A stretch of DNA of 64,000 nt from Arcobacter sp. EP1 (GCA_001655195.1 LPNY01000076.1:28968-92967); one strand, 5' to 3'. Positions 1 to 64,000 are shown, counted from the stretch's first letter. Numbers and translations: made by a program. The notes: generated by a model from the letters alone, not told the origin.

Positions 1-271
1 ACCCTAACTTTACGTCTTCTAAGCTATTAAGAGAAGTAATAAAAATAGTTGGTGTTTGAATGCTATTGTTTTTAAGTTTTCTTAATAATTCAAAGCCTGT
101 TTGATTAGGAACATTAACATCAAGTAATAATAAGTCATAATGATTGTCATATATAAGTTCTTCAGCGATGTCTCCATCCATAGTATTTGTCACTCTATAA
201 TTCTGTGAAATTAAAAACTCTTCAATTATTTCATTTAGGATAATATCATCTTCTAGTAATAATATATTCAT
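1..271 (-). CDS. Response regulator, N-terminal part (runs off window)
   Basis: This is the first 90 residues of a receiver-domain protein transcribed leftwards out of the window. The acidic pocket (E7, D8, D9) and the phosphoacceptor Asp51 in LLLLDVNVP are visible. The sequence closely resembles the complete OmpR-type regulator at 2011-2673, with the same NEIIEE and LLLLDVNVP stretches, so the two look like paralogues on either side of the first copper operon. An output domain and a partner kinase would lie outside the window. The receiver assignment is secure. The DNA-binding class and the inducer are inferred from the paralogue only. Confidence 0.85.
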   Translation of the reverse strand, partial: MNILLLEDDIILNEIIEEFLISQNYRVTNTMDGDIAEELIYDNHYDLLLLDVNVPNQTGFELLRKLKNNSIQTPTIFITSLNSLEDVKLG

Positions 272-305
272 GGGTCAGTCTTTTATTTGATTATATAATT
301 TCAGA

Positions 306-322
306 ATGTAGTTAACATGTAG
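306..322. promoter_or_regulatory. Direct repeat ATGTAG, 11-nt period
   Basis: ATGTAG occurs at 306-311 and again at 317-322, one helical turn apart, 35-50 nt upstream of the start codon of the edge response regulator. OmpR-family regulators typically bind such direct repeats, so this may be its own operator. Function is inferred. Confidence 0.35.
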
Positions 323-341
323 AGTACGTTAACGTACTCTA
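320..341. repeat. Perfect 22-bp palindrome between two minus-strand genes
   Basis: The arms TAGAGTACGTT and AACGTACTCTA are exact reverse complements, and the palindrome ends 2 nt past the stop codon of the cytochrome c gene. No T-run follows on the minus strand, so it is a poor intrinsic terminator by itself. It could be an operator or a processing hairpin. Confidence 0.5.
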
Positions 342-343
342 TA

Positions 344-781
344 TTAGTTTTTCCCACCACGTTCTAACCAATACCCATAATATTTATCTCTCCAAAATGA
401 CTGAAAATATGCTATAGCAGAATCAATTTCATCATCAGTTAATACATCTTTAAAAGGAGGCATTTTCCCATCATATGATGCTCCACCATTTTTAATAATT
501 CTATGTAGTTGAGAATATGGATGATGCCAAGCATGTGCTTTATCATTTAGTGGAGGAGGAGGGTAGCTACCATCTGCTAAGCGTTTTTTCCAATCAATTG
601 TTTTTTCGGCTTGATATCCATGACACGATGCACAGTTATTAGCAAATACATCTTTGCCTTTAAGAACTTGTTCATCAGTATACCATCGAGGTTGCACATC
701 TTGATTACTCACAGCAAATAGACTTATGGCTAAAAATAGTAATGCAACTAATGACAAAGTAATTGTTTTTGTCGTATTCAT
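344..781 (-). CDS. Exported class I cytochrome c
   Basis: A 145-residue protein with an N-terminal hydrophobic signal/anchor (about residues 7-24) and one heme c site, C50-A-S-C53-H54. GKMPPF downstream offers the likely distal Met ligand. It should be a small periplasmic or membrane-tethered electron carrier. It is the last gene of a three-gene minus-strand unit with a DUF411 protein (9-nt gap) and a SHOCT membrane protein. The unit starts at a shared copper-island box at 1484-1501, so it is probably made under metal stress. The redox partner is unknown; the multicopper oxidase nearby is a candidate. Confidence 0.85.
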   Translation of the reverse strand: MNTTKTITLSLVALLFLAISLFAVSNQDVQPRWYTDEQVLKGKDVFANNCASCHGYQAEKTIDWKKRLADGSYPPPPLNDKAHAWHHPYSQLHRIIKNGGASYDGKMPPFKDVLTDDEIDSAIAYFQSFWRDKYYGYWLERGGKN

Positions 782-790
782 AATCTTCTC

Positions 791-1225
791 CTAGTGTTTT
801 TCATAAATTCCAGTTCTTCCATCATGGTTAATATATAAAATATTATAAGCTTGTTTCATATTTCCTTGTTCCATACCTGGACTTCCTATTGGCATGCCAG
901 GAACAGTAATTCCTTTGATATCTGGTTTTTCTGTTAGCATTTTTTTTACTGCAGAATAATCAACATGTCCAACTACTACATATCCATCAACAATTGCTGT
1001 ATGACAAGAAGCTGTGTTAGGAGTGATACCAATTTTTTCATTCACAAACATCACATTATCTACCATTTTAGTTGTTACATTAAAACCATTATCTTTCATA
1101 ATATCAACCCACTTTGTACAACATCCACAATAAGGAGACTTATAAACCGTCATATTTTTGCCTTCTATTGCAAATAGTGATGTTCCTAAAAGAACAACTC
1201 CTAATAATAATTTTTTAATTTGCAT
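791..1225 (-). CDS. DUF411 periplasmic metal-binding protein (CopG-like)
   Basis: A 144-residue protein with a signal peptide ending near residue 19 (SLFA). It carries the DUF411 pattern: a thioredoxin-like YKSPYCGCC motif (C33, C35, C36), TASCH (C74, H75) and H87, which together could hold copper. Members of this family are found with copper-resistance genes and bind copper through clustered cysteines. It sits between the cytochrome c and the SHOCT gene in one short operon. The exact role, whether copper buffering or redox conversion, is not settled by sequence. Confidence 0.85.
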   Translation of the reverse strand: MQIKKLLLGVVLLGTSLFAIEGKNMTVYKSPYCGCCTKWVDIMKDNGFNVTTKMVDNVMFVNEKIGITPNTASCHTAIVDGYVVVGHVDYSAVKKMLTEKPDIKGITVPGMPIGSPGMEQGNMKQAYNILYINHDGRTGIYEKH

Positions 1226-1237
1226 CTTGTTTCCTTT

Positions 1238-1447
1238 TTATTGTACGGTTTGTTTAAGTTCATCAAATTGTTCTTTTGAAATTTCACCCTTGGCTAAACG
1301 TTTTTTCAAAATATCTAATGCTGAATCTTTTTGTTCACAACTATTTGATTTAAATGCTGAGATAATTAAAAATACAATAATACCCCAAAAGATAATCATT
1401 CCTAAACCATGGAACATAGTCATATTCATACTCATATATTCATACAT
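1238..1447 (-). CDS. Small membrane protein with SHOCT domain
   Basis: A 69-residue protein and the first gene of the cytochrome c / DUF411 unit. One transmembrane segment spans about residues 12-32. The C-terminus, DILKKRLAKGEISKEQFDEL, is a textbook SHOCT motif. SHOCT proteins are short, often membrane-linked and usually of unknown function; in copper islands they commonly accompany efflux genes. A TAAGGAGTT ribosome binding site precedes the ATG, and the operator-like box at 1484-1501 lies upstream. Confidence 0.8.
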   Translation of the reverse strand: MYEYMSMNMTMFHGLGMIIFWGIIVFLIISAFKSNSCEQKDSALDILKKRLAKGEISKEQFDELKQTVQ

Positions 1448-1483
1448 ATTAACTCCTTAGTTTTTGAAAGTATACTCAGATAG

Positions 1484-1501
1484 TGTGCAGTTAGTGTGGA
1501 T
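1484..1501. promoter_or_regulatory. Copper-island direct-repeat box, site A
   Basis: The sequence TGTGCAGTTAGTGTGGAT repeats GTGnA with an 11-nt period. Nine nt separate it from the hexamer TATACT (minus strand, 1474-1469), so it replaces the -35 of the SHOCT-DUF411-cytochrome operon. It matches the boxes at 1948, 3817, 10384 and 12278. It is probably bound by the regulator at 2011-2673 (inference). Confidence 0.6.
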
Positions 1502-1568
1502 TAAAATCGAATCAAGTGTAGTTGTTATGACGTTTGGTTTTAAAAAAAAGAGAAAGTTAAAATACATA

Positions 1569-1591
1569 AAGGTTTGAGTAGTGCAAACCTT
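1569..1591 (-). terminator. Hairpin downstream of the Met/His-rich gene
   Basis: AAGGTTTG and CAAACCTT form a perfect 8-bp stem with a 7-nt loop, 25 nt past the stop codon at 1616. On the minus strand an AT-rich tract with a T8 run about 20 nt further on follows, so it is only a moderate terminator candidate. Confidence 0.45.
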
Positions 1592-1615
1592 CATATATTT
1601 CAGTTAGAAGGTTTA

Positions 1616-1903
1616 CTATTTAGCTCCACCACATTTTCCAGCGCCACATTTTCCTGCACCACATGCCATCTTAGAAGGTTTATTTCCAGATTTTTTCATC
1701 ATCATACCAGAATCATCCCCCATCTTCTCATCTTTATCCATTCTCATATCAGAATCTTCATCCATCATATGTTTAGGTTGTTGAGTAGTTTGATGCATGT
1801 TATTACTTTTTGATTTCATTCCATGTCCCATTTCACCAGCAAAAGATAGTGTTGTTAACATAGAAAGAGCAAGTAATATTTTTGCAATAAATTTCATGTT
1901 CAT
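1616..1903 (-). CDS. Secreted Met/His/Cys-rich protein, bufferin-like candidate
   Basis: A 95-residue protein with a clear signal peptide (about residues 1-22, SFA cleavage). The middle is packed with Met, His, Asp and Lys, including HMMDEDSDMRMDKDEKMG. The C-terminal tail repeats GAGKCG: ACGAGKCGAGKCGGAK with three Cys. Copper-chelating RiPPs called bufferins (HvfA type) have similar EGKCG repeats whose cysteines are modified by an MNIO (DUF692) enzyme. No MNIO or DUF2063 partner gene lies in this window, so modification is speculative. The gene has its own island box (1948-1965) and is divergent from the two-component genes. A periplasmic copper-binding role is likely; the bufferin link is a hypothesis. 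Confidence 0.75.
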   Translation of the reverse strand: MNMKFIAKILLALSMLTTLSFAGEMGHGMKSKSNNMHQTTQQPKHMMDEDSDMRMDKDEKMGDDSGMMMKKSGNKPSKMACGAGKCGAGKCGGAK

Positions 1904-1947
1904 TATGTCTCCTAAAGTTTAAAAATTGCCAAAGTTTAGCATATTTG

Positions 1948-1965
1948 TGTGTAGATTGTGTGGAG
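1948..1965. promoter_or_regulatory. Copper-island direct-repeat box, site B (divergent)
   Basis: TGTGTAGATTGTGTGGAG lies between the Met/His-rich gene and the response regulator gene. Leftwards, 9 nt separate it from TAAACT (1938-1933). Rightwards, it lies 21 nt upstream of TATAAT (1987-1992). One box could therefore serve both promoters, including autoregulation. Confidence 0.6.
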
Positions 1966-2010
1966 TTTAAAAGCCACGATTTATGATATAATTTTGCAAA
2001 GGAAAAATAT

Positions 2011-2673
2011 ATGAAGATTTTTTTAATGGAAGATGATTTAATGTTAAATGAGATCATTGAAGAGTATTTAAGCTCTAAAGGGTATCCCGTAACCACTGCT
2101 TATACAGGAGATGAGGCGGAGGAGAGATTATATTCAGAGGTTTTTGACTTACTATTATTAGATGTTAATGTTCCTGGTATTAATGGATTTGAGTTATTAA
2201 AAGAATTACGAAAGAGAGATATCCATACACCTGCAATTTTTATAACCTCTTTGGATATGGTTAATGATATTGAAAAAGGTTTTGAGTCTGGTTGTGATGA
2301 CTATATAAAAAAGCCTTTTGAGTTAAAAGAGCTAGATTTAAGAATTAAAAATATTAAGCGATTATTCAAAATTAATGAAAATGAAGTGCTGGATGAAGCA
2401 ACAAATATTATACTAGATAAGAAAAACCTACTTTTACGATTTAATGATAATGAAATTCATATTGCATTAAAAGAATTAGATGTGTTAGAGTATTTGATTA
2501 AGCATAAAAACAACCCAGTTAGTGTTGAAGAGTTATGTTCAAATATTTGGAGTTATGAGAGCTCCCCATCTGCTGCAACTATTAGAACGTATATTAAGAA
2601 CTTACGAAAAATTCTAGGAGAAGGTTATATATCAAATATTAGAGGAGTTGGTTATCGATTTAACAGCAAGTGA
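2011..2673 (+). CDS. OmpR-family response regulator (CusR/CopR-like)
   Basis: A 220-residue regulator with a receiver domain (about 1-115: acidic E7, D8, D9, phosphoacceptor D51, K in IKKPFE) and a winged-helix Trans_reg_C output domain (about 130-220, ending IRGVGYRF). It overlaps the sensor kinase gene downstream. GGAAAAAT precedes the ATG, and TATAAT lies at 1987-1992. Location between copper-binding, efflux and oxidase genes suggests it senses periplasmic copper or silver through the kinase. The five direct-repeat boxes with 11-nt period in this island fit the binding mode of this family. The metal specificity is inferred. Confidence 0.9.
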   Translation: MKIFLMEDDLMLNEIIEEYLSSKGYPVTTAYTGDEAEERLYSEVFDLLLLDVNVPGINGFELLKELRKRDIHTPAIFITSLDMVNDIEKGFESGCDDYIKKPFELKELDLRIKNIKRLFKINENEVLDEATNIILDKKNLLLRFNDNEIHIALKELDVLEYLIKHKNNPVSVEELCSNIWSYESSPSAATIRTYIKNLRKILGEGYISNIRGVGYRFNSK

Positions 2674-3805
2674 AAAAAGTACCTTTTTTAGATTTTTAGG
2701 TTTATATTTAGGTTCCTTATTTATATTGATGGTACTTATAGCATTTTTTTATTATCAAAATGAAAAGCGACTCTATTTTGATTTAACAAAATCTAATATG
2801 CAAAATATTGTTTCAGAAATATCTTCAAACATCATTTTTTCTCATATGTCAGGTAGTAAATTTGACACTTCAAATTTATTGAAAACAGAGAAGTATAAAC
2901 TCTCTTTCTATAATCAAAACAAAGAGAAGGTTTTTGGCAACTTAGATGATAAGATAGACTTTACAAAAAATCTTATTCAACATGAAGAGCATTTTGTACT
3001 TGTCGATCATTCACCTTTAGGACATTTGGGTATTTATCATATAGCCATAGAAGAAAATCTTTTTTTCAAACAAATAAAAGAGTTACAGTTTAATATCGTG
3101 ATATTTTTTATTACCATTTATTCTATTATTGCACTTGTTGGTTTCTATCTTGCAAAACTTTTTTTACAACCTATCAAAGAAGAAAGAAATAAATTAAACA
3201 ATTTTATCAAAGATACAACCCATGAACTTAATACTCCTATAAGTGCTATTCTAATGTCAACAGAGTCTACTAATTTAAATGAAAAACAATTGGAGAGAAT
3301 TAGACTAAGTGCTAAAAGAGTTTCTGAAATATATAAAGATTTAACTTACATTTTTTTACAGGAACACGAACAAAAAAGAGAAGTTAGTTCAATTGACTTA
3401 GAGAAATTAGTACTTGAACAACTAGACTACTTTGAACCTCTTGCAAATAAAAAAAGAATCAATATCGTCTCAAACATTGAGACTTTTAACTATGCTATTA
3501 AAAGAGATGATTTTATTCGACTATTTAACAACCTTGTGTCTAACGCTATTAAGTATAATAATATGGGTGGAAATATCTATATTACGCTTCGTTCTAATGG
3601 AGAACTCACTATTGAAGATACTGGTATTGGGATAGAGGAAGAGAAGCTCAAAGATATTTTTAAACGCTATTTCAGAGCAACAAGTGAACAAGGTGGTTTT
3701 GGGATAGGCTTAAATATCGTTCGACATATTTGTCAACGATATAATATCACTATTGATGTACACTCTATCATTAAAAAAGGAACGACCTTTTCTCTGAAAT
3801 TTTAA
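2648..3805 (+). CDS. Membrane sensor histidine kinase, partner of the OmpR-type regulator
   Basis: A 385-residue kinase with TM1 (about 14-33), a periplasmic sensor region (about 35-145) and TM2 (about 150-171). The HisKA box TTHELNTPIS has His192. The ATPase domain shows NAIKYNN, EDTGIGIEEE and GGFGIGL. The start is uncertain: the only in-frame candidate upstream of TM1 is TTG at 2648, which overlaps the regulator gene by 26 nt. An AGAGGAG directly abuts it, so translation is probably coupled. The periplasmic domain has no obvious metal motif. A copper or silver sensing role rests on neighbourhood. Confidence 0.88.
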   Translation: MVIDLTASEKSTFFRFLGLYLGSLFILMVLIAFFYYQNEKRLYFDLTKSNMQNIVSEISSNIIFSHMSGSKFDTSNLLKTEKYKLSFYNQNKEKVFGNLDDKIDFTKNLIQHEEHFVLVDHSPLGHLGIYHIAIEENLFFKQIKELQFNIVIFFITIYSIIALVGFYLAKLFLQPIKEERNKLNNFIKDTTHELNTPISAILMSTESTNLNEKQLERIRLSAKRVSEIYKDLTYIFLQEHEQKREVSSIDLEKLVLEQLDYFEPLANKKRINIVSNIETFNYAIKRDDFIRLFNNLVSNAIKYNNMGGNIYITLRSNGELTIEDTGIGIEEEKLKDIFKRYFRATSEQGGFGIGLNIVRHICQRYNITIDVHSIIKKGTTFSLKF

Positions 3806-3816
3806 GTGTGGATAAT

Positions 3817-3834
3817 CTCCACACTCTCTACACA
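3817..3834. promoter_or_regulatory. Copper-island direct-repeat box, site C, with overlapping dyad
   Basis: CTCCACACTCTCTACACA is the reverse complement of the box found at site B with two changes. Nine nt separate it from TACAAT (3844-3849) upstream of the YtkA-like/efflux operon. It also overlaps an inverted repeat, AGTGTGGA (3805-3812) and TCCACACT (3818-3825), which touches the kinase stop codon. Confidence 0.6.
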
Positions 3835-3874
3835 TAAACCTGCTACAATTTCTCAAATATTTCAAGGAGATAAA

Positions 3875-4258
3875 ATGAAAAATTTGATGAAAGCTGTATT
3901 CGCTTTATTTTTTACTGTTGGATTACTACAAGCAGAACCATTACTACAAGAAGGTAATAAAAATGGTTATGATGTAGCATTAAGTTCAGAAAAATCATTA
4001 GTTGTAGGAAGTAATGACATTTTTATTGCATTATCAAAAGATGGCGCTGCAGTTACTGATGCGAAAGTAAAAATTAAATTTTATATGCCAGAAATGCCAG
4101 GAATGCCATACATGGAATATGTTGGTAAAGGTAAACTAGTTAATGATAAATTTAAAACATTAATTAACTTTTCAATGAGTGGTACATGGCAGTATCAATT
4201 AAAATTTAAAACTCACGACGGAAAGATTCATAAAGTTAGAGGAAGCGTGAACTTATAA
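3875..4258 (+). CDS. YtkA/FixH-like periplasmic protein of the efflux operon
   Basis: A 127-residue protein. The start is set at the ATG preceded by AAGGAGA, not at an earlier in-frame ATG that lies in the operator region. A signal peptide (about 1-20, LLQA) is followed by a beta-sandwich pattern (DIFIALSKDGAAVTDAKVKI) and a Met-rich stretch, MPEMPGMPYMEY, resembling YtkA-like domains. In Campylobacterota and relatives such proteins often lead heavy-metal RND operons. The Met cluster could bind Cu(I). Its TAA overlaps the next ATG by one base, so it is co-translated with the outer membrane gene. Confidence 0.75.
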   Translation: MKNLMKAVFALFFTVGLLQAEPLLQEGNKNGYDVALSSEKSLVVGSNDIFIALSKDGAAVTDAKVKIKFYMPEMPGMPYMEYVGKGKLVNDKFKTLINFSMSGTWQYQLKFKTHDGKIHKVRGSVNL

Positions 4259-5454
4259 TGTTTAAAAATATCTTGTTCGTTACGTTTCTAACTGTTTCAT
4301 CAAGCTTTGCAATAAGTCTTGATGAGATGGTAGATAATGTACTCAATAAAAATCATGATTTAAAAAGTTTAGAGAAATCTATCGAGGTGGCTGATAAACA
4401 GATTAAAGTATCTAAAAATTGGCAAAATCCTGTTTTAACAATAGGAGCTAATGATATTCACTTTGATGACTCTTTTAAAAGAGATTTAGAGCCAATGCAA
4501 GCTCAATATATTGGTTTTTCACAAGTACTTCCAATGGGAGATAAGCTTGACATCAAAGAAGAGATAGCAAAAAAAGATAAAAGTATTGCTACACATCTAT
4601 TAGATGATAAGAAACTACAACTTAAATCAAAGATTTACGAATACGCTCATAACATTGTAATCTTAGAAAAAAAGTATGAATTATTAAATAAATATCAAAA
4701 GAATATAAAGAGTTTAGAAGAGTTAACCAATGCACTTTATGAAAATGGAAAAGCAAAGCAAACTGATATAATTAATGTTAAAATTGCTTACTCTAAAGTC
4801 TCATTAAAAAAACAAAATCTTAAAAATTTAATTAACAATTTATACTTAAAGCTTGAAGAAATTACTTATACAAAAGTATCTAATATTGAAGCTCCTCTTG
4901 GAATGAAAACATTAACGTTAAATACAATATTTGATAACCATCCAAAGGTGCAAGTAGTATCCCTAAAAAGTGAGAAGTTTAATGATATCTCACGATTAGA
5001 AATAGAAAAAAAGACTTCAGATATAAAGTTAAATGTTGCATACTTTCAACGAGATGATAAGTATAGAGATTATGCAAATATTTCTGTGAATATTCCTTTA
5101 GCAATCTATGGTACTGAAAGTGTAAATTCACTTAAAGCAAAACTCAAAGCAAAAGAGGTTGAAAGTAGCCTAATAAATCTAAAACAAAAATTTAAAACAA
5201 CAACACTGATGCTTCAAAATGATATGAATAATGCCATTGAAACCTATAGAATTATTGAAGAGACGATTATTCCTTTGAAAGAGGAAGTACAAAAAAATAT
5301 CGAAGCCTACAACAGTTTCAACCTAGTAAAGCCTCAAGATACAATTAACAATCTAAATGAGGTAATTGCCTACGAAATGATGCTTTTAGATGAGATTAAA
5401 AAGTACTTTACTTCATATTCAAAATCTATTTATTTTACTCAAGGAAAAAAATAA
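4258..5454 (+). CDS. TolC-family outer membrane efflux protein (CusC-type)
   Basis: A 398-residue protein with a signal peptide (about 1-19) and long alpha-helical hairpins typical of outer membrane factors. It is somewhat shorter than classical TolC. It overlaps the adaptor gene by one base (TAATG) and is followed by adaptor and inner membrane pump, so it should be the exit duct of a tripartite metal efflux complex. Assignment rests on fold character and operon context; TolC-family sequences are divergent. Confidence 0.85.
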   Translation: MFKNILFVTFLTVSSSFAISLDEMVDNVLNKNHDLKSLEKSIEVADKQIKVSKNWQNPVLTIGANDIHFDDSFKRDLEPMQAQYIGFSQVLPMGDKLDIKEEIAKKDKSIATHLLDDKKLQLKSKIYEYAHNIVILEKKYELLNKYQKNIKSLEELTNALYENGKAKQTDIINVKIAYSKVSLKKQNLKNLINNLYLKLEEITYTKVSNIEAPLGMKTLTLNTIFDNHPKVQVVSLKSEKFNDISRLEIEKKTSDIKLNVAYFQRDDKYRDYANISVNIPLAIYGTESVNSLKAKLKAKEVESSLINLKQKFKTTTLMLQNDMNNAIETYRIIEETIIPLKEEVQKNIEAYNSFNLVKPQDTINNLNEVIAYEMMLLDEIKKYFTSYSKSIYFTQGKK

Positions 5455-6467
5455 TGCGAAAACTTAGATTAATCGCACCACTCATGGGTGTGATGTTATT
5501 AACCACTCTTAATGCAAAAATCATAGAAGTTAACCAACTTTTTAATAAAACTGTTGTGAAGGTAAAACAAGAAAGTGTGGGAACTATTAAAAGTTTTTAT
5601 GGAAAAACACAACTCGATGAAACAAAAACTATTGATATTGTAACCCGATTTGATGGGTTTATTACTAAGTTGAATGCCGATAAAACTTATATGAGTGTTA
5701 AAAAAGGAGAAGCTCTTTTTTCTATTTATTCAGATAAGGTTCTTTCTATTCAAAAAGAGTTACAAGTTTCAAAAAATATTAATAAAAAACTTTATAAAAG
5801 TTCCGTTGATAAATTAGTTGCATTAGATATTAGAGGAACTGAACTTGAACGAATCAAAAAAGCACGTAAGATTATTAAAGATGTTACTGTTAAAGCTCCA
5901 ATGAATGCCATTGTTATGAAAAAGAATATTAATGATGGAAGTGCTGTCAAAAAGGGTAATCTCATTCTACAATTGGCAAATCTTGAAAAGCTTTGGTTTT
6001 TAGCTGATGTTTATCAAAAAGATCTCTCTTTTATCAAACTAGGTATGCCTGCAAAAATTTATCTTGATGGATTTAGCTCTCCTGTACAATCTAAGGTGGA
6101 TTATGTCTATCCTATAGTAGATGTGAAAACAAAAACAGTGAAAGTTAGATTTATATTAGATAACTCCAAGTTAAACTACTACCCAAATATGTTTGCTAAT
6201 GTAAAACTACAAAATAACAAGCGAACGATGCTAACTCTACCTAAAACAGCTGTTTTAAATAAAGGTAGTAAATATTACGTATTTAAACCAGTTTCCGACA
6301 GTGAATTTGAGCCTATAGAGGTTGAAGTAAACAGAATATCTTCGAATAAATATGAAATTATTGAAGGACTTCAAGGCAATGAAGAGGTTATCAATAATGC
6401 ACTGTTCTTACTTGATTCAGATGCAGTAACAAATGCACTTTACGACGAAGAAGATGAAGATTGGTAG
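5454..6467 (+). CDS. cusB: Periplasmic adaptor of heavy-metal RND efflux (CusB-type)
   Basis: A 337-residue membrane-fusion protein with signal peptide (about 1-21). The barrel-sandwich halves are visible: DGFITKLNADKTYMSVKKGE and later VKAPMNAIVMKKNINDGSAVKKG. They flank a short helical hairpin, and a beta-barrel domain follows. It links the pump to the outer membrane duct. It starts one base inside the preceding gene and is 44 nt from the pump. There is no obvious Met-rich N-terminal extension beyond the signal, so metal handoff residues are not evident. Confidence 0.85.
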   Translation: MRKLRLIAPLMGVMLLTTLNAKIIEVNQLFNKTVVKVKQESVGTIKSFYGKTQLDETKTIDIVTRFDGFITKLNADKTYMSVKKGEALFSIYSDKVLSIQKELQVSKNINKKLYKSSVDKLVALDIRGTELERIKKARKIIKDVTVKAPMNAIVMKKNINDGSAVKKGNLILQLANLEKLWFLADVYQKDLSFIKLGMPAKIYLDGFSSPVQSKVDYVYPIVDVKTKTVKVRFILDNSKLNYYPNMFANVKLQNNKRTMLTLPKTAVLNKGSKYYVFKPVSDSEFEPIEVEVNRISSNKYEIIEGLQGNEEVINNALFLLDSDAVTNALYDEEDEDW

Positions 6468-6511
6468 GATTATCTTACTAATCATTCAGACAAAAACTTT
6501 TAGGAAAATTT

Positions 6512-9500
6512 ATGGTTGAAAATATAATCTCATACAGTATAAAGAATAAATTTTTAGTTTTATTTACAATTATTGTACTAACTATTGGCTCATTTTGGGC
6601 AGTAAAAAATACCAGTTTGGATGCACTGCCTGATTTATCGCCACCACAGGTAATTGTACAGGTTAAATGGGCAGGACAAAGTCCTAAAACCATTGAAGAA
6701 CAAGTTTCATATCCACTCATCTCAAATTTAATGAGTTTGCCAAATATTGAAACGGTTAGAGCGATGAGTTCATTTCAAAATGCGCTTATCTATATTATTT
6801 TTAAAGATGGAACTGATCTTTATGATTCTAGGAATCGTATTTTAGAACAACTTTCACAACTTCAAGGTACTTTTCCTGCTGGAGCTAATGTAGCTATTGG
6901 TCCAGATGCAACTGGTGTTGGTTGGGCATATGAGTACGCTTTAAAGTCAGATACGAAGTCATTAGATGAATTACGAACGTTACAAGACTATTACTATAAA
7001 TATGCCTTGTTAGGGGTTGATGGTGTAAGTGAGATAGCTTCTATTGGTGGTTTTGTAAGAAACTATGAAATTACATTAAATCAAGATAAACTTGTGCAAT
7101 ATAACCTCTCAATTAATGAAATAAAAAAAGCGTTAACAAAAAATAATGATGACAAAGGTGGTCGTATTATTTTGGAAAATGGCTTTGAGCACATGATTCA
7201 AGCCCGTGGTTATTTAAAAAGTGTTGGAGATATTGAAAATATTACTGTAAAAACTGTTGATTCTATTCCGTTACAAATTAAAGATATTGCCGAAGTTAAT
7301 ATCACATCAACTAACCGAAGAGGTATGACAGATTTAAATGGTGAAGGTGAAGTTGTTGGAGGTATTGTAGTTGTTCGTTATGGGGAAAACCCATATGCTG
7401 TTATTAAAGCAGTTAAAGAGAAGATTAAAACACTTAAGGTCGAAGGAGTAGAGGTTGTAGAGACTTATGATAGAACTTCATTAATTGATAAAGCGATTGA
7501 TACACTGAAAAATACGCTAATTGAAGAGTCAATTATTGTTATGGTGATTACAGCACTATTCTTATTTCACTTTAGAAGTGCACTTATTATAATCATCACT
7601 TTACCAATTACTGTGTTGTTGACTTTTCTTCTAATGAAAGCAGTTGGAATGGGTTCAAATATTATGAGTTTAGGAGGTATTGCTATTGCAATTGGTGCTA
7701 TGGTAGATGCTACTATTGTTATGGTTGAAAATGCGCATAAACACCTCCAAAATAGAGAAAATATTTCAAATGAAGAGCGTGTAAAAATCATTATTAAAGC
7801 TGCCAAACAGGTGGGACGACCTATCTTTTTTGCACTTATTTTAGTGGTTGTTTCATTTTTACCAATTTTTGCACTAACAGGTCAAGAGGGACGTCTCTTT
7901 ACTCCACTAGCCTTTACAAAGTCATTTGCCATGATTTCAGGTGCAATTTTATCTATTACTGTTGTTCCAATTCTAATGGTATTTTTTATTCGGGGTAAAA
8001 TCTTGAGTGAAGATAAAAACTTACTCAACCGTTTTTTTGTAAAATTATACTCTCCTTTTTTAAAGCTTTCTTTGAAGTTTAGATACCTTGTCGTATTTAT
8101 GTTTTTAGGAACAATGATTGCGTCATACCCCGTATATAAAAAACTCAATTGGGAATTTATGCCCATGATGAATGAGCAAACTTTTATGTATATGCCTGTA
8201 ACTCCCTATGGATTAGGAATTGATTTATCTAAAGAATTAACTCAAAAGACGGATAAAATCTTAAAATCTTTCCCTGAGGTAGATACTGTTTTTGGTAAAG
8301 CAGGTCGAGCTGATAGTGCCACTGATCCAGCGCCACTTGCAATGATTGAAACTATTGTGACGTTTAAACCAGAGAGCCAATGGCGTGAGGGAATGACTTA
8401 TAAAAAATTGATGCATGAAATGGATCAAAAACTTCAAGTTGCAGGTCTTATTAACTCTTGGACATATCCAATTCGAGGAAGAATTGATATGCTTTTAACC
8501 GGTATTAGAACCCCTTTAGGAATTAAACTTTATGGTAATGACCATCATCAATTAGAAAAAACTGCTGGAGAGATTGAACAAAAACTTAAAAAGTTTGATA
8601 AAACATTATCAGTTTCAACAGACAAAATTAATTCTGGGTATTATTTAAATGTAAATGTTAAAGAGCAGATGTTAGCTCGTTATGGAATTACAAAAAATGA
8701 TGTTTTATCAACCATTTCTTTAGGTGTAGCGGGAGCTAAAGTTTCTACATTTTTAGATGGTTTAGAGAGATACCCAATTTCACTACGTTTTGAAACAACA
8801 CAAAGAGAAGATATCTTAAGTCTTCAGAACCTACAAGTAAAAACAAAACTAGGGTTTCAGCCATTAGAAATGTTTGCCAATTTAACCTATGAAGAAGGAC
8901 CTTCTGTTATTAAATCAGAGAAAGCATTAAATGTAAACTTTATTTATATTACACCAAAAAATGGAATTTCTGCAAAACAGTATAAAGATGAGGCAAAGCA
9001 ACTTCTTAAAGAGATTAAATTACCAACTGGATACTATTTTGAGTGGGCAGGACAAAGTGAATATTTAGAGTCAGCGATGGAGAGATTAACCTATATTATT
9101 CCACTGACATTTGTAATTATTTTTATTTTAATCTATTTTGCACTAAGAAATATTACTTACACCTCTATTATTTTCTTTACGTTGCCATTTGCATTAACTG
9201 GAGGAATATTTTATTTAGAGTTTTTAAACTTTAATATTTCTATTGCCGTTATAGTTGGTTTCTTGGCTTTACTTGGTGTTGCTGCTGAAACATCTATTGT
9301 AATGCTTGTTTATTTACATGAGGCAATGCTTGAGCTTAATGATAAGTGTACCGAACCTGAAAAGGAACATATTTTCCATGCCATTTATAAAGGGGCAGTA
9401 TTAAGACTTAGACCTAAACTTATGACACTATTTGCTATTTTAGGAGGTCTTATACCTATTATGTATATTAATGGTGTTGGTAGTGAAGTAATGCAAAGAA

Positions 9501-9628
9501 TAGCTGCACCAATGATTGGAGGAATGATTTCATCAGCATTCCTGACCCTCATCGTTATTCCTTCAATATTCTATATTTTAGCTATTCGTCAAAAAGGAAA
9601 GATGGCTCAGTGTGATCTTACACACTAA
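6512..9628 (+). CDS. cusA: Heavy-metal RND efflux pump (CusA/CzcA family)
   Basis: A 1038-residue inner membrane pump of the expected length. Family signatures include SLDALPDLSPPQVIVQ near the N-terminus, the proton-relay helix GIAIAIGAMVDATIVMVENA around residue 400, and the C-terminal TM block (GVAAETSIVMLVYLHEA). It would expel Cu(I)/Ag(I), or other divalent metals, using the proton gradient, with the upstream adaptor and duct. Copper is favoured by context: DUF411, multicopper oxidase and CopA. Strong terminator follows at 9633. Confidence 0.92.
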   Translation: MVENIISYSIKNKFLVLFTIIVLTIGSFWAVKNTSLDALPDLSPPQVIVQVKWAGQSPKTIEEQVSYPLISNLMSLPNIETVRAMSSFQNALIYIIFKDGTDLYDSRNRILEQLSQLQGTFPAGANVAIGPDATGVGWAYEYALKSDTKSLDELRTLQDYYYKYALLGVDGVSEIASIGGFVRNYEITLNQDKLVQYNLSINEIKKALTKNNDDKGGRIILENGFEHMIQARGYLKSVGDIENITVKTVDSIPLQIKDIAEVNITSTNRRGMTDLNGEGEVVGGIVVVRYGENPYAVIKAVKEKIKTLKVEGVEVVETYDRTSLIDKAIDTLKNTLIEESIIVMVITALFLFHFRSALIIIITLPITVLLTFLLMKAVGMGSNIMSLGGIAIAIGAMVDATIVMVENAHKHLQNRENISNEERVKIIIKAAKQVGRPIFFALILVVVSFLPIFALTGQEGRLFTPLAFTKSFAMISGAILSITVVPILMVFFIRGKILSEDKNLLNRFFVKLYSPFLKLSLKFRYLVVFMFLGTMIASYPVYKKLNWEFMPMMNEQTFMYMPVTPYGLGIDLSKELTQKTDKILKSFPEVDTVFGKAGRADSATDPAPLAMIETIVTFKPESQWREGMTYKKLMHEMDQKLQVAGLINSWTYPIRGRIDMLLTGIRTPLGIKLYGNDHHQLEKTAGEIEQKLKKFDKTLSVSTDKINSGYYLNVNVKEQMLARYGITKNDVLSTISLGVAGAKVSTFLDGLERYPISLRFETTQREDILSLQNLQVKTKLGFQPLEMFANLTYEEGPSVIKSEKALNVNFIYITPKNGISAKQYKDEAKQLLKEIKLPTGYYFEWAGQSEYLESAMERLTYIIPLTFVIIFILIYFALRNITYTSIIFFTLPFALTGGIFYLEFLNFNISIAVIVGFLALLGVAAETSIVMLVYLHEAMLELNDKCTEPEKEHIFHAIYKGAVLRLRPKLMTLFAILGGLIPIMYINGVGSEVMQRIAAPMIGGMISSAFLTLIVIPSIFYILAIRQKGKMAQCDLTH

Positions 9629-9632
9629 TTAA

Positions 9633-9666
9633 GAAAGAGAGATTCCCTCTCTTTCAAATTTTTTAT
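9633..9666 (+). terminator. Rho-independent terminator after the efflux operon
   Basis: GAAAGAGAG and CTCTCTTTC form a perfect 9-bp stem with loop ATTCC, followed by AAATTTTTT. It lies 5 nt past the pump stop codon. The rest of the gap to 9839 is AT-rich with nothing recognisable. Confidence 0.85.
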
Positions 9667-9839
9667 CTACATTCTTTTTGATATTATTAGAACTTATTTC
9701 CTCTGAAATAATTTTAAAAGATAATGCTTATAAGAAAAAGTGGATTTCACTACAAGTATTCATTAATATTTAAAATAAATGATATCAAATGCATATAAGA
9801 AAAGAAAGTATGAATACAGAAGTAAGAGAACTGATTCCC

Positions 9840-10340
9840 TTACTCTTCTAGTTTTTTAAGGGACTCATCAACCCATTTAATGATTTGCTCTTTTTCTACA
9901 TCATCTAATCGGGAATCCCAATGGGCAATCACATATCTTAATGGAGGCATAGTATTATTGATTGTTGATTTTCGAATACTCTTTAAATCATTAATGGGAG
10001 TATCATGGGAAATAAATGGAAAATTATTACTCATATTTATATGACTTTTAGCCTCTTTAATATCATGATCAATAAGTTGTTTAACCCCAGGAATCTTGTA
10101 GTATAAAGGGTAATTTGGCGTATTTGAGTGACAATTAAAACACTTATTCTCAAAAATAGGTTTAATATTTTTTAAATAACTTTGGTTGATAGGTTCATAG
10201 ATATTTCGTTTCACCTCTTGAACGACGACTTTTTTAGGTTTTACTGTTTCTTTCTTTTTATCAGTATGTACTTCATTACCATGCGCTAATAGTAGACTTG
10301 GTAGTAGCAATGTTGCTGTTAATATTGTAAATGATTTCAT
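9840..10340 (-). CDS. Periplasmic heme-binding domain protein (single CxxCH)
   Basis: A 166-residue protein with signal peptide (about 1-19, LLLAHG). It has a Lys/Val-rich linker and one heme site C67-F-N-C70-H71 in IFENKCFNCHSN, followed by NTMPPLRYVIAHWDSRL. This matches the family of haem-binding domain proteins rather than a classical cytochrome c fold. The Met in TMPP may be the sixth ligand. It is a single gene with a ribosome site AAGGAG and an island-type box at 10384-10401. It probably receives or passes electrons in copper detoxification, but the partner is unknown. Confidence 0.8.
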   Translation of the reverse strand: MKSFTILTATLLLPSLLLAHGNEVHTDKKKETVKPKKVVVQEVKRNIYEPINQSYLKNIKPIFENKCFNCHSNTPNYPLYYKIPGVKQLIDHDIKEAKSHINMSNNFPFISHDTPINDLKSIRKSTINNTMPPLRYVIAHWDSRLDDVEKEQIIKWVDESLKKLEE

Positions 10341-10383
10341 TACTTACTCCTTAAAATTAATTTTGTTATAAAATAGATGCTTT

Positions 10384-10401
10384 CTACACACATTATCCAC
10401 G
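10384..10401. promoter_or_regulatory. Copper-island box, site E (inverted orientation)
   Basis: Read on the minus strand, CGTGGATAATGTGTGTAG matches 13 of 18 positions of site B. Eight nt separate it from TATTTT (10375-10370) upstream of the heme-binding gene. Its orientation relative to the gene is opposite to that of the other boxes, so this is the weakest member. Confidence 0.4.
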
Positions 10402-10438
10402 CTAATTTCATATAATACTTTAAGATTTTTTCATTCTA

Positions 10439-10466
10439 AAGAGAGTATATCTCCTTTTACTCTCTT
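10439..10466. terminator. Hairpin downstream of the multicopper oxidase gene
   Basis: AAGAGAGTA and TACTCTCTT form a perfect 9-bp stem with a 10-nt loop, 17 nt past the oxidase stop codon. No clear T-run follows on the minus strand, so terminator function is tentative. Confidence 0.4.
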
Positions 10467-10482
10467 CTCCTTTCATAAGTCT

Positions 10483-11925
10483 TCAAGAGTGCACTTGAAG
10501 ACTTTCTTTTTTGCTTTTCAAAACTGTAAACTGACCCATCATACCTGCATCTTCATGCTCTAGGATATGACAATGGTACATATAGGGGTACTCTTTTGTT
10601 GCTTCATAATCAAACTGTATTGCAAGTTCCACAGTCTCATTTCCATAAACAAAAATAGTATCTTTTAGACCTGTTTCATTTAAATAAGGTTTTTTACCAT
10701 TTCGGGATAAGACTTTAAAACTACATCCATGTATATGGAAAGGGTGTGCCATGTGTGTTGGATTAATGATTCTCCAAACTTCAGATTCTCCCAAAATCAC
10801 CTCTTCATCAATACGTTTCATATCCATTTGCTTTTTATTAATAGCTAACCATCCTGGTCTTACATCTAATGTAAATTCTCTTAATTGAGTAAAATTATCT
10901 TCTTGATATTCTGTTATAGTGGTTAGTTTCTTAGGTAGTCTAAAATCTTCTGCTTCTTCATTTTTTACATTTATTTGTAGAAGTGGTTTATTACTTAAGT
11001 TATCACCAAAATAAAGGGTTTTCCCCTTTGCATCAGTAAAATCAACTAAAACTTCTGCACGTTCACCAGGACTTAATATAAGTGTTTTCATTTTAACTGG
11101 TTTAGGAAGAAAACTTGAATCACCTGCTATTTGATAGAATTCACGGTAATCATTAAACATAAACTTATAAACCCTTGCATTGGAGCCGTTTAATAACCTT
11201 AATCGTATTGTCTTTGCACCAACTTCTAAATAAGGATCAATAACACCATTAATTAACGAGAAATTTCCTGTTACTCCCATCATAACATCATGCATTGTCT
11301 GTTTATAAATAAATTGTCCATCCTGAGAAAAACGTCTATCCTGAAAGACTAAAGGAATATCATCAACTCCATACTCTTTAGGTATCGAAAGGTTTCTTGA
11401 ATCTTCATCATCAATAATAAATAGTCCAGCAATTCCCATAAATACTTGCCTTCCTGTAGCTTCATGGGTATGAGGATGATACCAACATAAAGATGATCTT
11501 TGGTTAATTTTGTATTGTGTACTCCACGTATCATTAGGTTTAATAGAGCGATTGGGTCCACCATCATTAACTCCTGGAACTTTCAGACCATGCCAATGAA
11601 TAACCGTCTCTTCTTGAAGTGCATTTTTTACATTTATTTTTATCGTATCATTTTTAGAAATACGTATTGTTGGACCTAGAAAATCACCATTGACTCCATA
11701 GGTATTGGTTTGAGACCCATTTAAAAAATCAACCTTACCTTGTTGTACATTTAAATTAAACTCTTTAATACCACTTTCTAAAATATTTGGTTTTAAAATT
11801 GGAGGGATAGCTAACTTTTTAGAGAAGGATTTAAAAACCGTAATCTCTTTATCTATTTTTTTTGCATCTAACAGTGTTGTAAATGAGCTTAGTAAAGCAA
11901 GTTTAACGAATGTTCTTCTTTCCAT
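10483..11925 (-). CDS. Tat-exported multicopper oxidase (CueO/CopA type)
   Basis: A 480-residue three-cupredoxin oxidase. The N-terminus ERRTFVKL is a twin-arginine signal. All copper ligand motifs are present in order: HWHG, WYHPHTH, HPFHIHG, and HCHILEHEDAGMM with the T1 Met. It is expected to oxidise Cu(I) to less toxic Cu(II) in the periplasm, reducing oxygen. It lacks the long Met-rich insert of E. coli CueO. It is transcribed after a small cytochrome c with a 16-nt gap, probably as one unit, which suggests electron exchange between them. Confidence 0.92.
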   Translation of the reverse strand: MERRTFVKLALLSSFTTLLDAKKIDKEITVFKSFSKKLAIPPILKPNILESGIKEFNLNVQQGKVDFLNGSQTNTYGVNGDFLGPTIRISKNDTIKINVKNALQEETVIHWHGLKVPGVNDGGPNRSIKPNDTWSTQYKINQRSSLCWYHPHTHEATGRQVFMGIAGLFIIDDEDSRNLSIPKEYGVDDIPLVFQDRRFSQDGQFIYKQTMHDVMMGVTGNFSLINGVIDPYLEVGAKTIRLRLLNGSNARVYKFMFNDYREFYQIAGDSSFLPKPVKMKTLILSPGERAEVLVDFTDAKGKTLYFGDNLSNKPLLQINVKNEEAEDFRLPKKLTTITEYQEDNFTQLREFTLDVRPGWLAINKKQMDMKRIDEEVILGESEVWRIINPTHMAHPFHIHGCSFKVLSRNGKKPYLNETGLKDTIFVYGNETVELAIQFDYEATKEYPYMYHCHILEHEDAGMMGQFTVLKSKKESLQVHS

Positions 11926-11941
11926 AGTTATCCTTTAAATA

Positions 11942-12238
11942 CTATAGACTTTTAATATATTGTGATAATAGAGGTATTTTGTCGTTTGGAATATTTTTCA
12001 TTTGTTGTTGCATAATAAAACCATACCCATATTCATCGATTTTTCCCTCTTTATAAAGCTTTAATTTGAGCACTAATACTTCATAAGGCAGCTCTTTTAA
12101 AGCAGGGACTCTGTTCTCAAACATTTTTTCAGCCTTAAATCCATGACAAAACTTACATGATGCATAAAGGTTTTCACCCTCATTTTGAGCAAAAAGAAAT
12201 GTTAACAATAATAGTTGTATCGTAATATGTCTTATCAT
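11942..12238 (-). CDS. Small exported cytochrome c upstream of the multicopper oxidase
   Basis: A 98-residue protein with signal peptide (about 1-17, LLTFLFA). It has one heme motif C28-K-F-C31-H32 in YASCKFCHGFKAEK and a likely Met ligand in IMQQQMKNIP. The pattern is that of a c553-type carrier. It is the first gene of the unit with the multicopper oxidase and is preceded by an island box at 12278-12295. Cytochrome/oxidase pairing suggests the cytochrome feeds or drains electrons, but direction cannot be read from sequence. Confidence 0.85.
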   Translation of the reverse strand: MIRHITIQLLLLTFLFAQNEGENLYASCKFCHGFKAEKMFENRVPALKELPYEVLVLKLKLYKEGKIDEYGYGFIMQQQMKNIPNDKIPLLSQYIKSL

Positions 12239-12277
12239 AAGTTCACCCTTTTTATTTCTACATTATGACATAACTTA

Positions 12278-12295
12278 TGTGGAGTCAGCGTGTAC
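12278..12295. promoter_or_regulatory. Copper-island direct-repeat box, site D
   Basis: TGTGGAGTCAGCGTGTAC keeps GTGnA twice at 11-nt period and matches site B at 11 of 18 positions. Ten nt separate it from CATAAT (minus strand, 12267-12262) in front of the cytochrome/oxidase unit. It has the same orientation as sites A and B. Confidence 0.5.
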
Positions 12296-12308
12296 TTGAT
12301 ATTCATTT

Positions 12309-12461
12309 TCTTTTAGTGAACTCAATACACAAGAACAAACTATTGATGAGAAGAGTGTATGTCATCATGATAAATACGAAGAGTTAAATGGTAAACATCA
12401 TAAATATGTAAAAGAGTACAATGTTCAAAAAAACAACTCTATGAAGAATCTAACATATTAG
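12309..12461 (+). pseudogene. Possible remnant of a His-rich coding sequence
   Basis: One frame is open for about 50 codons up to TAG at 12459-12461 and encodes SVCHHDKYEELNGKHHKYVKEY, a His/Lys-rich stretch. It has no plausible start codon or ribosome site and is cut off upstream by a stop. It may be the tail of a lost metal-binding protein or chance. Low confidence. Confidence 0.2.
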
Positions 12462-12490
12462 TTGACAAATTCTTATACATATGATAATAT
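12462..12490 (+). promoter_or_regulatory. Promoter of the copZ-arsR-copA operon
   Basis: A consensus -35 TTGACA (12462-12467) is followed after 17 nt by TAATAT (12485-12490). The -10 lies in the middle of the palindrome at 12478-12499, so a bound repressor would block polymerase directly. Confidence 0.75.
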
Positions 12491-12499
12491 TATCATATG
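12478..12499. promoter_or_regulatory. Perfect 22-bp palindromic operator, probably for the ArsR-type repressor
   Basis: The half CATATGATAAT is exactly mirrored by ATTATCATATG. Size and AT-rich dyad fit SmtB/ArsR-type operators, and the repressor gene lies in the same operon. Binding is inferred. Confidence 0.7.
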
Positions 12500-12526
12500 A
12501 TAAAATATTCATATAAAGGACATTCG

Positions 12527-12733
12527 ATGAAAAAGACATATCAAAGTGCAAATATTGCTTGTGGAAGTTGTGCAAATTTAATCAAAGTCTCTTTAGAAGA
12601 CACTTATGGAGAAATTGAAGTTAATCTTGACTCTAACCCAAGAGAAGTGACTGTTGAGATTAATAGTGATGAACAAGAAATCGAATTCATAAAAGAGATG
12701 GCTGAACTTGGCTTTGAGGTAGTGAAGAACTAA
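12527..12733 (+). CDS. copZ: Small HMA-domain metallochaperone (CopZ-like)
   Basis: A 68-residue single-domain protein. The start is placed at the ATG 6 nt after AAAGGA; an earlier in-frame ATG at 12497 overlaps the operator. The metal loop is A11-C12-G-S-C15 with ferredoxin-like HMA pattern (GEIEVNLDSNPREVTVEI). The usual Met before the first Cys of MxCxxC is replaced by Ala, a small deviation. It should shuttle Cu(I) to the ATPase encoded two genes on. It is separated by one base from the repressor gene. Confidence 0.82.
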   Translation: MKKTYQSANIACGSCANLIKVSLEDTYGEIEVNLDSNPREVTVEINSDEQEIEFIKEMAELGFEVVKN

Positions 12734-12734
12734 T

Positions 12735-13106
12735 ATGAAAAATCAACAAAAACTCATACGTTCATGTTGTGATGGAGTAAGCTTTTTAGAGGATATTCAA
12801 AAAAATTTACCCAAATCTCAGACGTTAACAGAAATATCAAATGTTTTTAAAGCATTAAGTGATCCAATGCGAGTTAAGATTTTATATGCTCTCATAGATT
12901 ATGAAATTTGCGTAGGAGAAATGGCAAATATTCTAGAACTACCTCAATCACACGTATCACATCAGTTAAGGATTTTAAGAAGGTATGGTATTGTTGATTA
13001 TGAAAAAGATAAAAAAATGTCTTTTTACTATATAAAAGATACCTATATTAAAATTCTGTTAACTACACTTTTAAGTGAAAAAGAAGGACAAAATGAAAAC
13101 AGATAA
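12735..13106 (+). CDS. ArsR/SmtB-family metal-responsive repressor
   Basis: A 123-residue winged-helix protein with the ArsR core (FKALSDPMRVKILYAL) and recognition helix SHVSHQLRILRRYG. Candidate metal thiolates are C11 and C12 at the N-terminus (RSCCDG) and C59 in YEICVGEMA. This resembles CadC/CmtR-like sensors more than SmtB. It probably represses its own operon through the palindrome at 12478-12499 and releases on metal binding. The gene overlaps the ATPase gene by 14 nt. Cu(I) is the likely inducer given the ATPase, but Cd/Zn/Pb cannot be excluded. Confidence 0.88.
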   Translation: MKNQQKLIRSCCDGVSFLEDIQKNLPKSQTLTEISNVFKALSDPMRVKILYALIDYEICVGEMANILELPQSHVSHQLRILRRYGIVDYEKDKKMSFYYIKDTYIKILLTTLLSEKEGQNENR

Positions 13107-15276
13107 AATCAATTTAAATATCTCTGGCATGACTTGTGTAAATTGCTCTAATGGAATTGAAAAGTTTTTAAATAGACAAAAAGGGGTACTAAAAGCTAAA
13201 GTAAGCTTTGCCTCAAATGAGGGTGAATTTGAAATTGATAAAAAACTCTATTCAAAAGATAAACTTATTGAAAATATTGAGAAACTTGGATTTAAAGTTG
13301 AAGAAGATATCGAAGCATTAGAGGCTGAACAGCAAAAAAGTTTTCTGAAACTAAAAAAATATTTTATAACATCTATGAGTATAACTATACTCATCTTTAT
13401 TTTCGCCTTTTCAAATCTGGTAGATGCATCAATAAAGGGATACTTTATATTTTTATTAGCCTCCATTGTACAATTCTTTTGCGGAGCAAGATTCTATAAA
13501 CTCTCCTTTCAGGCAGTAAGTCATAAAAACTATGATATGAATGTTTTAGTTGCTTTAGGCACAAGTGCTGCTTATTTCTATTCAAGTTTTGTTCTGTTCT
13601 TTCCTAACTTATTTCCAGATTATTTACGATTTATGTATTTCGACGGAGCAGCAGTGATTATAACCTTTATGCTTCTTGGTAAATATTTAGAAGAGAACTC
13701 AAAACAAAAAGCAAGTGATTATCTAAAAAAACTAATGAATCTAGCCCCTGAGTATGCAAATTTACTCAACAAGAACAATGAGATTGAAACAGTTTTAGCA
13801 AGTACACTTAAAATAGATGACCAAATATTAGTCAAAACAGGTGAAAAAATACCTGCTGATGGAGAAATTATTTCAGGTGGTGCTGATATTGATACTTCCA
13901 TGATTACAGGTGAGTCTTTACCCGTATATAAAAAAGTTAATGATGAAGTATTATCAGGAACACTCAATACAAATGGCATTATTACTATTAAAGTACTAAA
14001 GACTTCAAAAGATACAACCCTTTCAAAGATTATTACACTTTTAAAATCTGCACAAAGTAAACAAATTCCAATTAGTCGGTTTGCAGATAAAATTGCTAAT
14101 ATCTTTGTTCCTACTGTAATAGTTATTTCTATATTAACTTTTATTATATGGGGAGTTTTTTTGGGAGATTTTCAAAGTGCTATTATTGCTAGTATTAGTG
14201 TACTTATTATCTCTTGTCCTTGTGCCCTTGGTCTTGCTACCCCTATTGCTATTGTAAGCTCAGTAAGTAGAGGAGCAAAAGAGGGAATCTTAATTAAAAA
14301 CCCAGAGATTTTAGAGAAAATAAAAGAGATAGAGTATGCAGTATTTGATAAAACAGGAACACTAACAAAAGGAAATATCTCAGTTTGTGCCACAAATATT
14401 GATGATAGCTACTTTAAAGTAATTGGTTCTATTGAGAAGTATAGTGAACACCCTATATCTAAAGCCATTGTTTCATTTATAGAGAATAAAAGTATTGTTT
14501 GTAACGATATGATTACTGATATAGATATCATTCCCGGTCATGGAATAAAAGCTATTTTTGAAAATCAAGAATACTTACTAGGAAATCAAAAGCTTTTAAA
14601 AGACCATCATGCAACTATTTCAAAAGAGCATCTAGATTTTTATGAACAAGAGGCTAATAAATCAAATGGAGTTATTTTAGTGGCAGTCAATAAAAAAAGT
14701 ATTGGTTCTTTTTCATTAGAAGATGAACTTAAAACTGACGCACTTGATACAATAAATTCATTAAAGCAACTAAATATTAAACCCGTACTTCTTACTGGAG
14801 ATAATAAAACTACAGCGAATATCGTTGCTAAAAAATTAGGTATAGAAGAAGTTTACGCACAAGTAGTTCCTACACAAAAATATGAGGTAATTAGAACGTT
14901 ACAAGAAAACTCAAAAGTGATGTTTATTGGAGATGGAATCAATGATGCCCCATCCATCAAACAAGCAGATATTGGAATTACTTTAAACTCTGGTTCAGAT
15001 ATTAGTAAAGATGCAGGAGATATCGTTTTAATTAATAATCAATTGAACTCCATTATAAAAAGTATAAACTTGTCTGTAGAAACAATGAAAATAGTAAAAC
15101 AAAATCTCTTTTGGGCATTTGCCTATAATACGCTAGGTATTCCTATGGCAGCAGGAGTTTTGTATCCTTTCTTTGGAATTATGTTAACACCAATGTATGC
15201 AGGAATTGCAATGAGTTTTAGTTCAGTGACTGTTGTTGTGAATTCTTTAAGACTTAAAATTAAAAGGTTGAAGTAG
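13093..15276 (+). CDS. copA: Copper-exporting P1B-type ATPase
   Basis: A 727-residue P-type ATPase. The start is at the ATG after AAGAAGGA; a GTG 18 nt upstream is less likely. It has one N-terminal HMA domain (GMTC15VNC18), the membrane CPC motif (375-377, ISCPCALGLATP), phosphorylated Asp419 in DKTGTLTKG, an EHPIS dipeptide region, and the GDGINDAP hinge. CPC plus GMTCxxC marks Cu(I)/Ag(I) export to the periplasm. It is the last gene of the copZ-arsR-copA operon. Confidence 0.95.
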   Translation: MKTDKINLNISGMTCVNCSNGIEKFLNRQKGVLKAKVSFASNEGEFEIDKKLYSKDKLIENIEKLGFKVEEDIEALEAEQQKSFLKLKKYFITSMSITILIFIFAFSNLVDASIKGYFIFLLASIVQFFCGARFYKLSFQAVSHKNYDMNVLVALGTSAAYFYSSFVLFFPNLFPDYLRFMYFDGAAVIITFMLLGKYLEENSKQKASDYLKKLMNLAPEYANLLNKNNEIETVLASTLKIDDQILVKTGEKIPADGEIISGGADIDTSMITGESLPVYKKVNDEVLSGTLNTNGIITIKVLKTSKDTTLSKIITLLKSAQSKQIPISRFADKIANIFVPTVIVISILTFIIWGVFLGDFQSAIIASISVLIISCPCALGLATPIAIVSSVSRGAKEGILIKNPEILEKIKEIEYAVFDKTGTLTKGNISVCATNIDDSYFKVIGSIEKYSEHPISKAIVSFIENKSIVCNDMITDIDIIPGHGIKAIFENQEYLLGNQKLLKDHHATISKEHLDFYEQEANKSNGVILVAVNKKSIGSFSLEDELKTDALDTINSLKQLNIKPVLLTGDNKTTANIVAKKLGIEEVYAQVVPTQKYEVIRTLQENSKVMFIGDGINDAPSIKQADIGITLNSGSDISKDAGDIVLINNQLNSIIKSINLSVETMKIVKQNLFWAFAYNTLGIPMAAGVLYPFFGIMLTPMYAGIAMSFSSVTVVVNSLRLKIKRLK

Positions 15277-15320
15277 GTTTTCTTTAACTAACTATGACTT
15301 TTTTATAAATCATAAACTTT

Positions 15321-15543
15321 ATCAATGGTGAACTTAAACAAAAAGGTGGCGTTGAACTGATGATGAACAAAACTTTGGAGGTGATGGATGAGTTTTGCAG
15401 CTTTTCATCTTTTGAAGATGGAGATATTTTAATGACCGGAACACCTAAAGGGGTTGGGGGAGTTTAAAATTGGTGATGTGTTTGTTGGAAAAATTTTATA
15501 TAAAAATGAACTGCTTTGTGAACAAAAGTTTGTAGTGAAATAA
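15321..15543 (+). pseudogene. FAH-family hydrolase fragment, truncated and frameshifted
   Basis: Only the C-terminal part of a fumarylacetoacetate hydrolase / 2-hydroxyhepta-diene isomerase type protein remains. It reads INGELKQKGGVELMM then DGDILMTGTPKGVG, then KIGDVFVGKI in another frame. A run of five G near 15466-15470 puts the frame out by one; four G would restore GEFKIGDVF. About 200 N-terminal residues are missing, and a stop lies just upstream. No start or ribosome site is seen. It is a decayed gene, or an assembly error added to a truncation. Confidence 0.7.
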
Positions 15544-15571
15544 ATATATTTAAAGAAGCGTATCGAGTAGG

Positions 15572-15832
15572 TTATTTAAAAAATAGGGTAATATCAATAT
15601 CAAGTACTTTTGCAATTTTTGCAAGTTGTTTAATATTAAAATGTTGATTGTTTTTTCTTAATTCTGCGCGTCCAAGATACGCAGCACTACTAAAGCCAAT
15701 AGCAACTGCTAATTCAAGTTGGCTTAACCCACGTTGTTTACGATATTTAATAACATTTTTAGAGACTTTATCAAGTAGTTTACTAGCATATTTTTCTAAA
15801 TAATCAGTGTCATGAATCATACTATTTTTCAA
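15572..15832 (-). CDS. XRE-family helix-turn-helix regulator
   Basis: An 86-residue protein. The best start is TTG at 15832, six nt after AGGAG; an ATG at 15820 is an alternative. A helix-turn-helix spans about residues 28-80 (RGLSQLELAVAIGFSSAAYLG), ending DIDITLFF, as in Cro/C1-type single-domain regulators. No toxin gene is beside it. Upstream lies the inverted repeat at 15876-15895, probably its own operator. The target genes may include the divergent receiver protein. Confidence 0.75.
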   Translation of the reverse strand: MKNSMIHDTDYLEKYASKLLDKVSKNVIKYRKQRGLSQLELAVAIGFSSAAYLGRAELRKNNQHFNIKQLAKIAKVLDIDITLFFK

Positions 15833-15875
15833 ATTGTTTCTCCTGCTGAATAGTAATAACATTCCGTCACATAAG

Positions 15876-15895
15876 CAACGATATATACATCGTTG
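15876..15895. promoter_or_regulatory. Inverted repeat between XRE gene and receiver gene
   Basis: CAACGAT and ATCGTTG are separated by ATATAC. The dyad lies in the divergent spacer, 43 nt from the TTG start of the XRE gene, a typical place for autoregulation. Confidence 0.5.
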
Positions 15896-16028
15896 TATAT
15901 AATATGAACACTATTTGTTTTATTAATATTCAATTTATATTATATATTAGACTATATTTATAGAACTAAAATTAAAAAGTTAATTTTACGTTAGTGCTTT
16001 TATACATGAAAATAAAGAGGAGAAGTAA

Positions 16029-16613
16029 ATGAAGATTTTATTATTAGATGATGATGAAACTATTGAACAAAATCTAGAATACTTCTTAAAAATCGAAAAA
16101 AATTGGAACTACACCAAACTCGATTTTCCTTTTGATGAAAAAAAAGAGTTGGACTTTTCTGATATTGATTTAGTGATTGTTGATTTTGTAAATAGTGATT
16201 ATGAAGCCCTCTTAAATCAACTGACATTAAATAATTTGGAAATTAAAATTATTATTGTTAGTGATGTGCTAAAAAATAGTGTTGCTGAAGGGTGCCATTC
16301 TTGTAGAGCACTGTATAATCGTAAGCGACTTATAAAACCTTGTGATCCTAGTGAGTTATATACTCTTATCAAAGATTTTGATGCAATGCCGTGCGCATGT
16401 TATGATGCTTTTGATAATATTCAAAGTATTTTGTCGATTATTTTAAAACGTTTTACCTCGTTAGTTTACAATGAAGAGTCAAAAGTTGTGAGTCGTGATA
16501 TGACAAAACCTTCTAGTCGTCATACGTTGGAGTTTGTAAGTTTAGTCAATATTTTAGAACAAAATAATATAAACTACAAGATTGATGATACTTTTGCAAT
16601 AAAACTTCTATAA
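16029..16613 (+). CDS. Receiver-domain protein with a cysteine-rich insert
   Basis: A 194-residue protein. The first 115 residues read as a receiver: LLLDDDE (D7-D9), D52 in LVIVDF, S78, K103 in LIKPCD. Unusually, five cysteines sit around strands 4-5 and just after: C89 and C92 (EGCHSC), C105, C122 and C124 (PCAC). The C-terminal part (about 130-194) is helical and matches no family I recognise; there is no obvious DNA-binding domain. GAGGAGAAG precedes the ATG. It is upstream of msrBA, with a 100-nt gap, so a redox link is possible but unproven. Confidence 0.65.
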   Translation: MKILLLDDDETIEQNLEYFLKIEKNWNYTKLDFPFDEKKELDFSDIDLVIVDFVNSDYEALLNQLTLNNLEIKIIIVSDVLKNSVAEGCHSCRALYNRKRLIKPCDPSELYTLIKDFDAMPCACYDAFDNIQSILSIILKRFTSLVYNEESKVVSRDMTKPSSRHTLEFVSLVNILEQNNINYKIDDTFAIKLL

Positions 16614-16724
16614 AATCAGTCCTACATTACATAAAACTTAATAAAAAAAATTCTTTTTTAACTTTATATTAACTTTTTGTTCTTTTGCTAAAATTTCTAT
16701 AATTAAATATTTATGGAGAACCTG

Positions 16725-17576
16725 ATGCCTTTTAAAGAGTTGACAGATGAAGAGAAAAGAGTTATTGAAAACAAAGGAACTGAGCGTCCTTTTAGTGGAC
16801 AATACAATGATTTTTATGTGGATGGAACCTACAAATGTAAAAAGTGTGGAACCGCACTGTATGAATCTTCAACAAAATTCTCTTCTGGATGTGGATGGCC
16901 AAGTTTTGATGATGATTTAGGTACAGTAAAACGTGTTCCAGATGCTGATGGGCGAAGAGTGGAAATCGTTTGTGAAAACTGTGGAGGTCATTTAGGTCAT
17001 GTTTTTGAAGGAGAAGGATTTACTTCTAAAGATACACGACACTGTGTGAACTCAATTTCACTTTCCTTTGATGAAGAGGGAAGCGATTGTGATCATAATG
17101 CAGTAGCTTATTTTGCTGGTGGGTGTTTTTGGGGTGTTGAGTATCACTTTGAGAAGCTTTCAGGTGTAAAAGCTGCAATTTCAGGATATATGGGTGGACA
17201 TACACAAAACCCTGATTATCACAGTGTTTGTACTGGAATGACAGGACATTTAGAGGTAGTTAAAATCGAATTTGATGAGTGTGAAGTGAGCTTTGAAACC
17301 TTAGCAAAACTCTTTTTTGAAACCCATGATTTTACCCAAACAAATGGACAAGGTCCTGATATTGGAAGCCAGTATTTATCAGCAATATTTTACGTCAATG
17401 ATGCTCAAAAACAGACATCTCTTGAACTGGTTGATGCATTAGAAGATAAAGGTTATAAAGTTGCTACAACTTTAGAAGAAGCACCGATTTTTTATGCGGC
17501 AGAAGATTACCATCAAGACTATTATGAACGGCACCAAAAAGAGCCATATTGTCATACCTACCGAAAAGTTTTTTGA
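16725..17576 (+). CDS. msrBA: Fused peptide methionine sulfoxide reductase B-A
   Basis: A 283-residue two-domain enzyme repairing oxidised methionine. The MsrB half (1-120) has zinc cysteines C38, C41, C83, C86 and catalytic C107 in RHCVNS. The MsrA half (125-283) has catalytic C134 in GGCFWG. The chosen ATG follows GGAGAACCT; an ATG 12 nt earlier has no ribosome site. Domain order is B then A. No signal peptide is present, so it is cytoplasmic. The promoter region has AT-rich TATAAT-like sequence. It ends at a bidirectional terminator. Confidence 0.93.
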   Translation: MPFKELTDEEKRVIENKGTERPFSGQYNDFYVDGTYKCKKCGTALYESSTKFSSGCGWPSFDDDLGTVKRVPDADGRRVEIVCENCGGHLGHVFEGEGFTSKDTRHCVNSISLSFDEEGSDCDHNAVAYFAGGCFWGVEYHFEKLSGVKAAISGYMGGHTQNPDYHSVCTGMTGHLEVVKIEFDECEVSFETLAKLFFETHDFTQTNGQGPDIGSQYLSAIFYVNDAQKQTSLELVDALEDKGYKVATTLEEAPIFYAAEDYHQDYYERHQKEPYCHTYRKVF

Positions 17577-17594
17577 TTTAACATTGAGAGATTA

Positions 17595-17624
17595 AACCAA
17601 AAGAGACTACGTCTCTATTTGGTT
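17595..17624. terminator. Bidirectional terminator between msrBA and the next gene
   Basis: AACCAAA-AGAGAC pairs with GTCTCTATTTGGTT through a 3-nt loop with a single bulged T. It lies between convergent stop codons at 17576 and 17629, and AT-rich tracts flank both sides. Confidence 0.65.
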
Positions 17625-17628
17625 AGAA

Positions 17629-17967
17629 TTATTTAACACCTAAAATATAATAGATAGGTTTATTACCATTTTGCTCTAATTGAACATGGTATTTAGTTGA
17701 CCAGTGTCGTACTTCTTCATGAAACTCTTCAAGAATTTCAGCTGCATCGTTTTCATCACATTTGATTTTTAAATAATCTGTTTTATTAGAAAGACCCACA
17801 TAAGCGTTCATTTTCTTTAAGTGGTCATTTAAACTAATAATGTGTTTTGCAAATTTGTCAAAGTTTGTCGTTTTACTAATCATAGTTTCTGCTCGTTTAA
17901 GTGAACTGTCACTTTTAGCATAACCTAATTGCGATAAAACAACTTCAGGTGACATCTCTAATTGCAT
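17629..17967 (-). CDS. Small hypothetical protein
   Basis: A 112-residue cytoplasmic protein, mainly helical with charged segments, starting MQLEMSPEVVLSQLGYAK and ending YYILGVK. It has no signal, membrane segment or recognised domain. A coil-prone middle (FAKHIISLNDHLKKMNAYV) is followed by an acidic helix (CDENDAAEILEEFHEEV). It is convergent with msrBA. Length, ribosome-like AGGGGTAA upstream and normal composition support a real gene. Function unknown. Confidence 0.6.
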   Translation of the reverse strand: MQLEMSPEVVLSQLGYAKSDSSLKRAETMISKTTNFDKFAKHIISLNDHLKKMNAYVGLSNKTDYLKIKCDENDAAEILEEFHEEVRHWSTKYHVQLEQNGNKPIYYILGVK

Positions 17968-18106
17968 AGTTACCCCTTGTAGTTTTAGTGAGTTTTGAAT
18001 ATAGCAAATTTTTTTTGAAATTGTGATTAAAGATATAGGTCAATTGATTTAGTTTTAATTAATTTCCTTTTATGTAGAATCGTAGAAATAAATAAAAGGA
18101 TAAAAG

Positions 18107-18421
18107 TTGTCAGTTTTATTAGAAATGAGTATGTTCCCAACAGACCATGGTGAGAGTAAAAGTGAATATGTTGCTCAAGTGATTAAAGTAATTCGTGATA
18201 GTGGCTACCCTTATCAGCTTACTCCTATGGCAACAATAATAGAAACCGATAAAATGTCTGAAGCGATGGCAGTTGCACAAAAGTGTTATGAAGTCTTAGA
18301 AGACTTAGAGTGTAACCGTGTTTATGCAACCTTGAAATTTGATATTCGAAAAGGTAAAAAGAACCGTCTCAAAGGAAAAGTAGCCTCTGTTGAAAAACAT
18401 ATTGGCGAAGTAGCTAAATAA
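18107..18421 (+). CDS. MTH1187/YkoF-type thiamine-binding-like protein (DUF77)
   Basis: A 104-residue protein of the UPF0045/MTH1187 family: MSVLLEMSMFPTD at the start, then SGYPYQLTPMATIIE and the C-terminal RKGKKNRLKGKVASVE. The family has a ferredoxin-like fold, and some members bind thiamine or its precursors. The start is TTG at 18107, eight nt after AAAGGAT. No TPP riboswitch elements are seen upstream. It is followed nine nt later by a small exported protein, probably co-transcribed. The ligand is inferred from family only. Confidence 0.8.
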   Translation: MSVLLEMSMFPTDHGESKSEYVAQVIKVIRDSGYPYQLTPMATIIETDKMSEAMAVAQKCYEVLEDLECNRVYATLKFDIRKGKKNRLKGKVASVEKHIGEVAK

Positions 18422-18430
18422 GGAGCTATA

Positions 18431-18673
18431 ATGAAAATTTTATTAGGATTATTTGTTTTTTTAGGATCACTGTATGCAGTGAATTTACAACCGTGTGTGA
18501 AAACGTCAATCTCTAAAAAATCAGTCATTTTCTCATGTACGCATGGAGAGTATTATGTTGAGTATTCAAGCACCTCTAAGCGAGAAGTAGAGAGTTTACG
18601 TGTACTTTTTACCTCTGAAGAGAAGTATCGATATTTAAATAAAAAACTTGATAACGAGGAAAACAAAGACTAA
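18431..18673 (+). CDS. Small exported hypothetical protein
   Basis: An 80-residue protein with a signal peptide (about 1-16, LGSLYA). The mature part has two cysteines (QPCVKTS and FSCTHGEYY), possibly a disulfide, and a charged C-terminus. AAGGAGC precedes the ATG. It overlaps the convergent rnhB gene by four nt at their 3' ends. No family recognised. Likely periplasmic. Confidence 0.6.
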   Translation: MKILLGLFVFLGSLYAVNLQPCVKTSISKKSVIFSCTHGEYYVEYSSTSKREVESLRVLFTSEEKYRYLNKKLDNEENKD

Positions 18674-19233
18674 AAAAGTGTTGGCTGATTATGCTCTTCA
18701 AGGGCTTTTAGTTTAAAACTTTTTCGGTGCTCTTCACATCGTCCATGTTGTTTTATCTTTTCCATATGGGCTTTAGTTCCATACCCCTTATGCTTTTCAA
18801 AATCGTATTGGGGGTACTCTTTTGCAATATCAACCATGTATCTATCACGTGTAACCTTTGCTAAAATCGAAGCAGCACTGACTTCTTGGACGGTGGCATC
18901 GGCTTTGATTTTGTGCTGTAAGGTGGTGATGCCAAATGAGGTATTTCCATCCATTAAAAATTCGCTCGCTTTGTCATCAAGGGTTTGCATAATCTCTTTG
19001 ATAGAAGCTTTTAAACAGGCACTTAAACCCTTTTCATCCAGTGTTTTTGCATCTGTTAAAACAATATGGTAGTGGCAGGCGTCTTTGATTTTATCAAAAA
19101 GTAACTCACGCTTTTTTTCACTAAGCACTTTTGAGTCATTTAACCCTTCGATTTCCTTAAAAATAACGGCACCTGCGACACTTAATGGTCCAGCAATGGG
19201 ACCACGTCCAGCTTCATCAATACCACATAACAT
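18670..19233 (-). CDS. rnhB: Ribonuclease HII
   Basis: A 187-residue enzyme removing ribonucleotides from DNA-RNA hybrids. The N-terminal GIDEAGRGPIAGP gives the D-E pair (D5, E6), and SAASILAKVTRDRYM and the HKGYGTKAH stretch are family hallmarks. Length fits the family. It is a single gene, divergent from the binding-protein/kinase pair. Confidence 0.95.
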   Translation of the reverse strand: MLCGIDEAGRGPIAGPLSVAGAVIFKEIEGLNDSKVLSEKKRELLFDKIKDACHYHIVLTDAKTLDEKGLSACLKASIKEIMQTLDDKASEFLMDGNTSFGITTLQHKIKADATVQEVSAASILAKVTRDRYMVDIAKEYPQYDFEKHKGYGTKAHMEKIKQHGRCEEHRKSFKLKALEEHNQPTLF

Positions 19234-19312
19234 TTTAACCCTTTTTTATTCGTCACAAAATTGACAAAATTATAGTATAATGTTTCATTGTTTAGACTTT
19301 GAGGGAAATTTT

Positions 19313-20416
19313 ATGCGAAAACTTATTATCAGCTTAGTTGTTGTTATTTTTGTTTTTCTTAGCATTTTTGTTTACAATAGTACACTTCAAGAAAAAGTTA
19401 AGATAGGCTTTATTGGTGCTTTGACTGGAAAATATTCTGTTCTTGGAAATGCTATGATAAACGGTGTTCTATTAGCTTTTGAAGAGAGAAAATACAAAAT
19501 TGGTGATAAACAAATTGAAATTATTTTTCAGGACGATAAGGGTGATATTGAACTCAATAAAAAAATTATTAATCAATTTATAAAAGATGATGTAAAAATT
19601 GTCATTGGAAACGTGACCAGTTCCATGAGTAAAGTTTCCATGTCAATAATTAATGAACACAAAGATATGTTTATGATATCTGCTGCATCAGCAAGCAATG
19701 AATTCACAGGAAAAGATGATCAGTTTTTTAGAGTCCATGTAGCAAACAATGCTCAACGTTTTGATAATTTCACAGATTTTGTTATTGATAAAGGGTATAA
19801 AAAGATTTACGGTATTTATGACCCAGGTAACCCAACCTATACTAAAGACTATTTAGAAAATTTTGAAAAAAGTTTTATGAGTAAAAATCAAGATGCATTT
19901 TTGGCATTTGGAAAAACAAATGAAAACTTAGGTGATTTAGTTGCAGATATTAAAGAAAAAAATCCTGATATGATTCTCATTTGTGCAAATTCTGTGGATG
20001 CAGCTAAAGTGGTTCAATATATTCGACTTAAAGGTTTACCAACGGTTATTGCTTCATCAGAATGGGCGCAGACAAAGCAGTTTATTGAAAATGGTGGAAA
20101 ATCTGTTGAGGGTGTTATTTTTAACATTGATTTAGATGAAAATGCTCAAAATCCGCGATATCAAAAATTCTTAAAACGTTACCAAGCAAAATATAAAGAC
20201 AACCCTTCAATTTTCGCTTCAAAGGCTTATGAGTTAAGTCAGATTATTATTCAAATGCTTGAAAAGGGTGAACAAACAGATGTTAAAAAACATTTATTAG
20301 AACAAAAAGTTTTTAATGGTTTACAAGATGAAATAGTCTTTGATGAATATGGTGATGTGATTAGAAATTTTTATACTTTTGTCATCAAAGATGGAAAATA
20401 TGTTCGGGTAAAATGA
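19313..20416 (+). CDS. Type 1 periplasmic binding protein (LivJ-like), membrane-anchored
   Basis: A 367-residue protein. The start is the ATG after GAGGG; an upstream ATG at 19280 lacks a site. An N-terminal hydrophobic stretch (about 4-22) may be an uncleaved anchor or signal. The Peripla_BP_6 fold follows (KIGFIGALTGKYSVLG, then VIGNVTSSMSKVS). Such proteins bind branched amino acids, amides or similar. There are no permease or ATPase genes nearby. The next gene, four nt on, encodes a sensor kinase, so this protein probably acts as its ligand receptor rather than in transport. Confidence 0.82.
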   Translation: MRKLIISLVVVIFVFLSIFVYNSTLQEKVKIGFIGALTGKYSVLGNAMINGVLLAFEERKYKIGDKQIEIIFQDDKGDIELNKKIINQFIKDDVKIVIGNVTSSMSKVSMSIINEHKDMFMISAASASNEFTGKDDQFFRVHVANNAQRFDNFTDFVIDKGYKKIYGIYDPGNPTYTKDYLENFEKSFMSKNQDAFLAFGKTNENLGDLVADIKEKNPDMILICANSVDAAKVVQYIRLKGLPTVIASSEWAQTKQFIENGGKSVEGVIFNIDLDENAQNPRYQKFLKRYQAKYKDNPSIFASKAYELSQIIIQMLEKGEQTDVKKHLLEQKVFNGLQDEIVFDEYGDVIRNFYTFVIKDGKYVRVK

Positions 20417-20420
20417 GATA

Positions 20421-22574
20421 ATGAATACAAAAAAGAGTTTTAAGCAATCCATTTTTCAACTGTTAATTATTTTGATTATTGTTGTTGTAACAGTGATTGG
20501 TTTGATTTTTATCTATAATTTGTATACCAATAAAGTTAACACTTTAGAACATAATCAAACGCAAGTATTAAAACAAGTGGAGTTTGAGTCAAATAATCTT
20601 CTCAAAGGTATTACTTCCATTGCTCAGTATTTAGATACTCACTATAATCCTAAAGAGAATATTTTAAAGTATATTGTAGAAACCAATGTTAATATCTCAT
20701 CTATACTAATTTTAGATGATAAAGGAATCGTTAGTGATTTTCATGCAACATCTAATTTAAATACCTATAAAGGGTTTGATTACTCCAATAAAATCTACTT
20801 TAAAAACATTAGTGTTGGAACACGGGATTATTGGTCGAATATCTTTTTATCAACGGTGAATGAAGAGCCTACTATTACTTATAGTTTTGCTTTACAAGAT
20901 AAAATTGGTGTCATATTTATTGAACTTAAATCCTTGTCAGCTTTTGTAAAACGTTTTAAAAATAGTGATGGTTCCCATATGATTCGAATGTTCGATGTGA
21001 ACGGTATTATGATTATTAACCCTGACCGACCTGATTTGATTCCACAGCGTTATAATGCTATTAGTTCGCCCGTATTTAGCGAACTTATCAATAAAGCATA
21101 TTCCTATGAACTCACCCAATTTAAATCTCCTGTATCCAACGTAAAAAACTATGGAATGTACGCAGAGGTTGAAGTAACAGGCTGGAAGATTATTATTCGT
21201 CAAAACTATGATTTGATTATGCAAAGCCTTTTTGAAATATTTATTGTGATGTGTTTTCTCATCGCTTTATTTATTCTCATTGCCAGTTACTTTACGATTA
21301 ATCTTTCAAAAAAGATGTTTAAGTCTTTTGATGATTTAGAACAAACAGCACGAGAAATAGCCCATGGTGATTATGATATCAAGGTAAAAAAAGCATACTA
21401 TTCAGAGTTTAATACTTTGCTTCAAAGTTTTGAGAGTATGAAAAACGAAATCGACATGCGAGAAGGTTTCTTAGAAGACTCAGTTAATAGTTTTAAAGCG
21501 TTGGTTGATTCAACCATGGAAGCCATTGTTATTCATGATAATGGAGTGTGTAAAGAGGTTAATAGTGTTGCCTTAAAACTTTTTGGTTACAAGAAAAAAG
21601 AAGAGATGATAGGAAAAAACTTTTTGGAACTTTTTGCCCCTTCCTCAAAAGAGATAATAGAGAGAAATTTAACTCAAGATACCGAACCTTATGAGATTGA
21701 TCTTATGCGAAAAGATGGCAAAAAAATTTCTGCTTTAGGACGTGGGAAGTTTTTAACCCTACAAGGTAAAAAGATAAAAGTGAGTGCTTTGATTGATATC
21801 ACTGAACTCAAACACAAAGACCAATTACTTTTCCAACAAAGTAAAATGGCAGCCATGGGAGAGATGCTTGAAAATATTGCCCATCAATGGCGACAGCCAT
21901 TAAGCACAATTAGTACCAATGCCAGTGGTTTACAAGTTAAAAATGAGTTTGGACTTTTAGAAAAAGAGGAAATCTATAATTGCCTTGAAGAGATTATAAA
22001 AACAACAAAATATTTATCTGATACTATTAATGATTTTAGAAATTTTTTTAAAACTGATAAAGAAGAAGAGGTTTTTGAAATTCATGAGGTTATTGAACAA
22101 ACCTTTAAATTACTTCAAGCAAGTTTTAAAAATGAAAAAATCAATGTCATAAAACATATCAATGAAAACCTTTGTATTAAAGGTTACCCAAATGAGTTAA
22201 CTCAGGCATTAATCAATATTTTGAACAATGCAAAGGATGCTTTAAATTCTAAAAATATTCAAGAAAAATATGTACAACTTATTGTTGAAGAGCGACAAGG
22301 TAAAGTAGTCATTGAAATTAAAGATAACGGGGGAGGTATTGAGGAGAGTGCTATTGCTAAACTCTTTGAACCGTACTTTACAACAAAACATAAAACCCAA
22401 GGAACAGGTATTGGTTTGTATATGACCCACCAAATTGTGGCTGACCATATGAACGGTCGCGTTTATGCCAATAATTGTACTCTGAGTGTGAGTGAAAAAA
22501 CTTATGAAGGGGCATGTTTTGTTATTGAACTTGATAAAGCGGATAAAAAGGATTTCGAAGATTATATAATATAA
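20421..22574 (+). CDS. Large sensor histidine kinase (Cache-HAMP-PAS-HisKA-HATPase)
   Basis: A 717-residue kinase with TM1 (about 12-34), a periplasmic Cache-type sensor (about 40-270), TM2 (about 272-295), HAMP (about 296-348) and PAS (about 360-465). The HisKA box NIAHQWRQPLSTIS has His488, and the ATPase domain shows NILNNAKDALN, DNGGGIEE and GTGIGLYM. This HQWRQPL kinase type is abundant in Arcobacter relatives. It is translationally close to the binding protein upstream. No response regulator gene is adjacent, so the output partner is unknown. Confidence 0.9.
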   Translation: MNTKKSFKQSIFQLLIILIIVVVTVIGLIFIYNLYTNKVNTLEHNQTQVLKQVEFESNNLLKGITSIAQYLDTHYNPKENILKYIVETNVNISSILILDDKGIVSDFHATSNLNTYKGFDYSNKIYFKNISVGTRDYWSNIFLSTVNEEPTITYSFALQDKIGVIFIELKSLSAFVKRFKNSDGSHMIRMFDVNGIMIINPDRPDLIPQRYNAISSPVFSELINKAYSYELTQFKSPVSNVKNYGMYAEVEVTGWKIIIRQNYDLIMQSLFEIFIVMCFLIALFILIASYFTINLSKKMFKSFDDLEQTAREIAHGDYDIKVKKAYYSEFNTLLQSFESMKNEIDMREGFLEDSVNSFKALVDSTMEAIVIHDNGVCKEVNSVALKLFGYKKKEEMIGKNFLELFAPSSKEIIERNLTQDTEPYEIDLMRKDGKKISALGRGKFLTLQGKKIKVSALIDITELKHKDQLLFQQSKMAAMGEMLENIAHQWRQPLSTISTNASGLQVKNEFGLLEKEEIYNCLEEIIKTTKYLSDTINDFRNFFKTDKEEEVFEIHEVIEQTFKLLQASFKNEKINVIKHINENLCIKGYPNELTQALINILNNAKDALNSKNIQEKYVQLIVEERQGKVVIEIKDNGGGIEESAIAKLFEPYFTTKHKTQGTGIGLYMTHQIVADHMNGRVYANNCTLSVSEKTYEGACFVIELDKADKKDFEDYII

Positions 22575-22575
22575 C

Positions 22576-22605
22576 TTGACAAATATGCACTCAAGTTGCT
22601 ATAAT
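22576..22605 (+). promoter_or_regulatory. Promoter of clpB
   Basis: TTGACA (22576-22581) and TATAAT (22600-22605) are both perfect hexamers with an 18-nt spacer. The heat-shock operator follows three nt after the -10. Confidence 0.85.
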
Positions 22606-22607
22606 TA

Positions 22608-22634
22608 TTAGCAGTTAAACTAAAGGAGTGCTAA
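22608..22634 (+). promoter_or_regulatory. CIRCE-like HrcA operator covering the clpB ribosome site
   Basis: TTAGCAGTT-N9-GAGTGCTAA matches the CIRCE consensus TTAGCACTC-N9-GAGTGCTAA with a perfect right arm and three mismatches in the left arm. It lies between the -10 and the ATG at 22636, and includes the AAAGGAG ribosome site. Indicates HrcA repression of clpB. Confidence 0.8.
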
Positions 22635-22635
22635 A

Positions 22636-25212
22636 ATGAATAATATTTTTGACAAATTAACCAATCAATTATCTGAAACTATCGAATCTGCTGTAGCATT
22701 AAGCTTACATAATAAAAACCAAGAAGTAGAAATCATCCATATGTTATGGGCGTTACTTACCAATACTAACTCAGTATTAAATCAATTACTAAATAAAATG
22801 AATGTGGATAAAACCGCTTTAGAACTTGAAGCTAAATCTAATGCTTCAAAATTACCCTCTGTTTCAAGTGTCACTAAAGAGAGTATCAAACTAAGTCGTA
22901 CCTTTATGCAATCTTTGGAAAAAGCCCAAGGTGTTATGGCAAAAAATGGTGACCAGTTTATTGCTATAGATAGCTGGCTTATTGCAAACTTTGATGATAA
23001 AGTGCTCAAAGAGGTATTGGGTAAATACATTAATCTATTAGATGCAAAAAAAGAGCTTGAAGCTATGCGTGCAGGCTCAACCATTGACTCACAAAGTGGT
23101 GATGATAACTTAGAAGCTTTGGCTAAATATGGGATTGACTTAAACAAAATGGCAATTGATGGGGAGTTAGACCCTGTTATTGGAAGAGATGAACAAATCA
23201 CTCGTATGATGCAAATACTTATACGAAAAACAAAAAACAACCCAATTTTATTAGGAGAACCAGGAACTGGTAAAACGGCAATTGCTGAAGGTTTAGCCCA
23301 ACGCATAGTAGCTCGTGATGTTCCTACGAGTCTACAAAGCAAAAAAGTTGTGACTTTAGATATGAGTGCGCTAATTGCAGGAGCAAAATATCGAGGTGAG
23401 TTTGAAGACCGTCTTAAAACAGTTATTGATGAAGTGAAAAAAGCGGGTAATATTATTTTATTTATTGATGAGATTCATACCATAATTGGAGCAGGTGCTA
23501 GTGAAGGAAGTATGGATGCAGCCAATATTTTAAAACCAGCTCTTGCTCGAGGTGAACTTCATACTATTGGTGCAACAACCCTAAAAGAGTATCGAAAATA
23601 CTTTGAGAAAGATACGGCAATGCAACGGCGATTTCAGCCTGTTAGTGTGGATGAACCAAGTGTTAATGAGGCTCTTCAAATGTTACGAGGAATAAAAGAG
23701 AAACTAGAAGCCCATCATAATGTAATCATTAATGATTCAGCACTGGTAAGTGCGGCAAAACTCTCCCATCGTTATATTGCAGATCGATTTTTACCTGACA
23801 AAGCTATTGATTTGATTGATGAAGCAGCAGCAGAACTGAAAATGCAAATTGAGAGTGAACCAATAGCACTATCAACAGTGCGTCGTCTAATTCAAACGCT
23901 CAACGTAGAAAAAGAAGCGTTAAAGATGGAGAAAAGCAAAAAGAATACACAACGTCTCAATGAAATCGAAAAAGAGTTAGCTAATGCAACAGAAGAGCAA
24001 CGCAATTTAGAAGGACGTTTTGAAAATGAAAAAGAGACCTTTAATGCAACTTCAAGTATTAAAGCTAAAATAGAAGAACTCAAAAGCAAAGCAGAACGGG
24101 CAAAAAGAGAGTCAAAGTTTGAAGAGGCAGCTTCTATTGAGTATGGTGAAATACCACAACTAGAGGAGCAAATCAAACAAAACGAAGCCAAATGGCAACG
24201 TATGCAAGAAGCGGGAACACTTTTAAGAAATTGTGTTGATGAAGACTCTATTGCTTCAATTGTTTCACGTTGGACTGGAATACCAGTTAACAAAATGTTA
24301 AGTAGTGAAAAACAGCGAGTCTTACAAGTAGAATCTGTACTCAAAGAGGATGTTATTGGACAAGACGAAGCTATCAAAGCTATTAGTCGAGCAATCAAAC
24401 GAAATAAAGCGGGGCTTTCAGAAGAGTCACGACCTATAGGTTCATTTATGTTTTTAGGACCAACAGGAGTGGGTAAAACAGAATCGGCTAAAACATTGGC
24501 GAAGTTTTTATTTGATGATGAAAAATCACTGTTGCGTTTTGATATGAGTGAGTATATGGAAAAACATGCTGTATCACGGCTCATTGGGGCAGCTCCTGGA
24601 TATGTGGGATATGATGAGGGTGGACAGTTAACAGAAGCAGTACGAAGAAAACCCTATTCAGTGATTTTATTTGATGAGATTGAAAAAGCCCACCCTGATG
24701 TATTTAATATTTTATTACAAGTGCTTGATGATGGACGCCTAACAGATAACAAAGGGGTAACTGTTGATTTTAAAAATACAATTATTATCCTCACTTCGAA
24801 TATTGGAAGTGCAAAAATTATTGAAATAGATGACAAAGAATCAAGACGTGCTGAGGTAATGAATGAAATCAAAAGTTATTTTAAACCAGAGTTTTTAAAT
24901 CGATTAGATGACATTGTTATTTTTGAACAACTAGGACTTGAAGCAATTACAAATATTGTTGATATTATGTTTAATACAATAAAAACCAAACTTGAAGAGC
25001 GTGATATTAGTATCTCATTATCCCAAAAAGCGCGTGAATTTATCGCTCAAGTTGGCTTTGATCCAGTTTACGGTGCACGTCCATTAAAGCGCGCAATTTA
25101 CGAAATAGTAGAGGATAAACTGGCTGACTTAATCTTGGAAGAAACCATAAAAGAGGGCAGTATTGTAGAGTTTGATATTGATGATGAATATGTTGTTACA
25201 AATATCCGTTAA
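22636..25212 (+). CDS. clpB: ClpB disaggregase chaperone
   Basis: An 858-residue Hsp100 ATPase that extracts and refolds aggregated protein with DnaK. It has a Clp_N repeat domain (1-145), AAA-1 with Walker A GEPGTGKT (207-214), a middle coiled-coil domain (about 400-520), AAA-2 with GPTGVGKT (608-615), and a ClpB-type C-terminal small domain ([15 protein letters not shown]). Full length. Single gene under a sigma-70-like promoter and a CIRCE-like operator. Confidence 0.97.
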
Positions 25213-25300
25213 TTAAAATTAAAAACAAACTTAATATAAACAAGTTTTAAGGTTAATTTAATTATAATCCGCAACTTGAATTTAAAAAAGGACCAATAGT

Positions 25301-25435
25301 ATGAAAAGAACATACCAACCACATAACACACCTAGAAAAAGAACTCATGGGTTTAGAGTTAGAATGGCAACTAAAAACGGTAGAAAAGTTATTAAAGCAC
25401 GAAGAGCTAAGGGTAGAAAAAGATTAGCTGTTTAA
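25301..25435 (+). CDS. rpmH: Ribosomal protein L34
   Basis: A 44-residue highly basic protein beginning [14 protein letters not shown] and ending KGRKRLAV, the standard L34 pattern of the 50S subunit. AAAAGGACC precedes the ATG, and TATAAT lies at 25263-25268. Its 3' end overlaps the apparent start of rnpA in another frame. It leads the rpmH-rnpA-yidD-yidC-jag-mnmE cluster; dnaA is not adjacent. Confidence 0.97.
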
Positions 25436-25758
25436 GCAAACAACACCGACTTAATAGTTCTAGAGATTTTAATTCACTTTACAGAAGCGGCAAAAAGTGG
25501 CATACGCCTTCCTTTGTCGCTTTTTTTAAACCTCACCAAACGCACCAAATTGCTTTTGTTAGTTCGAAAAAAGTTGGTAATGCCGTTGCACGAAATACCG
25601 CACGACGAAGACTAAGAGCACTCTTCTTATCCTATGAAAAAAGAGTTTTAACAGGAAAATATATTTTTGTTGTTAAACAAAACATCCATGAGAGAACTTT
25701 CGAAGAGTTAAAAAAAGATTTTAATTTCGCATTCAAGCGACTTGAACTTTACAAATGA
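25423..25758 (+). CDS. rnpA: Ribonuclease P protein component, ATT start
   Basis: About 111 residues beginning (M)[19 protein letters not shown]. The RNase P protein signature is clear: [22 protein letters not shown], then [10 protein letters not shown]. It binds the catalytic RNA for tRNA 5' maturation. The frame opens after a TAG at 25414 and has no ATG, GTG or TTG before the conserved region. ATT at 25423 is the only reasonable start, with AAGGG nine nt upstream inside rpmH. It overlaps rpmH by 13 nt and yidD by four (ATGA). Confidence 0.88.
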
Positions 25759-26087
25759 GACTACTTTTTAGAGCGTTAATTCGCTTCTATCAAAAATTTA
25801 TTTCACCCTTAACACCTGCAAGTTGTAGATATTACCCAACATGTTCAGAATATGCCATTTGGCAAGCTGAAAATAATACATTCTTTAAGGCGATTTATTT
25901 TACAATTACACGCATATTAAGATGTAATCAACTTTTTGAAGGTGGATTTGATTATCCTATTATCAAAATGGTGAAACACAATAACATCTCATATAAAAAA
26001 ATCAAAGTTAAATATTGGTTAGTACCAACACAAAATAATAGATACTTTGTAGTAAAACACCGGGGAGAAAAACGGAAGAATGAATAA
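25755..26087 (+). CDS. yidD: YidD membrane insertion efficiency factor
   Basis: A 110-residue small protein with the family core FYQKFISPLTPASCRYYPTCSEYA and RCNQLFEGGFDYP. It has a longer C-terminal tail (about 30 extra basic residues) than many homologues. It assists YidC-dependent insertion at the inner membrane. It starts within rnpA (ATGA) and overlaps yidC by eight nt. Confidence 0.92.
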   Translation: MRLLFRALIRFYQKFISPLTPASCRYYPTCSEYAIWQAENNTFFKAIYFTITRILRCNQLFEGGFDYPIIKMVKHNNISYKKIKVKYWLVPTQNNRYFVVKHRGEKRKNE

Positions 26088-27699
26088 TCAAAATATTGGC
26101 GCACAAAAACGAATGATAATATTTACTGTAATCGTTTTTGTACTATTTTTAGTATACGAATTTACAGTACTTAAGCCTCAACAAGAAGAGCGAGAAAAAG
26201 CTGCACAAGCACAAGCACAAACACAAAATGCGGCACCAAAAACGCAACAAGTGGGAACTTCAGCTCCTGCAACAGATGCTGCACCAACTGTTAATAATAA
26301 CTCAATTGAAGCACTTTCATCAAAAGCAATTGCTTCTAAAGATATTCTAACAACCATTAAAACATCAAAATCAATTATCGAATTAGATACTTTTGGGCGA
26401 CTTGCACAAGTAACACTACTTGAAAGCAAATATGTTGATGAAAACGGAAAACAAATTAAATTGTTTGAAGCAAATCAATTACGACCTTTAGAGGTTCGAT
26501 TAGGAAATGCAAATATTAATACTGAAGCGTTTAAAACACCTTATGTTACAACGGCAACTACTGTTGATGCAACAAAGGCAAAACAAAACGTTACGTTAAC
26601 ACAAACATTACCAGGTTCTACTATTACTAAAACATTTACATTTTTCCCTGATGGAAAATACAGTGTTAATGTAAAAACAACAAACAAAGAAGCCTTCTTT
26701 ATTACTAATGGTGCACGACCAAATGTATCAGAATCAAATATGGGTGAAATGATTGTTAAAGGTTCGATTGTTAAGCTAAGTGATGAAACATTAAAAACTA
26801 TTGAAGATGGTGATTTAGATAAAAATGAAAACCTTATTGGTGCACGTTTTGTATCAAACTTTGATAAATACTACGCAACATTAGTTTATAACTTTGACAA
26901 GCCAATGGCAGTAACATTAATGCCAGATGCAGACAATAACCCACAAGCATTTATCCACGGAAATGATAATATCACTTTAGGTGGTTATGCAGGACCAAAA
27001 GAGTATGTTGTTTTAAATGCAATCAACCCTGAGTTAACAGAAGCGATTGAGTACGGTTGGTTTACATTTATTGCAAAACCTGTATTTGCACTATTACAAT
27101 ACATTCAAAGTTATGTAGGTAACTGGGGATGGTCGATTGTTATTATTACAATTTTAATTAAACTTGTTCTTTATCCATTATCATACAAAGGTATGGTTTC
27201 AATGCAAAAGCTTAAAGATCTTGCTCCTAAAATGAAAGAGATTCAAGCACGATATAAAGACGACAAACAAAAACAATCAGCACAAATGATGGAACTTTAT
27301 AAAAAACATGGTGCTAACCCAATGGGTGGTTGTTTACCACTAATTTTACAAATTCCAGTATTCTTTGCTATTTACCGAGTACTTCTTAACTCTATTGAGC
27401 TTAAAGGTGCAGAGTGGATTTTATGGATTGACGACTTAGCATTAATGGACCCTTGGTTTGTATTACCAATCTTAATGGGTGCTTCTATGTGGTTACAACA
27501 AAAAATTACACCAAATACGATGCAAGATGAAACACAACGTAAGATTTTCCAAATGTTACCAATTGTATTTACATTCTTCTTCTTATGGTTCCCAGCAGGT
27601 CTTACACTTTACTGGTTTGTTAATAACGTATTTACAATTTCTCAACAATATTACATCAATCAATTATTTGAGAAAAGAAGAGCGCTTAAAAAACAATAG
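26080..27699 (+). CDS. yidC: YidC membrane protein insertase
   Basis: A 539-residue insertase of Gram-negative type. TM1 (about 9-27) is followed by an Ala/Gln-rich linker, a large periplasmic beta domain (about 70-320), then the conserved core: WGWSIVIITILIKLVLYPLSYKGMVSMQKLKDLAPKMKEI and NPMGGCLPLILQIPVFFAIY. It inserts proteins such as ATP synthase subunits with or without Sec. Overlaps yidD, nine nt from jag. Confidence 0.96.
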   Translation: MNNQNIGAQKRMIIFTVIVFVLFLVYEFTVLKPQQEEREKAAQAQAQTQNAAPKTQQVGTSAPATDAAPTVNNNSIEALSSKAIASKDILTTIKTSKSIIELDTFGRLAQVTLLESKYVDENGKQIKLFEANQLRPLEVRLGNANINTEAFKTPYVTTATTVDATKAKQNVTLTQTLPGSTITKTFTFFPDGKYSVNVKTTNKEAFFITNGARPNVSESNMGEMIVKGSIVKLSDETLKTIEDGDLDKNENLIGARFVSNFDKYYATLVYNFDKPMAVTLMPDADNNPQAFIHGNDNITLGGYAGPKEYVVLNAINPELTEAIEYGWFTFIAKPVFALLQYIQSYVGNWGWSIVIITILIKLVLYPLSYKGMVSMQKLKDLAPKMKEIQARYKDDKQKQSAQMMELYKKHGANPMGGCLPLILQIPVFFAIYRVLLNSIELKGAEWILWIDDLALMDPWFVLPILMGASMWLQQKITPNTMQDETQRKIFQMLPIVFTFFFLWFPAGLTLYWFVNNVFTISQQYYINQLFEKRRALKKQ

Positions 27700-27708
27700 G
27701 AATATATT

Positions 27709-28590
27709 ATGAAACAGTTTGAAGCAAAAAGTTTAGAAGAAGTTTATGAGTTAGCTACGAAAGAATTTAAGTGTTCAATTACTGATTTAGAGATTGATAT
27801 TATCCAACAGCCAAGTAACGGATTTCTTGGCTTTGGAAAAAAGAGTGCTATAATTGCAGCCTCTTTCAAAAAACGTTATCGAAATAACAATCGACAGCCA
27901 CGTAACCACAAGCTAAGAAAATCTAAAATCCAAATTGAAGATGTGTCAAAAAAGATTGAAGATTCAAATCGAAGCGAACAAAGACGAGAACCACAAAAAC
28001 CTCGACGTCAAAAAGAGGTAAAGGTTCCAAAAATTGAATCAAAAGAGCCAATCTTTGATAAATTTTATTCTGAGTCTGACAACAAAGCACAACATGCAAA
28101 AGTCGTTATCAAAAAAGACAAACAAGAGATTATTGATGAAGTTTACGAAAAAGTAAATGACCTCTTCTCTCAAACTTGTTATGAGCTTGATACGATTAAC
28201 GTAGAGTACTACAACGAAGAGACTCTTTATATTGAGTTTAATGGTGAAGATTCAGCACTACTCATTGGAAAAGAGGGTTATCGATACAAAGCACTTTCAT
28301 ATATTTTATTTAACTGGATAAACGAAAAGTATGGATTGATGGTTCGTCTTGAAGTTGCTGAGTTTTTGAAAAACCAAGAGGAAGCAATTCACAACTATCT
28401 TGGACCTGTAATTGAAACAATCAAAGAGAAAGGTAGTTTCAAAACAAAACCTCTGGATGGTATTTTAGTACATATTGCTCTGAAGAAATTAAGAGAAGAG
28501 TTCCCTGAAAAATATGTTGCAGTTAAAACAAATGTTCGAGGGGACAAATACGTACTTGTTAATGAGTACCGAAACAAACAACAATCATAA
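27709..28590 (+). CDS. jag: Jag/KhpB-family RNA-binding protein
   Basis: A 293-residue protein. The Jag N-terminal domain (1-50, EAKSLEEVYELATKEF and QQPSNGFLGFGKKSA) is followed by a basic linker (about 55-120), then a KH domain (about 150-220, FNGEDSALLIGKEGYRYKALSYI). The C-terminal segment has R3H-like spacing (LDGILVHIALKKL then VKTNVRGDKYVLV) but the Arg of R3H is not in place, so this domain looks degenerate. It probably binds RNA and influences cell envelope growth. Its stop overlaps the mnmE start. Confidence 0.9.
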   Translation: MKQFEAKSLEEVYELATKEFKCSITDLEIDIIQQPSNGFLGFGKKSAIIAASFKKRYRNNNRQPRNHKLRKSKIQIEDVSKKIEDSNRSEQRREPQKPRRQKEVKVPKIESKEPIFDKFYSESDNKAQHAKVVIKKDKQEIIDEVYEKVNDLFSQTCYELDTINVEYYNEETLYIEFNGEDSALLIGKEGYRYKALSYILFNWINEKYGLMVRLEVAEFLKNQEEAIHNYLGPVIETIKEKGSFKTKPLDGILVHIALKKLREEFPEKYVAVKTNVRGDKYVLVNEYRNKQQS

Positions 28591-29924
28591 TGTTTGATGA
28601 AACAATCGTCGCCATAGCTACGGCTAATGGCGTTGGATCTATCTCTATTGTGAGAGTCAGCGGAAAAGATGCTCTTTCAATTGCTACTAAAATCGCCAAT
28701 AAAAATGAATTTAAACCCCGACTTGCTACCTTAGCTACTTTACAAGATTCAAATAGTGATGCTATTGATGAAGCTTTAGTTCTTTACTTTAAAGCACCCT
28801 TTTCATTTACGGGTGAAGATGTGGTTGAGTTTCAATGTCATGGTGGTATTGCTATTTCAAATATAGTTGTAGCTGAAGTTATCAAACATGGTGCGAGAAT
28901 GGCACAACCAGGTGAGTTTTCAAAGCGTGCATTTTTAAACGGAAAGATTGATTTAACCAAAGCAGAAGCTATTGCTAAAATTATTGAAGCACGAAGTGAA
29001 GATGCGGTTAAACTCTTAGCAAAGCAACTCAAAGGTGAATTAACAACCTTTGTCAATGATATTCGAGAAGATTTACTTTTCATGTTAGCCTATACTGAAG
29101 TAAATATCGACTATGCAGAAGAGGACTTGCCAAGTGATATTTATCAACAAATTCAAGATAAACTTGAAATAATTACCGGTAAACTACAAAATACACTGGA
29201 GGCCAGTAAACGCCGTGAGGGACTAATCGAAGGCTTTAAAGTAGCTATTATTGGTAAACCAAACGTGGGAAAATCTTCATTGTTAAATAAACTTCTTAAC
29301 TTTGATAGAGCAATTATTTCAGATATTGCAGGAACAACCCGTGATACTATTGAAGAGTCTGTTAAAATTGGTACCCATATTATCAAAATAGTAGATACTG
29401 CTGGTATACGAGAAGCCAGCGATGTTATTGAACAAATAGGTATTGAAAAATCTTTAGAAGCAGTCGAAGAAGCAGATATTGTAATTGCACTCTTTGATAA
29501 TTCAAAACCCCTAGAAAATGAAGATAAAAAGATACTAGAGATTCTAGAAGATACTAATAAAGAAGTTATTACAGTACTAAACAAATGTGATTTAGAATCA
29601 AACTTCGAAACATCAGTTTTAGGTAACCACTTAAGCCTTAGTACCAAAGAGTCAATTAACCCTTTAATTGCACAATTAGAGACAATCTTAGATAGTAATA
29701 CTCATAGTGATGAGATGAGCCTTATCTCAAAACGTCAAGTTGACGCAGTTGAAACGACGCTCGTGCATATTAGCTTAGCTTATACTCCGTTAAGTAGTGG
29801 AGAGTTAGAGTTCTTTGCTTATCATATTGGGGAAGCGTTGGAGAATATTAGTAATATTACAAGACCGTATGAACATGACCAAATGTTAGATGTGATGTTT
29901 GGAGAATTCTGCCTAGGCAAATAG
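28590..29924 (+). CDS. mnmE: tRNA modification GTPase MnmE
   Basis: A 444-residue GTPase that, with MnmG, modifies wobble uridine 34. It has an N-terminal formyl-THF binding domain (TIVAIATANGVGSISIVRVSG), helical domain, G domain with GKPNVGKSSLLN, DIAGTTRDTIEE, DTAGIRE and NKCD, and the C-terminal catalytic Cys in FCLGK. The length is usual. A 126-bp inverted-repeat element starts at its stop codon. Confidence 0.97.
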   Translation: MFDETIVAIATANGVGSISIVRVSGKDALSIATKIANKNEFKPRLATLATLQDSNSDAIDEALVLYFKAPFSFTGEDVVEFQCHGGIAISNIVVAEVIKHGARMAQPGEFSKRAFLNGKIDLTKAEAIAKIIEARSEDAVKLLAKQLKGELTTFVNDIREDLLFMLAYTEVNIDYAEEDLPSDIYQQIQDKLEIITGKLQNTLEASKRREGLIEGFKVAIIGKPNVGKSSLLNKLLNFDRAIISDIAGTTRDTIEESVKIGTHIIKIVDTAGIREASDVIEQIGIEKSLEAVEEADIVIALFDNSKPLENEDKKILEILEDTNKEVITVLNKCDLESNFETSVLGNHLSLSTKESINPLIAQLETILDSNTHSDEMSLISKRQVDAVETTLVHISLAYTPLSSGELEFFAYHIGEALENISNITRPYEHDQMLDVMFGEFCLGK

Positions 29925-30046
29925 AGGTATCTCTTTTTGCCAATCTCTGCGTTAGAGTAAATTTTTTACTCAGTCACATACTTCTTGTATGCTCCTTCAC
30001 AAAAAACTTCCTCTGTCTTGACCTTAACAAAAACAGATACCTCTAT
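29921..30046. repeat. 126-bp inverted-repeat element with internal hairpins
   Basis: The ends ATAGAGGTATCT (29921-29932) and AGATACCTCTAT (30035-30046) are perfect reverse complements, and pairing extends to 18 of 19 bases. Inside are GAGTAAA-TTT-TTTACTC (29955-29971) and CATAC-TTCTT-GTATG (29977-29991). The left end overlaps the mnmE stop codon. It encodes nothing. It could be a MITE or a BIME-like palindromic unit. No second copy was found in this window. Confidence 0.65.
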
Positions 30047-30146
30047 GCATTGTAAAATTATATAATTGTGACGTAATATGTGATATAAATTTCAGAAAGT
30101 TATTATTTAGAATTTACCTAGTATAATTAACATTATAAGGTAGGTT

Positions 30147-31962
30147 ATGAATATTATTGTAAGATCGTTTTTAAAAGAGTTTAGTGAGAATTTTGGCTTA
30201 ACGTCTAAATATACAGAATCAGACAGATTCGAATTTTTTTCTATTTATTGTGCTGTATACAATGAATTTAGATCAACATCATTTAATATACATGATATGT
30301 TAACGGGGAAAGCGACCCAAGGTATTGATGGGATTGCAATATTAATTAATAATAAACTATGTACTAGTGTTCAAGAAATTGAAGATTTAATTAATATAAA
30401 TGGTTTTTTGGATGTATCATTTATTATGATTCAATCTAAAACTTCAGATAAGTTTGAAGGTACTGATTTAGGTAGTTTTGTCGATTGGGTAAAATATTTC
30501 TTTAGTGCTGAGAATGATTTGTTTTCATCTGATAATATGAAAAACTTTATTGATATGAAAAACTACATTTTAAGTATATGAGAAATAGAAGTCCTTACTG
30601 TAAATTATATTATATGACTACCGGTGAATGGAAAGAAGATGATAATTTAATGACACTTGTAAGGGAAAAGAAAAATGAATTGCATTCTCTTGGAATGTTT
30701 GAAACAAACGGAATAAAATTCAATCCCTGTGGAACTGATGAGATTAGATTGTTATATAGAAAGAGCCAAGAATTACCGGAGGTTACAATTAAGTTTGAAA
30801 AATATACTCCTCTATCAGATATACCAAACGTAAAAGTAGCATATTATGGTTTACTTCCTTTTAGTGAATTTAAAAAGATTATTGTAGACGATAATGACAA
30901 CATAAAGCCCGTTTTTAACGATAACATACGTGATTACTTAGAAACACAAGATAATGAAGTAAATAATGATATGAATTCTTCATTAAGAAGCGAAAATTTA
31001 ATTTACTTTAGTTTAATGAATAATGGTGTTACAGTAGTTGCAGATAATATTACTGGGCCTGGTGAAAATATTACCATTAAAACTACCAAATAGTAAATGG
31101 TTGTCAAACTAGTCATGTGTTATATGAAAATAGAAATTTAGCAGAAATTGATTCATTATATATACCTATAAAAATTATTTGTACTGATAAAGATTATATT
31201 AAAAGTGCAATAACAAGGGCAACAAATAATCAAACTGCAGTTACTAAAGAAGAACTTGAGGCATTAACAGATTTTCAACGTAAATTAGAAGATTTTTATG
31301 TGGCTTTAGATCTTGGGTTAGTTTATGAGCGTAGAACGAATCAATACAAAAATTCTTCAGTAGTTCATAATAGTGTAGTTTCAATTGAAATACAAGTAAA
31401 AGTTTTTGCTTCAATGGTTTTAGATTCACCACATATAGTATCTGGTAATTATGGTAAATTACTTAAAGATTATAAGTCTGATATTTTTGTTGATGAACAT
31501 AACTTACTTCCATATTATGTCAGTGCATTAATTTATTCTAAATTGTTAAATCTTTTTGATGATTTAAGAATTCATGATACTTATTGGAGATATAGATATT
31601 ATCTTATTATGCTTTACAAATATATTGTAACTGAATCTATGCTGCCTAGTTTGTTTAAAAAGAAACCTCTTGACAAATATTGTAATATGTTGATTGAATC
31701 TGTTAAAGATGAAGAAGAAATACTATCAGTATTTAATACTGCGATTGAAATATTAAATTCAAATGATTTAGATTTGAGTAATCGAAAATTACAAGAGTTA
31801 AAGTCTACAACTGATAAATTAAAAGATTATGTACGCCAAAACTTTTTTAAAAAAAAGAAGGATGAAAAAATAACTATTGAAGTAGATGATTGTCTCATAA
31901 GTTCTGAAAAAGATGTACCAATCAAAAACGTTGCTAGACAACTAACATTGTTTGAGTTATAG
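30147..31962 (+). pseudogene. AIPR-family phage-resistance gene, two frameshifts
   Basis: Three consecutive frames (30147-30581, about 30560-31093 and 31081-31962) add up to one protein of about 605 residues of the AIPR (abortive infection phage resistance) family. Hallmarks are LYYMTTGEW, NDNIRDYLE, FSLMNNGVTVVADNI and, after the second break, NYQIVNGCQTSHVLYENR. Each break costs one base: the first lies about 30560-30577, the second in the A run at 31079-31082, where five A would restore frame. No canonical slippery heptamer is present. It is either decayed or an assembly artefact. It has AAGG upstream and its own TATAAT-like element, and stands alone between housekeeping genes. Confidence 0.8.
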
Positions 31963-31969
31963 TTATTAG

Positions 31970-32935
31970 TTATGCCTTAATTTCCGCATAACTAACACTG
32001 GTCTCACTACTAGAATATCCTGACTCATAACTAAATCCATTAGGATTTGCACTAAAATTCAAATAACTACTCTCTTGACTTGCATTTGCAAAAAATACAC
32101 CAACACCATCTTTTTGAGCAGCAACTAGATTAAACTCGCTCTCATTGGTTTGTTGCCATAACTGAAAGTTGTCAACCACGGCTGGTCGCATTTGTTGGGC
32201 AATCTCATTTTTATCTTCTTTGTTGCTTCCATGTAAAAGTTCTAACATCATTTCGCGACGTTGTTTTAACGCATCTCTTATTTGCTCGAACATATCTTTT
32301 TCTTCTTTTTTATCTTCTTCTTTAATCAAATCAAAAATAAAGTGTAATGATTTTAAATCTTTTAGACTCTCATCATCTTGGTCAAGATTGATTTCAAGTG
32401 GATTTCTCATGTTTCCATGGGATACGGCAATTTGAGTTTCATTTTTTTCATAAAACTCTTGCGTGTAGGAGAAGTTTAATTCAACTTTGTATTCACCGTT
32501 AGGGGTTTTTATAATTGCTTCACCACTAAACTCTATGCTTGTTTTTTCATAATATTCACTACTTGAATTGTACATAAAACCTTGAGGGAGGGTATTGCTA
32601 TTTTGGTTATAAGGATTCCCTTTTGATGAACTCTCTTTGTCAATAGTCATATCTCCATTTGGAAAGAGTCCAACACCTACAGATTCGCTACTTCTTGATT
32701 CAAACGTCGCTAACATTTGTTGCATTAATATTTTTCTGATTTTATCAACAGATGAAAGATCCGATTCATTGGCAAAAACAACAGGTAAGTTGGCAACATG
32801 ATTATCTACGCCATCCAATTCTTCAATCTCATTTTGTTTTTCTAACATCTCTTGATTGATAGGTGTTATTGACATTTCGTATGCCAATTGTGTTTTTTGA
32901 TATTGCATGTTCATTTCATATGATTGAAGAGTCAT
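31970..32935 (-). CDS. Acidic hypothetical protein
   Basis: A 321-residue protein without signal or membrane segment, rich in Glu, Gln, Ser and Asn. The N-terminus MTLQSYEMNMQYQKTQLAYE and an acidic coil (about 200-245, LIKEEDKKEEKDMFEQIRDALKQRREMM) are predicted helical. The C-terminus is Ser/Tyr rich and ends SSSETSVSYAEIKA. A central stretch (about 135-190, IEFSGEAIIKTPNGEYKVELNFSY) looks beta-rich. AAAGGAT precedes the ATG. No family recognised; function unknown. Confidence 0.65.
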   Translation of the reverse strand: MTLQSYEMNMQYQKTQLAYEMSITPINQEMLEKQNEIEELDGVDNHVANLPVVFANESDLSSVDKIRKILMQQMLATFESRSSESVGVGLFPNGDMTIDKESSSKGNPYNQNSNTLPQGFMYNSSSEYYEKTSIEFSGEAIIKTPNGEYKVELNFSYTQEFYEKNETQIAVSHGNMRNPLEINLDQDDESLKDLKSLHFIFDLIKEEDKKEEKDMFEQIRDALKQRREMMLELLHGSNKEDKNEIAQQMRPAVVDNFQLWQQTNESEFNLVAAQKDGVGVFFANASQESSYLNFSANPNGFSYESGYSSSETSVSYAEIKA

Positions 32936-33050
32936 GATTTATCCTTTATTAGCAACTAAGTTAAACTATAATTAAGAATTGTACAATAGTAAGAAGAAAA
33001 GAAACCTTAAATAATAAAATTAATTATATAAAGGAGAAAAGAGGGATAGT

Positions 33051-33524
33051 TTAAGGACGAATAACTTCCACATTCATAGCGTTACTTGGATCCACTTCAA
33101 CCCAGCTTGTAGTGTCAAAGTCAACTTTAAAAACAACTCCCATATCAAGTTTGTCTTTGTATCCTGTAAAGTGAGCTGCTAAATTGGCTAGTAGTGGATT
33201 GTGCCCTACAATAATCAAGGTATTTACTGTATGAAAGGTGAAGTAGATAGCTTCAATAAGTTCATCTAAGAATCCTTGATAAAGGACTTCATTATATAAA
33301 ACACTTTTTTCAATGCCTAACTCTTCTGCTAAAATCATTGAGGTTGTCTCAGTTCGTAAGGAGGGGCTTGAAACAATTAAGTCTGGTTTGATACCTTTAC
33401 TTTTTAGTTTTTGTGCAATAGTATGTGCATCTTCAATACCTTTAGGTGTTAATTTAATGAAAAAATCATCTTCTTTACTACTAAGATCTTTTTGAGGGTG
33501 GCGCATAATATAGATTGTTTTCAT
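33051..33524 (-). CDS. SixA-like histidine phosphatase (paralogue 1)
   Basis: A 157-residue member of the histidine phosphatase superfamily: catalytic His in YIMRHPQKD, SSPSLRTETTSMI and the second His in IVGHNPLLANLA. The usual RHG/RHA is RHP here. It probably dephosphorylates phosphohistidine in a signalling protein. It lies 12 nt after a second copy of the same family. Substrate unknown. Confidence 0.85.
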   Translation of the reverse strand: MKTIYIMRHPQKDLSSKEDDFFIKLTPKGIEDAHTIAQKLKSKGIKPDLIVSSPSLRTETTSMILAEELGIEKSVLYNEVLYQGFLDELIEAIYFTFHTVNTLIIVGHNPLLANLAAHFTGYKDKLDMGVVFKVDFDTTSWVEVDPSNAMNVEVIRP

Positions 33525-33536
33525 TGGCTTAAAACT

Positions 33537-34025
33537 CTATGCATATTTCTTTGGGTACTCATAACTTTTTAATGTCCCATTTTCTTTGCTGACGTCCATC
33601 CATGAGTCACAATTGAACTCGATTTCAACGATAGCACAAGTTGGTATACTTTCACGAATATCACATAACATATAAGCTAAAGCACTTACTCCTGGATTGT
33701 GACCAACTAAAAAAGCCACATCATTAGTATCATGAATATAAGAAACCATCTCTTGTAAAGTATTAACAAAAGCTTCATAAATGTATGGATTTGGTGTAAT
33801 AGGTTTTTGAAAGCCTACCTCTTTTGCAATAATCTCAGCAGTGCTCATGGCTCTTTTTGCTGGACTACTTATAATGGTATCAGGCATAACACCTTTATCT
33901 TTTAAAAGTTGTCCCATAAAGGGTGCATTTTTTTCACCACGTTTATTGAGGGGTCGGTTATAATCATCAAGGCTTTCATCATCCCAAGATGACTTTGCGT
34001 GTCGGATAATATAGAGTCTTTTCAT
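33537..34025 (-). CDS. SixA-like histidine phosphatase (paralogue 2)
   Basis: A 162-residue SixA-type phosphatase with YIIRHAKSSWDDESLDDYNR, LNKRGEKNAP, SSPAKRAMSTAEII and VGHNPGVSALAY. This is the more canonical of the tandem pair and is transcribed first. Both have a similar C-terminal end containing a Trp before a Asp/Val strand (SWMDVSKENG and SWVEVDPSNA), consistent with duplication. A role on histidine phosphotransfer proteins is inferred from E. coli SixA. Confidence 0.88.
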   Translation of the reverse strand: MKRLYIIRHAKSSWDDESLDDYNRPLNKRGEKNAPFMGQLLKDKGVMPDTIISSPAKRAMSTAEIIAKEVGFQKPITPNPYIYEAFVNTLQEMVSYIHDTNDVAFLVGHNPGVSALAYMLCDIRESIPTCAIVEIEFNCDSWMDVSKENGTLKSYEYPKKYA

Positions 34026-34172
34026 GACTTAATTGTAAAGGGTTCAAGCTTCATGTAAAATTAAAGTGGTTACTAATTTAAATTTTTTTTGTAGATAAAA
34101 GGTAACTACACAATTAATTTTATTTCACTGTTAAATTGGATAAACTTTTAAATATTTAATAAAGGATTTGGT

Positions 34173-35087
34173 TTGGGATATGATTTGAATAAAAAGTTAG
34201 TTATTGCAATATCTTCGCGGGCACTTTTTAATTTAGAACAAGAGAATAAAATATTTGAAGAGATTGGACTTGATGCTTATTATAAACATCAAATTGAAAA
34301 TGAAGATGTATTAATTGAAAAAGGGACAGGTTTTAGGTTAGTAAAAAATCTTTTGCGTATCAATGAAGATTTCCCTGATGACAAACAAGTTGAAGTTATC
34401 GTTATGTCACGAAATAATGCGGCAACTTCTTTGCGTATTACAAAATCTATTGAAAAGTATGAGTTGGATATTGCTCGTTCTGCTTGGAGTGGTGGAAATG
34501 ATATCTCCAAATATTTAAAACCATTTAAAGTTGACCTTTTTTTATCTGCCAATGAAAATGATGTACAACAGGCAATTAATGAAGGAATAGCAGCGGCTAG
34601 AATTTTACCTTATGAAGATGACAATGAAGATTTTCAACAACAAGTACGTATTGCTTTTGATGGTGATGCAGTATTGTTTTCTGAAGAATCAGAGGTTATT
34701 TATAAAACCCAAGGGCTAGATGCATTTTTAGAGTATGAAATAAGTAACGCTAACAATCCTTTAAAAGGGGGACCTTTTGCAAAACTGTTACGGGTTATCT
34801 CAAATATTCAAGCAAAATACCCTCAAGAACAAACACCAATACGAACAGCACTTATTACTGCACGGAACTCTCCCGCACACGAAAGAGTTATTCGAACACT
34901 CAACACATGGAATGTACGTTTAGATGAATCCTTTTTCTTAGGAGGTGTTGATAAATATGAGGTAGTAAAAGCATTTGGAGCAGATATATTCTTTGATGAC
35001 CAAGATGTACATTTAGAAAACACTTCGAAAGTCGCACCAAGTGCAAAGGTTCCTTATAACAGTGATTCTATTTTAAATCGAATTTAG
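34173..35087 (+). CDS. Cytosolic 5'-nucleotidase (NT5C1 family)
   Basis: A 304-residue protein. The start is TTG at 34173, six nt after AAAGGA. The family signatures are VIAISSRALFNLEQEN at the N-terminus, VIVMSRNNAATSLRI, RIAFDGDAVLFSEESE (nucleophile region) and ALITARNSPAHERVIRTL. Such enzymes hydrolyse nucleoside monophosphates, usually AMP or IMP. A monocistronic gene, divergent from the phosphatases. Eukaryotic cN-I homology makes this family recognisable; the preferred nucleotide is unknown. Confidence 0.88.
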   Translation: MGYDLNKKLVIAISSRALFNLEQENKIFEEIGLDAYYKHQIENEDVLIEKGTGFRLVKNLLRINEDFPDDKQVEVIVMSRNNAATSLRITKSIEKYELDIARSAWSGGNDISKYLKPFKVDLFLSANENDVQQAINEGIAAARILPYEDDNEDFQQQVRIAFDGDAVLFSEESEVIYKTQGLDAFLEYEISNANNPLKGGPFAKLLRVISNIQAKYPQEQTPIRTALITARNSPAHERVIRTLNTWNVRLDESFFLGGVDKYEVVKAFGADIFFDDQDVHLENTSKVAPSAKVPYNSDSILNRI

Positions 35088-35097
35088 TTTCATGGTA

Positions 35098-36228
35098 TTA
35101 AATACCATTTGCTAGGCGCAGGTTTTTTAACTCTGTAATAATTTGGAACTCGCGTTGTAGGATATATTCATCATAATCCTGTCTATTTTGACCTTCAAGT
35201 AGGGGTTTAATGGCATATATCTTACTATTTTCTCCACGGCGTAGAATTTTGATTTGGCTTTTAAAATCAAAATCCAACAAGCCAATACTATCTAGTCGAA
35301 ATTGTATATAGGTATTAACAATATTACCTTCATCTAATAAATCTCCATCTTCAATATTGACGATTAAAAAGGTGATCAGTTCTGAAGAAATATCCATAAC
35401 TTTTATTTTGATATCATGTTTATCGACACTTAGAGTTAACTCAAACTCTTTTTCTGGTTCAAGTCTAACATCTTTTCGTCGTCGTAAAGAGAAGGATTTA
35501 ATTCTTGGATTTTCTAATTTAACGGGTTCTCTAAATGATCTGATTTCTGCGATATCAAGTTTAACAGGTTTTGGTAATATGGCTGATTCCACGTTGATGA
35601 TTTTTTCTAAACTCATGACTAGTTTTTGTATGGAGTGTGTTTGTATATAAATATTATTTTTACTGACTTCTTTGACGTATCCTGTATTAATAATAGGTAC
35701 ACCTTTGAAGAAACTAATTATATCAATTGGTATCTCATCACGTTTGTGCATTTCAAAAATATCATAAACATCACTATCTTCATCTTTTTCAATGTTCTCT
35801 TCAATCATTTTTCGTTTGAGTTGAATAAATTCTCGGCGTTGCAAAATTTTAAAGTTGGCTTTAAATAAAGCGGGTTCAAGTAGGTTATGTTCGAAAGGTT
35901 TTTCAATAAAATCAATAACATCAAGTTGTATAGCACTAATGAGATGTTTTTTATCAGTTTGTGCAGAGGTAATAATAGCCTCCATATTGTTGTTGAGCTG
36001 TTTTAAAGCGCGAATGAGTTCAATTCCATTGACGCGGTTTTGTGTAATGTTAGTTATCAAAATGTTAGGTTTGATTTTTTTTGCTTCTTTTAATGATTCG
36101 ATACTGGTTGTAAATATGTGAAGGTTTTTAAAAATGGTTTTGAGGTATTTACCTAAAGAGGACCTCTCTTTTGGATTATACTCAACATACATTACTGTTA
36201 AGTCTTGAAGTTGTTCGAGCTTTTTCAT
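35098..36228 (-). CDS. Pseudo-receiver protein with PilZ-like C-terminus
   Basis: A 376-residue protein. The start is placed at the ATG preceded by GAGGTG; an ATG 12 nt upstream is possible. Residues 1-125 fold like a receiver, but the phosphoacceptor is Asn60 (NILITNITQ) and the acidic pocket is reduced to E16, while K in IEKPFE remains. Residues about 250-360 contain RRRKDVRL and a beta-rich stretch (VMDISSELITFLIVN) that resembles a PilZ domain with an altered second motif. It may be a phosphorylation-independent adaptor, perhaps binding cyclic di-GMP. Both roles are inferred. Confidence 0.6.
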   Translation of the reverse strand: MKKLEQLQDLTVMYVEYNPKERSSLGKYLKTIFKNLHIFTTSIESLKEAKKIKPNILITNITQNRVNGIELIRALKQLNNNMEAIITSAQTDKKHLISAIQLDVIDFIEKPFEHNLLEPALFKANFKILQRREFIQLKRKMIEENIEKDEDSDVYDIFEMHKRDEIPIDIISFFKGVPIINTGYVKEVSKNNIYIQTHSIQKLVMSLEKIINVESAILPKPVKLDIAEIRSFREPVKLENPRIKSFSLRRRKDVRLEPEKEFELTLSVDKHDIKIKVMDISSELITFLIVNIEDGDLLDEGNIVNTYIQFRLDSIGLLDFDFKSQIKILRRGENSKIYAIKPLLEGQNRQDYDEYILQREFQIITELKNLRLANGI

Positions 36229-36435
36229 ACAACACCTCATTCATTAATAAAAGTATTAAATAGTTACAAAGTTATGTTATTACTATTGTAGTAAAATAAT
36301 TATAAAATAAACCAATAAAAATTTAAATTAAGATTAATTGAAGAGTGACAAGACAAATAGTTTTTAATTTTGTTAAATTTTTATTAACATTTTTTTTATA
36401 AAATAGAAGGATAGATTATAAAAAAGGAATAAAAA

Positions 36436-37284
36436 ATGGAACAAGTGAAAACAGTATTTTTTCTAGCATTATTGACCGTTCTATTTGTTTTTGTAGGATT
36501 TTATTTTGGTGGTCCTAATGGAATGCTCATTGCCTTTTTGCTTGCTGGTGGTATGAACTTTTATGCTTATTACTATTCGGATAAACATGTTTTAAAACAC
36601 TATAACGCTGTACACATTGAAGATAGACATCACTATATCTATAAAATTGTTGAGCGTTTAACCCAAAAAGCAAACCTACCAATGCCCAAGGTCTATATTG
36701 TGCCTGACAATATGCCCAATGCTTTTGCAACAGGACGAAACCATGAAAATGCAGCTGTGGCAGTAACCCAAGGACTTTTAGACTTACTTAACGAAAAAGA
36801 GATAGAAGGGGTTATCGCTCACGAGTTATCCCATATAAAACATTATGATATTTTGATAGGTACAATTGCCGCAGTATTTGCAGGAGCCATTGCTATGATT
36901 GCAAATATGTTACAGTTTTCAGCTATGTTTGGAGGAAGTAACCGTCAAGGTGTTCATCCTTTAGTAATGATTGTTATTGCTATTGTATTACCTGTTGCCG
37001 CTGCAATTATACAAATGACAGTTAGTAGAAGTAGGGAGTATATGGCAGATGAGGGTGCTGCAAGACTAACAGGTGATGCTTCAGGGTTACAAAGTGCTTT
37101 AAGTAAGTTAGAAAACTATGCTAAAAGAGGGGACTTACGCTCTGCTACAGAAGAGACAGCACATATGTTTATTATCAATCCTTTTAGTGGTCATGATATT
37201 AAATTTGGTGATTTGTTTCGAACTCATCCTACAACAGCAGATAGAATCGCGCGACTTGAAGAGTTGAAGTTTGAGTTACAATAA
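36436..37284 (+). CDS. htpX: HtpX-type membrane zinc metalloprotease
   Basis: A 282-residue M48 peptidase with N-terminal TM pair (about 7-45), the zinc motif H129-E-L-S-H133 in [13 protein letters not shown], further TM helices (about 140-165 and 175-200) and [13 protein letters not shown] with the third ligand Glu. It degrades misfolded membrane proteins. Monocistronic; its stop codon lies inside a bidirectional terminator shared with the convergent gene. Confidence 0.95.
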
Positions 37285-37313
37285 AAGAGAGAAACGCGAT
37301 GCTTCTCTCTTTT
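37283..37313. terminator. Bidirectional terminator overlapping two stop codons
   Basis: AAAAGAGAGAA and TTCTCTCTTTT form a perfect 11-bp stem around ACGCGATGC. The stem includes the htpX stop and reaches the stop of the convergent DUF134 gene, so both genes end within the hairpin. Confidence 0.75.
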
Positions 37314-37899
37314 ACTTAAAAGTATCAATAAGAGTACTAATACTTAGTTCATCTCTAATGATTGGGTAAATACCTTTTGTAATCAAAGAATTTTTTAGAT
37401 TGGTACCTATTTTATCTGTGATAAAATAGTTTGCTGTGTATTCATGTAAAATATTAGGTAGTACAGCATTGGGTTTTGTATCATTTTGATTAGCAGGGTT
37501 TGTAACACATAGTTGTGATTGTAGTTTATAATCTTTAATATGAAAGATAAAAATATAAGGTGCATCAACACTGATGTTTTCTAACTCCTCTTTTGATGAA
37601 GAACAGACTGCAACATGGAACTCATTTTTAACTTCATGAATTTTTAGGTTAGATCCAGTGATTAAAGCTGTAGCAATTTTTTTTCTGGCACTTTTAACAA
37701 TTCGAGCAAATGTTGGTCGAGATACATTCATTTTTTTTGCTGCATCTTCTTGATACATATTAAATAAATCCATTAATTGAATTGCTTCCATCTCTTCGTG
37801 TAACAAAACAATATCTTCATGTGGTTGGCTATCTTTTGGACCAAAATATTTAGTTTTTAGCTTAAGTGTTAACTCTCTTTGTAGTTTTTCTCTTGCCAT
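37312..37899 (-). CDS. DUF134 HTH protein with NifX/NifB-like C-terminal domain
   Basis: A 195-residue two-part protein. The N-terminal half (about 15-85) is DUF134, with a sigma-4-like helix-turn-helix: MDLFNMYQEDAAKKMNVSRPTFARIVKSARKKIATAL. The C-terminal half (about 88-195) matches the dinitrogenase iron-molybdenum cofactor biosynthesis fold (HVAVCSSSKEEL and TANYFITDKIGTNLKNSL). DUF134 is a putative DNA-binding family of unknown effector. A divergent NifX-like gene lies 533 nt away, beyond the unit at 37998-38332. No nitrogenase genes are nearby. Confidence 0.8.
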   Translation of the reverse strand: MAREKLQRELTLKLKTKYFGPKDSQPHEDIVLLHEEMEAIQLMDLFNMYQEDAAKKMNVSRPTFARIVKSARKKIATALITGSNLKIHEVKNEFHVAVCSSSKEELENISVDAPYIFIFHIKDYKLQSQLCVTNPANQNDTKPNAVLPNILHEYTANYFITDKIGTNLKNSLITKGIYPIIRDELSISTLIDTFK

Positions 37900-37997
37900 T
37901 TTCCCTCTTTAATCATAATATTTCTCTATAAGATATTACGAATAGTTTTTTTTACGCATGATTCTATCATAATAAAATAAAATTAACAAATATATAC

Positions 37998-38026
37998 TTG
38001 ACATATGTTCATTTGTCTGCTATAAT
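37998..38026 (+). promoter_or_regulatory. Perfect-consensus promoter flanked by a direct repeat
   Basis: TTGACA (37998-38003), 17-nt spacer and TATAAT (38021-38026) give an ideal sigma-70 promoter. CATATGTTCA occurs at 38002-38011 in the spacer and again at 38032-38041 at the expected start site, 30 nt apart, which suggests regulator binding. Confidence 0.8.
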
Positions 38027-38032
38027 TCGGTC

Positions 38033-38332
38033 ATATGTTCAAAAGGCAGATTTATATTGAGCCGTATTAAACAGTACTTCTAAGAAAAAATAGAATGAGA
38101 CTCCCTAAAATCAAGGTTCCTAGCAGACCTATACTATTTTACACAGGACGAATGCTGTTTATAATTTATAAATTTGTTGGTAATATATTTAACATTGAGA
38201 TTAATTTGTGTTGTTTCAAATCCCGAACTACACTGTAGTTCACTCCTTAGTCATAATCAAGATGTTAATGGTTTTTGTAAAAATCCATAAATTTGAATTC
38301 TTTTTTACATTTTTACAAAAACCCCTTTTTCT
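38033..38332 (+). ncRNA. Candidate small RNA (or tiny gene) of about 300 nt
   Basis: The transcript predicted from the perfect promoter to the terminator at 38270-38332 covers a region without a conventional gene. It contains the hairpin GAACTACA-C-TGTAGTTC (38225-38241). A 47-codon frame at 38095-38238 (MRLPKIKVPSRPILFYTGRM...) has no ribosome site, so a coding role is doubtful but possible. I do not recognise tmRNA, 4.5S, 6S or RNase P RNA features. The unit lies between the DUF134 gene and the NifX-like gene. Confidence 0.5.
38270..38332 (+). terminator. Strong terminator with 15-bp stem
   Basis: GGTTTTTGTAAAAAT (38270-38284) and ATTTTTACAAAAACC (38309-38323) are exact complements around a 24-nt loop, followed by CCTTTTTCTC. 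It would end the transcript from 37998 about 100 nt before the NifX-like gene. Confidence 0.75.
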
Positions 38333-38432
38333 CACTACTAAAATAAAACTAAATAATCAACAATAAAAGAGTCTTTAGTTTCAATCACTTTTTTATTATT
38401 GTATTTAAAATCTACATTTTTAAGGAGAACTT

Positions 38433-38765
38433 ATGAGAATTGTATTTCCTACCAAAGAAAATATGAGTTATATCTCTCATGCTGCAAGTTTACAAGAGGC
38501 TGACTACTTAACTGTACTTCGTGTTCGAGGACAAAATATCACAGGTGTTGAAACCATTAAAAATCATAGTTACACAAGCAATGATGAATTAGTTAAAGAG
38601 TTTAAAGCGAACCAGTTCGGTGTCGTAGTAACTCCCGATGCAAATTCCTTGCCGGTACATAAATTAAAAAGTGCTGGTATTTCAGTCTATGAAGATGAAC
38701 CTTCACAACTTGTGTTAGAAGCTTTTAGTGAGTTTGTTCAAGACAAGTTAATTCGTATATATTAG
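38433..38765 (+). CDS. NifX/NafY-like domain protein
   Basis: A 110-residue protein of the dinitrogenase iron-molybdenum cofactor fold: MRIVFPTKENMSYISHA, EADYLTVLRVRGQNITGVETIKN, then FGVVVTPDANSLPVHKLKSAGISVYEDE. Members bind or carry metal-sulfur clusters, but many stand outside nitrogen fixation. AAGGAG precedes the ATG. The divergent DUF134 protein carries a related C-terminal domain, so the pair may share ligand or pathway. Function not defined. Confidence 0.75.
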   Translation: MRIVFPTKENMSYISHAASLQEADYLTVLRVRGQNITGVETIKNHSYTSNDELVKEFKANQFGVVVTPDANSLPVHKLKSAGISVYEDEPSQLVLEAFSEFVQDKLIRIY

Positions 38766-38766
38766 G

Positions 38767-38794
38767 CAAAAAAAAAGCGGGTTCGACCCCGCTT
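38767..38794 (-). terminator. Terminator after aroC
   Basis: AAGCGGG and CCCGCTT form a perfect 7-bp GC-rich stem, with an A9 run on the plus strand (38768-38776), so on the minus strand a T-run follows the stem. It ends the rnhA-rnc-aroC transcript. The TTCGA loop is not a tRNA T-loop. Confidence 0.85.
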
Positions 38795-38873
38795 AAGTTC
38801 CTTTCAACTTGCCCAAAGTAAAGGATACGCAATATTACAAAAAAAATCTTTAAAGAAGATAAAATTTGATAGG

Positions 38874-39947
38874 TTAATTATAAACCTTTTTTATATTTTC
38901 AAGTTTACTACTCATATTTAATAATAACATGTCTGCAAGTACTAGTGCCATCATAGATTCCGCAACAATACTTCCTCTTGGAGCAACACATGGATCATGT
39001 CTACCTTTTAGTGCACAATTAACATCCTGGTTAGCAGTATCAACAGTATCTTGGTTTAAAAAGATTGAAGGTGTTGGCTTAAAATGTACTTTTACAATGA
39101 TATCTTCACCGTTACTAATACCTCCCAAAATACCACCGCTGTGATTGCTCTTAAATCCATCAGATGTTATTTGGTCATTGTTATCAAGACCTGTTACTTT
39201 TGTTGACTCTATTCCATCACCAATTTCAACACCTTTAACAGCGTTAATACTCATCATTGCATTAGCAATTTGAGAATCTAGTTTATGATAGATTGCTTCA
39301 CCTAATCCAATAGGAGCATTCGATACTCGAACGAGTGCAACACCACCCACAGAATTGTGAGACTCTTTTGCTTTTAAAATTGCCTCTTTTTGCTCACTCT
39401 CTTTGCTTGCATCAAGGGCAAAGATTTCACTGGTAGTTGCATGGTTAAAGTCATAGCTTTGTGCTTGGATTCCATTAATTGAGCAAATCCCACTTTGGAT
39501 ATTGATTCCAAGCTCTTGTAACATGAGTTTTGCTACTGCACCTGCTGCAACACGAGCACTGGTCTCTCTAGCACTACTTCTTCCACCACCTCGGTAGTCT
39601 CGAATACCATATTTATGAAAGTAAGTAAAATCTGCATGTCCAGGTCTAAAAAGATCTTTTACGTTAGTATAATCTTTACTTTTTTGATTCTCATTAAATA
39701 GAACCATTGCAAGAGATGTTCCTGTTGTTTGTCCTTCAAAAACTCCACTGAGGATCTCTATTTTGTCACCTTCTTTACGCGCAGTTTCAAATTTACTTTT
39801 ACCAGGTTTTCGTCTATCCATTTCACTTTGAATAAACTCTTCATCAATTGTAATACCTGCTGGAACACCATCAACGATACACCCTAGGGCTTTACCGTGA
39901 CTCTCTCCAAAGGTGGTAAATTTAAATCGTTCTCCAAAGCTATTCAT
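38874..39947 (-). CDS. aroC: Chorismate synthase
   Basis: A 357-residue enzyme making chorismate from EPSP, the last shikimate step. Signatures: [18 protein letters not shown] near the N-terminus, [29 protein letters not shown] and [11 protein letters not shown] at the C-terminus. It overlaps rnc by four nt and is followed by a terminator. Usual length. Confidence 0.97.
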
Positions 39948-40627
39948 TTTTTTTGACCTTTTAATGTTTCTAATGCAATTTTTGCCACTGCTTGTTGGGC
40001 AAGTTTTTTACTCTTTCCAATGGCTTGACCATAATTTTCACCATCTATCCAGATGCTGACTTCAAACTCTTTTTTATGATCTGGTCCATATGAACCTTCG
40101 ATTTTATATTCAGGAATTGATGCAAATTGTGCTTGCGTTATCTCTTGTAGTGCTGTTTTGTAATCACTAAAAAGAACATCAAGATTGATTTTGTCATAAG
40201 ATTTTTCTAATAGTTTTAGAATAATTGGTTTAAGTGTATCTAACCCTGATTCTAAATAAATAGCACCCATGATTGCTTCAAAGGCATCAGATAAAATAGA
40301 AGCTTTACTTCGTCCTTTATTTCGCTCTTCTGCAACTGAGATAAAAATAAAATCACCCAGTTTTATTTCGTTTGCTAGTTTGGTAAATCCTGTTTCATTA
40401 ACCAGTGAAGCTCTGATTTTAGATAAATCACCTTCATTTGATTTTGGAAACTTTTTGTATAAATATTCACCCACTATTAGGTTTAAAACCGCATCTCCTA
40501 AGAACTCTAAACGTTCATTGTTATAGGGTTTTTTATAACTTTTGTGGGTAAGTGCTTCGATTATCAGATCTCTATTTTTAAACTGATAATCCAAACACTT
40601 TTCAAGTTTTGAATAATCGCCTGTCAT
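39944..40627 (-). CDS. rnc: Ribonuclease III
   Basis: A 227-residue double-strand RNA endonuclease for rRNA and mRNA processing. The RNase III signature [19 protein letters not shown] and the second acid cluster ([15 protein letters not shown]) lie in the first 150 residues, followed by a dsRNA-binding domain (about 155-225, [12 protein letters not shown] to [16 protein letters not shown]). Sits between rnhA and aroC, overlapping aroC. Confidence 0.97.
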
Positions 40628-40652
40628 TTTTTCCTCTTCTTTTTAAATTGGT

Positions 40653-41087
40653 TTAACGAAGCTTTTCAGCCTCAGTGCGTGCAAGTATATCACACCTTTC
40701 ATTATGTTCATGACCTGCATGACCTTTGACCCAAGTGGCTTCAATGGTATGTTGTTTTGAAACCTCTAAGTACTCTTTCCATAACTCACAGTTTTTTACA
40801 GGTTTTTTTGCGGCAGTTTTCCAGCCATTTTTAACCCAACCTGTTAGCCATTCATTGATTCCTTTAACCACATAAGTGGAATCAGAAATAATATGAACAC
40901 TACAAGGTTCTTTTAATGCTTTAAGTCCTTGAATAACACCCAAAAGCTCCATTTGGTTGTTGGTTGTCATGGGATTTCCCCCACTGAACTCTTTTTCTTG
41001 ACCTTTATACTCTAAAATGGTTCCCCAGCCGCCAGGACCCGGATTTCCTAAACTTGAACCATCACTGTAAAGACTGATTTGTTTCAT
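40653..41087 (-). CDS. rnhA: Ribonuclease HI
   Basis: A 144-residue enzyme that degrades RNA in RNA-DNA hybrids. The active site acids are in YSDGSSLGNPGPGGWG, QMELLGVIQGL, ISDSTYV and ERCDILARTEA. The start is the ATG after AAAGG at 41087; an ATG 30 nt further upstream overlaps the preceding gene and would add ten unusual residues. It overlaps the TPR gene by 26 nt. Forms a unit with rnc and aroC. Confidence 0.95.
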   Translation of the reverse strand: MKQISLYSDGSSLGNPGPGGWGTILEYKGQEKEFSGGNPMTTNNQMELLGVIQGLKALKEPCSVHIISDSTYVVKGINEWLTGWVKNGWKTAAKKPVKNCELWKEYLEVSKQHTIEATWVKGHAGHEHNERCDILARTEAEKLR

Positions 41088-42111
41088 TAAAACCTTTCGT
41101 AAGTACATGTTGTGCACTGAAACTTAATATTGCGTGACAGTGCGGGCAACGAGAATCAAAAATAGGGTGGGTATGTTTACATGAACTACAAATAAAATCA
41201 AAGTTCAAATCAGCTTTGACCGTGTGTTCATGTTTGTGCAGTAACATCAAAATATCAAAGGCAAAATCATCACTATGTTCAAGGGTTTGAATATATCCTT
41301 TGGCATTATAAAGCTCATTTAAAAATCTGTTACGGGCAACAACATCAAAATCAATATCGTCAAAGTTTAGGTACCACATGATATCAATGATTTGTTGGAT
41401 GTTGAATTGGTTAACATTTTCCCAAAAAGCTTTTTTATTAAATTGTAATAGGTATTGAATTAAAAGTCGTTCAACAACTTTATTTTCTTTATAAAGCTCA
41501 AAGAGTTCTTCACTCTTTTTTTCAAAAGATAAAATAGGGTCATTCAAAATAGTCAGAGCTTTGATATAGATTTTATCTTTTTGCATATCTTGTTGAAGCT
41601 CATCTAAGGATTCAATTACATGATAAGCTTTTTTGTACTCTTTTAGTTTTTCATAGATAATGAGTAAATGGCGCAGTGCTTCTTGGTTTCGTGGTGAAAA
41701 CTTTAAAATTTTTAGAAAAATATCACGTGAGCGTTGCATAAACCCACCCTTGAAATAAGTGGTTCCAAGAAGTTCTAAGAGTTCCTCTTTTTTGACTTTG
41801 TCTGTAACGTGTTCAAGTAGGGCAATATAAACTGAAATGGCTTTATTATATTCACCTTTGTGTATAAACGTTGAGGCTAATAAAACAATAGAATCGAAAG
41901 GTAAATTATAGGTTTTGTATAGATGCACATAATCTTCTTCTTTGAGTTTTCCCAACTCAAATCGTTTGAGTAGTTTTCGATACTCCTTACGCGCTTTTTT
42001 CTCTTTGTATAAAGAAAACGAGTAGGTTAAAAATGATATTACAAAAATAAGTAGAAAAAAAGTGATGATTCCAAATAGGGGATCACGATACTCTAAAACA
42101 ATACCATCCAA
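41062..42111 (-). CDS. Membrane-anchored TPR protein with C-terminal zinc ribbon (LapB/YciM-like)
   Basis: A 349-residue protein with one N-terminal TM helix (about 12-33), TPR-like helical repeats (about 65-300) and two CxxC pairs near the C-terminus (FICSSCKHTHPIFDSRCPHC). This is the layout of LapB/YciM, which tunes lipopolysaccharide synthesis in E. coli by bridging LpxC to FtsH. Sequence similarity is too weak to claim orthology. Transcribed leftwards ahead of rnhA, with overlap. Divergent from dnaG. Confidence 0.7.
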   Translation of the reverse strand: MDGIVLEYRDPLFGIITFFLLIFVISFLTYSFSLYKEKKARKEYRKLLKRFELGKLKEEDYVHLYKTYNLPFDSIVLLASTFIHKGEYNKAISVYIALLEHVTDKVKKEELLELLGTTYFKGGFMQRSRDIFLKILKFSPRNQEALRHLLIIYEKLKEYKKAYHVIESLDELQQDMQKDKIYIKALTILNDPILSFEKKSEELFELYKENKVVERLLIQYLLQFNKKAFWENVNQFNIQQIIDIMWYLNFDDIDFDVVARNRFLNELYNAKGYIQTLEHSDDFAFDILMLLHKHEHTVKADLNFDFICSSCKHTHPIFDSRCPHCHAILSFSAQHVLTKGFNETNQSLQ

Positions 42112-42181
42112 GAAAATAACCTTTCATAATTTAAATAAAGATAGATAATAGCATAAAAGGACATATAAAATAATAAAAGAG

Positions 42182-42187
42182 TATAAT
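42182..42187 (+). promoter_or_regulatory. -10 of dnaG placed for a leaderless transcript
   Basis: TATAAT ends exactly seven nt before the A of the dnaG ATG, and no ribosome site is present in CCGTGCC. Transcription would start at the start codon itself. birA shows the same spacing. Confidence 0.5.
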
Positions 42188-42194
42188 CCGTGCC

Positions 42195-43829
42195 ATGATT
42201 ACAAAAGAATCCATTGAAAATCTTAAAAACCACCTTGATGTTGTTGATGTTATCTCACAATTTCTTGAGCTAAAAAAGAGTGGTGCAAACTTTAAAGCGT
42301 GTTGTCCCTTTCATGGAGAAGACACTCCTTCTTTTGTAGTAAGCCCTGCAAAACAGATATACCACTGTTTTGGGTGTGGAGTTGGTGGCGATTCTATTAA
42401 GTTTGTGATGGAGTATGAAAAACTCTCTTATCCTGAAGCGTTAGAAAAATTGGCTTCAATGGTTAATGTAACTTTAGACCATGACAATACCAATCAAAAA
42501 AAACAAGATATAAGAGTTCTAGAAGAGGTTAATAAATACTATCAACGACTTTTTGTTTCTAATGATACTTGCAAAGAGTATTTAAAAGATAGGGGGGTTT
42601 CTGAATTCTCCATTGAAAAGTTTGAAATAGGGTATGCCCCAGCTTCATATGATACGATTAACTTTTTAAAACATAATCACTTTAACCTTCCTGATGCTAT
42701 TGACTTAGGAGTAATTGATACGGGACAAAATGGATTGTATGCACGTTTTATTGAGCGTATTACTTTCCCTATTTATGCACTAAATGGAAAGATCGTTGGA
42801 TTTGGGGGACGAACAATCACAGGACATAATGCTAAGTATGTTAATTCACCTCAAACAAAAATATTTAATAAATCGCGATTACTTTATGGATATAACTTAG
42901 CCAAAGAGTCTATTTATAAAAAGAATCAGCTAATTGTTACAGAAGGTTATCTGGATGTGATTATGTTACATCAAGCAGGATTTGATACAGCTGTTGCGAC
43001 ACTTGGAACTGCTTTAACAAAAGAGCACTTACCTTTACTCAAACGAGGTGAACCAAAAGTTATTGTTGCTTATGATGGTGATAAAGCAGGATTAAATGCT
43101 GCTTTTAAAGCTGCAACCATGCTCAGTCATTCAGAGTTTGAGGGTGGTGTAGTTATTTTTGGAGAGGGAAAAGATCCTGCTGATATGGTAAAAGATGGCA
43201 AGGTTGAAGAACTTAATGAAATCTTTTCAAAACCCATGCCTTTTATCAATTTTGTTATTGATTCCATTGTATCAATGTTCAATATTAATGAACCCCAACA
43301 AAAACAAAAAGCACTTAATGAAGCCAATGAGTATTTGAAAACACTCAATCCTATCTATCAAGATGAGTATAAACGGTATATCGCTCAAAAACTTAATATT
43401 CGAGAAAACTTTGTTAAAACAGTACAAAATAATGTGCGTAAAATGGAAGTGGACTTAAGTAAAATTGATATTGCAGAACTCTCTATTATTAAATACATTT
43501 TAGAAGAACCAAATCGAATGGATAAAGTTTTAGATATTATTGATGCTTCAATGTTCGAGTATCATAATAATGAGTTTATTATGCTCATGCAAGATGGTGC
43601 TAATCCCCAACTCAATGGTATACTACTTAATGAAAAGTTAGAAAACTATACCGATGAAGAGTTTACCCATCAGCTTTTTAGATTACTAATTAAATACTAC
43701 AATCAAAAACTTTCTCAAGTTAACTATGATACGACAATGAACTTTAAAGAGAAATCCATACTGATTCGTAAGATAAAAGATAATATTTTACAACTGCGAC
43801 GAGGAAAACTTATTAGTTATAATTTATAA
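42195..43829 (+). CDS. dnaG: DNA primase
   Basis: A 544-residue primase that makes RNA primers at replication forks. The zinc-binding domain has C37, H40, C58, C61 (CCPFHGED and YHCFGCG), followed by the catalytic core (about 110-330; EGYLDVIMLHQAGFDTAVATLGTALT and IVAYDGDKAG, the TOPRIM acids). A DnaB-interacting helical domain ends the protein. No rpoD follows within the window. Confidence 0.96.
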   Translation: MITKESIENLKNHLDVVDVISQFLELKKSGANFKACCPFHGEDTPSFVVSPAKQIYHCFGCGVGGDSIKFVMEYEKLSYPEALEKLASMVNVTLDHDNTNQKKQDIRVLEEVNKYYQRLFVSNDTCKEYLKDRGVSEFSIEKFEIGYAPASYDTINFLKHNHFNLPDAIDLGVIDTGQNGLYARFIERITFPIYALNGKIVGFGGRTITGHNAKYVNSPQTKIFNKSRLLYGYNLAKESIYKKNQLIVTEGYLDVIMLHQAGFDTAVATLGTALTKEHLPLLKRGEPKVIVAYDGDKAGLNAAFKAATMLSHSEFEGGVVIFGEGKDPADMVKDGKVEELNEIFSKPMPFINFVIDSIVSMFNINEPQQKQKALNEANEYLKTLNPIYQDEYKRYIAQKLNIRENFVKTVQNNVRKMEVDLSKIDIAELSIIKYILEEPNRMDKVLDIIDASMFEYHNNEFIMLMQDGANPQLNGILLNEKLENYTDEEFTHQLFRLLIKYYNQKLSQVNYDTTMNFKEKSILIRKIKDNILQLRRGKLISYNL

Positions 43830-43918
43830 TTTTTTATTTCAATGTAAAAAAATTATTTTTATTTCAGTATTTATAATATAGAATAACTTATAAATACAAA
43901 AAGTACAAGGGGAATATC

Positions 43919-44302
43919 ATGGAACTAGTTAATACACAGAACGCACCAGAAGCGATTGGTCCTTATTCACAAGCAGTAATTGCAAATGGTTTAATTTATA
44001 CATCAGGTCAAATTGCACTCACTCCCGATGGTGAACTCATTGAAAGAGATATCAAAAAACAGACACGACAAGTTTTAGCTAATCTAAAAAATGTGTTAGA
44101 ATCAGTTGAAAGTGGACTTGATAGAGTGATTAAAACAACTATCTATTTAGAAAACATGGAAGACTTTGGTATCGTAAATGTAATTTATGCAGAGTATTTT
44201 GGTGATCATAAACCTGCTCGAAGTACCGTTGCTGTAAAAACACTTCCCAAAAATGTTTTAGTAGAAATCGATTGTATCGCGTCTGCGTACGATTATCACT
44301 AA
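43919..44302 (+). CDS. ridA: RidA family enamine/imine deaminase
   Basis: A 127-residue protein with NAPEAIGPYSQAVIANGLIYTSGQ, the Arg in GDHKPARSTVAVKTLP, and ENVLVEIDCIA-type ending (KNVLVEIDCIASA). RidA hydrolyses reactive 2-aminoacrylate released by PLP enzymes. AAGGGGAA precedes the ATG. Single gene between dnaG and rplU. Confidence 0.95.
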   Translation: MELVNTQNAPEAIGPYSQAVIANGLIYTSGQIALTPDGELIERDIKKQTRQVLANLKNVLESVESGLDRVIKTTIYLENMEDFGIVNVIYAEYFGDHKPARSTVAVKTLPKNVLVEIDCIASAYDYH

Positions 44303-44414
44303 AACTTTTAGTTCTAAAGAGTTGGCTTAAAGAAAGTTTAAACTAACATTAGATAATATTTCGTCCCGTTAAAAGAAAAAGTTAATAAAAGATTGATAAA
44401 TTAGAGGATGAGAT

Positions 44415-44732
44415 ATGTACGCAATTATTAAGTGTGGTGGTAAACAGTATAAAGTTTCTGAAGGTGATATCCTAGATATTGATTATACTGGTCAAGCTGC
44501 AAAAGAAACTCTTGAAATCACTGACGTTTTAGCAGTAAACGATGGTGAATTAAAAACTGGAGACGCTGTATCTTCTGCAAAAGTAGAAGCTGAGGTAGTT
44601 TTAGATGGAACTGGTGTAAATAGAGCTAAAAAAGTTATCATTTACAAAAAACGAAGAAGAAAAGATTCTAAATTAAAAAGAGGTTTCAGAAGAAGCTTCA
44701 CTAAAGTTAGAATTACTAAAATCGCAGCATAA
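44415..44732 (+). CDS. rplU: Ribosomal protein L21
   Basis: A 105-residue 50S protein starting [20 protein letters not shown] and including [29 protein letters not shown] precedes the ATG. It is followed 15 nt later by rpmA, the usual pair, then a terminator. The 112-nt gap before it holds no clear L21 leader. Confidence 0.98.
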
Positions 44733-44747
44733 TAAGAGGAGATTGGT

Positions 44748-45002
44748 ATGGCACATAAGAAAGGTCAAGGTTCTACACAGAATAATAGAGATTCAGCTGG
44801 TAAAAGACTTGGTGTTAAGAAATTTGGTGGTGAAACAGTAAGAGCTGGTAATATCATTATTCGACAAAGAGGTACAAAAGTACACCCAGGTCAAAACGTT
44901 GGAATTGGTAAAGATCATACAATTTTTGCTTTAATTGATGGTGAAGTAAAATTCGAAATCAAAGATAAAAATAGAAAAAAAGTTTCAGTTTACGCTTCGT
45001 AA
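44748..45002 (+). CDS. rpmA: Ribosomal protein L27
   Basis: An 84-residue 50S protein: [16 protein letters not shown] then [29 protein letters not shown]. The N-terminus starts directly at AHKKG without the cleaved extension seen in Firmicutes. Paired with rplU and followed by a strong terminator. Confidence 0.98.
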
Positions 45003-45024
45003 ATCTGACTTTATATAGGTTTTT

Positions 45025-45060
45025 AAAAGGGTGTATGGCTTTGCCTACACCCTTTTTTTA
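45025..45060 (+). terminator. Rho-independent terminator after rpmA
   Basis: AAAAGGGTGTA pairs perfectly with TACACCCTTTT, with a small GGC-TTT-GCC hairpin in the loop, then T7. Clear intrinsic terminator that separates ribosomal protein genes from obg. Confidence 0.9.
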
Positions 45061-45076
45061 TTTAATTAAAAATCTA

Positions 45077-45123
45077 GTGGAAAATCAAAAGTTAATTTAA
45101 CATGTTACCTTTTGATTTTTCAC
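45077..45123 (+). other. Hairpin in the obg upstream region
   Basis: GTGGAAAATCAAAAG (45077-45091) and CTTTTGATTTTTCAC (45109-45123) pair at 14 of 15 positions, the last as a G-T wobble. It ends 16 nt before the obg ATG with no T-run, so it is a possible leader structure rather than a terminator. Confidence 0.55.
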
Positions 45124-45139
45124 TTAAGTGGAGGAAAAA

Positions 45140-46234
45140 ATGTTTATAGATAGTGTTAAATTTTCAGTTTCATCAGGAAAAGGAGGGCAAGGTTGTGCCT
45201 CTTTTAGACGAGAAAAATTTGTTGTAAAAGGTGGACCTGACGGAGGAGACGGAGGAAAAGGTGGAGATGTTTTCTTTAAAGTAGATAACAACACTGATAC
45301 TCTTTCTTGGTATAAAGGAAGACATGTTCTTAAAGCCGAAAATGGTAAACAAGGAATGGGTCGAAACATGACTGGAAAATCAGCTCCTGCATTAACATTA
45401 GTTGTTCCTCCTGGAACGCAAATTATTGATGATGAAACAGGTGAAGTTTTATTAGATATGGTTGAAGAGGGTCAAACATTACAGCTACTTGAGGGTGGAA
45501 AAGGTGGATTAGGAAACGTTCACTTTAAAAACTCACGAAATCAGCGACCAACTTATGCTCAACCTGGACTTCCAGGTGAAACTAAAACCATTCGAATGGA
45601 ATTAAAACTTATAGCTGATGTTGGATTAGTAGGGTACCCAAATGTTGGAAAATCAACACTTATTTCTACTACTTCAAATGCAAGCCCTGAAATTGCTAAT
45701 TATGAGTTTACTACATTAACACCAAAACTGGGTGTTGTTGAAGTGGGTGAATACAACTCATTTGTAATGGCAGATATTCCAGGAATTATTGATGGTGCAA
45801 GTGATGGAAGAGGTTTAGGATTAGAGTTCTTAAAACATATTGAACGAACAAAAACCTTACTTTTTATGATTGATATTGCAAACTATCGAACAACAATTGA
45901 GCAGTTTAAAGTACTGAAAGAGGAAGTGAAAAAATTCTCTGAAGAGTTAAGTGGAAGAAATTATGCCATTGCATTAACAAAAACAGATGCTTATTATGGT
46001 GAAGATATTGAACAAGATATCAAAGATTTTATTGCTGAAATTGGTTTAGAAGTATCAGGTTCTAACGAATTTGGTTTTGATAAAAAGATGCCATACTATG
46101 TTCAAGATTTAACATTTGAACGATTTGATGAGAATAAGCCATTTTTTGTTTTACCAATTTCTTCAGTAACTCATTTTAATACCAATGCAATTAGTTATGC
46201 ATTGTATGAACTTATAGGACAAACAAAAAAATGA
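45140..46234 (+). CDS. obg: Obg GTPase
   Basis: A 364-residue GTPase involved in 50S subunit assembly and growth control. The start is the ATG after GGAGG; a GTG 12 nt upstream lies inside the ribosome site. The glycine-rich Obg fold ([16 protein letters not shown] and [12 protein letters not shown]) is followed by the G domain ([21 protein letters not shown]). The C-terminal OCT domain found in some species is absent. Overlaps proB by four nt. Confidence 0.96.
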
Positions 46235-47004
46235 AACGAATCGTTATTAAAGTTGGAAGTGCAGTATTAAGAGAAGATAATCTACTTGCCGTTGAACGAC
46301 TTAATAATTTAGTTGATTTAATTGCAAAATTAAAACTTGAAAAAAAATTACAAGTTATTTTAGTCTCTTCAGGAGCAGTGGCTGCGGGAAATACTAAACT
46401 TGATTTAGATAGAACACAGATTTTAAATCGTCAAGCTTTGGCTGCTATTGGGCAACCACTTTTAATGAAACACTATAAAAAAAGATTTAATGAGTATGGT
46501 ATTAGTTGTGCTCAAATGTTACTTGTTGAAGAAGATTTTGATTCTAGAAAACGCTCTGATAATGCTAAAGAAGTTATGGAAATACTTCTTGAAAATGGAA
46601 TAGTTCCTATTTTAAATGAAAATGATGTTTTAGCAAATGAAGAGTTACTATTTGGAGACAATGACCAATTAGCGGCGCATGCGGCGTACTTTTTTGATGC
46701 AGATATGCTAGCAATTTTATCTGATGTAGATGGGTTATATGATGATAATCCTCACACAAATGCAAATGCGAAAATGCGTAAAACCGTTGATTTGATAGAT
46801 GAGTCTGAATTACAAATGAAACACACTCCAAACTCTGAGTTTGCAACAGGTGGAATTGTAACGAAATTAAAAGCAGCGAATTTTTTAATTACGCGTGGTA
46901 AAAAAATGTATCTTTCATCAGGATTTGATTTAAAAAATGCTTATGATTTCTTAGTTGATGAGAATCATTTAAGTGGAACACTGTTTATTCCAAAAAAAGG
47001 CTAA
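46231..47004 (+). CDS. proB: Glutamate 5-kinase, without PUA domain
   Basis: A 257-residue kinase for the first step of proline synthesis. Amino acid kinase motifs: [47 protein letters not shown], and [12 protein letters not shown]. The C-terminal PUA domain of E. coli ProB is missing, as in several other bacteria. Four-nt overlap with obg, two nt from fmt. Confidence 0.95.
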
Positions 47005-47006
47005 CC

Positions 47007-47927
47007 ATGAGTAAACGCGTTTTATTTATGGGGACACCTGATTATGCAACAGCTATTTTTAAAACACTTATTGAGAGTGATTATGATGTTGTAGGGCTAT
47101 TTACTCAACCAGATAAACCTGTTGGAAGAAAACAAGTTTTAACACCCCCTCATATTAAACAATACTGTTTAGATAGTAAGATCGATTTGCCTATTTTTCA
47201 GCCTTTAAAGTTGCGTAATAACGAAGATGCTGTTATTCAAATAACCAATTTAAAACCTGATTTTATTATTGTTGCTGCGTACGGACAGATTTTACCTAAA
47301 GCAATTTTAGATATTGCACCATGCATTAATCTTCATGCTTCACTTTTACCAAAATATAGAGGGGCAAGTCCTATACAAGAATCACTTCTAAATGATGATG
47401 CTTTTACTGGTGTAACTTCAATGTTAATGGAAGAGGGATTAGACACAGGTGACATTTTAGGCTTAGAGTATTTAAAAATCACTCCCACAATGGAAGTTGC
47501 CCAAGCCTTTAATAAACTCTCTGTTCTTGCTGCAACGTTAACAATCAAAACGTTAGATAGGTATGAGAATCTAAAACCTAAAAAACAGAATGATTCCCTT
47601 GCTAGTTTATGTAAAAAGATTAAAAAAGAGCACGGACAAATTAGTTTTGAGAATGCAAAAAAGCTTTACCAAACTTATAAAGCCTATGCTTATTGGCCAG
47701 GGGTATTTACAGCCTCAGGATTAAAGTTAAAGGATATTGCTTTAGTAGAAGAGAGTTCTCAAAATAGACTGGGTGAAATTCTAGATGTGAATGATGAGGG
47801 GATTACTGTTGGCTGTAAAAAGGGAAGTTTGTTAATAAAAACTCTACAAGCACCTTCTAAAAAAGCAGTTAATGCGATGGATTATATTCGTGGAAAACGA
47901 CTAGCACAAGGTGATTGTTTAGAATAA
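47007..47927 (+). CDS. fmt: Methionyl-tRNA formyltransferase
   Basis: A 306-residue enzyme that formylates initiator Met-tRNA. Motifs: VLFMGTPDYATAIFKTL, TQPDKPVGRKQ, catalytic NLHASLLPKYRGASPIQ and DTGDILG, with a C-terminal oligonucleotide-binding domain. Translationally linked with obg and proB. Confidence 0.96.
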   Translation: MSKRVLFMGTPDYATAIFKTLIESDYDVVGLFTQPDKPVGRKQVLTPPHIKQYCLDSKIDLPIFQPLKLRNNEDAVIQITNLKPDFIIVAAYGQILPKAILDIAPCINLHASLLPKYRGASPIQESLLNDDAFTGVTSMLMEEGLDTGDILGLEYLKITPTMEVAQAFNKLSVLAATLTIKTLDRYENLKPKKQNDSLASLCKKIKKEHGQISFENAKKLYQTYKAYAYWPGVFTASGLKLKDIALVEESSQNRLGEILDVNDEGITVGCKKGSLLIKTLQAPSKKAVNAMDYIRGKRLAQGDCLE

Positions 47928-48005
47928 TAACATTTTCATAAAATTTATTGGTTCTTTTTGTATAAAAAGGTTATAATTACTTAACTCAACAAAAAGTTAG
48001 TAAAT

Positions 48006-49379
48006 ATGCATGAAGCTGATTTAAAACATATTTATGATGTTAGTCTTTTTAACATCGATGACTTCGATATTTTATTACATAAAATATTAAAGCAGACGCG
48101 TTCATTACTCAATGCTGAAGCTGGAACTGTTTACATTAAAGAGGGTGATTATCTCACCTTTAATGTTTTTCAAAATGATGCTTTATCTTATGAAAGCATT
48201 TATAACTACTATAACATGCTTCAAGATATTAAACTTCCAATTACGAACGATAACACCTATCTGGCAGTTGAATCTTTTGTTTCCCATAAAATTATTGTTA
48301 TTGATGATGTATATGATAATAACCAATATGATTTTGTAGGAGTAAAAGAGTTTGACCAGCGTTTCTCCTATGCTACAAAATCATTGATTACAGTTCCTTT
48401 GATACATCCTATGGAGAACAGTGTATTAGGAGTGATACAACTACTCAATAAAAAAGAAGATGGCAATTATGTCTGCTTTGATGATAAAGATAAAACTCTA
48501 TTATCAATGGTGAGTTCTTTTATCGCTATTTCCATTTCAAAAGCGCAAACAGATGTTGAAAAGTTAGAAAAACTTAATAATAAACTTCAAGAAGCTAATC
48601 ACTATTTAGAACAACGTATTCAGTTAGAGATGGATGAAAATGAAAAGAAAAATGCGATTATCTTTCACCAGTCAAAACTCATCTCAATGGGGGAGATGGT
48701 TGGAAATATTGCCCATCAGTGGCGACAACCTTTAAGTACTATTAGTACAATTGCAAGTGGATTGAGTATTAATCTTGAAATGAATAATCTAGATGAAAAA
48801 GATGCGGTTAAACAATTAAGACATGTGGTAGATACGACACAGCATTTGTCGCGAACTATTGATGATTTCAGAAACTTTTATAAAGTTGATAAAATGGAAT
48901 CTCATTTTAAAATTGAGAAAACCATTAAAAAATGTCTCTCAATTTTAGATGCGTCTATTTCAACTAATCATATAACAGTTGTTCTAAATTGTAATGAGTA
49001 TTTAGAGTTGTTTGGTTTAGAAAATGAATTTATGCAAGCTATTTTAAACATAATCTCAAATGCCAAAGATGCATTGGTTGAAAGTGTTGATAGAAACAAA
49101 GAGCGTTTTATTTTTATTGATTTAAATCTTGAACAAGATTTTATTGTTTTACGTATTAAAGATAATGCAAATGGTATCGATGAGGATATTATGCTTAAAA
49201 TTTTCGAGCAAAACTTTACCACAAAAGAAGAGTCTGGTGGTACAGGTATTGGGCTATTTATGACAGAACAAATCGTTCATAAACATATGAATGCATCAAT
49301 TGCTGTTTATAATAGTGAATATGAGTATAAGGATACTACTTATACAGGGGCAGAGTTTGTCCTAATATTTAAACCTTAG
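48006..49379 (+). CDS. Cytoplasmic GAF-domain histidine kinase
   Basis: A 457-residue soluble kinase. It has an N-terminal GAF domain (about 15-180, LLNAEAGTVYIKEGD), a coiled linker, the HisKA box NIAHQWRQPLSTIS with His237, and the HATPase domain (NIISNAKDALVE, KDNANGIDEDI, GTGIGLFM). No TM segments. The kinase half closely resembles that of the membrane kinase at 20421-22574. No response regulator adjacent. The GAF ligand is unknown. Confidence 0.9.
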   Translation: MHEADLKHIYDVSLFNIDDFDILLHKILKQTRSLLNAEAGTVYIKEGDYLTFNVFQNDALSYESIYNYYNMLQDIKLPITNDNTYLAVESFVSHKIIVIDDVYDNNQYDFVGVKEFDQRFSYATKSLITVPLIHPMENSVLGVIQLLNKKEDGNYVCFDDKDKTLLSMVSSFIAISISKAQTDVEKLEKLNNKLQEANHYLEQRIQLEMDENEKKNAIIFHQSKLISMGEMVGNIAHQWRQPLSTISTIASGLSINLEMNNLDEKDAVKQLRHVVDTTQHLSRTIDDFRNFYKVDKMESHFKIEKTIKKCLSILDASISTNHITVVLNCNEYLELFGLENEFMQAILNIISNAKDALVESVDRNKERFIFIDLNLEQDFIVLRIKDNANGIDEDIMLKIFEQNFTTKEESGGTGIGLFMTEQIVHKHMNASIAVYNSEYEYKDTTYTGAEFVLIFKP

Positions 49380-50269
49380 GCTAAATAGTAATAAAACCCT
49401 GTCACACTTGCAAGTGAAATTAAAACTCCTAAGACCAAAGAGTTAATGGCTAACCGTTCATCAAGACCACCTTGGATGGCTAATATAACTGCTGTTGTCA
49501 TTGGTGGCATTGCAACTTCAACAATAGTCACTTTTGCCCATGTTTCATCTAATCCATAAAAGAGCATAAACGCAAACATAACAATAACTGGTACGATAAA
49601 CATTTTAATAGATAAAAGCAGTGAAGTTGTTTTAAAACGATAGAAAATATTTTTGACTTCAAGTTTCATACCAATAGCAATCATGGCTAAAGGAACTAAC
49701 GTTGCTCCAATTACATCGGCTGTGTTCATGATAAAGACAGGCATCTCAAATGGTTTGAGAGCAACGGTGATAAAAAACATAATAATAGGTGGGAAAAAGA
49801 GTACTTTTCTTCCAATGGCTTTAATGTTAACGTGCTCACCACTTCCCCAGTTAATAATAACCGTTCCAAGGGATACCACAATTAAGAACGAACCAAATAA
49901 GTCATAGATTAAAGCATAAACAACATAGTCTTGTCCATAGAAGGCATCTATGTATGAAAATCCAATAAATGAGGTGTTTCCAAAGGTTCCTACAACCATA
50001 AATGTTGCTAAGGTTTTTCTATCAAACTTAGCCAGCTTACCAACGATGTAGGTTAGTAAAAGATTGGCTAGAATAATTGTGTTAAACATCATTACTAAAT
50101 TAAACGTTCGCATATCAATGGTTAGTGGGTGGATTTTCAAAAAGATCATTGCTGGTAATGAAAAGTAGATTACAAAATCTACGAGGGCTTGAGAATTGTC
50201 TTTAATGAATAGTTTAAAAAAATATCCAATAGCCAAATAAAGAGCTATGGGCAAAACGGGATCTAACAC
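49376..50269 (-). CDS. AEC family transporter
   Basis: A 297-residue integral membrane protein with about ten hydrophobic segments, MLDPVLPIALYLAIGYFFKLF at the start and the conserved VGTFGNTSFIGF motif. AEC (auxin efflux carrier) family members export or exchange organic acids such as malate. Its 3' end overlaps the GAF kinase by four nt in convergent orientation. Substrate unknown. Confidence 0.85.
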   Translation of the reverse strand: MLDPVLPIALYLAIGYFFKLFIKDNSQALVDFVIYFSLPAMIFLKIHPLTIDMRTFNLVMMFNTIILANLLLTYIVGKLAKFDRKTLATFMVVGTFGNTSFIGFSYIDAFYGQDYVVYALIYDLFGSFLIVVSLGTVIINWGSGEHVNIKAIGRKVLFFPPIIMFFITVALKPFEMPVFIMNTADVIGATLVPLAMIAIGMKLEVKNIFYRFKTTSLLLSIKMFIVPVIVMFAFMLFYGLDETWAKVTIVEVAMPPMTTAVILAIQGGLDERLAINSLVLGVLISLASVTGFYYYLA

Positions 50270-50342
50270 AAAAAACCTTTCTTGTATAAATAAGGAATTA
50301 TTATATTGAGATATTATTAATTCAAACTTGAAGTGTTTTGGA

Positions 50343-50348
50343 TATAAT
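50343..50348 (+). promoter_or_regulatory. -10 of birA placed for a leaderless transcript
   Basis: TATAAT is followed by seven nt (TTGCCCT) and the birA ATG, the same spacing as dnaG. No ribosome site lies in between. Confidence 0.45.
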
Positions 50349-50355
50349 TTGCCCT

Positions 50356-50991
50356 ATGAAAACTATAAGATTAGAGTGTGTTGATTCAACACATACATAT
50401 TTAAAAGAGTATATTAAAAACCATGAAGAAACCAATTCAATTTGTATCGTTACAGACATGCAAACTAATGGTATTGGTAGTAGAGGAAACAGTTGGAGTG
50501 GGGAGAAAGGGAATCTTTTTTTCTCATTTTCAGTGAAAAAAAACAGTTTGCCAACAGACTTAGCTTTGCAGAGTATTTCTATTTATTTTTCTTTTATTTT
50601 GAAAAAAACGTTAGAAGAATATGGTTCAAAAGTTTGGTTGAAATGGCCTAATGATTTTTATATTGAGGATAAAAAAATAGGGGGTACTATCACCACCGCA
50701 TCAAAAGATAATATTTTGTGTGGAATTGGGCTAAACATGGTTTCAAATTGCCAAGAATACGGTCTTTTAGATATTACAGTTAGTCAAGATGAACTGCTTA
50801 AATCTTATTTAGAAAATATTGAAAAAAAGATTTCTTGGCAGGATGTTTTTAGTGAATATGTGATAGAATTCCAAAGAAGTAAAAAATTCCAAGCAACAAT
50901 CCATGGTAAAAAAGTCTCATTAGAAGAATCAACGCTTAATAATGATGGCTCTATTGAAATAAATAATGAAAAGGTGTTTAGTCTAAGATGA
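50356..50991 (+). CDS. birA: Biotin-[acetyl-CoA carboxylase] ligase
   Basis: A 211-residue biotin-protein ligase without the N-terminal HTH, so a monofunctional enzyme. Family motifs: ECVDSTHTYLK, GIGSRGNSWSGEKGNLFFSF and VWLKWPNDFYIEDKKIGG. The ATG is chosen over an in-frame TTG 18 nt upstream, because the -10 hexamer lies between. Overlaps parA by four nt. Confidence 0.92.
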   Translation: MKTIRLECVDSTHTYLKEYIKNHEETNSICIVTDMQTNGIGSRGNSWSGEKGNLFFSFSVKKNSLPTDLALQSISIYFSFILKKTLEEYGSKVWLKWPNDFYIEDKKIGGTITTASKDNILCGIGLNMVSNCQEYGLLDITVSQDELLKSYLENIEKKISWQDVFSEYVIEFQRSKKFQATIHGKKVSLEESTLNNDGSIEINNEKVFSLR

Positions 50992-51770
50992 CAACTGAAG
51001 TAATATCAATCGCAAATCAAAAAGGTGGAGTTGGTAAAACAACGACAGCTGTAAATTTAAGTGCTGCTTTAGCACTTCAAGGTAAAAAAGTTCTTTTAAT
51101 TGATGCCGACCCTCAAGCAAATGCAACAACATCGTTAGGATTTCATCGAGATACTTACGAATACAATATCTATCATGTAATGTTAGGAACAAAAGAGTTA
51201 AATGAAATTATATTAGATTCTGAGATTGAAAATTTAAAAGTTGCACCTTCAAATATTGGATTAGTTGGAATTGAAAAAGAGTTTTACAAAAACAATAATA
51301 CCGATAGAGAATTAGTATTAAAACGAAAAATTGATCCTATTCGAAAAGATTACGATTATATCATTATTGATTCACCTCCTGCACTTGGACCAATTACTAT
51401 TAATACACTGAGTGCATCGAGTTCAGTATTAATTCCAATTCAGTGTGAATTCTTTGCATTAGAAGGTCTCGCACAGTTATTAAATACAATTAAACTTGTT
51501 AAACAGACAATTAATAGGCAACTTGAAATTAAAGGTTTCTTACCAACAATGTACAGTGGTCAAAATAACTTATCAAAACAAGTATTTGCTGACTTAGCAC
51601 AACACTTTGAAAATAAACTATTTAAAATTGATGATAAATCGTATGTGGTTATTCCACGGAACATCAAGTTAGCAGAAGCTCCAAGTTTTGGCAAACCTAT
51701 CATGCATTATGATGGTGGAGCAATTGGGACAAAAGCATACACAAATTTAGCAAAAGCAATAGCAGGATAA
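50988..51770 (+). CDS. parA: Chromosome partitioning ATPase ParA
   Basis: A 260-residue Soj-type ATPase. The deviant Walker A QKGGVGKTTTAVNLSAALA, IDADPQANATTSLG and IIDSPPALGPIT are present. It works with ParB to move the origin regions apart. Co-directional with parB, three nt gap. No parS site (TGTTTCACGTGAAACA type) was noticed in this window. Confidence 0.96.
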   Translation: MTTEVISIANQKGGVGKTTTAVNLSAALALQGKKVLLIDADPQANATTSLGFHRDTYEYNIYHVMLGTKELNEIILDSEIENLKVAPSNIGLVGIEKEFYKNNNTDRELVLKRKIDPIRKDYDYIIIDSPPALGPITINTLSASSSVLIPIQCEFFALEGLAQLLNTIKLVKQTINRQLEIKGFLPTMYSGQNNLSKQVFADLAQHFENKLFKIDDKSYVVIPRNIKLAEAPSFGKPIMHYDGGAIGTKAYTNLAKAIAG

Positions 51771-51773
51771 CAT

Positions 51774-52643
51774 ATGGCAAAAGGTATGGCATTAGGAAGA
51801 GGATTAGGGGAGCTTCTTGGTGAAGTAGAGACTGCGTATGAAAACTCAACACCAGCATCAAATTCAGGTATTGCAGCGCTTGATGTTAACGCTATCACTC
51901 CAAATCCAAATCAACCTCGAAAAATATTTGATGAAGAGAAGTTAAAAGAGTTATCAGAGTCAATTAAAAAGCATGGTCTATTACAACCTGTTACGGTTGT
52001 AGAAGCAGATGATGGTTATATTTTAGTAGCTGGTGAGCGACGTTTAAGAGCCCACAAAATGGCTGGTATGACAACTATTAAAGCAATCATTACAAACCTT
52101 GAAGAGCTTCAACTTAGAGAAGTTGCATTAATTGAAAACATTCAACGTGATGATTTAAATATTGTTGAATTAGCATATTCATATGCACAACTACTTAACG
52201 AACACTCTTTGACGCATGATGATTTATCACAAAAAGTTTTTAAGAGTAGAAGTTCAATTACAAATACCTTAAGACTATTACAACTTTCGCCGTATGTTCA
52301 ACAGATGTTAGCCAATGAAAAAATCTCTGCAGGACATGGAAAAATCATGTTAGGACTTTCTGAAGATGATCAGAAAAAAGTTGCAGATTCAATTGTTGGT
52401 CAAAAGCTATCAGTTCGTGAAACAGAACAGTTAGTAAAACAGATGAAATCAACACCTGAAAAGAAACCCAAAAAACTTAAATCTAAACAAGAAAAATTTG
52501 ATTTCGAACCAATACAAAATGTAATAGAATTATTAGGCGCACTTGATCTAAAAGTTAAAGCCGAAAAAAATTACATTAAGATCGAAATTAACTCTCAAGA
52601 TGATATTGACAGAATATCAAATACCTTTAGTAACACTTTATAA
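51774..52643 (+). CDS. parB: Chromosome partitioning protein ParB
   Basis: A 289-residue ParB/Spo0J protein: ITPNPNQPRKIFDEEKLKELSESIKKHGLLQPV, catalytic CTP-binding GERRLRAHKMAG, and the HTH with VFKSRSSITNTLRLL. The C-terminal dimerisation part ends the protein. It follows parA directly, and the atp operon starts 103 nt later. Confidence 0.95.
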   Translation: MAKGMALGRGLGELLGEVETAYENSTPASNSGIAALDVNAITPNPNQPRKIFDEEKLKELSESIKKHGLLQPVTVVEADDGYILVAGERRLRAHKMAGMTTIKAIITNLEELQLREVALIENIQRDDLNIVELAYSYAQLLNEHSLTHDDLSQKVFKSRSSITNTLRLLQLSPYVQQMLANEKISAGHGKIMLGLSEDDQKKVADSIVGQKLSVRETEQLVKQMKSTPEKKPKKLKSKQEKFDFEPIQNVIELLGALDLKVKAEKNYIKIEINSQDDIDRISNTFSNTL

Positions 52644-52669
52644 AAATTATTCCAAAACAAACATCATTT

Positions 52670-52710
52670 AAACTGACTTTTTATATCTTTTAGATACTAT
52701 TAGTCAGTTT
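52670..52710 (+). other. Hairpin in the atp operon leader
   Basis: AAACTGACT (52670-52678) and AGTCAGTTT (52702-52710) are perfect complements around 23 nt that contain a smaller TATC/GATA pairing. No T-run follows. It may structure the leader, or end parB transcripts weakly. Confidence 0.45.
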
Positions 52711-52746
52711 TAGTCAAACTAAACTGTAAAAAATATGGAGGAATGA

Positions 52747-53169
52747 ATGTTAGACATAAGTCCTGTGTTATTGCTTAGTTCAGCGGTGCTTTTTCTACTA
52801 GTACTTGCTAGGCTAAACAGTTGTCTATTTAAACCTCTACTTAAGCATATGGATGATAGAGCTGAATCTATTCAAAGAGATTTAGAGAATGCGAAGTCAA
52901 ACACTGCTGATGTAGATGGAATGTTGGCTGAAGCAAATGATGTAATTGCTGCTGCGAAGAAAGAAGCGGCTGCGATTAGAGAAAAAGCTTACAATGAAGC
53001 TAAAGAGGTTGCAGAGGGTAAACTTGCTGCTGCTAAGTCAGATGTAGAGGCGAAATATGAAGCCTTTACTAAAGAGTTAGAAGCAGAAACTGCGTCACTT
53101 AAAGATTCATTGGTAGCTACAATGCCTCAGTTCAACGAGAGCTTAAAAGCTAAGCTTAGCTCAATTTAA
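52747..53169 (+). CDS. atpF': ATP synthase F0 subunit b'
   Basis: A 140-residue stalk subunit with one N-terminal TM (about 5-24, LLSSAVLFLLVLARL) and a long Ala/Glu/Lys helical stalk. Campylobacterota carry two different b-type subunits, b' and b, encoded side by side as here. AUGGAGGAATG provides the ribosome site. Eight nt to atpF. Confidence 0.93.
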   Translation: MLDISPVLLLSSAVLFLLVLARLNSCLFKPLLKHMDDRAESIQRDLENAKSNTADVDGMLAEANDVIAAAKKEAAAIREKAYNEAKEVAEGKLAAAKSDVEAKYEAFTKELEAETASLKDSLVATMPQFNESLKAKLSSI

Positions 53170-53176
53170 GGGAGAG

Positions 53177-53695
53177 ATGGTGAAGAAATTATTATTATTG
53201 ACATTAGTATTATCTCCTTTAGCATTATTTGCTAGTGAAGGTGCGGAAACTGATTACGATATCGTACAGAGAACCGTTAACTTTGTAATTTTTGCTGGTA
53301 TCTTATGGTACCTACTTGCTGATAAAATTAAAGCGTTTTTTGCTGGAAGAAGTTTAGATATTCAAGCTGAACTTGATAAAGTTCAAGATACTTTAAAAGC
53401 ATCAAGTCAAAAAGTTGAAGATGCACAAGCGAAACTTGATGAAGCTAAGAAATTAGCAGCAGAAGTTGTTGAAGGTGCAAAAGCTGATGTTGATGTTGTA
53501 AAAGCAAAAGTTTCTGAATCTGTGGACTCAGAAATTGCACATTTAAGTAAAAACTTTGATGATAAAATTGCAGTCGAAATGCGAAAAGCAAAAAAAGAAG
53601 TAGTTGAGCAAGTTCTTGAAGAGCTACTAAAATCAGACAATATTGCCTTATCTGAAGAAGAGTTAGCAAATATTGTATTGAAGAAGGTGGCGTAA
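53177..53695 (+). CDS. atpF: ATP synthase F0 subunit b
   Basis: A 172-residue peripheral stalk subunit. A signal-like first segment (about 4-20, LLLLTLVLSPLALFA) precedes the TM (about 35-52, NFVIFAGILWYLLADKI) and a long coiled-coil stalk. The extra N-terminal hydrophobic part is typical for this group's b subunit. Overlaps atpH by one nt. Confidence 0.93.
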   Translation: MVKKLLLLTLVLSPLALFASEGAETDYDIVQRTVNFVIFAGILWYLLADKIKAFFAGRSLDIQAELDKVQDTLKASSQKVEDAQAKLDEAKKLAAEVVEGAKADVDVVKAKVSESVDSEIAHLSKNFDDKIAVEMRKAKKEVVEQVLEELLKSDNIALSEEELANIVLKKVA

Positions 53696-54225
53696 TGAAA
53701 GATTTAATTGCTAAAAGATACGTTAAAGCTTTATTAGATGGTAGAGATGTTGAGTCATCTGTTGCTGTTGGTAAAGAATTAGCAGAGATTTCATCTGCAT
53801 ATGCTGATGACAAGTTTATTGCTATTATCTCTTCATCTGAAGTTGCTGATAGTAAGAAAGTTGAACTTATCAACTCTTTAGTTGATGGTTGCTCAGAAAC
53901 AACTACAAACTTAATTAAGTTACTTGGTAGTAATAAAAGACTAGATATTATCCCATTCATTGAAAAAGAGTTACAAACTCAGTTAGCTATTTTAAACAAT
54001 AACTACACTGGTGTTGTATACACTAACAATGAATTAGGTAGTGAATATATCACTTCTATTGAGGAAAAGTTTAGTAAGAAATTTGATGTTAATTTAACAT
54101 TAACTCAAAATGTATGTGATTATGATGGTATTAAAGTTGATATTGATGGACTTGGTGTTGAAATTAGTTTTTCTAAAGAGAGACTTAAGTCACAAATGAT
54201 TAATCATATTTTAAAAGCAGTTTAG
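53695..54225 (+). CDS. atpH: ATP synthase F1 subunit delta
   Basis: A 176-residue subunit joining the stalk to the F1 head. N-terminal helical domain (LIAKRYVKALLDG) and the C-terminal VKVDIDGLGVEIS-type strand (IKVDIDGLGVEISFSKERLKSQ) are standard. Gene order and one-nt overlap support it. Confidence 0.95.
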   Translation: MKDLIAKRYVKALLDGRDVESSVAVGKELAEISSAYADDKFIAIISSSEVADSKKVELINSLVDGCSETTTNLIKLLGSNKRLDIIPFIEKELQTQLAILNNNYTGVVYTNNELGSEYITSIEEKFSKKFDVNLTLTQNVCDYDGIKVDIDGLGVEISFSKERLKSQMINHILKAV

Positions 54226-54246
54226 AACTTATAAAGGAGAAATTGA

Positions 54247-55764
54247 ATGGGTGCAAAAATTCAAGCAGATGAAATCAGTTCTATTATCAAAGAGAGAATT
54301 GATAACTTTGAATTAAATGTAGATGTAAATGAAACTGGTAAGATCATTTCTTTCGCAGATGGTATTGCTCAAGTTTACGGTCTTAAGAATGTTATGGCCG
54401 GTGAGATTGTAGAGTTTGAGAACGGTGAAAAAGGTCTTGCTTCTAACTTAGAAGAGTCTTCAGTAGGTGTTGTTGTACTTGGTAAAGGTGATGGATTACG
54501 AGAAGGTTCTTCTTGTAAACGACTTGGTAAATTATTAGAGGCACCAGTTGGTGAAGCTGTAGTTGGTAGAGTTGTAAATGCATTAGGTGAGCCTATTGAT
54601 GGTAAAGGTGTTATTGAATCAACTGAATCTAGATTCGTTGAAGAAAAAGCTCCTGGAATCATGGCAAGAAAATCTGTACATGAGCCATTACAAACTGGTA
54701 TCAAAGCTATTGATGCACTAGTTCCAATCGGAAGAGGGCAAAGAGAGCTTATTATTGGTGATAGACAAACTGGTAAATCAACAGTTGCTATTGATACAAT
54801 TCTTAATCAAAAAGATCAAGATGTTATTTGTATTTATGTTGCAATTGGACAAAAAGCTTCTACAGTTGCTTCTGTTGTTAGAACATTAGAAGAAGCTGGA
54901 GCAATGGATTATACTGTTATTGTTAACGCTGGTGCAGCAGATTCTGCAGCATTACAATTCTTAGCACCATATACAGGTGTTACTATTGGTGAATTCTTTA
55001 GAGATAATGGAAAACATGCATTAATCGTTTATGATGATTTAACAAAACACGCTGTTGCTTATAGAGAGATGTCTTTATTATTACGAAGACCTCCAGGTCG
55101 AGAGGCATTCCCAGGGGATGTATTCTACCTACACTCAAGATTATTAGAAAGAGCTGCAAAGCTATCTGATGCTTTAGGTGGTGGTTCTATGACTGCATTA
55201 CCAGTAATTGAAACTCAAGCTGGTGACGTTGCTGCATATATTCCAACAAACGTTATTTCTATTACAGATGGTCAAATCTTCTTAGAAACAAATCTATTTA
55301 ACTCTGGTATTAGACCTGCTATTAACGTTGGTTTATCTGTATCACGGGTTGGTGGAGCTGCACAAATTAAAGCAACTAAACAAGTTGCTGGTACGTTAAA
55401 ATTATCTCTTGCACAGTTTAGAGAGCTTGAAGCGTTTGCACAGTTCGCATCAGATTTAGATGAGTCTACAAGAAAAGAACTTGAACTTGGTCAAAGAATG
55501 GTTGAAGTATTAAAACAAGGTGTTAACGCACCTCTAGTAATTGAGAAACAAATTGTAATTATCTATGCTGGTACAAAAGGATATTTAGAAGATATCGCAG
55601 TAGAAGATGTTGTTAAGTTTGAAGCTGAATTACATGTATTCATTGAGCAAAAATATCCAAATATTTTAGAAGACATCAAATCTAAGAAAAAATTAGATGA
55701 TGAAACTGAAGATAGATTAAAGTCTGCGTTAGAAGAGTTTAAAACTGTATTTAGTGCAAAATAA
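54247..55764 (+). CDS. atpA: ATP synthase F1 subunit alpha
   Basis: A 505-residue non-catalytic nucleotide-binding subunit: Walker [10 protein letters not shown] (about 170), [18 protein letters not shown] and [20 protein letters not shown]. Full length. AAAGGAGAA precedes the ATG. Confidence 0.98.
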
Positions 55765-55774
55765 GGATTAGTCA

Positions 55775-58076
<2,302 letters not shown>

Positions 58077-58094
58077 AACCCCATAAGGCATAAC

Positions 58095-58472
58095 ATGGAT
58101 ACAATAAGATTATCAATCGTTACACCAAATGGACCTATTTTTAGTGAAGATGTAAAAACTGTAACTCTCCCTGGAAAAGAGGGAGAGTTTGGGGTACTAG
58201 CAGGTCATGCCTCGCTAGTTTCTTCTCTTACAGTTGGTGTAATTGTAATTGAAAAAGAAAATTCTACTGAAGCTGTTGCTATTAACTGGGGACATGTTAA
58301 AGTAAGTGAATCTTCTGTAGATGTACTAGCAGATGGAGCTGTTGCTCTAACTCATGGTGAAGACTCTGAGACTGCTAAAAATATCGACGCGGCTAAAAAC
58401 TTAGTTAATTCTGTAAAAGATGCTAACGTTTCACTTGCTGCAGTTGAAGCAAAAATTAATTCATTTGCATAA
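58095..58472 (+). CDS. atpC: ATP synthase F1 subunit epsilon
   Basis: A 125-residue rotor subunit with the N-terminal beta sandwich (LSIVTPNGPIFSEDVKTVTLPGKEGEFGVLAGHA) and C-terminal helices. It ends the atp genes; tolQ follows in six nt, so the two blocks may be co-transcribed. atpB and atpE are not present in the window, as is usual for this phylum. Confidence 0.96.
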   Translation: MDTIRLSIVTPNGPIFSEDVKTVTLPGKEGEFGVLAGHASLVSSLTVGVIVIEKENSTEAVAINWGHVKVSESSVDVLADGAVALTHGEDSETAKNIDAAKNLVNSVKDANVSLAAVEAKINSFA

Positions 58473-58478
58473 AAGCTG

Positions 58479-59039
58479 ATGATAGATACAGTATTAAATT
58501 ATTTTAATAATAGCAGTGCCATAACATATGTTGTTTTGGGACTGCTGTCTGTTTACTTAATAATGGTTTTATGGATATTCATCTATAAAAATCTCTCTTT
58601 AAATTCAATGATTAATACAGAAAAAAAATCATTAGAATCTTTAACTTCAAGAAATTCTCAACTATCACCTTTATCTAAATTAAGTGCTTGTAGTGATGTT
58701 ACTAATTCAAAAGAGATACTACATGCTTGCGAAATTTCTATTATTAGAGAAGCAAGTACTGGTGTTTCATGGATGTCAATTGTTTCATCAACTTCTCCTT
58801 TTATTGGACTTTTTGGTACAGTAGTTGGTATTTTGGAATCATTTGCTAAATTTTCAAGTCATTCTAAAGTTGGATTCTCTATTATTGCACCAGCAATTTC
58901 AGAAGCGTTAGTTGCAACTGCTGCTGGTATTTTCGTAGCAATCTTTGCTTATACATTTCATCAAATTCTTATTCGAAAAGTATATGAACTTAATACTTTT
59001 TTAAAGGCGCAATCAGAAATTTTAATTGCAAAAGGATAA
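58479..59039 (+). CDS. tolQ: TolQ/ExbB-type proton channel subunit
   Basis: A 186-residue inner membrane protein with three TM helices (about 16-36, 105-125, 140-165). The conserved segment SIVSSTSPFIGLFGTVVGILESF and APAISEALVATAAGIFVAIFAY is clear. With TolR it uses the proton gradient to energise TolA. The order of neighbours (TolR, TolA, TolB, Pal) favours TolQ over ExbB. Confidence 0.92.
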   Translation: MIDTVLNYFNNSSAITYVVLGLLSVYLIMVLWIFIYKNLSLNSMINTEKKSLESLTSRNSQLSPLSKLSACSDVTNSKEILHACEISIIREASTGVSWMSIVSSTSPFIGLFGTVVGILESFAKFSSHSKVGFSIIAPAISEALVATAAGIFVAIFAYTFHQILIRKVYELNTFLKAQSEILIAKG

Positions 59040-59042
59040 GTT

Positions 59043-59432
59043 TTGTACGATTATAATCAAAAGCCTGAATTAAATATTACACCATTGGTAGATATTATGC
59101 TAGTGCTATTAGCAATTTTAATGGTTACTGCTCCCGTAATAGAATTTGAAGAACCTATTAACCTTCCAAAAGGAAGTAAATCTAAACAAATTCAAGATGC
59201 TAAAAAAATGTCAATTGTTGTTAATAAAGATCGTAGTATCTCTATTGGAAAAAACAAATATACAATTGAAAATTTTGCTGATAGTTTTGTTCTTTTTTCT
59301 AAAGATAAAGATAGAAAAACGCCCATACATATTCGTGCAGATAAATCACTACTTTACAATGACATTGTATTTGTATTAAAATCTGTTAAAGAGGCAGGTT
59401 TTTTTAAAGTTTCACTAATAACTGACGGGTAA
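59043..59432 (+). CDS. tolR: TolR/ExbD-type protein
   Basis: A 129-residue protein with one TM (about 13-32) carrying the proton-site Asp in PLVDIMLVLLAILMVTAPVI. The start is TTG at 59043 after GGATAAG, three nt from tolQ. C-terminal periplasmic domain ends VKEAGFFKVSLITDG. Partner of TolQ. Confidence 0.92.
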   Translation: MYDYNQKPELNITPLVDIMLVLLAILMVTAPVIEFEEPINLPKGSKSKQIQDAKKMSIVVNKDRSISIGKNKYTIENFADSFVLFSKDKDRKTPIHIRADKSLLYNDIVFVLKSVKEAGFFKVSLITDG

Positions 59433-59436
59433 TACT

Positions 59437-60195
59437 ATGTATATGCATACAGAAGCTCTAAAGAAAGATTACTTTTATCTATCTGGACTTATTGCTTTTT
59501 CCTTCTATTTTGTCTGCTTTTTACTTTTTGCTTGGTACTTAAATACGCCAGAGGTTAAAAAGTTCGATGCTTTTACTAAAAATACGGTACTTGAGTTAGA
59601 AATTATGATTCTCGATACAAAAGAGCTCAGCAAACGTAATAAAACAGATGTAAAAGATACAAAAAAATCTCACGAAGTTGTTAAGAAATCTACATCAAGA
59701 AGTGCTAAACAAAATAATAATGTAAAGTCACTTTTTGCAAATGTTAAAACAAAAAAAGCTCAAGTATTAGACAAAGAAGTTAATAATGTTATTAAATCTG
59801 AAGTCTCTAGTCGATTTAAATCAAAGTTTGAAAAGCAACGTAAAAGTTCTACTGTTTCTGTTTCAAAGCTTTTAGATAGTGTTAAAACAAAAGCAGCCGT
59901 TATGGCAAGTACTGACTCAAAAAACAATCGAGATCCATATTTTTCTAAAATCTATGAACTGTTATCATCGCGGTGGCAACCGATGCTAATTGTTGATGGA
60001 TTATCTGCTAAAGTTATCGTAATGATATCAAGTGATGGTACATTTAATTATCGATTTTTACAGTTTTCCGGGGATGAACGTTTTGATGATTCATTACGTA
60101 CATTTTTAGATACTCAAAGAAGTGAAACCTATCCTACACATGATAGGGGTTCAACACAAGAAATAGAAGTGAAGTTCGGTTCACAAAAGGGATAA
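59437..60195 (+). CDS. tolA: TolA-like protein with TonB-type C-terminus
   Basis: A 252-residue protein: N-terminal TM (about 14-37, SGLIAFSFYFVCFLLFAWYL), a Lys/Ser-rich linker (about 65-155) shorter than in E. coli TolA, and a TonB/TolA C-terminal domain (about 165-250, DPYFSKIYELLSSRWQPML). It spans the periplasm between TolQR and TolB/Pal. Identification rests mainly on operon position. Confidence 0.85.
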   Translation: MYMHTEALKKDYFYLSGLIAFSFYFVCFLLFAWYLNTPEVKKFDAFTKNTVLELEIMILDTKELSKRNKTDVKDTKKSHEVVKKSTSRSAKQNNNVKSLFANVKTKKAQVLDKEVNNVIKSEVSSRFKSKFEKQRKSSTVSVSKLLDSVKTKAAVMASTDSKNNRDPYFSKIYELLSSRWQPMLIVDGLSAKVIVMISSDGTFNYRFLQFSGDERFDDSLRTFLDTQRSETYPTHDRGSTQEIEVKFGSQKG

Positions 60196-60196
60196 A

Positions 60197-61465
60197 ATGA
60201 AAAAAATATTATTAATTATGATGATGTGTTTTACAACACTTTTTGCAATAGATGCAAAAATGGAGATTATAAAAAAGTCAAATAACTTACCTACTATATT
60301 AGTTACTAGTGCAAGTGATAGTGCAAATATGACACTTGTAAATAATGTTAAAAATATGATTATTAACGATTTAAAAGTGAGTGGACATTTCCAACTTTCT
60401 GATTTTAATGAACGAGTTTTCTTTAAAGATAAACCTAATATGGTTACCTTAATGAAACAAAATGTAGACTTGTACTTGAGCCTTTATATCGAGCCTAGTA
60501 CCTTTAATGGAATGAGTTTACAAGTAAAACTTTTTGATGTTAATAAAAAAGAAGTGGTACTCAATAAATCAATTTCTACCTCTAATGTTAATCGATATCC
60601 ATTTATTGCTCACAGAGTCTCTATTTTAATTAATAAACATCTCAATGCACCAAGTATTGATTGGATGGACAAGTTTGTAATTTTCTCTGTTTACAAAAAT
60701 GCTAAACAAGCAGAAATTGCCATTGGAGACTATACCTTGGCGTATCAAAAAACAATTGTAAGAGGAGGATTAAATATTTTTCCTAAGTGGGCAGATGATA
60801 AACAAGAAGAGTTTTATTACACAACTTACAATAATTCAATTCCTGAATTAAGAAAAATGAATATTTATAATCGAAAAAGAGAGACAATTTTAACATCTCA
60901 AGGAATGATTGCGGCATCTGATGTGAGTAAAGATGGTTCAAAAGTCTTAATTACCGCATCACCTGAAGGTCAACCTGACATCTATTTGTATGATGTTAAA
61001 CGAAAAATGAAAAAACGATTAACTACATATAAAGGGATTGATGTAGGTGCACATTTTGTAGAAAATGATAGTAAGATCGTTTTTGTATCTGATAGACTAA
61101 AATACCCAAATATTTTCTCTAAAAAGATTGGTGGACGGGGCGTTGAGCGTTTAGTTTATCATGGAAAAAATAACTCTTCAGCAACCACATTTAAAAACTA
61201 TGTTGTTTATACAAGTCGTGATAAAGAAAATGAGTTTTCGTCAAGCGCATTTAATCTTTATTTGATTTCAACACAAAGTGATTTTATTCGACGGTTAACA
61301 ACAAATGGTTCAAATCAGTTTCCAAAGTTTTCAAATGATGGCGAATCAATTCTATTTATTAAACGTTACAAAGAAAAAAGTAATGTAGGAATTATACGAG
61401 TAAATTATAATAAATCATTTCTATTCCCACTAAAAAATGGAAAATTACAATCAATAGATTGGTAA
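60197..61465 (+). CDS. tolB: TolB translocation protein
   Basis: A 422-residue periplasmic protein with signal peptide (about 1-19) and a beta-propeller of WD-like repeats: AASDVSKDGSKVLITASPEGQPDIYLYDV, and FPKFSNDGESILFIKR. N-terminal domain binds TolA; the propeller binds Pal. One nt after tolA. Confidence 0.93.
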   Translation: MKKILLIMMMCFTTLFAIDAKMEIIKKSNNLPTILVTSASDSANMTLVNNVKNMIINDLKVSGHFQLSDFNERVFFKDKPNMVTLMKQNVDLYLSLYIEPSTFNGMSLQVKLFDVNKKEVVLNKSISTSNVNRYPFIAHRVSILINKHLNAPSIDWMDKFVIFSVYKNAKQAEIAIGDYTLAYQKTIVRGGLNIFPKWADDKQEEFYYTTYNNSIPELRKMNIYNRKRETILTSQGMIAASDVSKDGSKVLITASPEGQPDIYLYDVKRKMKKRLTTYKGIDVGAHFVENDSKIVFVSDRLKYPNIFSKKIGGRGVERLVYHGKNNSSATTFKNYVVYTSRDKENEFSSSAFNLYLISTQSDFIRRLTTNGSNQFPKFSNDGESILFIKRYKEKSNVGIIRVNYNKSFLFPLKNGKLQSIDW

Positions 61466-61531
61466 GCGTAATTACGAATTAAGTTTTTTTTGTGTAGAAT
61501 TTTTACCAAATCATAAATAAGGATTAGTGTT

Positions 61532-62074
61532 ATGAAAAAAATCGGTTTATTATCTTTTTTAGTGGCAGCAGTATTATTTACTGGATGTAGCCAAAAAAGT
61601 ATGAATAGTACAAGTGGTCAACAAGATGGAAGTGAGTCATCATTAAATAAAATGGATAAAATGACTGACGAAACGATGGCACAAGATATGGCGGATATTA
61701 CAAGCGAAGGTAAAGGTAACTACTTTATGGCTAATGGTCAAAATGAGTACATTCAAACAATTTACTTTGGTTTTGATAAATATAACTTAACAGATGAACA
61801 ACGAGCAATTGCTAAAAAAAATGCAGCTAAATTATCAGGATACGATGGTAAGATTAAAGTTGAAGGTAATTGTGATGAGTGGGGAACTGACGAATATAAC
61901 TACGCTTTAGGTTTAAAAAGAGCAAAAGTTGTTAAAGATGCTTTAGTTGCTGATGGTATTGCTGCAAGTGCTATTTCATTAGTAAGCTTTGGTGAGAGTA
62001 ACCCTGTTTGTACTGATAAAAACAAAGAGTGTTGGCAAAAAAATAGACGATCTGAATATAAGCCATTACCATAA
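61532..62074 (+). CDS. pal: Peptidoglycan-associated lipoprotein Pal
   Basis: A 180-residue outer membrane lipoprotein. The lipobox LFTGC has Cys19. The OmpA-like domain (about 70-180) shows IYFGFDKYNLTDEQ and the peptidoglycan contact VEGNCDEWGTDEYN, ALGLKRA. Links outer membrane to cell wall with TolB. Confidence 0.96.
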   Translation: MKKIGLLSFLVAAVLFTGCSQKSMNSTSGQQDGSESSLNKMDKMTDETMAQDMADITSEGKGNYFMANGQNEYIQTIYFGFDKYNLTDEQRAIAKKNAAKLSGYDGKIKVEGNCDEWGTDEYNYALGLKRAKVVKDALVADGIAASAISLVSFGESNPVCTDKNKECWQKNRRSEYKPLP

Positions 62075-62077
62075 TAT

Positions 62078-63073
62078 ATGAATAAATTTTTTCTTTTTAT
62101 TGCATTACTTAGTGCCAGTGCTGTTGCCAATAATGAGGTTTCAGTATTTGGTGCTGGTGATCTTAACTCGCCAAAACCTTACGGTCTAACAAAAACTGAA
62201 AAGCATATTTTACGAAATAAACAAGAACTAGGTTCAATTGATACAAAAGTAAAAAGTGTAAAAACTACAATGGAATCTATCCATGAACGAATTGATGGTT
62301 TAGAGTCAATTTATGAAGGTGATTCTCAAAAATTAAATAGTTCAGTAATTAAACTAAATAAACTACTTCAAGATTTTGAACTTAATCAAAATCAAACAGT
62401 TAAAAATAGTGAAGACTTTTCCAAGATTAAACTTGTAACAAATGAAATCATGGATTCGCAAGAAGAGACAAGAAAAGAGAACAACAAAAATTTAACTGCT
62501 TTAAAAAAAGTTATTAAAAAACTGGAAAAACAGATTAATAAAATTAATGCTTCATATGTTTCAGATAAAGAATTGAAGAAAAATATGAATCAGTTCATAA
62601 CCCGTGCTGAGTTTGATGCTTTGAAAAAGAGCTTAGGAAAAAGTTCTAGTGCAAAAAGTCAAGCCAAAGCGCAAACAAAAAAAGTTATAAACAAAAAACT
62701 ATCTTCAGATGATAAAAAGAAAATGTTAGCAGAAGCAAAGCGACTGTTTAAAAAAGACAATTTTACAAAAGCAATTCCAATGTTTGAAGATTTGCTTGTT
62801 GTGAAATACAAACCAGCTGAAAATAATTTTTACCTTGGCGAAATTTGGTATTATCGTAAAAAATATGATAAAGCGATTGCTTACTTTAAAGAATCAGCAA
62901 TATTATATGATAAGGCCTCGTGGATGCCAAAACTTTTATTGCATAGTGCAATATCTTTTGAAAAAACAGGAGATTTACAGAATGCAGCTAATTTCTATGA
63001 TACATTAGTTGATGTTTATCCTGATTCAAAAGAGGCAGAGACTGCCAACAAAAATTTAGTAAATATACAATAA
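62078..63073 (+). CDS. cpoB: Tol-Pal system protein CpoB (YbgF)
   Basis: A 331-residue periplasmic protein: signal peptide (about 1-17), an N-terminal trimerising coiled coil (about 45-180), then TPR repeats (about 215-331, DKKKMLAEAKRLFKKDNFTKAIPMF). It coordinates Tol-driven outer membrane constriction with peptidoglycan synthesis. The linker is Lys/Ala/Gln-rich and longer than in E. coli. Confidence 0.9.
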   Translation: MNKFFLFIALLSASAVANNEVSVFGAGDLNSPKPYGLTKTEKHILRNKQELGSIDTKVKSVKTTMESIHERIDGLESIYEGDSQKLNSSVIKLNKLLQDFELNQNQTVKNSEDFSKIKLVTNEIMDSQEETRKENNKNLTALKKVIKKLEKQINKINASYVSDKELKKNMNQFITRAEFDALKKSLGKSSSAKSQAKAQTKKVINKKLSSDDKKKMLAEAKRLFKKDNFTKAIPMFEDLLVVKYKPAENNFYLGEIWYYRKKYDKAIAYFKESAILYDKASWMPKLLLHSAISFEKTGDLQNAANFYDTLVDVYPDSKEAETANKNLVNIQ

Positions 63074-63098
63074 AACAAATATATAAGGAGATTGACAT

Positions 63099-63638
63099 AT
63101 GTCAAAGGTTATCGGAATAGAATATTCTTTAAAAGATGCTAATAGCGGTGAGCAATTAGATACAAACGTTGGTGGAAAGCCACTAGAATTTATTTCTGGA
63201 AAAGGTCAGATTATCCCTGGTCTTGAAGAAAAATTAGTAGAGATGAATTTAAATGAAGAAGCTGATGTTATGGTTGAACCTGCACAAGCTTACGGTGAGT
63301 ATAATCAAGAAGCAGTTCAAACTTTAGCGAAAGACCAGTTTGCTGGTATTGAGTTAGCTGAAGGTATGACATTATATGGTACAGGTGAGCAAGGTGAAAC
63401 TGTACAAGTAGTTGTTAAAGGATTTACTGATACTGAAGTAACTATTGATTACAACCATCCAATGGCTGGAAGAACATTAATGTTCTCTGTAGCTATTCTT
63501 TCTGTTAGAGAAGCAACTGAAGAAGAAGTTCAAACTGGTGTTGTTGGTGGTATGGCTGCTATGGGTGGTGGATGTTGTGGTTCTGAAGACCCAGCAGCTG
63601 CTGGTCAGTCTCAAGGTGGTTGTGGTTGTAGTCACTAA
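63099..63638 (+). CDS. slyD: SlyD-like FKBP peptidyl-prolyl isomerase with Cys-rich tail
   Basis: A 179-residue isomerase/chaperone. The FKBP domain with the IF insert is visible: GIEYSLKDANSGEQLD, GKGQIIPGLEEKLVEMNLNEEADVMVEPAQAYGEY and IDYNHPMAGRTLMFSV. The C-terminus ends MGGGCCGSED..GGCGCSH, a short cysteine-rich metal-binding tail in place of the long His-rich one of E. coli SlyD; such tails are linked with nickel handling. AAGGAG precedes the ATG. Confidence 0.94.
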   Translation: MSKVIGIEYSLKDANSGEQLDTNVGGKPLEFISGKGQIIPGLEEKLVEMNLNEEADVMVEPAQAYGEYNQEAVQTLAKDQFAGIELAEGMTLYGTGEQGETVQVVVKGFTDTEVTIDYNHPMAGRTLMFSVAILSVREATEEEVQTGVVGGMAAMGGGCCGSEDPAAAGQSQGGCGCSH

Positions 63639-63684
63639 TTGGCAGGTTGTCAATACGCATATAGAAACTACACTCTATAATTTC

Positions 63685-63720
63685 AAAAGCCCAGAAGGTT
63701 TTCTTCTGGGCTTTTTTATT
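63685..63720 (+). terminator. Rho-independent terminator after slyD
   Basis: AAAAGCCCAGAAG and CTTCTGGGCTTTT form a perfect 13-bp stem with loop GTTTT, followed by TTATTTT. It closes the tol-pal-slyD transcript before fabD. Confidence 0.92.
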
Positions 63721-63786
63721 TTATAGACACTTTAAACGAATTATTATAGAATATCCCACAAATTTAAATTATTAATAAGGTACACA

Positions 63787-64000
63787 ATGAAAAAAATTGC
63801 TTTTATTTTCCCTGGACAAGGTAGTCAATCTATTGGAATGGGTAAAGATTTTTTTGAAAACTCAGAAATTGCAAAAGAGATGATTAGTAAGGCGAGCGAA
63901 CGACTTGGTATTAACTTTGAAGAGTTACTTTTTGAAGAAAATGATAATATTGGAAAAACTGAGTTTACTCAGCCTGCAATTTTATTAGTAAGTTCAATTG
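63787..64000 (+). CDS. fabD: Malonyl-CoA-ACP transacylase, N-terminal part
   Basis: The first 71 codons of FabD before the window ends: MKKIAFIFPGQGSQSIGMGKDFF and TEFTQPAILLVSS match the family start. The catalytic GHSLG Ser lies beyond the edge. Function is loading malonyl groups onto ACP for fatty acid synthesis. The ATG has AAGG upstream. Confidence 0.93.
   Translation, partial: MKKIAFIFPGQGSQSIGMGKDFFENSEIAKEMISKASERLGINFEELLFEENDNIGKTEFTQPAILLVSSI

Follow-up and report, generated by a model that had tools for sequence, protein, structure and literature searches.

A direct-repeat box predicted to be the operator of the copper regulator CrdR in Arcobacter and related bacteria

The window analysed here, a 64-kb stretch of DNA (64,000 nucleotides) from Arcobacter sp. 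EP1, carries an island of predicted copper genes around a two-component regulatory pair. The host genome is that of a member of the Arcobacteraceae (3.0 Mb), and the relatives with which it was compared include Arcobacter, Aliarcobacter and Poseidonibacter. The genes of the island, with one putative small RNA, are as follows.

344-1447, minus strand: SHOCT gene (1238-1447), DUF411 gene and cytochrome c gene
1616-1903, minus strand: Met/His/Cys-rich secreted protein ending in CGAGKCGAGKCGG, with no Pfam match
2011-2673, plus strand: CrdR, OmpR-family response regulator, receiver plus winged helix (Pfam Response_reg, Trans_reg_C)
2648-3805, plus strand: CrdS, histidine kinase (Pfam HisKA, HATPase_c)
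3875-4258, plus strand: CrdA, YtkA-like domain, first gene of the efflux operon
4258-9628, plus strand: efflux genes crdB, czcB and czcA
10419-10512, plus strand: putative non-coding small RNA of ~95 nt, two hairpins, fold z -4.5
10483-12238, minus strand: cytochrome c (11942-12238) and multicopper oxidase (10483-11925)

Five sites in the island share a box whose core, read in one orientation, is TnCAC-N6-TnCAC, an 11-bp direct repeat that is also found in relatives.

1485-1500, minus strand: box TCCACACTAACTGCAC, -10 TATACT at 1469-1474, promoter of the SHOCT, DUF411 and cytochrome c genes
1949-1964, minus strand: box TCCACACAATCTACAC, -10 TAAACT at 1933-1938, promoter of the Met/His/Cys-rich gene
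3818-3833, plus strand: box TCCACACTCTCTACAC, -10 TACAAT at 3844-3849, promoter of crdA-crdB-czcB-czcA
12279-12294, minus strand: weaker box TACACGCTGACTCCAC, CATAAT at 12262-12267, 11 nt away, promoter of the cytochrome c and multicopper oxidase genes
10385-10400, plus strand: weaker box TACACACATTATCCAC, -10 TATAAT at 10411-10416, facing away from a heme-binding gene

All five boxes lie where the original prediction had placed them, at 1484, 1948, 3817, 12278 and 10384. It had also put each box 8-10 nt from a -10-like hexamer; the hexamers hold for four boxes, but the loose range does not, the spacer between core and hexamer being 10 nt in four boxes and 11 nt at 12278. The fifth hexamer, TATTTT for the 10384 box, sits on the side where boxes show no -10 peak, and it is a TATAAT that faces this box instead.

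The same spacing recurs throughout the host genome, where TAnnnT stands exactly at +10 on the CAC side of 12 of the 16 intergenic core matches (P ~1e-12), against a background of ~0.055 per position at other offsets; without the four island sites it is still present at 8/12 (P ~3e-8). No -10 peak was seen on the GTG side of these intergenic matches, nor at the 36 genic core matches of this genome. Arcobacteraceae relatives (15/18) and Sulfurovum-type loci (46/59) give the same single +10 peak, though the non-independence of related sequences means that their P values should not be taken literally. Three independent sets agree in confining the peak to +10, to the CAC side and to sequence outside genes. 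A direct repeat with a period of one helical turn (~11 bp), held at a fixed place over the -35 position and upstream of the -10 hexamer, is the layout of an OmpR/PhoB-type class II activator site, and the single +10 peak in one orientation supports the proposal that an OmpR-type direct repeat stands in for the -35 element.

Within the family, the box was found in 64 of 65 distinct regions upstream of crdA with at most three mismatches over core plus -10; 19 of these boxes are perfect and 30 have one mismatch, and boxes with two or three mismatches mostly have an 11-nt spacer to the -10. Among shuffles, one mismatch was reached in 0.4% and two in 2.3%. The consensus of the crdA-type box is TVCACAcnnnCTVCACA. 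In another family (f10) we found crdA in two members only, both of which have TCCACAAATCTTGCAC-N10-TATACT between crdR and crdA. The 12278 box also has a counterpart, since the orthologue of the cytochrome-oxidase operon in one relative (G094) carries TCCATATTCCTTCCAC-N10-CATAAT in the corresponding position.

A common box is supported at the promoters of the SHOCT-DUF411-cytochrome genes, the Met/His-rich gene, crdA-crdB-czcBA and the cytochrome-multicopper oxidase genes. Elsewhere in the host genome a box is predicted to drive a YceI gene (C76:118706), followed by a bufferin-like peptide with GSCGAGKCGGD repeats. In relatives, boxes precede crdA, DUF411, SHOCT, YceI and bufferin-like peptide plus MNIO enzyme genes, and also genes for DsbB-like and DsbA-like proteins, a P-type ATPase and a multicopper oxidase; Pfam backs DsbB, thioredoxin, YceI, SHOCT, YtkA and MbnB_TglH_ChrH, and the ATPase and oxidase of the relatives are read from sequence only. 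The host's own MNIO operon (C168:172729) has no matrix match above 9 nearby.

The layout and the neighbouring genes, copper genes in the host genome and in relatives alike, point to the reader of the boxes. A regulator with a receiver and an OmpR-type winged helix, as identified by Pfam, adjoins a histidine kinase, and the order crdA-crdB-czcB-czcA with a box before crdA is kept here and in relatives; this is the arrangement of CrdRS, and from it we infer CrdRS control of crdA-crdB-czcB-czcA. The pair adjoins crdA and is flanked by boxes, so that the response regulator at 2011-2673, already proposed as the reader, is the most likely one, and the boxes are very probably the docking site of a copper-sensing CrdR. 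That they act as CrdR operators, switching on copper genes through a -10 hexamer 10 nt away, is an interpretation that we hold with good, though not complete, confidence. The inclusion of crdRS itself in the regulon is not supported: it is the divergent Met/His gene that the 1948 box faces, and boxes show no -10 peak on the opposite side; a role for this box in serving crdR is unsupported.

The recognition helix region TIRTYIKNLRK is common to the regulators of box-bearing loci and is absent from the host's other OmpR-type regulators, but is nearly the same in four CrdR paralogues of the host (44-49% identical), encoded at the following positions.

C23:28576-29238: CrdR paralogue
C23:25408-26061: CrdR paralogue
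C142:309204: CrdR paralogue
C68:97631: CrdR paralogue

Because four paralogues have nearly the same helix, sequence does not fix the binder, and because the helix is common to the clade, paralogues included, support is good for the regulator clade and weaker for the single member. The boxes could then be real operators of the clade, some or all of them read by one paralogue or by several together. The genes of two paralogues are no more than 6 kb from the island, and variant boxes with the same geometry occur twice near C23:27604 (TCCACGTTACTTCCAT-N10-TATAAT) and by the C142 pair (TCCACAATCATTTCAC-N10-TATACT). However, the N6 and flanks of the paralogues' boxes differ, whereas the TVCACAcnnnCTVCACA box accompanies crdRS-crdA loci across the family, and we regard reading by paralogues as unlikely.

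The box at 10384 had been assigned to the heme-binding gene, from which it is separated by 45 bp, a distance resembling that at the other targets. Relative to this gene, however, the box is inverted, with the proposed hexamer TATTTT on the side where boxes have no -10 peak anywhere. The matrix from relatives finds it on the plus strand only, and in the orientation of the other boxes it faces TATAAT at exactly +10 on that strand, followed by a terminator. In the relatives G066 and G094 the heme gene comes directly behind the oxidase gene, leaving no promoter region; here 143 bp lie between them. The heme-gene assignment is in all likelihood wrong. A box that serves the heme gene in inverted orientation, with no small RNA at all, would fit the lack of conservation of the small-RNA candidate in relatives, but seems to us improbable.

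The plus-strand unit at 10419-10512 has its own predicted promoter (box plus TATAAT), no ORF and a terminator, the features of a small RNA. No start codon was seen in it, a terminator-like site at 10477-10504 is followed by a T-run, and UCUCCUUU lies in a loop and in the linker. The unit has no match in Rfam, which gave nothing relevant for window positions 1-16000, and no convincing match in 60 relatives; a second copy is present in the host genome only, where the 3′ end of a gene for an OprD-type porin holds a sequence (C23:27470-27558) 75% identical to 10425-10512. Another box, TACACACTCACTACAT-N10-TATAAT at C76:117122 (matrix score 21.5), stands before a similarly built unit at about C76:117010-117110 (fold z -6.1), which is not kept in relatives. 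Both units have UUCUCCUUU between hairpin and terminator; this 9-mer is not rare by itself, with 18 occurrences counted in 331 kb of the host's DNA. It is plausible that both units are copper-induced small RNAs. We put forward only tentatively, as somewhat more doubtful than not, the fuller proposal that two or more small regulatory RNAs (10419-10512 and about C76:117010-117110) are switched on directly by CrdR, with UCUCCUUU pairing with Shine-Dalgarno sequences. Since both units have UCUCCUUU in a loop or linker, where it could pair in this way, copper stress would lower the translation of chosen mRNAs.

It is very improbable that the boxes are chance repeats of AT-rich intergenic DNA, noticed after the fact, although the bare core by itself favours this reading. 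GTGnA-N6-GTGnA has 52 matches in the 3.0-Mb genome versus 54 for the reversed pattern, so the core is at genome background and was rejected as a genome-wide predictor; core plus -10 with one mismatch is likewise too loose in the host genome (85 matches versus 70 in the control). Equal density in unrelated regions, which the original prediction had named as evidence against itself, therefore holds for the bare core, but not for the core with a -10 at +10 or for the fuller consensus. Five of the 52 core matches fall within the 10.8-kb island (Poisson P ~1e-6, calculated post hoc). Across 104 family genomes the strict consensus plus -10 is matched 51 times, and across 299 genomes of the order Campylobacterales 111 times, with zero for the reversed control in either set, and the box is kept at the crdA promoters of relatives. 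A matrix built from the relatives' crdA promoters, with the host's own sequence excluded, was run on the window and selected stretches (genome-wide scans were made with patterns), and placed the five boxes at ranks 1-5 of the window, with scores of 27.7, 25.5, 25.3, 17.8 and 17.7. The next-best window site scored 14.7 and the best site among five shuffled windows 16.4, the weaker boxes at 12278 and 10384 being just above this best shuffle. Chance is already refuted for 1484, 1948 and 3817, and is least excluded for 12278 and 10384. The box is real and general, and the observation is stronger than first thought.

That the half-sites are DnaA boxes (TTATnCACA), with no response regulator involved, is effectively refuted and was rejected: TnCACA does match the right-hand end of a DnaA box, and the crdA box has a perfect TTATCCACA next to it on the opposite strand (3807-3815), but TTA precedes either half-site at crdA in 0/60 cases, and such a reading leaves the fixed -10 spacing and the copper-gene targets unexplained.

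What we observe directly is where the boxes are, how they are spaced and oriented, how far they are conserved and which genes adjoin them; we infer that CrdR binds and activates, that copper is the signal and that the RNAs exist. CrdS would be activated by excess periplasmic copper, and phosphorylated CrdR would sit head to tail on both TnCAC half-sites, along a single face of the helix and where a -35 element would otherwise be. From there it would recruit RNA polymerase to the -10 hexamer 10 nt away, like PhoB. CrdR would turn on the SHOCT-DUF411-cytochrome c genes, the Met/His/Cys-rich protein, crdAB-czcBA and the cytochrome-multicopper oxidase genes, as well as the distant operon of YceI plus bufferin-like peptide, and would perhaps drive one or two small RNAs. 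The original prediction, right in the main, is partly supported.

H. pylori uses CrdRS to activate crdAB and czcAB in response to copper (PMC4557348, PMC9696931). We liken the present system to H. pylori CrdRS (HP1365/HP1364) by gene set, both having a regulator-kinase pair with a YtkA-domain CrdA, CrdB, CzcB and CzcA; the consensus, the fixed spacing and the extra targets are what is given here. A DNA consensus for CrdR was not found in the literature searched, including a 2023 paper on CrdRS (PMC9927306). Direct repeats at the -35 position are bound in tandem by PhoB (PMC3348028, PMC2695467), which shares with CrdR the OmpR/PhoB-family winged helix and a direct repeat at this position, but the repeat sequence, signal and targets of the pho box differ. 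H. pylori HP1043 (HsrA), another OmpR-type regulator of the Campylobacterales, reads direct repeats with centres 11 bp apart (PMC5253667); its repeat, however, is TTTAAG with a 5-bp spacer, and it is an orphan regulator with essential functions. CusR and CopR of Pseudomonas are also OmpR-family copper two-component regulators, but their sites, the palindromic ATTCATnnATGTAAT and CTGACAn5GTAAT (PMC11195947), are unrelated in sequence to the box described here. Bufferins are MNIO-modified copper-chelating peptides (PMC12452194). The box-driven secreted peptides with GKCG repeats, which in relatives lie beside a PF05114 enzyme, appear bufferin-like from their motif and the neighbouring enzyme, but have GSCGAGKCGGD in place of EGKCG and no Pfam match.

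The box is a new, well-supported predicted operator for a type of regulator that is already known. H. pylori has few two-component systems, CrdRS among them, and relatives of CrdRS occur across the order. With an order-wide consensus at base level, the copper regulon would become readable from Campylobacterales genomes, with bufferin-like peptides and their modifying enzyme, YceI and DUF411 as additions, and the DsbA/DsbB disulfide system in relatives. Copper-controlled small RNAs become a testable idea: if it is true, the translation of, for example, copper proteins would fall while CrdR turns on efflux, oxidation and peptide chelators.

At the crdA promoter, a perfect inverted repeat, AGTGTGGA-N5-TCCACACT (window 3805-3825), takes in the first half-site of the crdA box and also holds a perfect TTATCCACA.

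Variant boxes accompany CrdR paralogues. Two such paralogues lie at C23:25399-29238 of the EP1 genome (G000; L050:4400-8239 in the numbering of the extracted stretch), the last part of which is window 1-271; part of one regulator is N in the sequence. This region also encodes a porin and a pair of small secreted proteins, and one and the same variant box, TCCACGTTACTTCCAT-N10-TATAAT, is present in the promoters of the pair. Another variant, TTCACAATnnTTTCAC-N10-TAnnnT, repeatedly occurs upstream of a gene of ~105 aa that follows a CrdRS-like pair (stretches L080-L129 and L317:1846-4370), and in G000 a similar site precedes a cytochrome c gene. The TTCACAATnnTTTCAC-type box is perhaps the operator of a CrdR paralogue.

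At the 3′ end of an OprD-type porin gene sits a copy, 75% identical, of window 10425-10512 (C23:27470-27558; L050:6471-6559), in which the two hairpins and the T-run are also present. A second putative non-coding unit preceded by a box was found on the minus strand of C76 (~117005-117153; L311:1506-1654). Its promoter, TACACACTCACTACAT-N10-TATAAT, is followed by a U-rich leader, a hairpin, UUCUCCUUU and a terminator hairpin (fold z -6.1).

C76 also carries a YceI gene (region L311:3266-4152) with a box 44 bp upstream and, downstream, a secreted peptide with GSCGAGKCGGD repeats that looks bufferin-like. Close to YceI, a truncated czcB-like ORF of 121 aa (L311:2197-2562, minus strand) may be all that is left of another crd operon. 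Relatives group YceI, the peptide and an MNIO enzyme together. In G000 an MNIO gene lies on C168:

C168:172729-173508, MNIO enzyme gene

This enzyme, one further gene and a DoxX-like gene (L363:1174-3424) have a GKCG-repeat peptide, read from an antisense ORF, upstream; no crdA-type box was found at this locus.

A box with one mismatch, TTAACATAAACTACAC-N10-TAAAAT (C38:71731; region L310:1732-2311), lies 27 bp upstream of the gene for a secreted redoxin/thioredoxin-like protein. In several relatives (L292, L294, L299-L302, L306-L308) a strict box lies upstream of DsbB-like or DsbA-like genes, suggesting that in these relatives disulfide formation may be under copper control.
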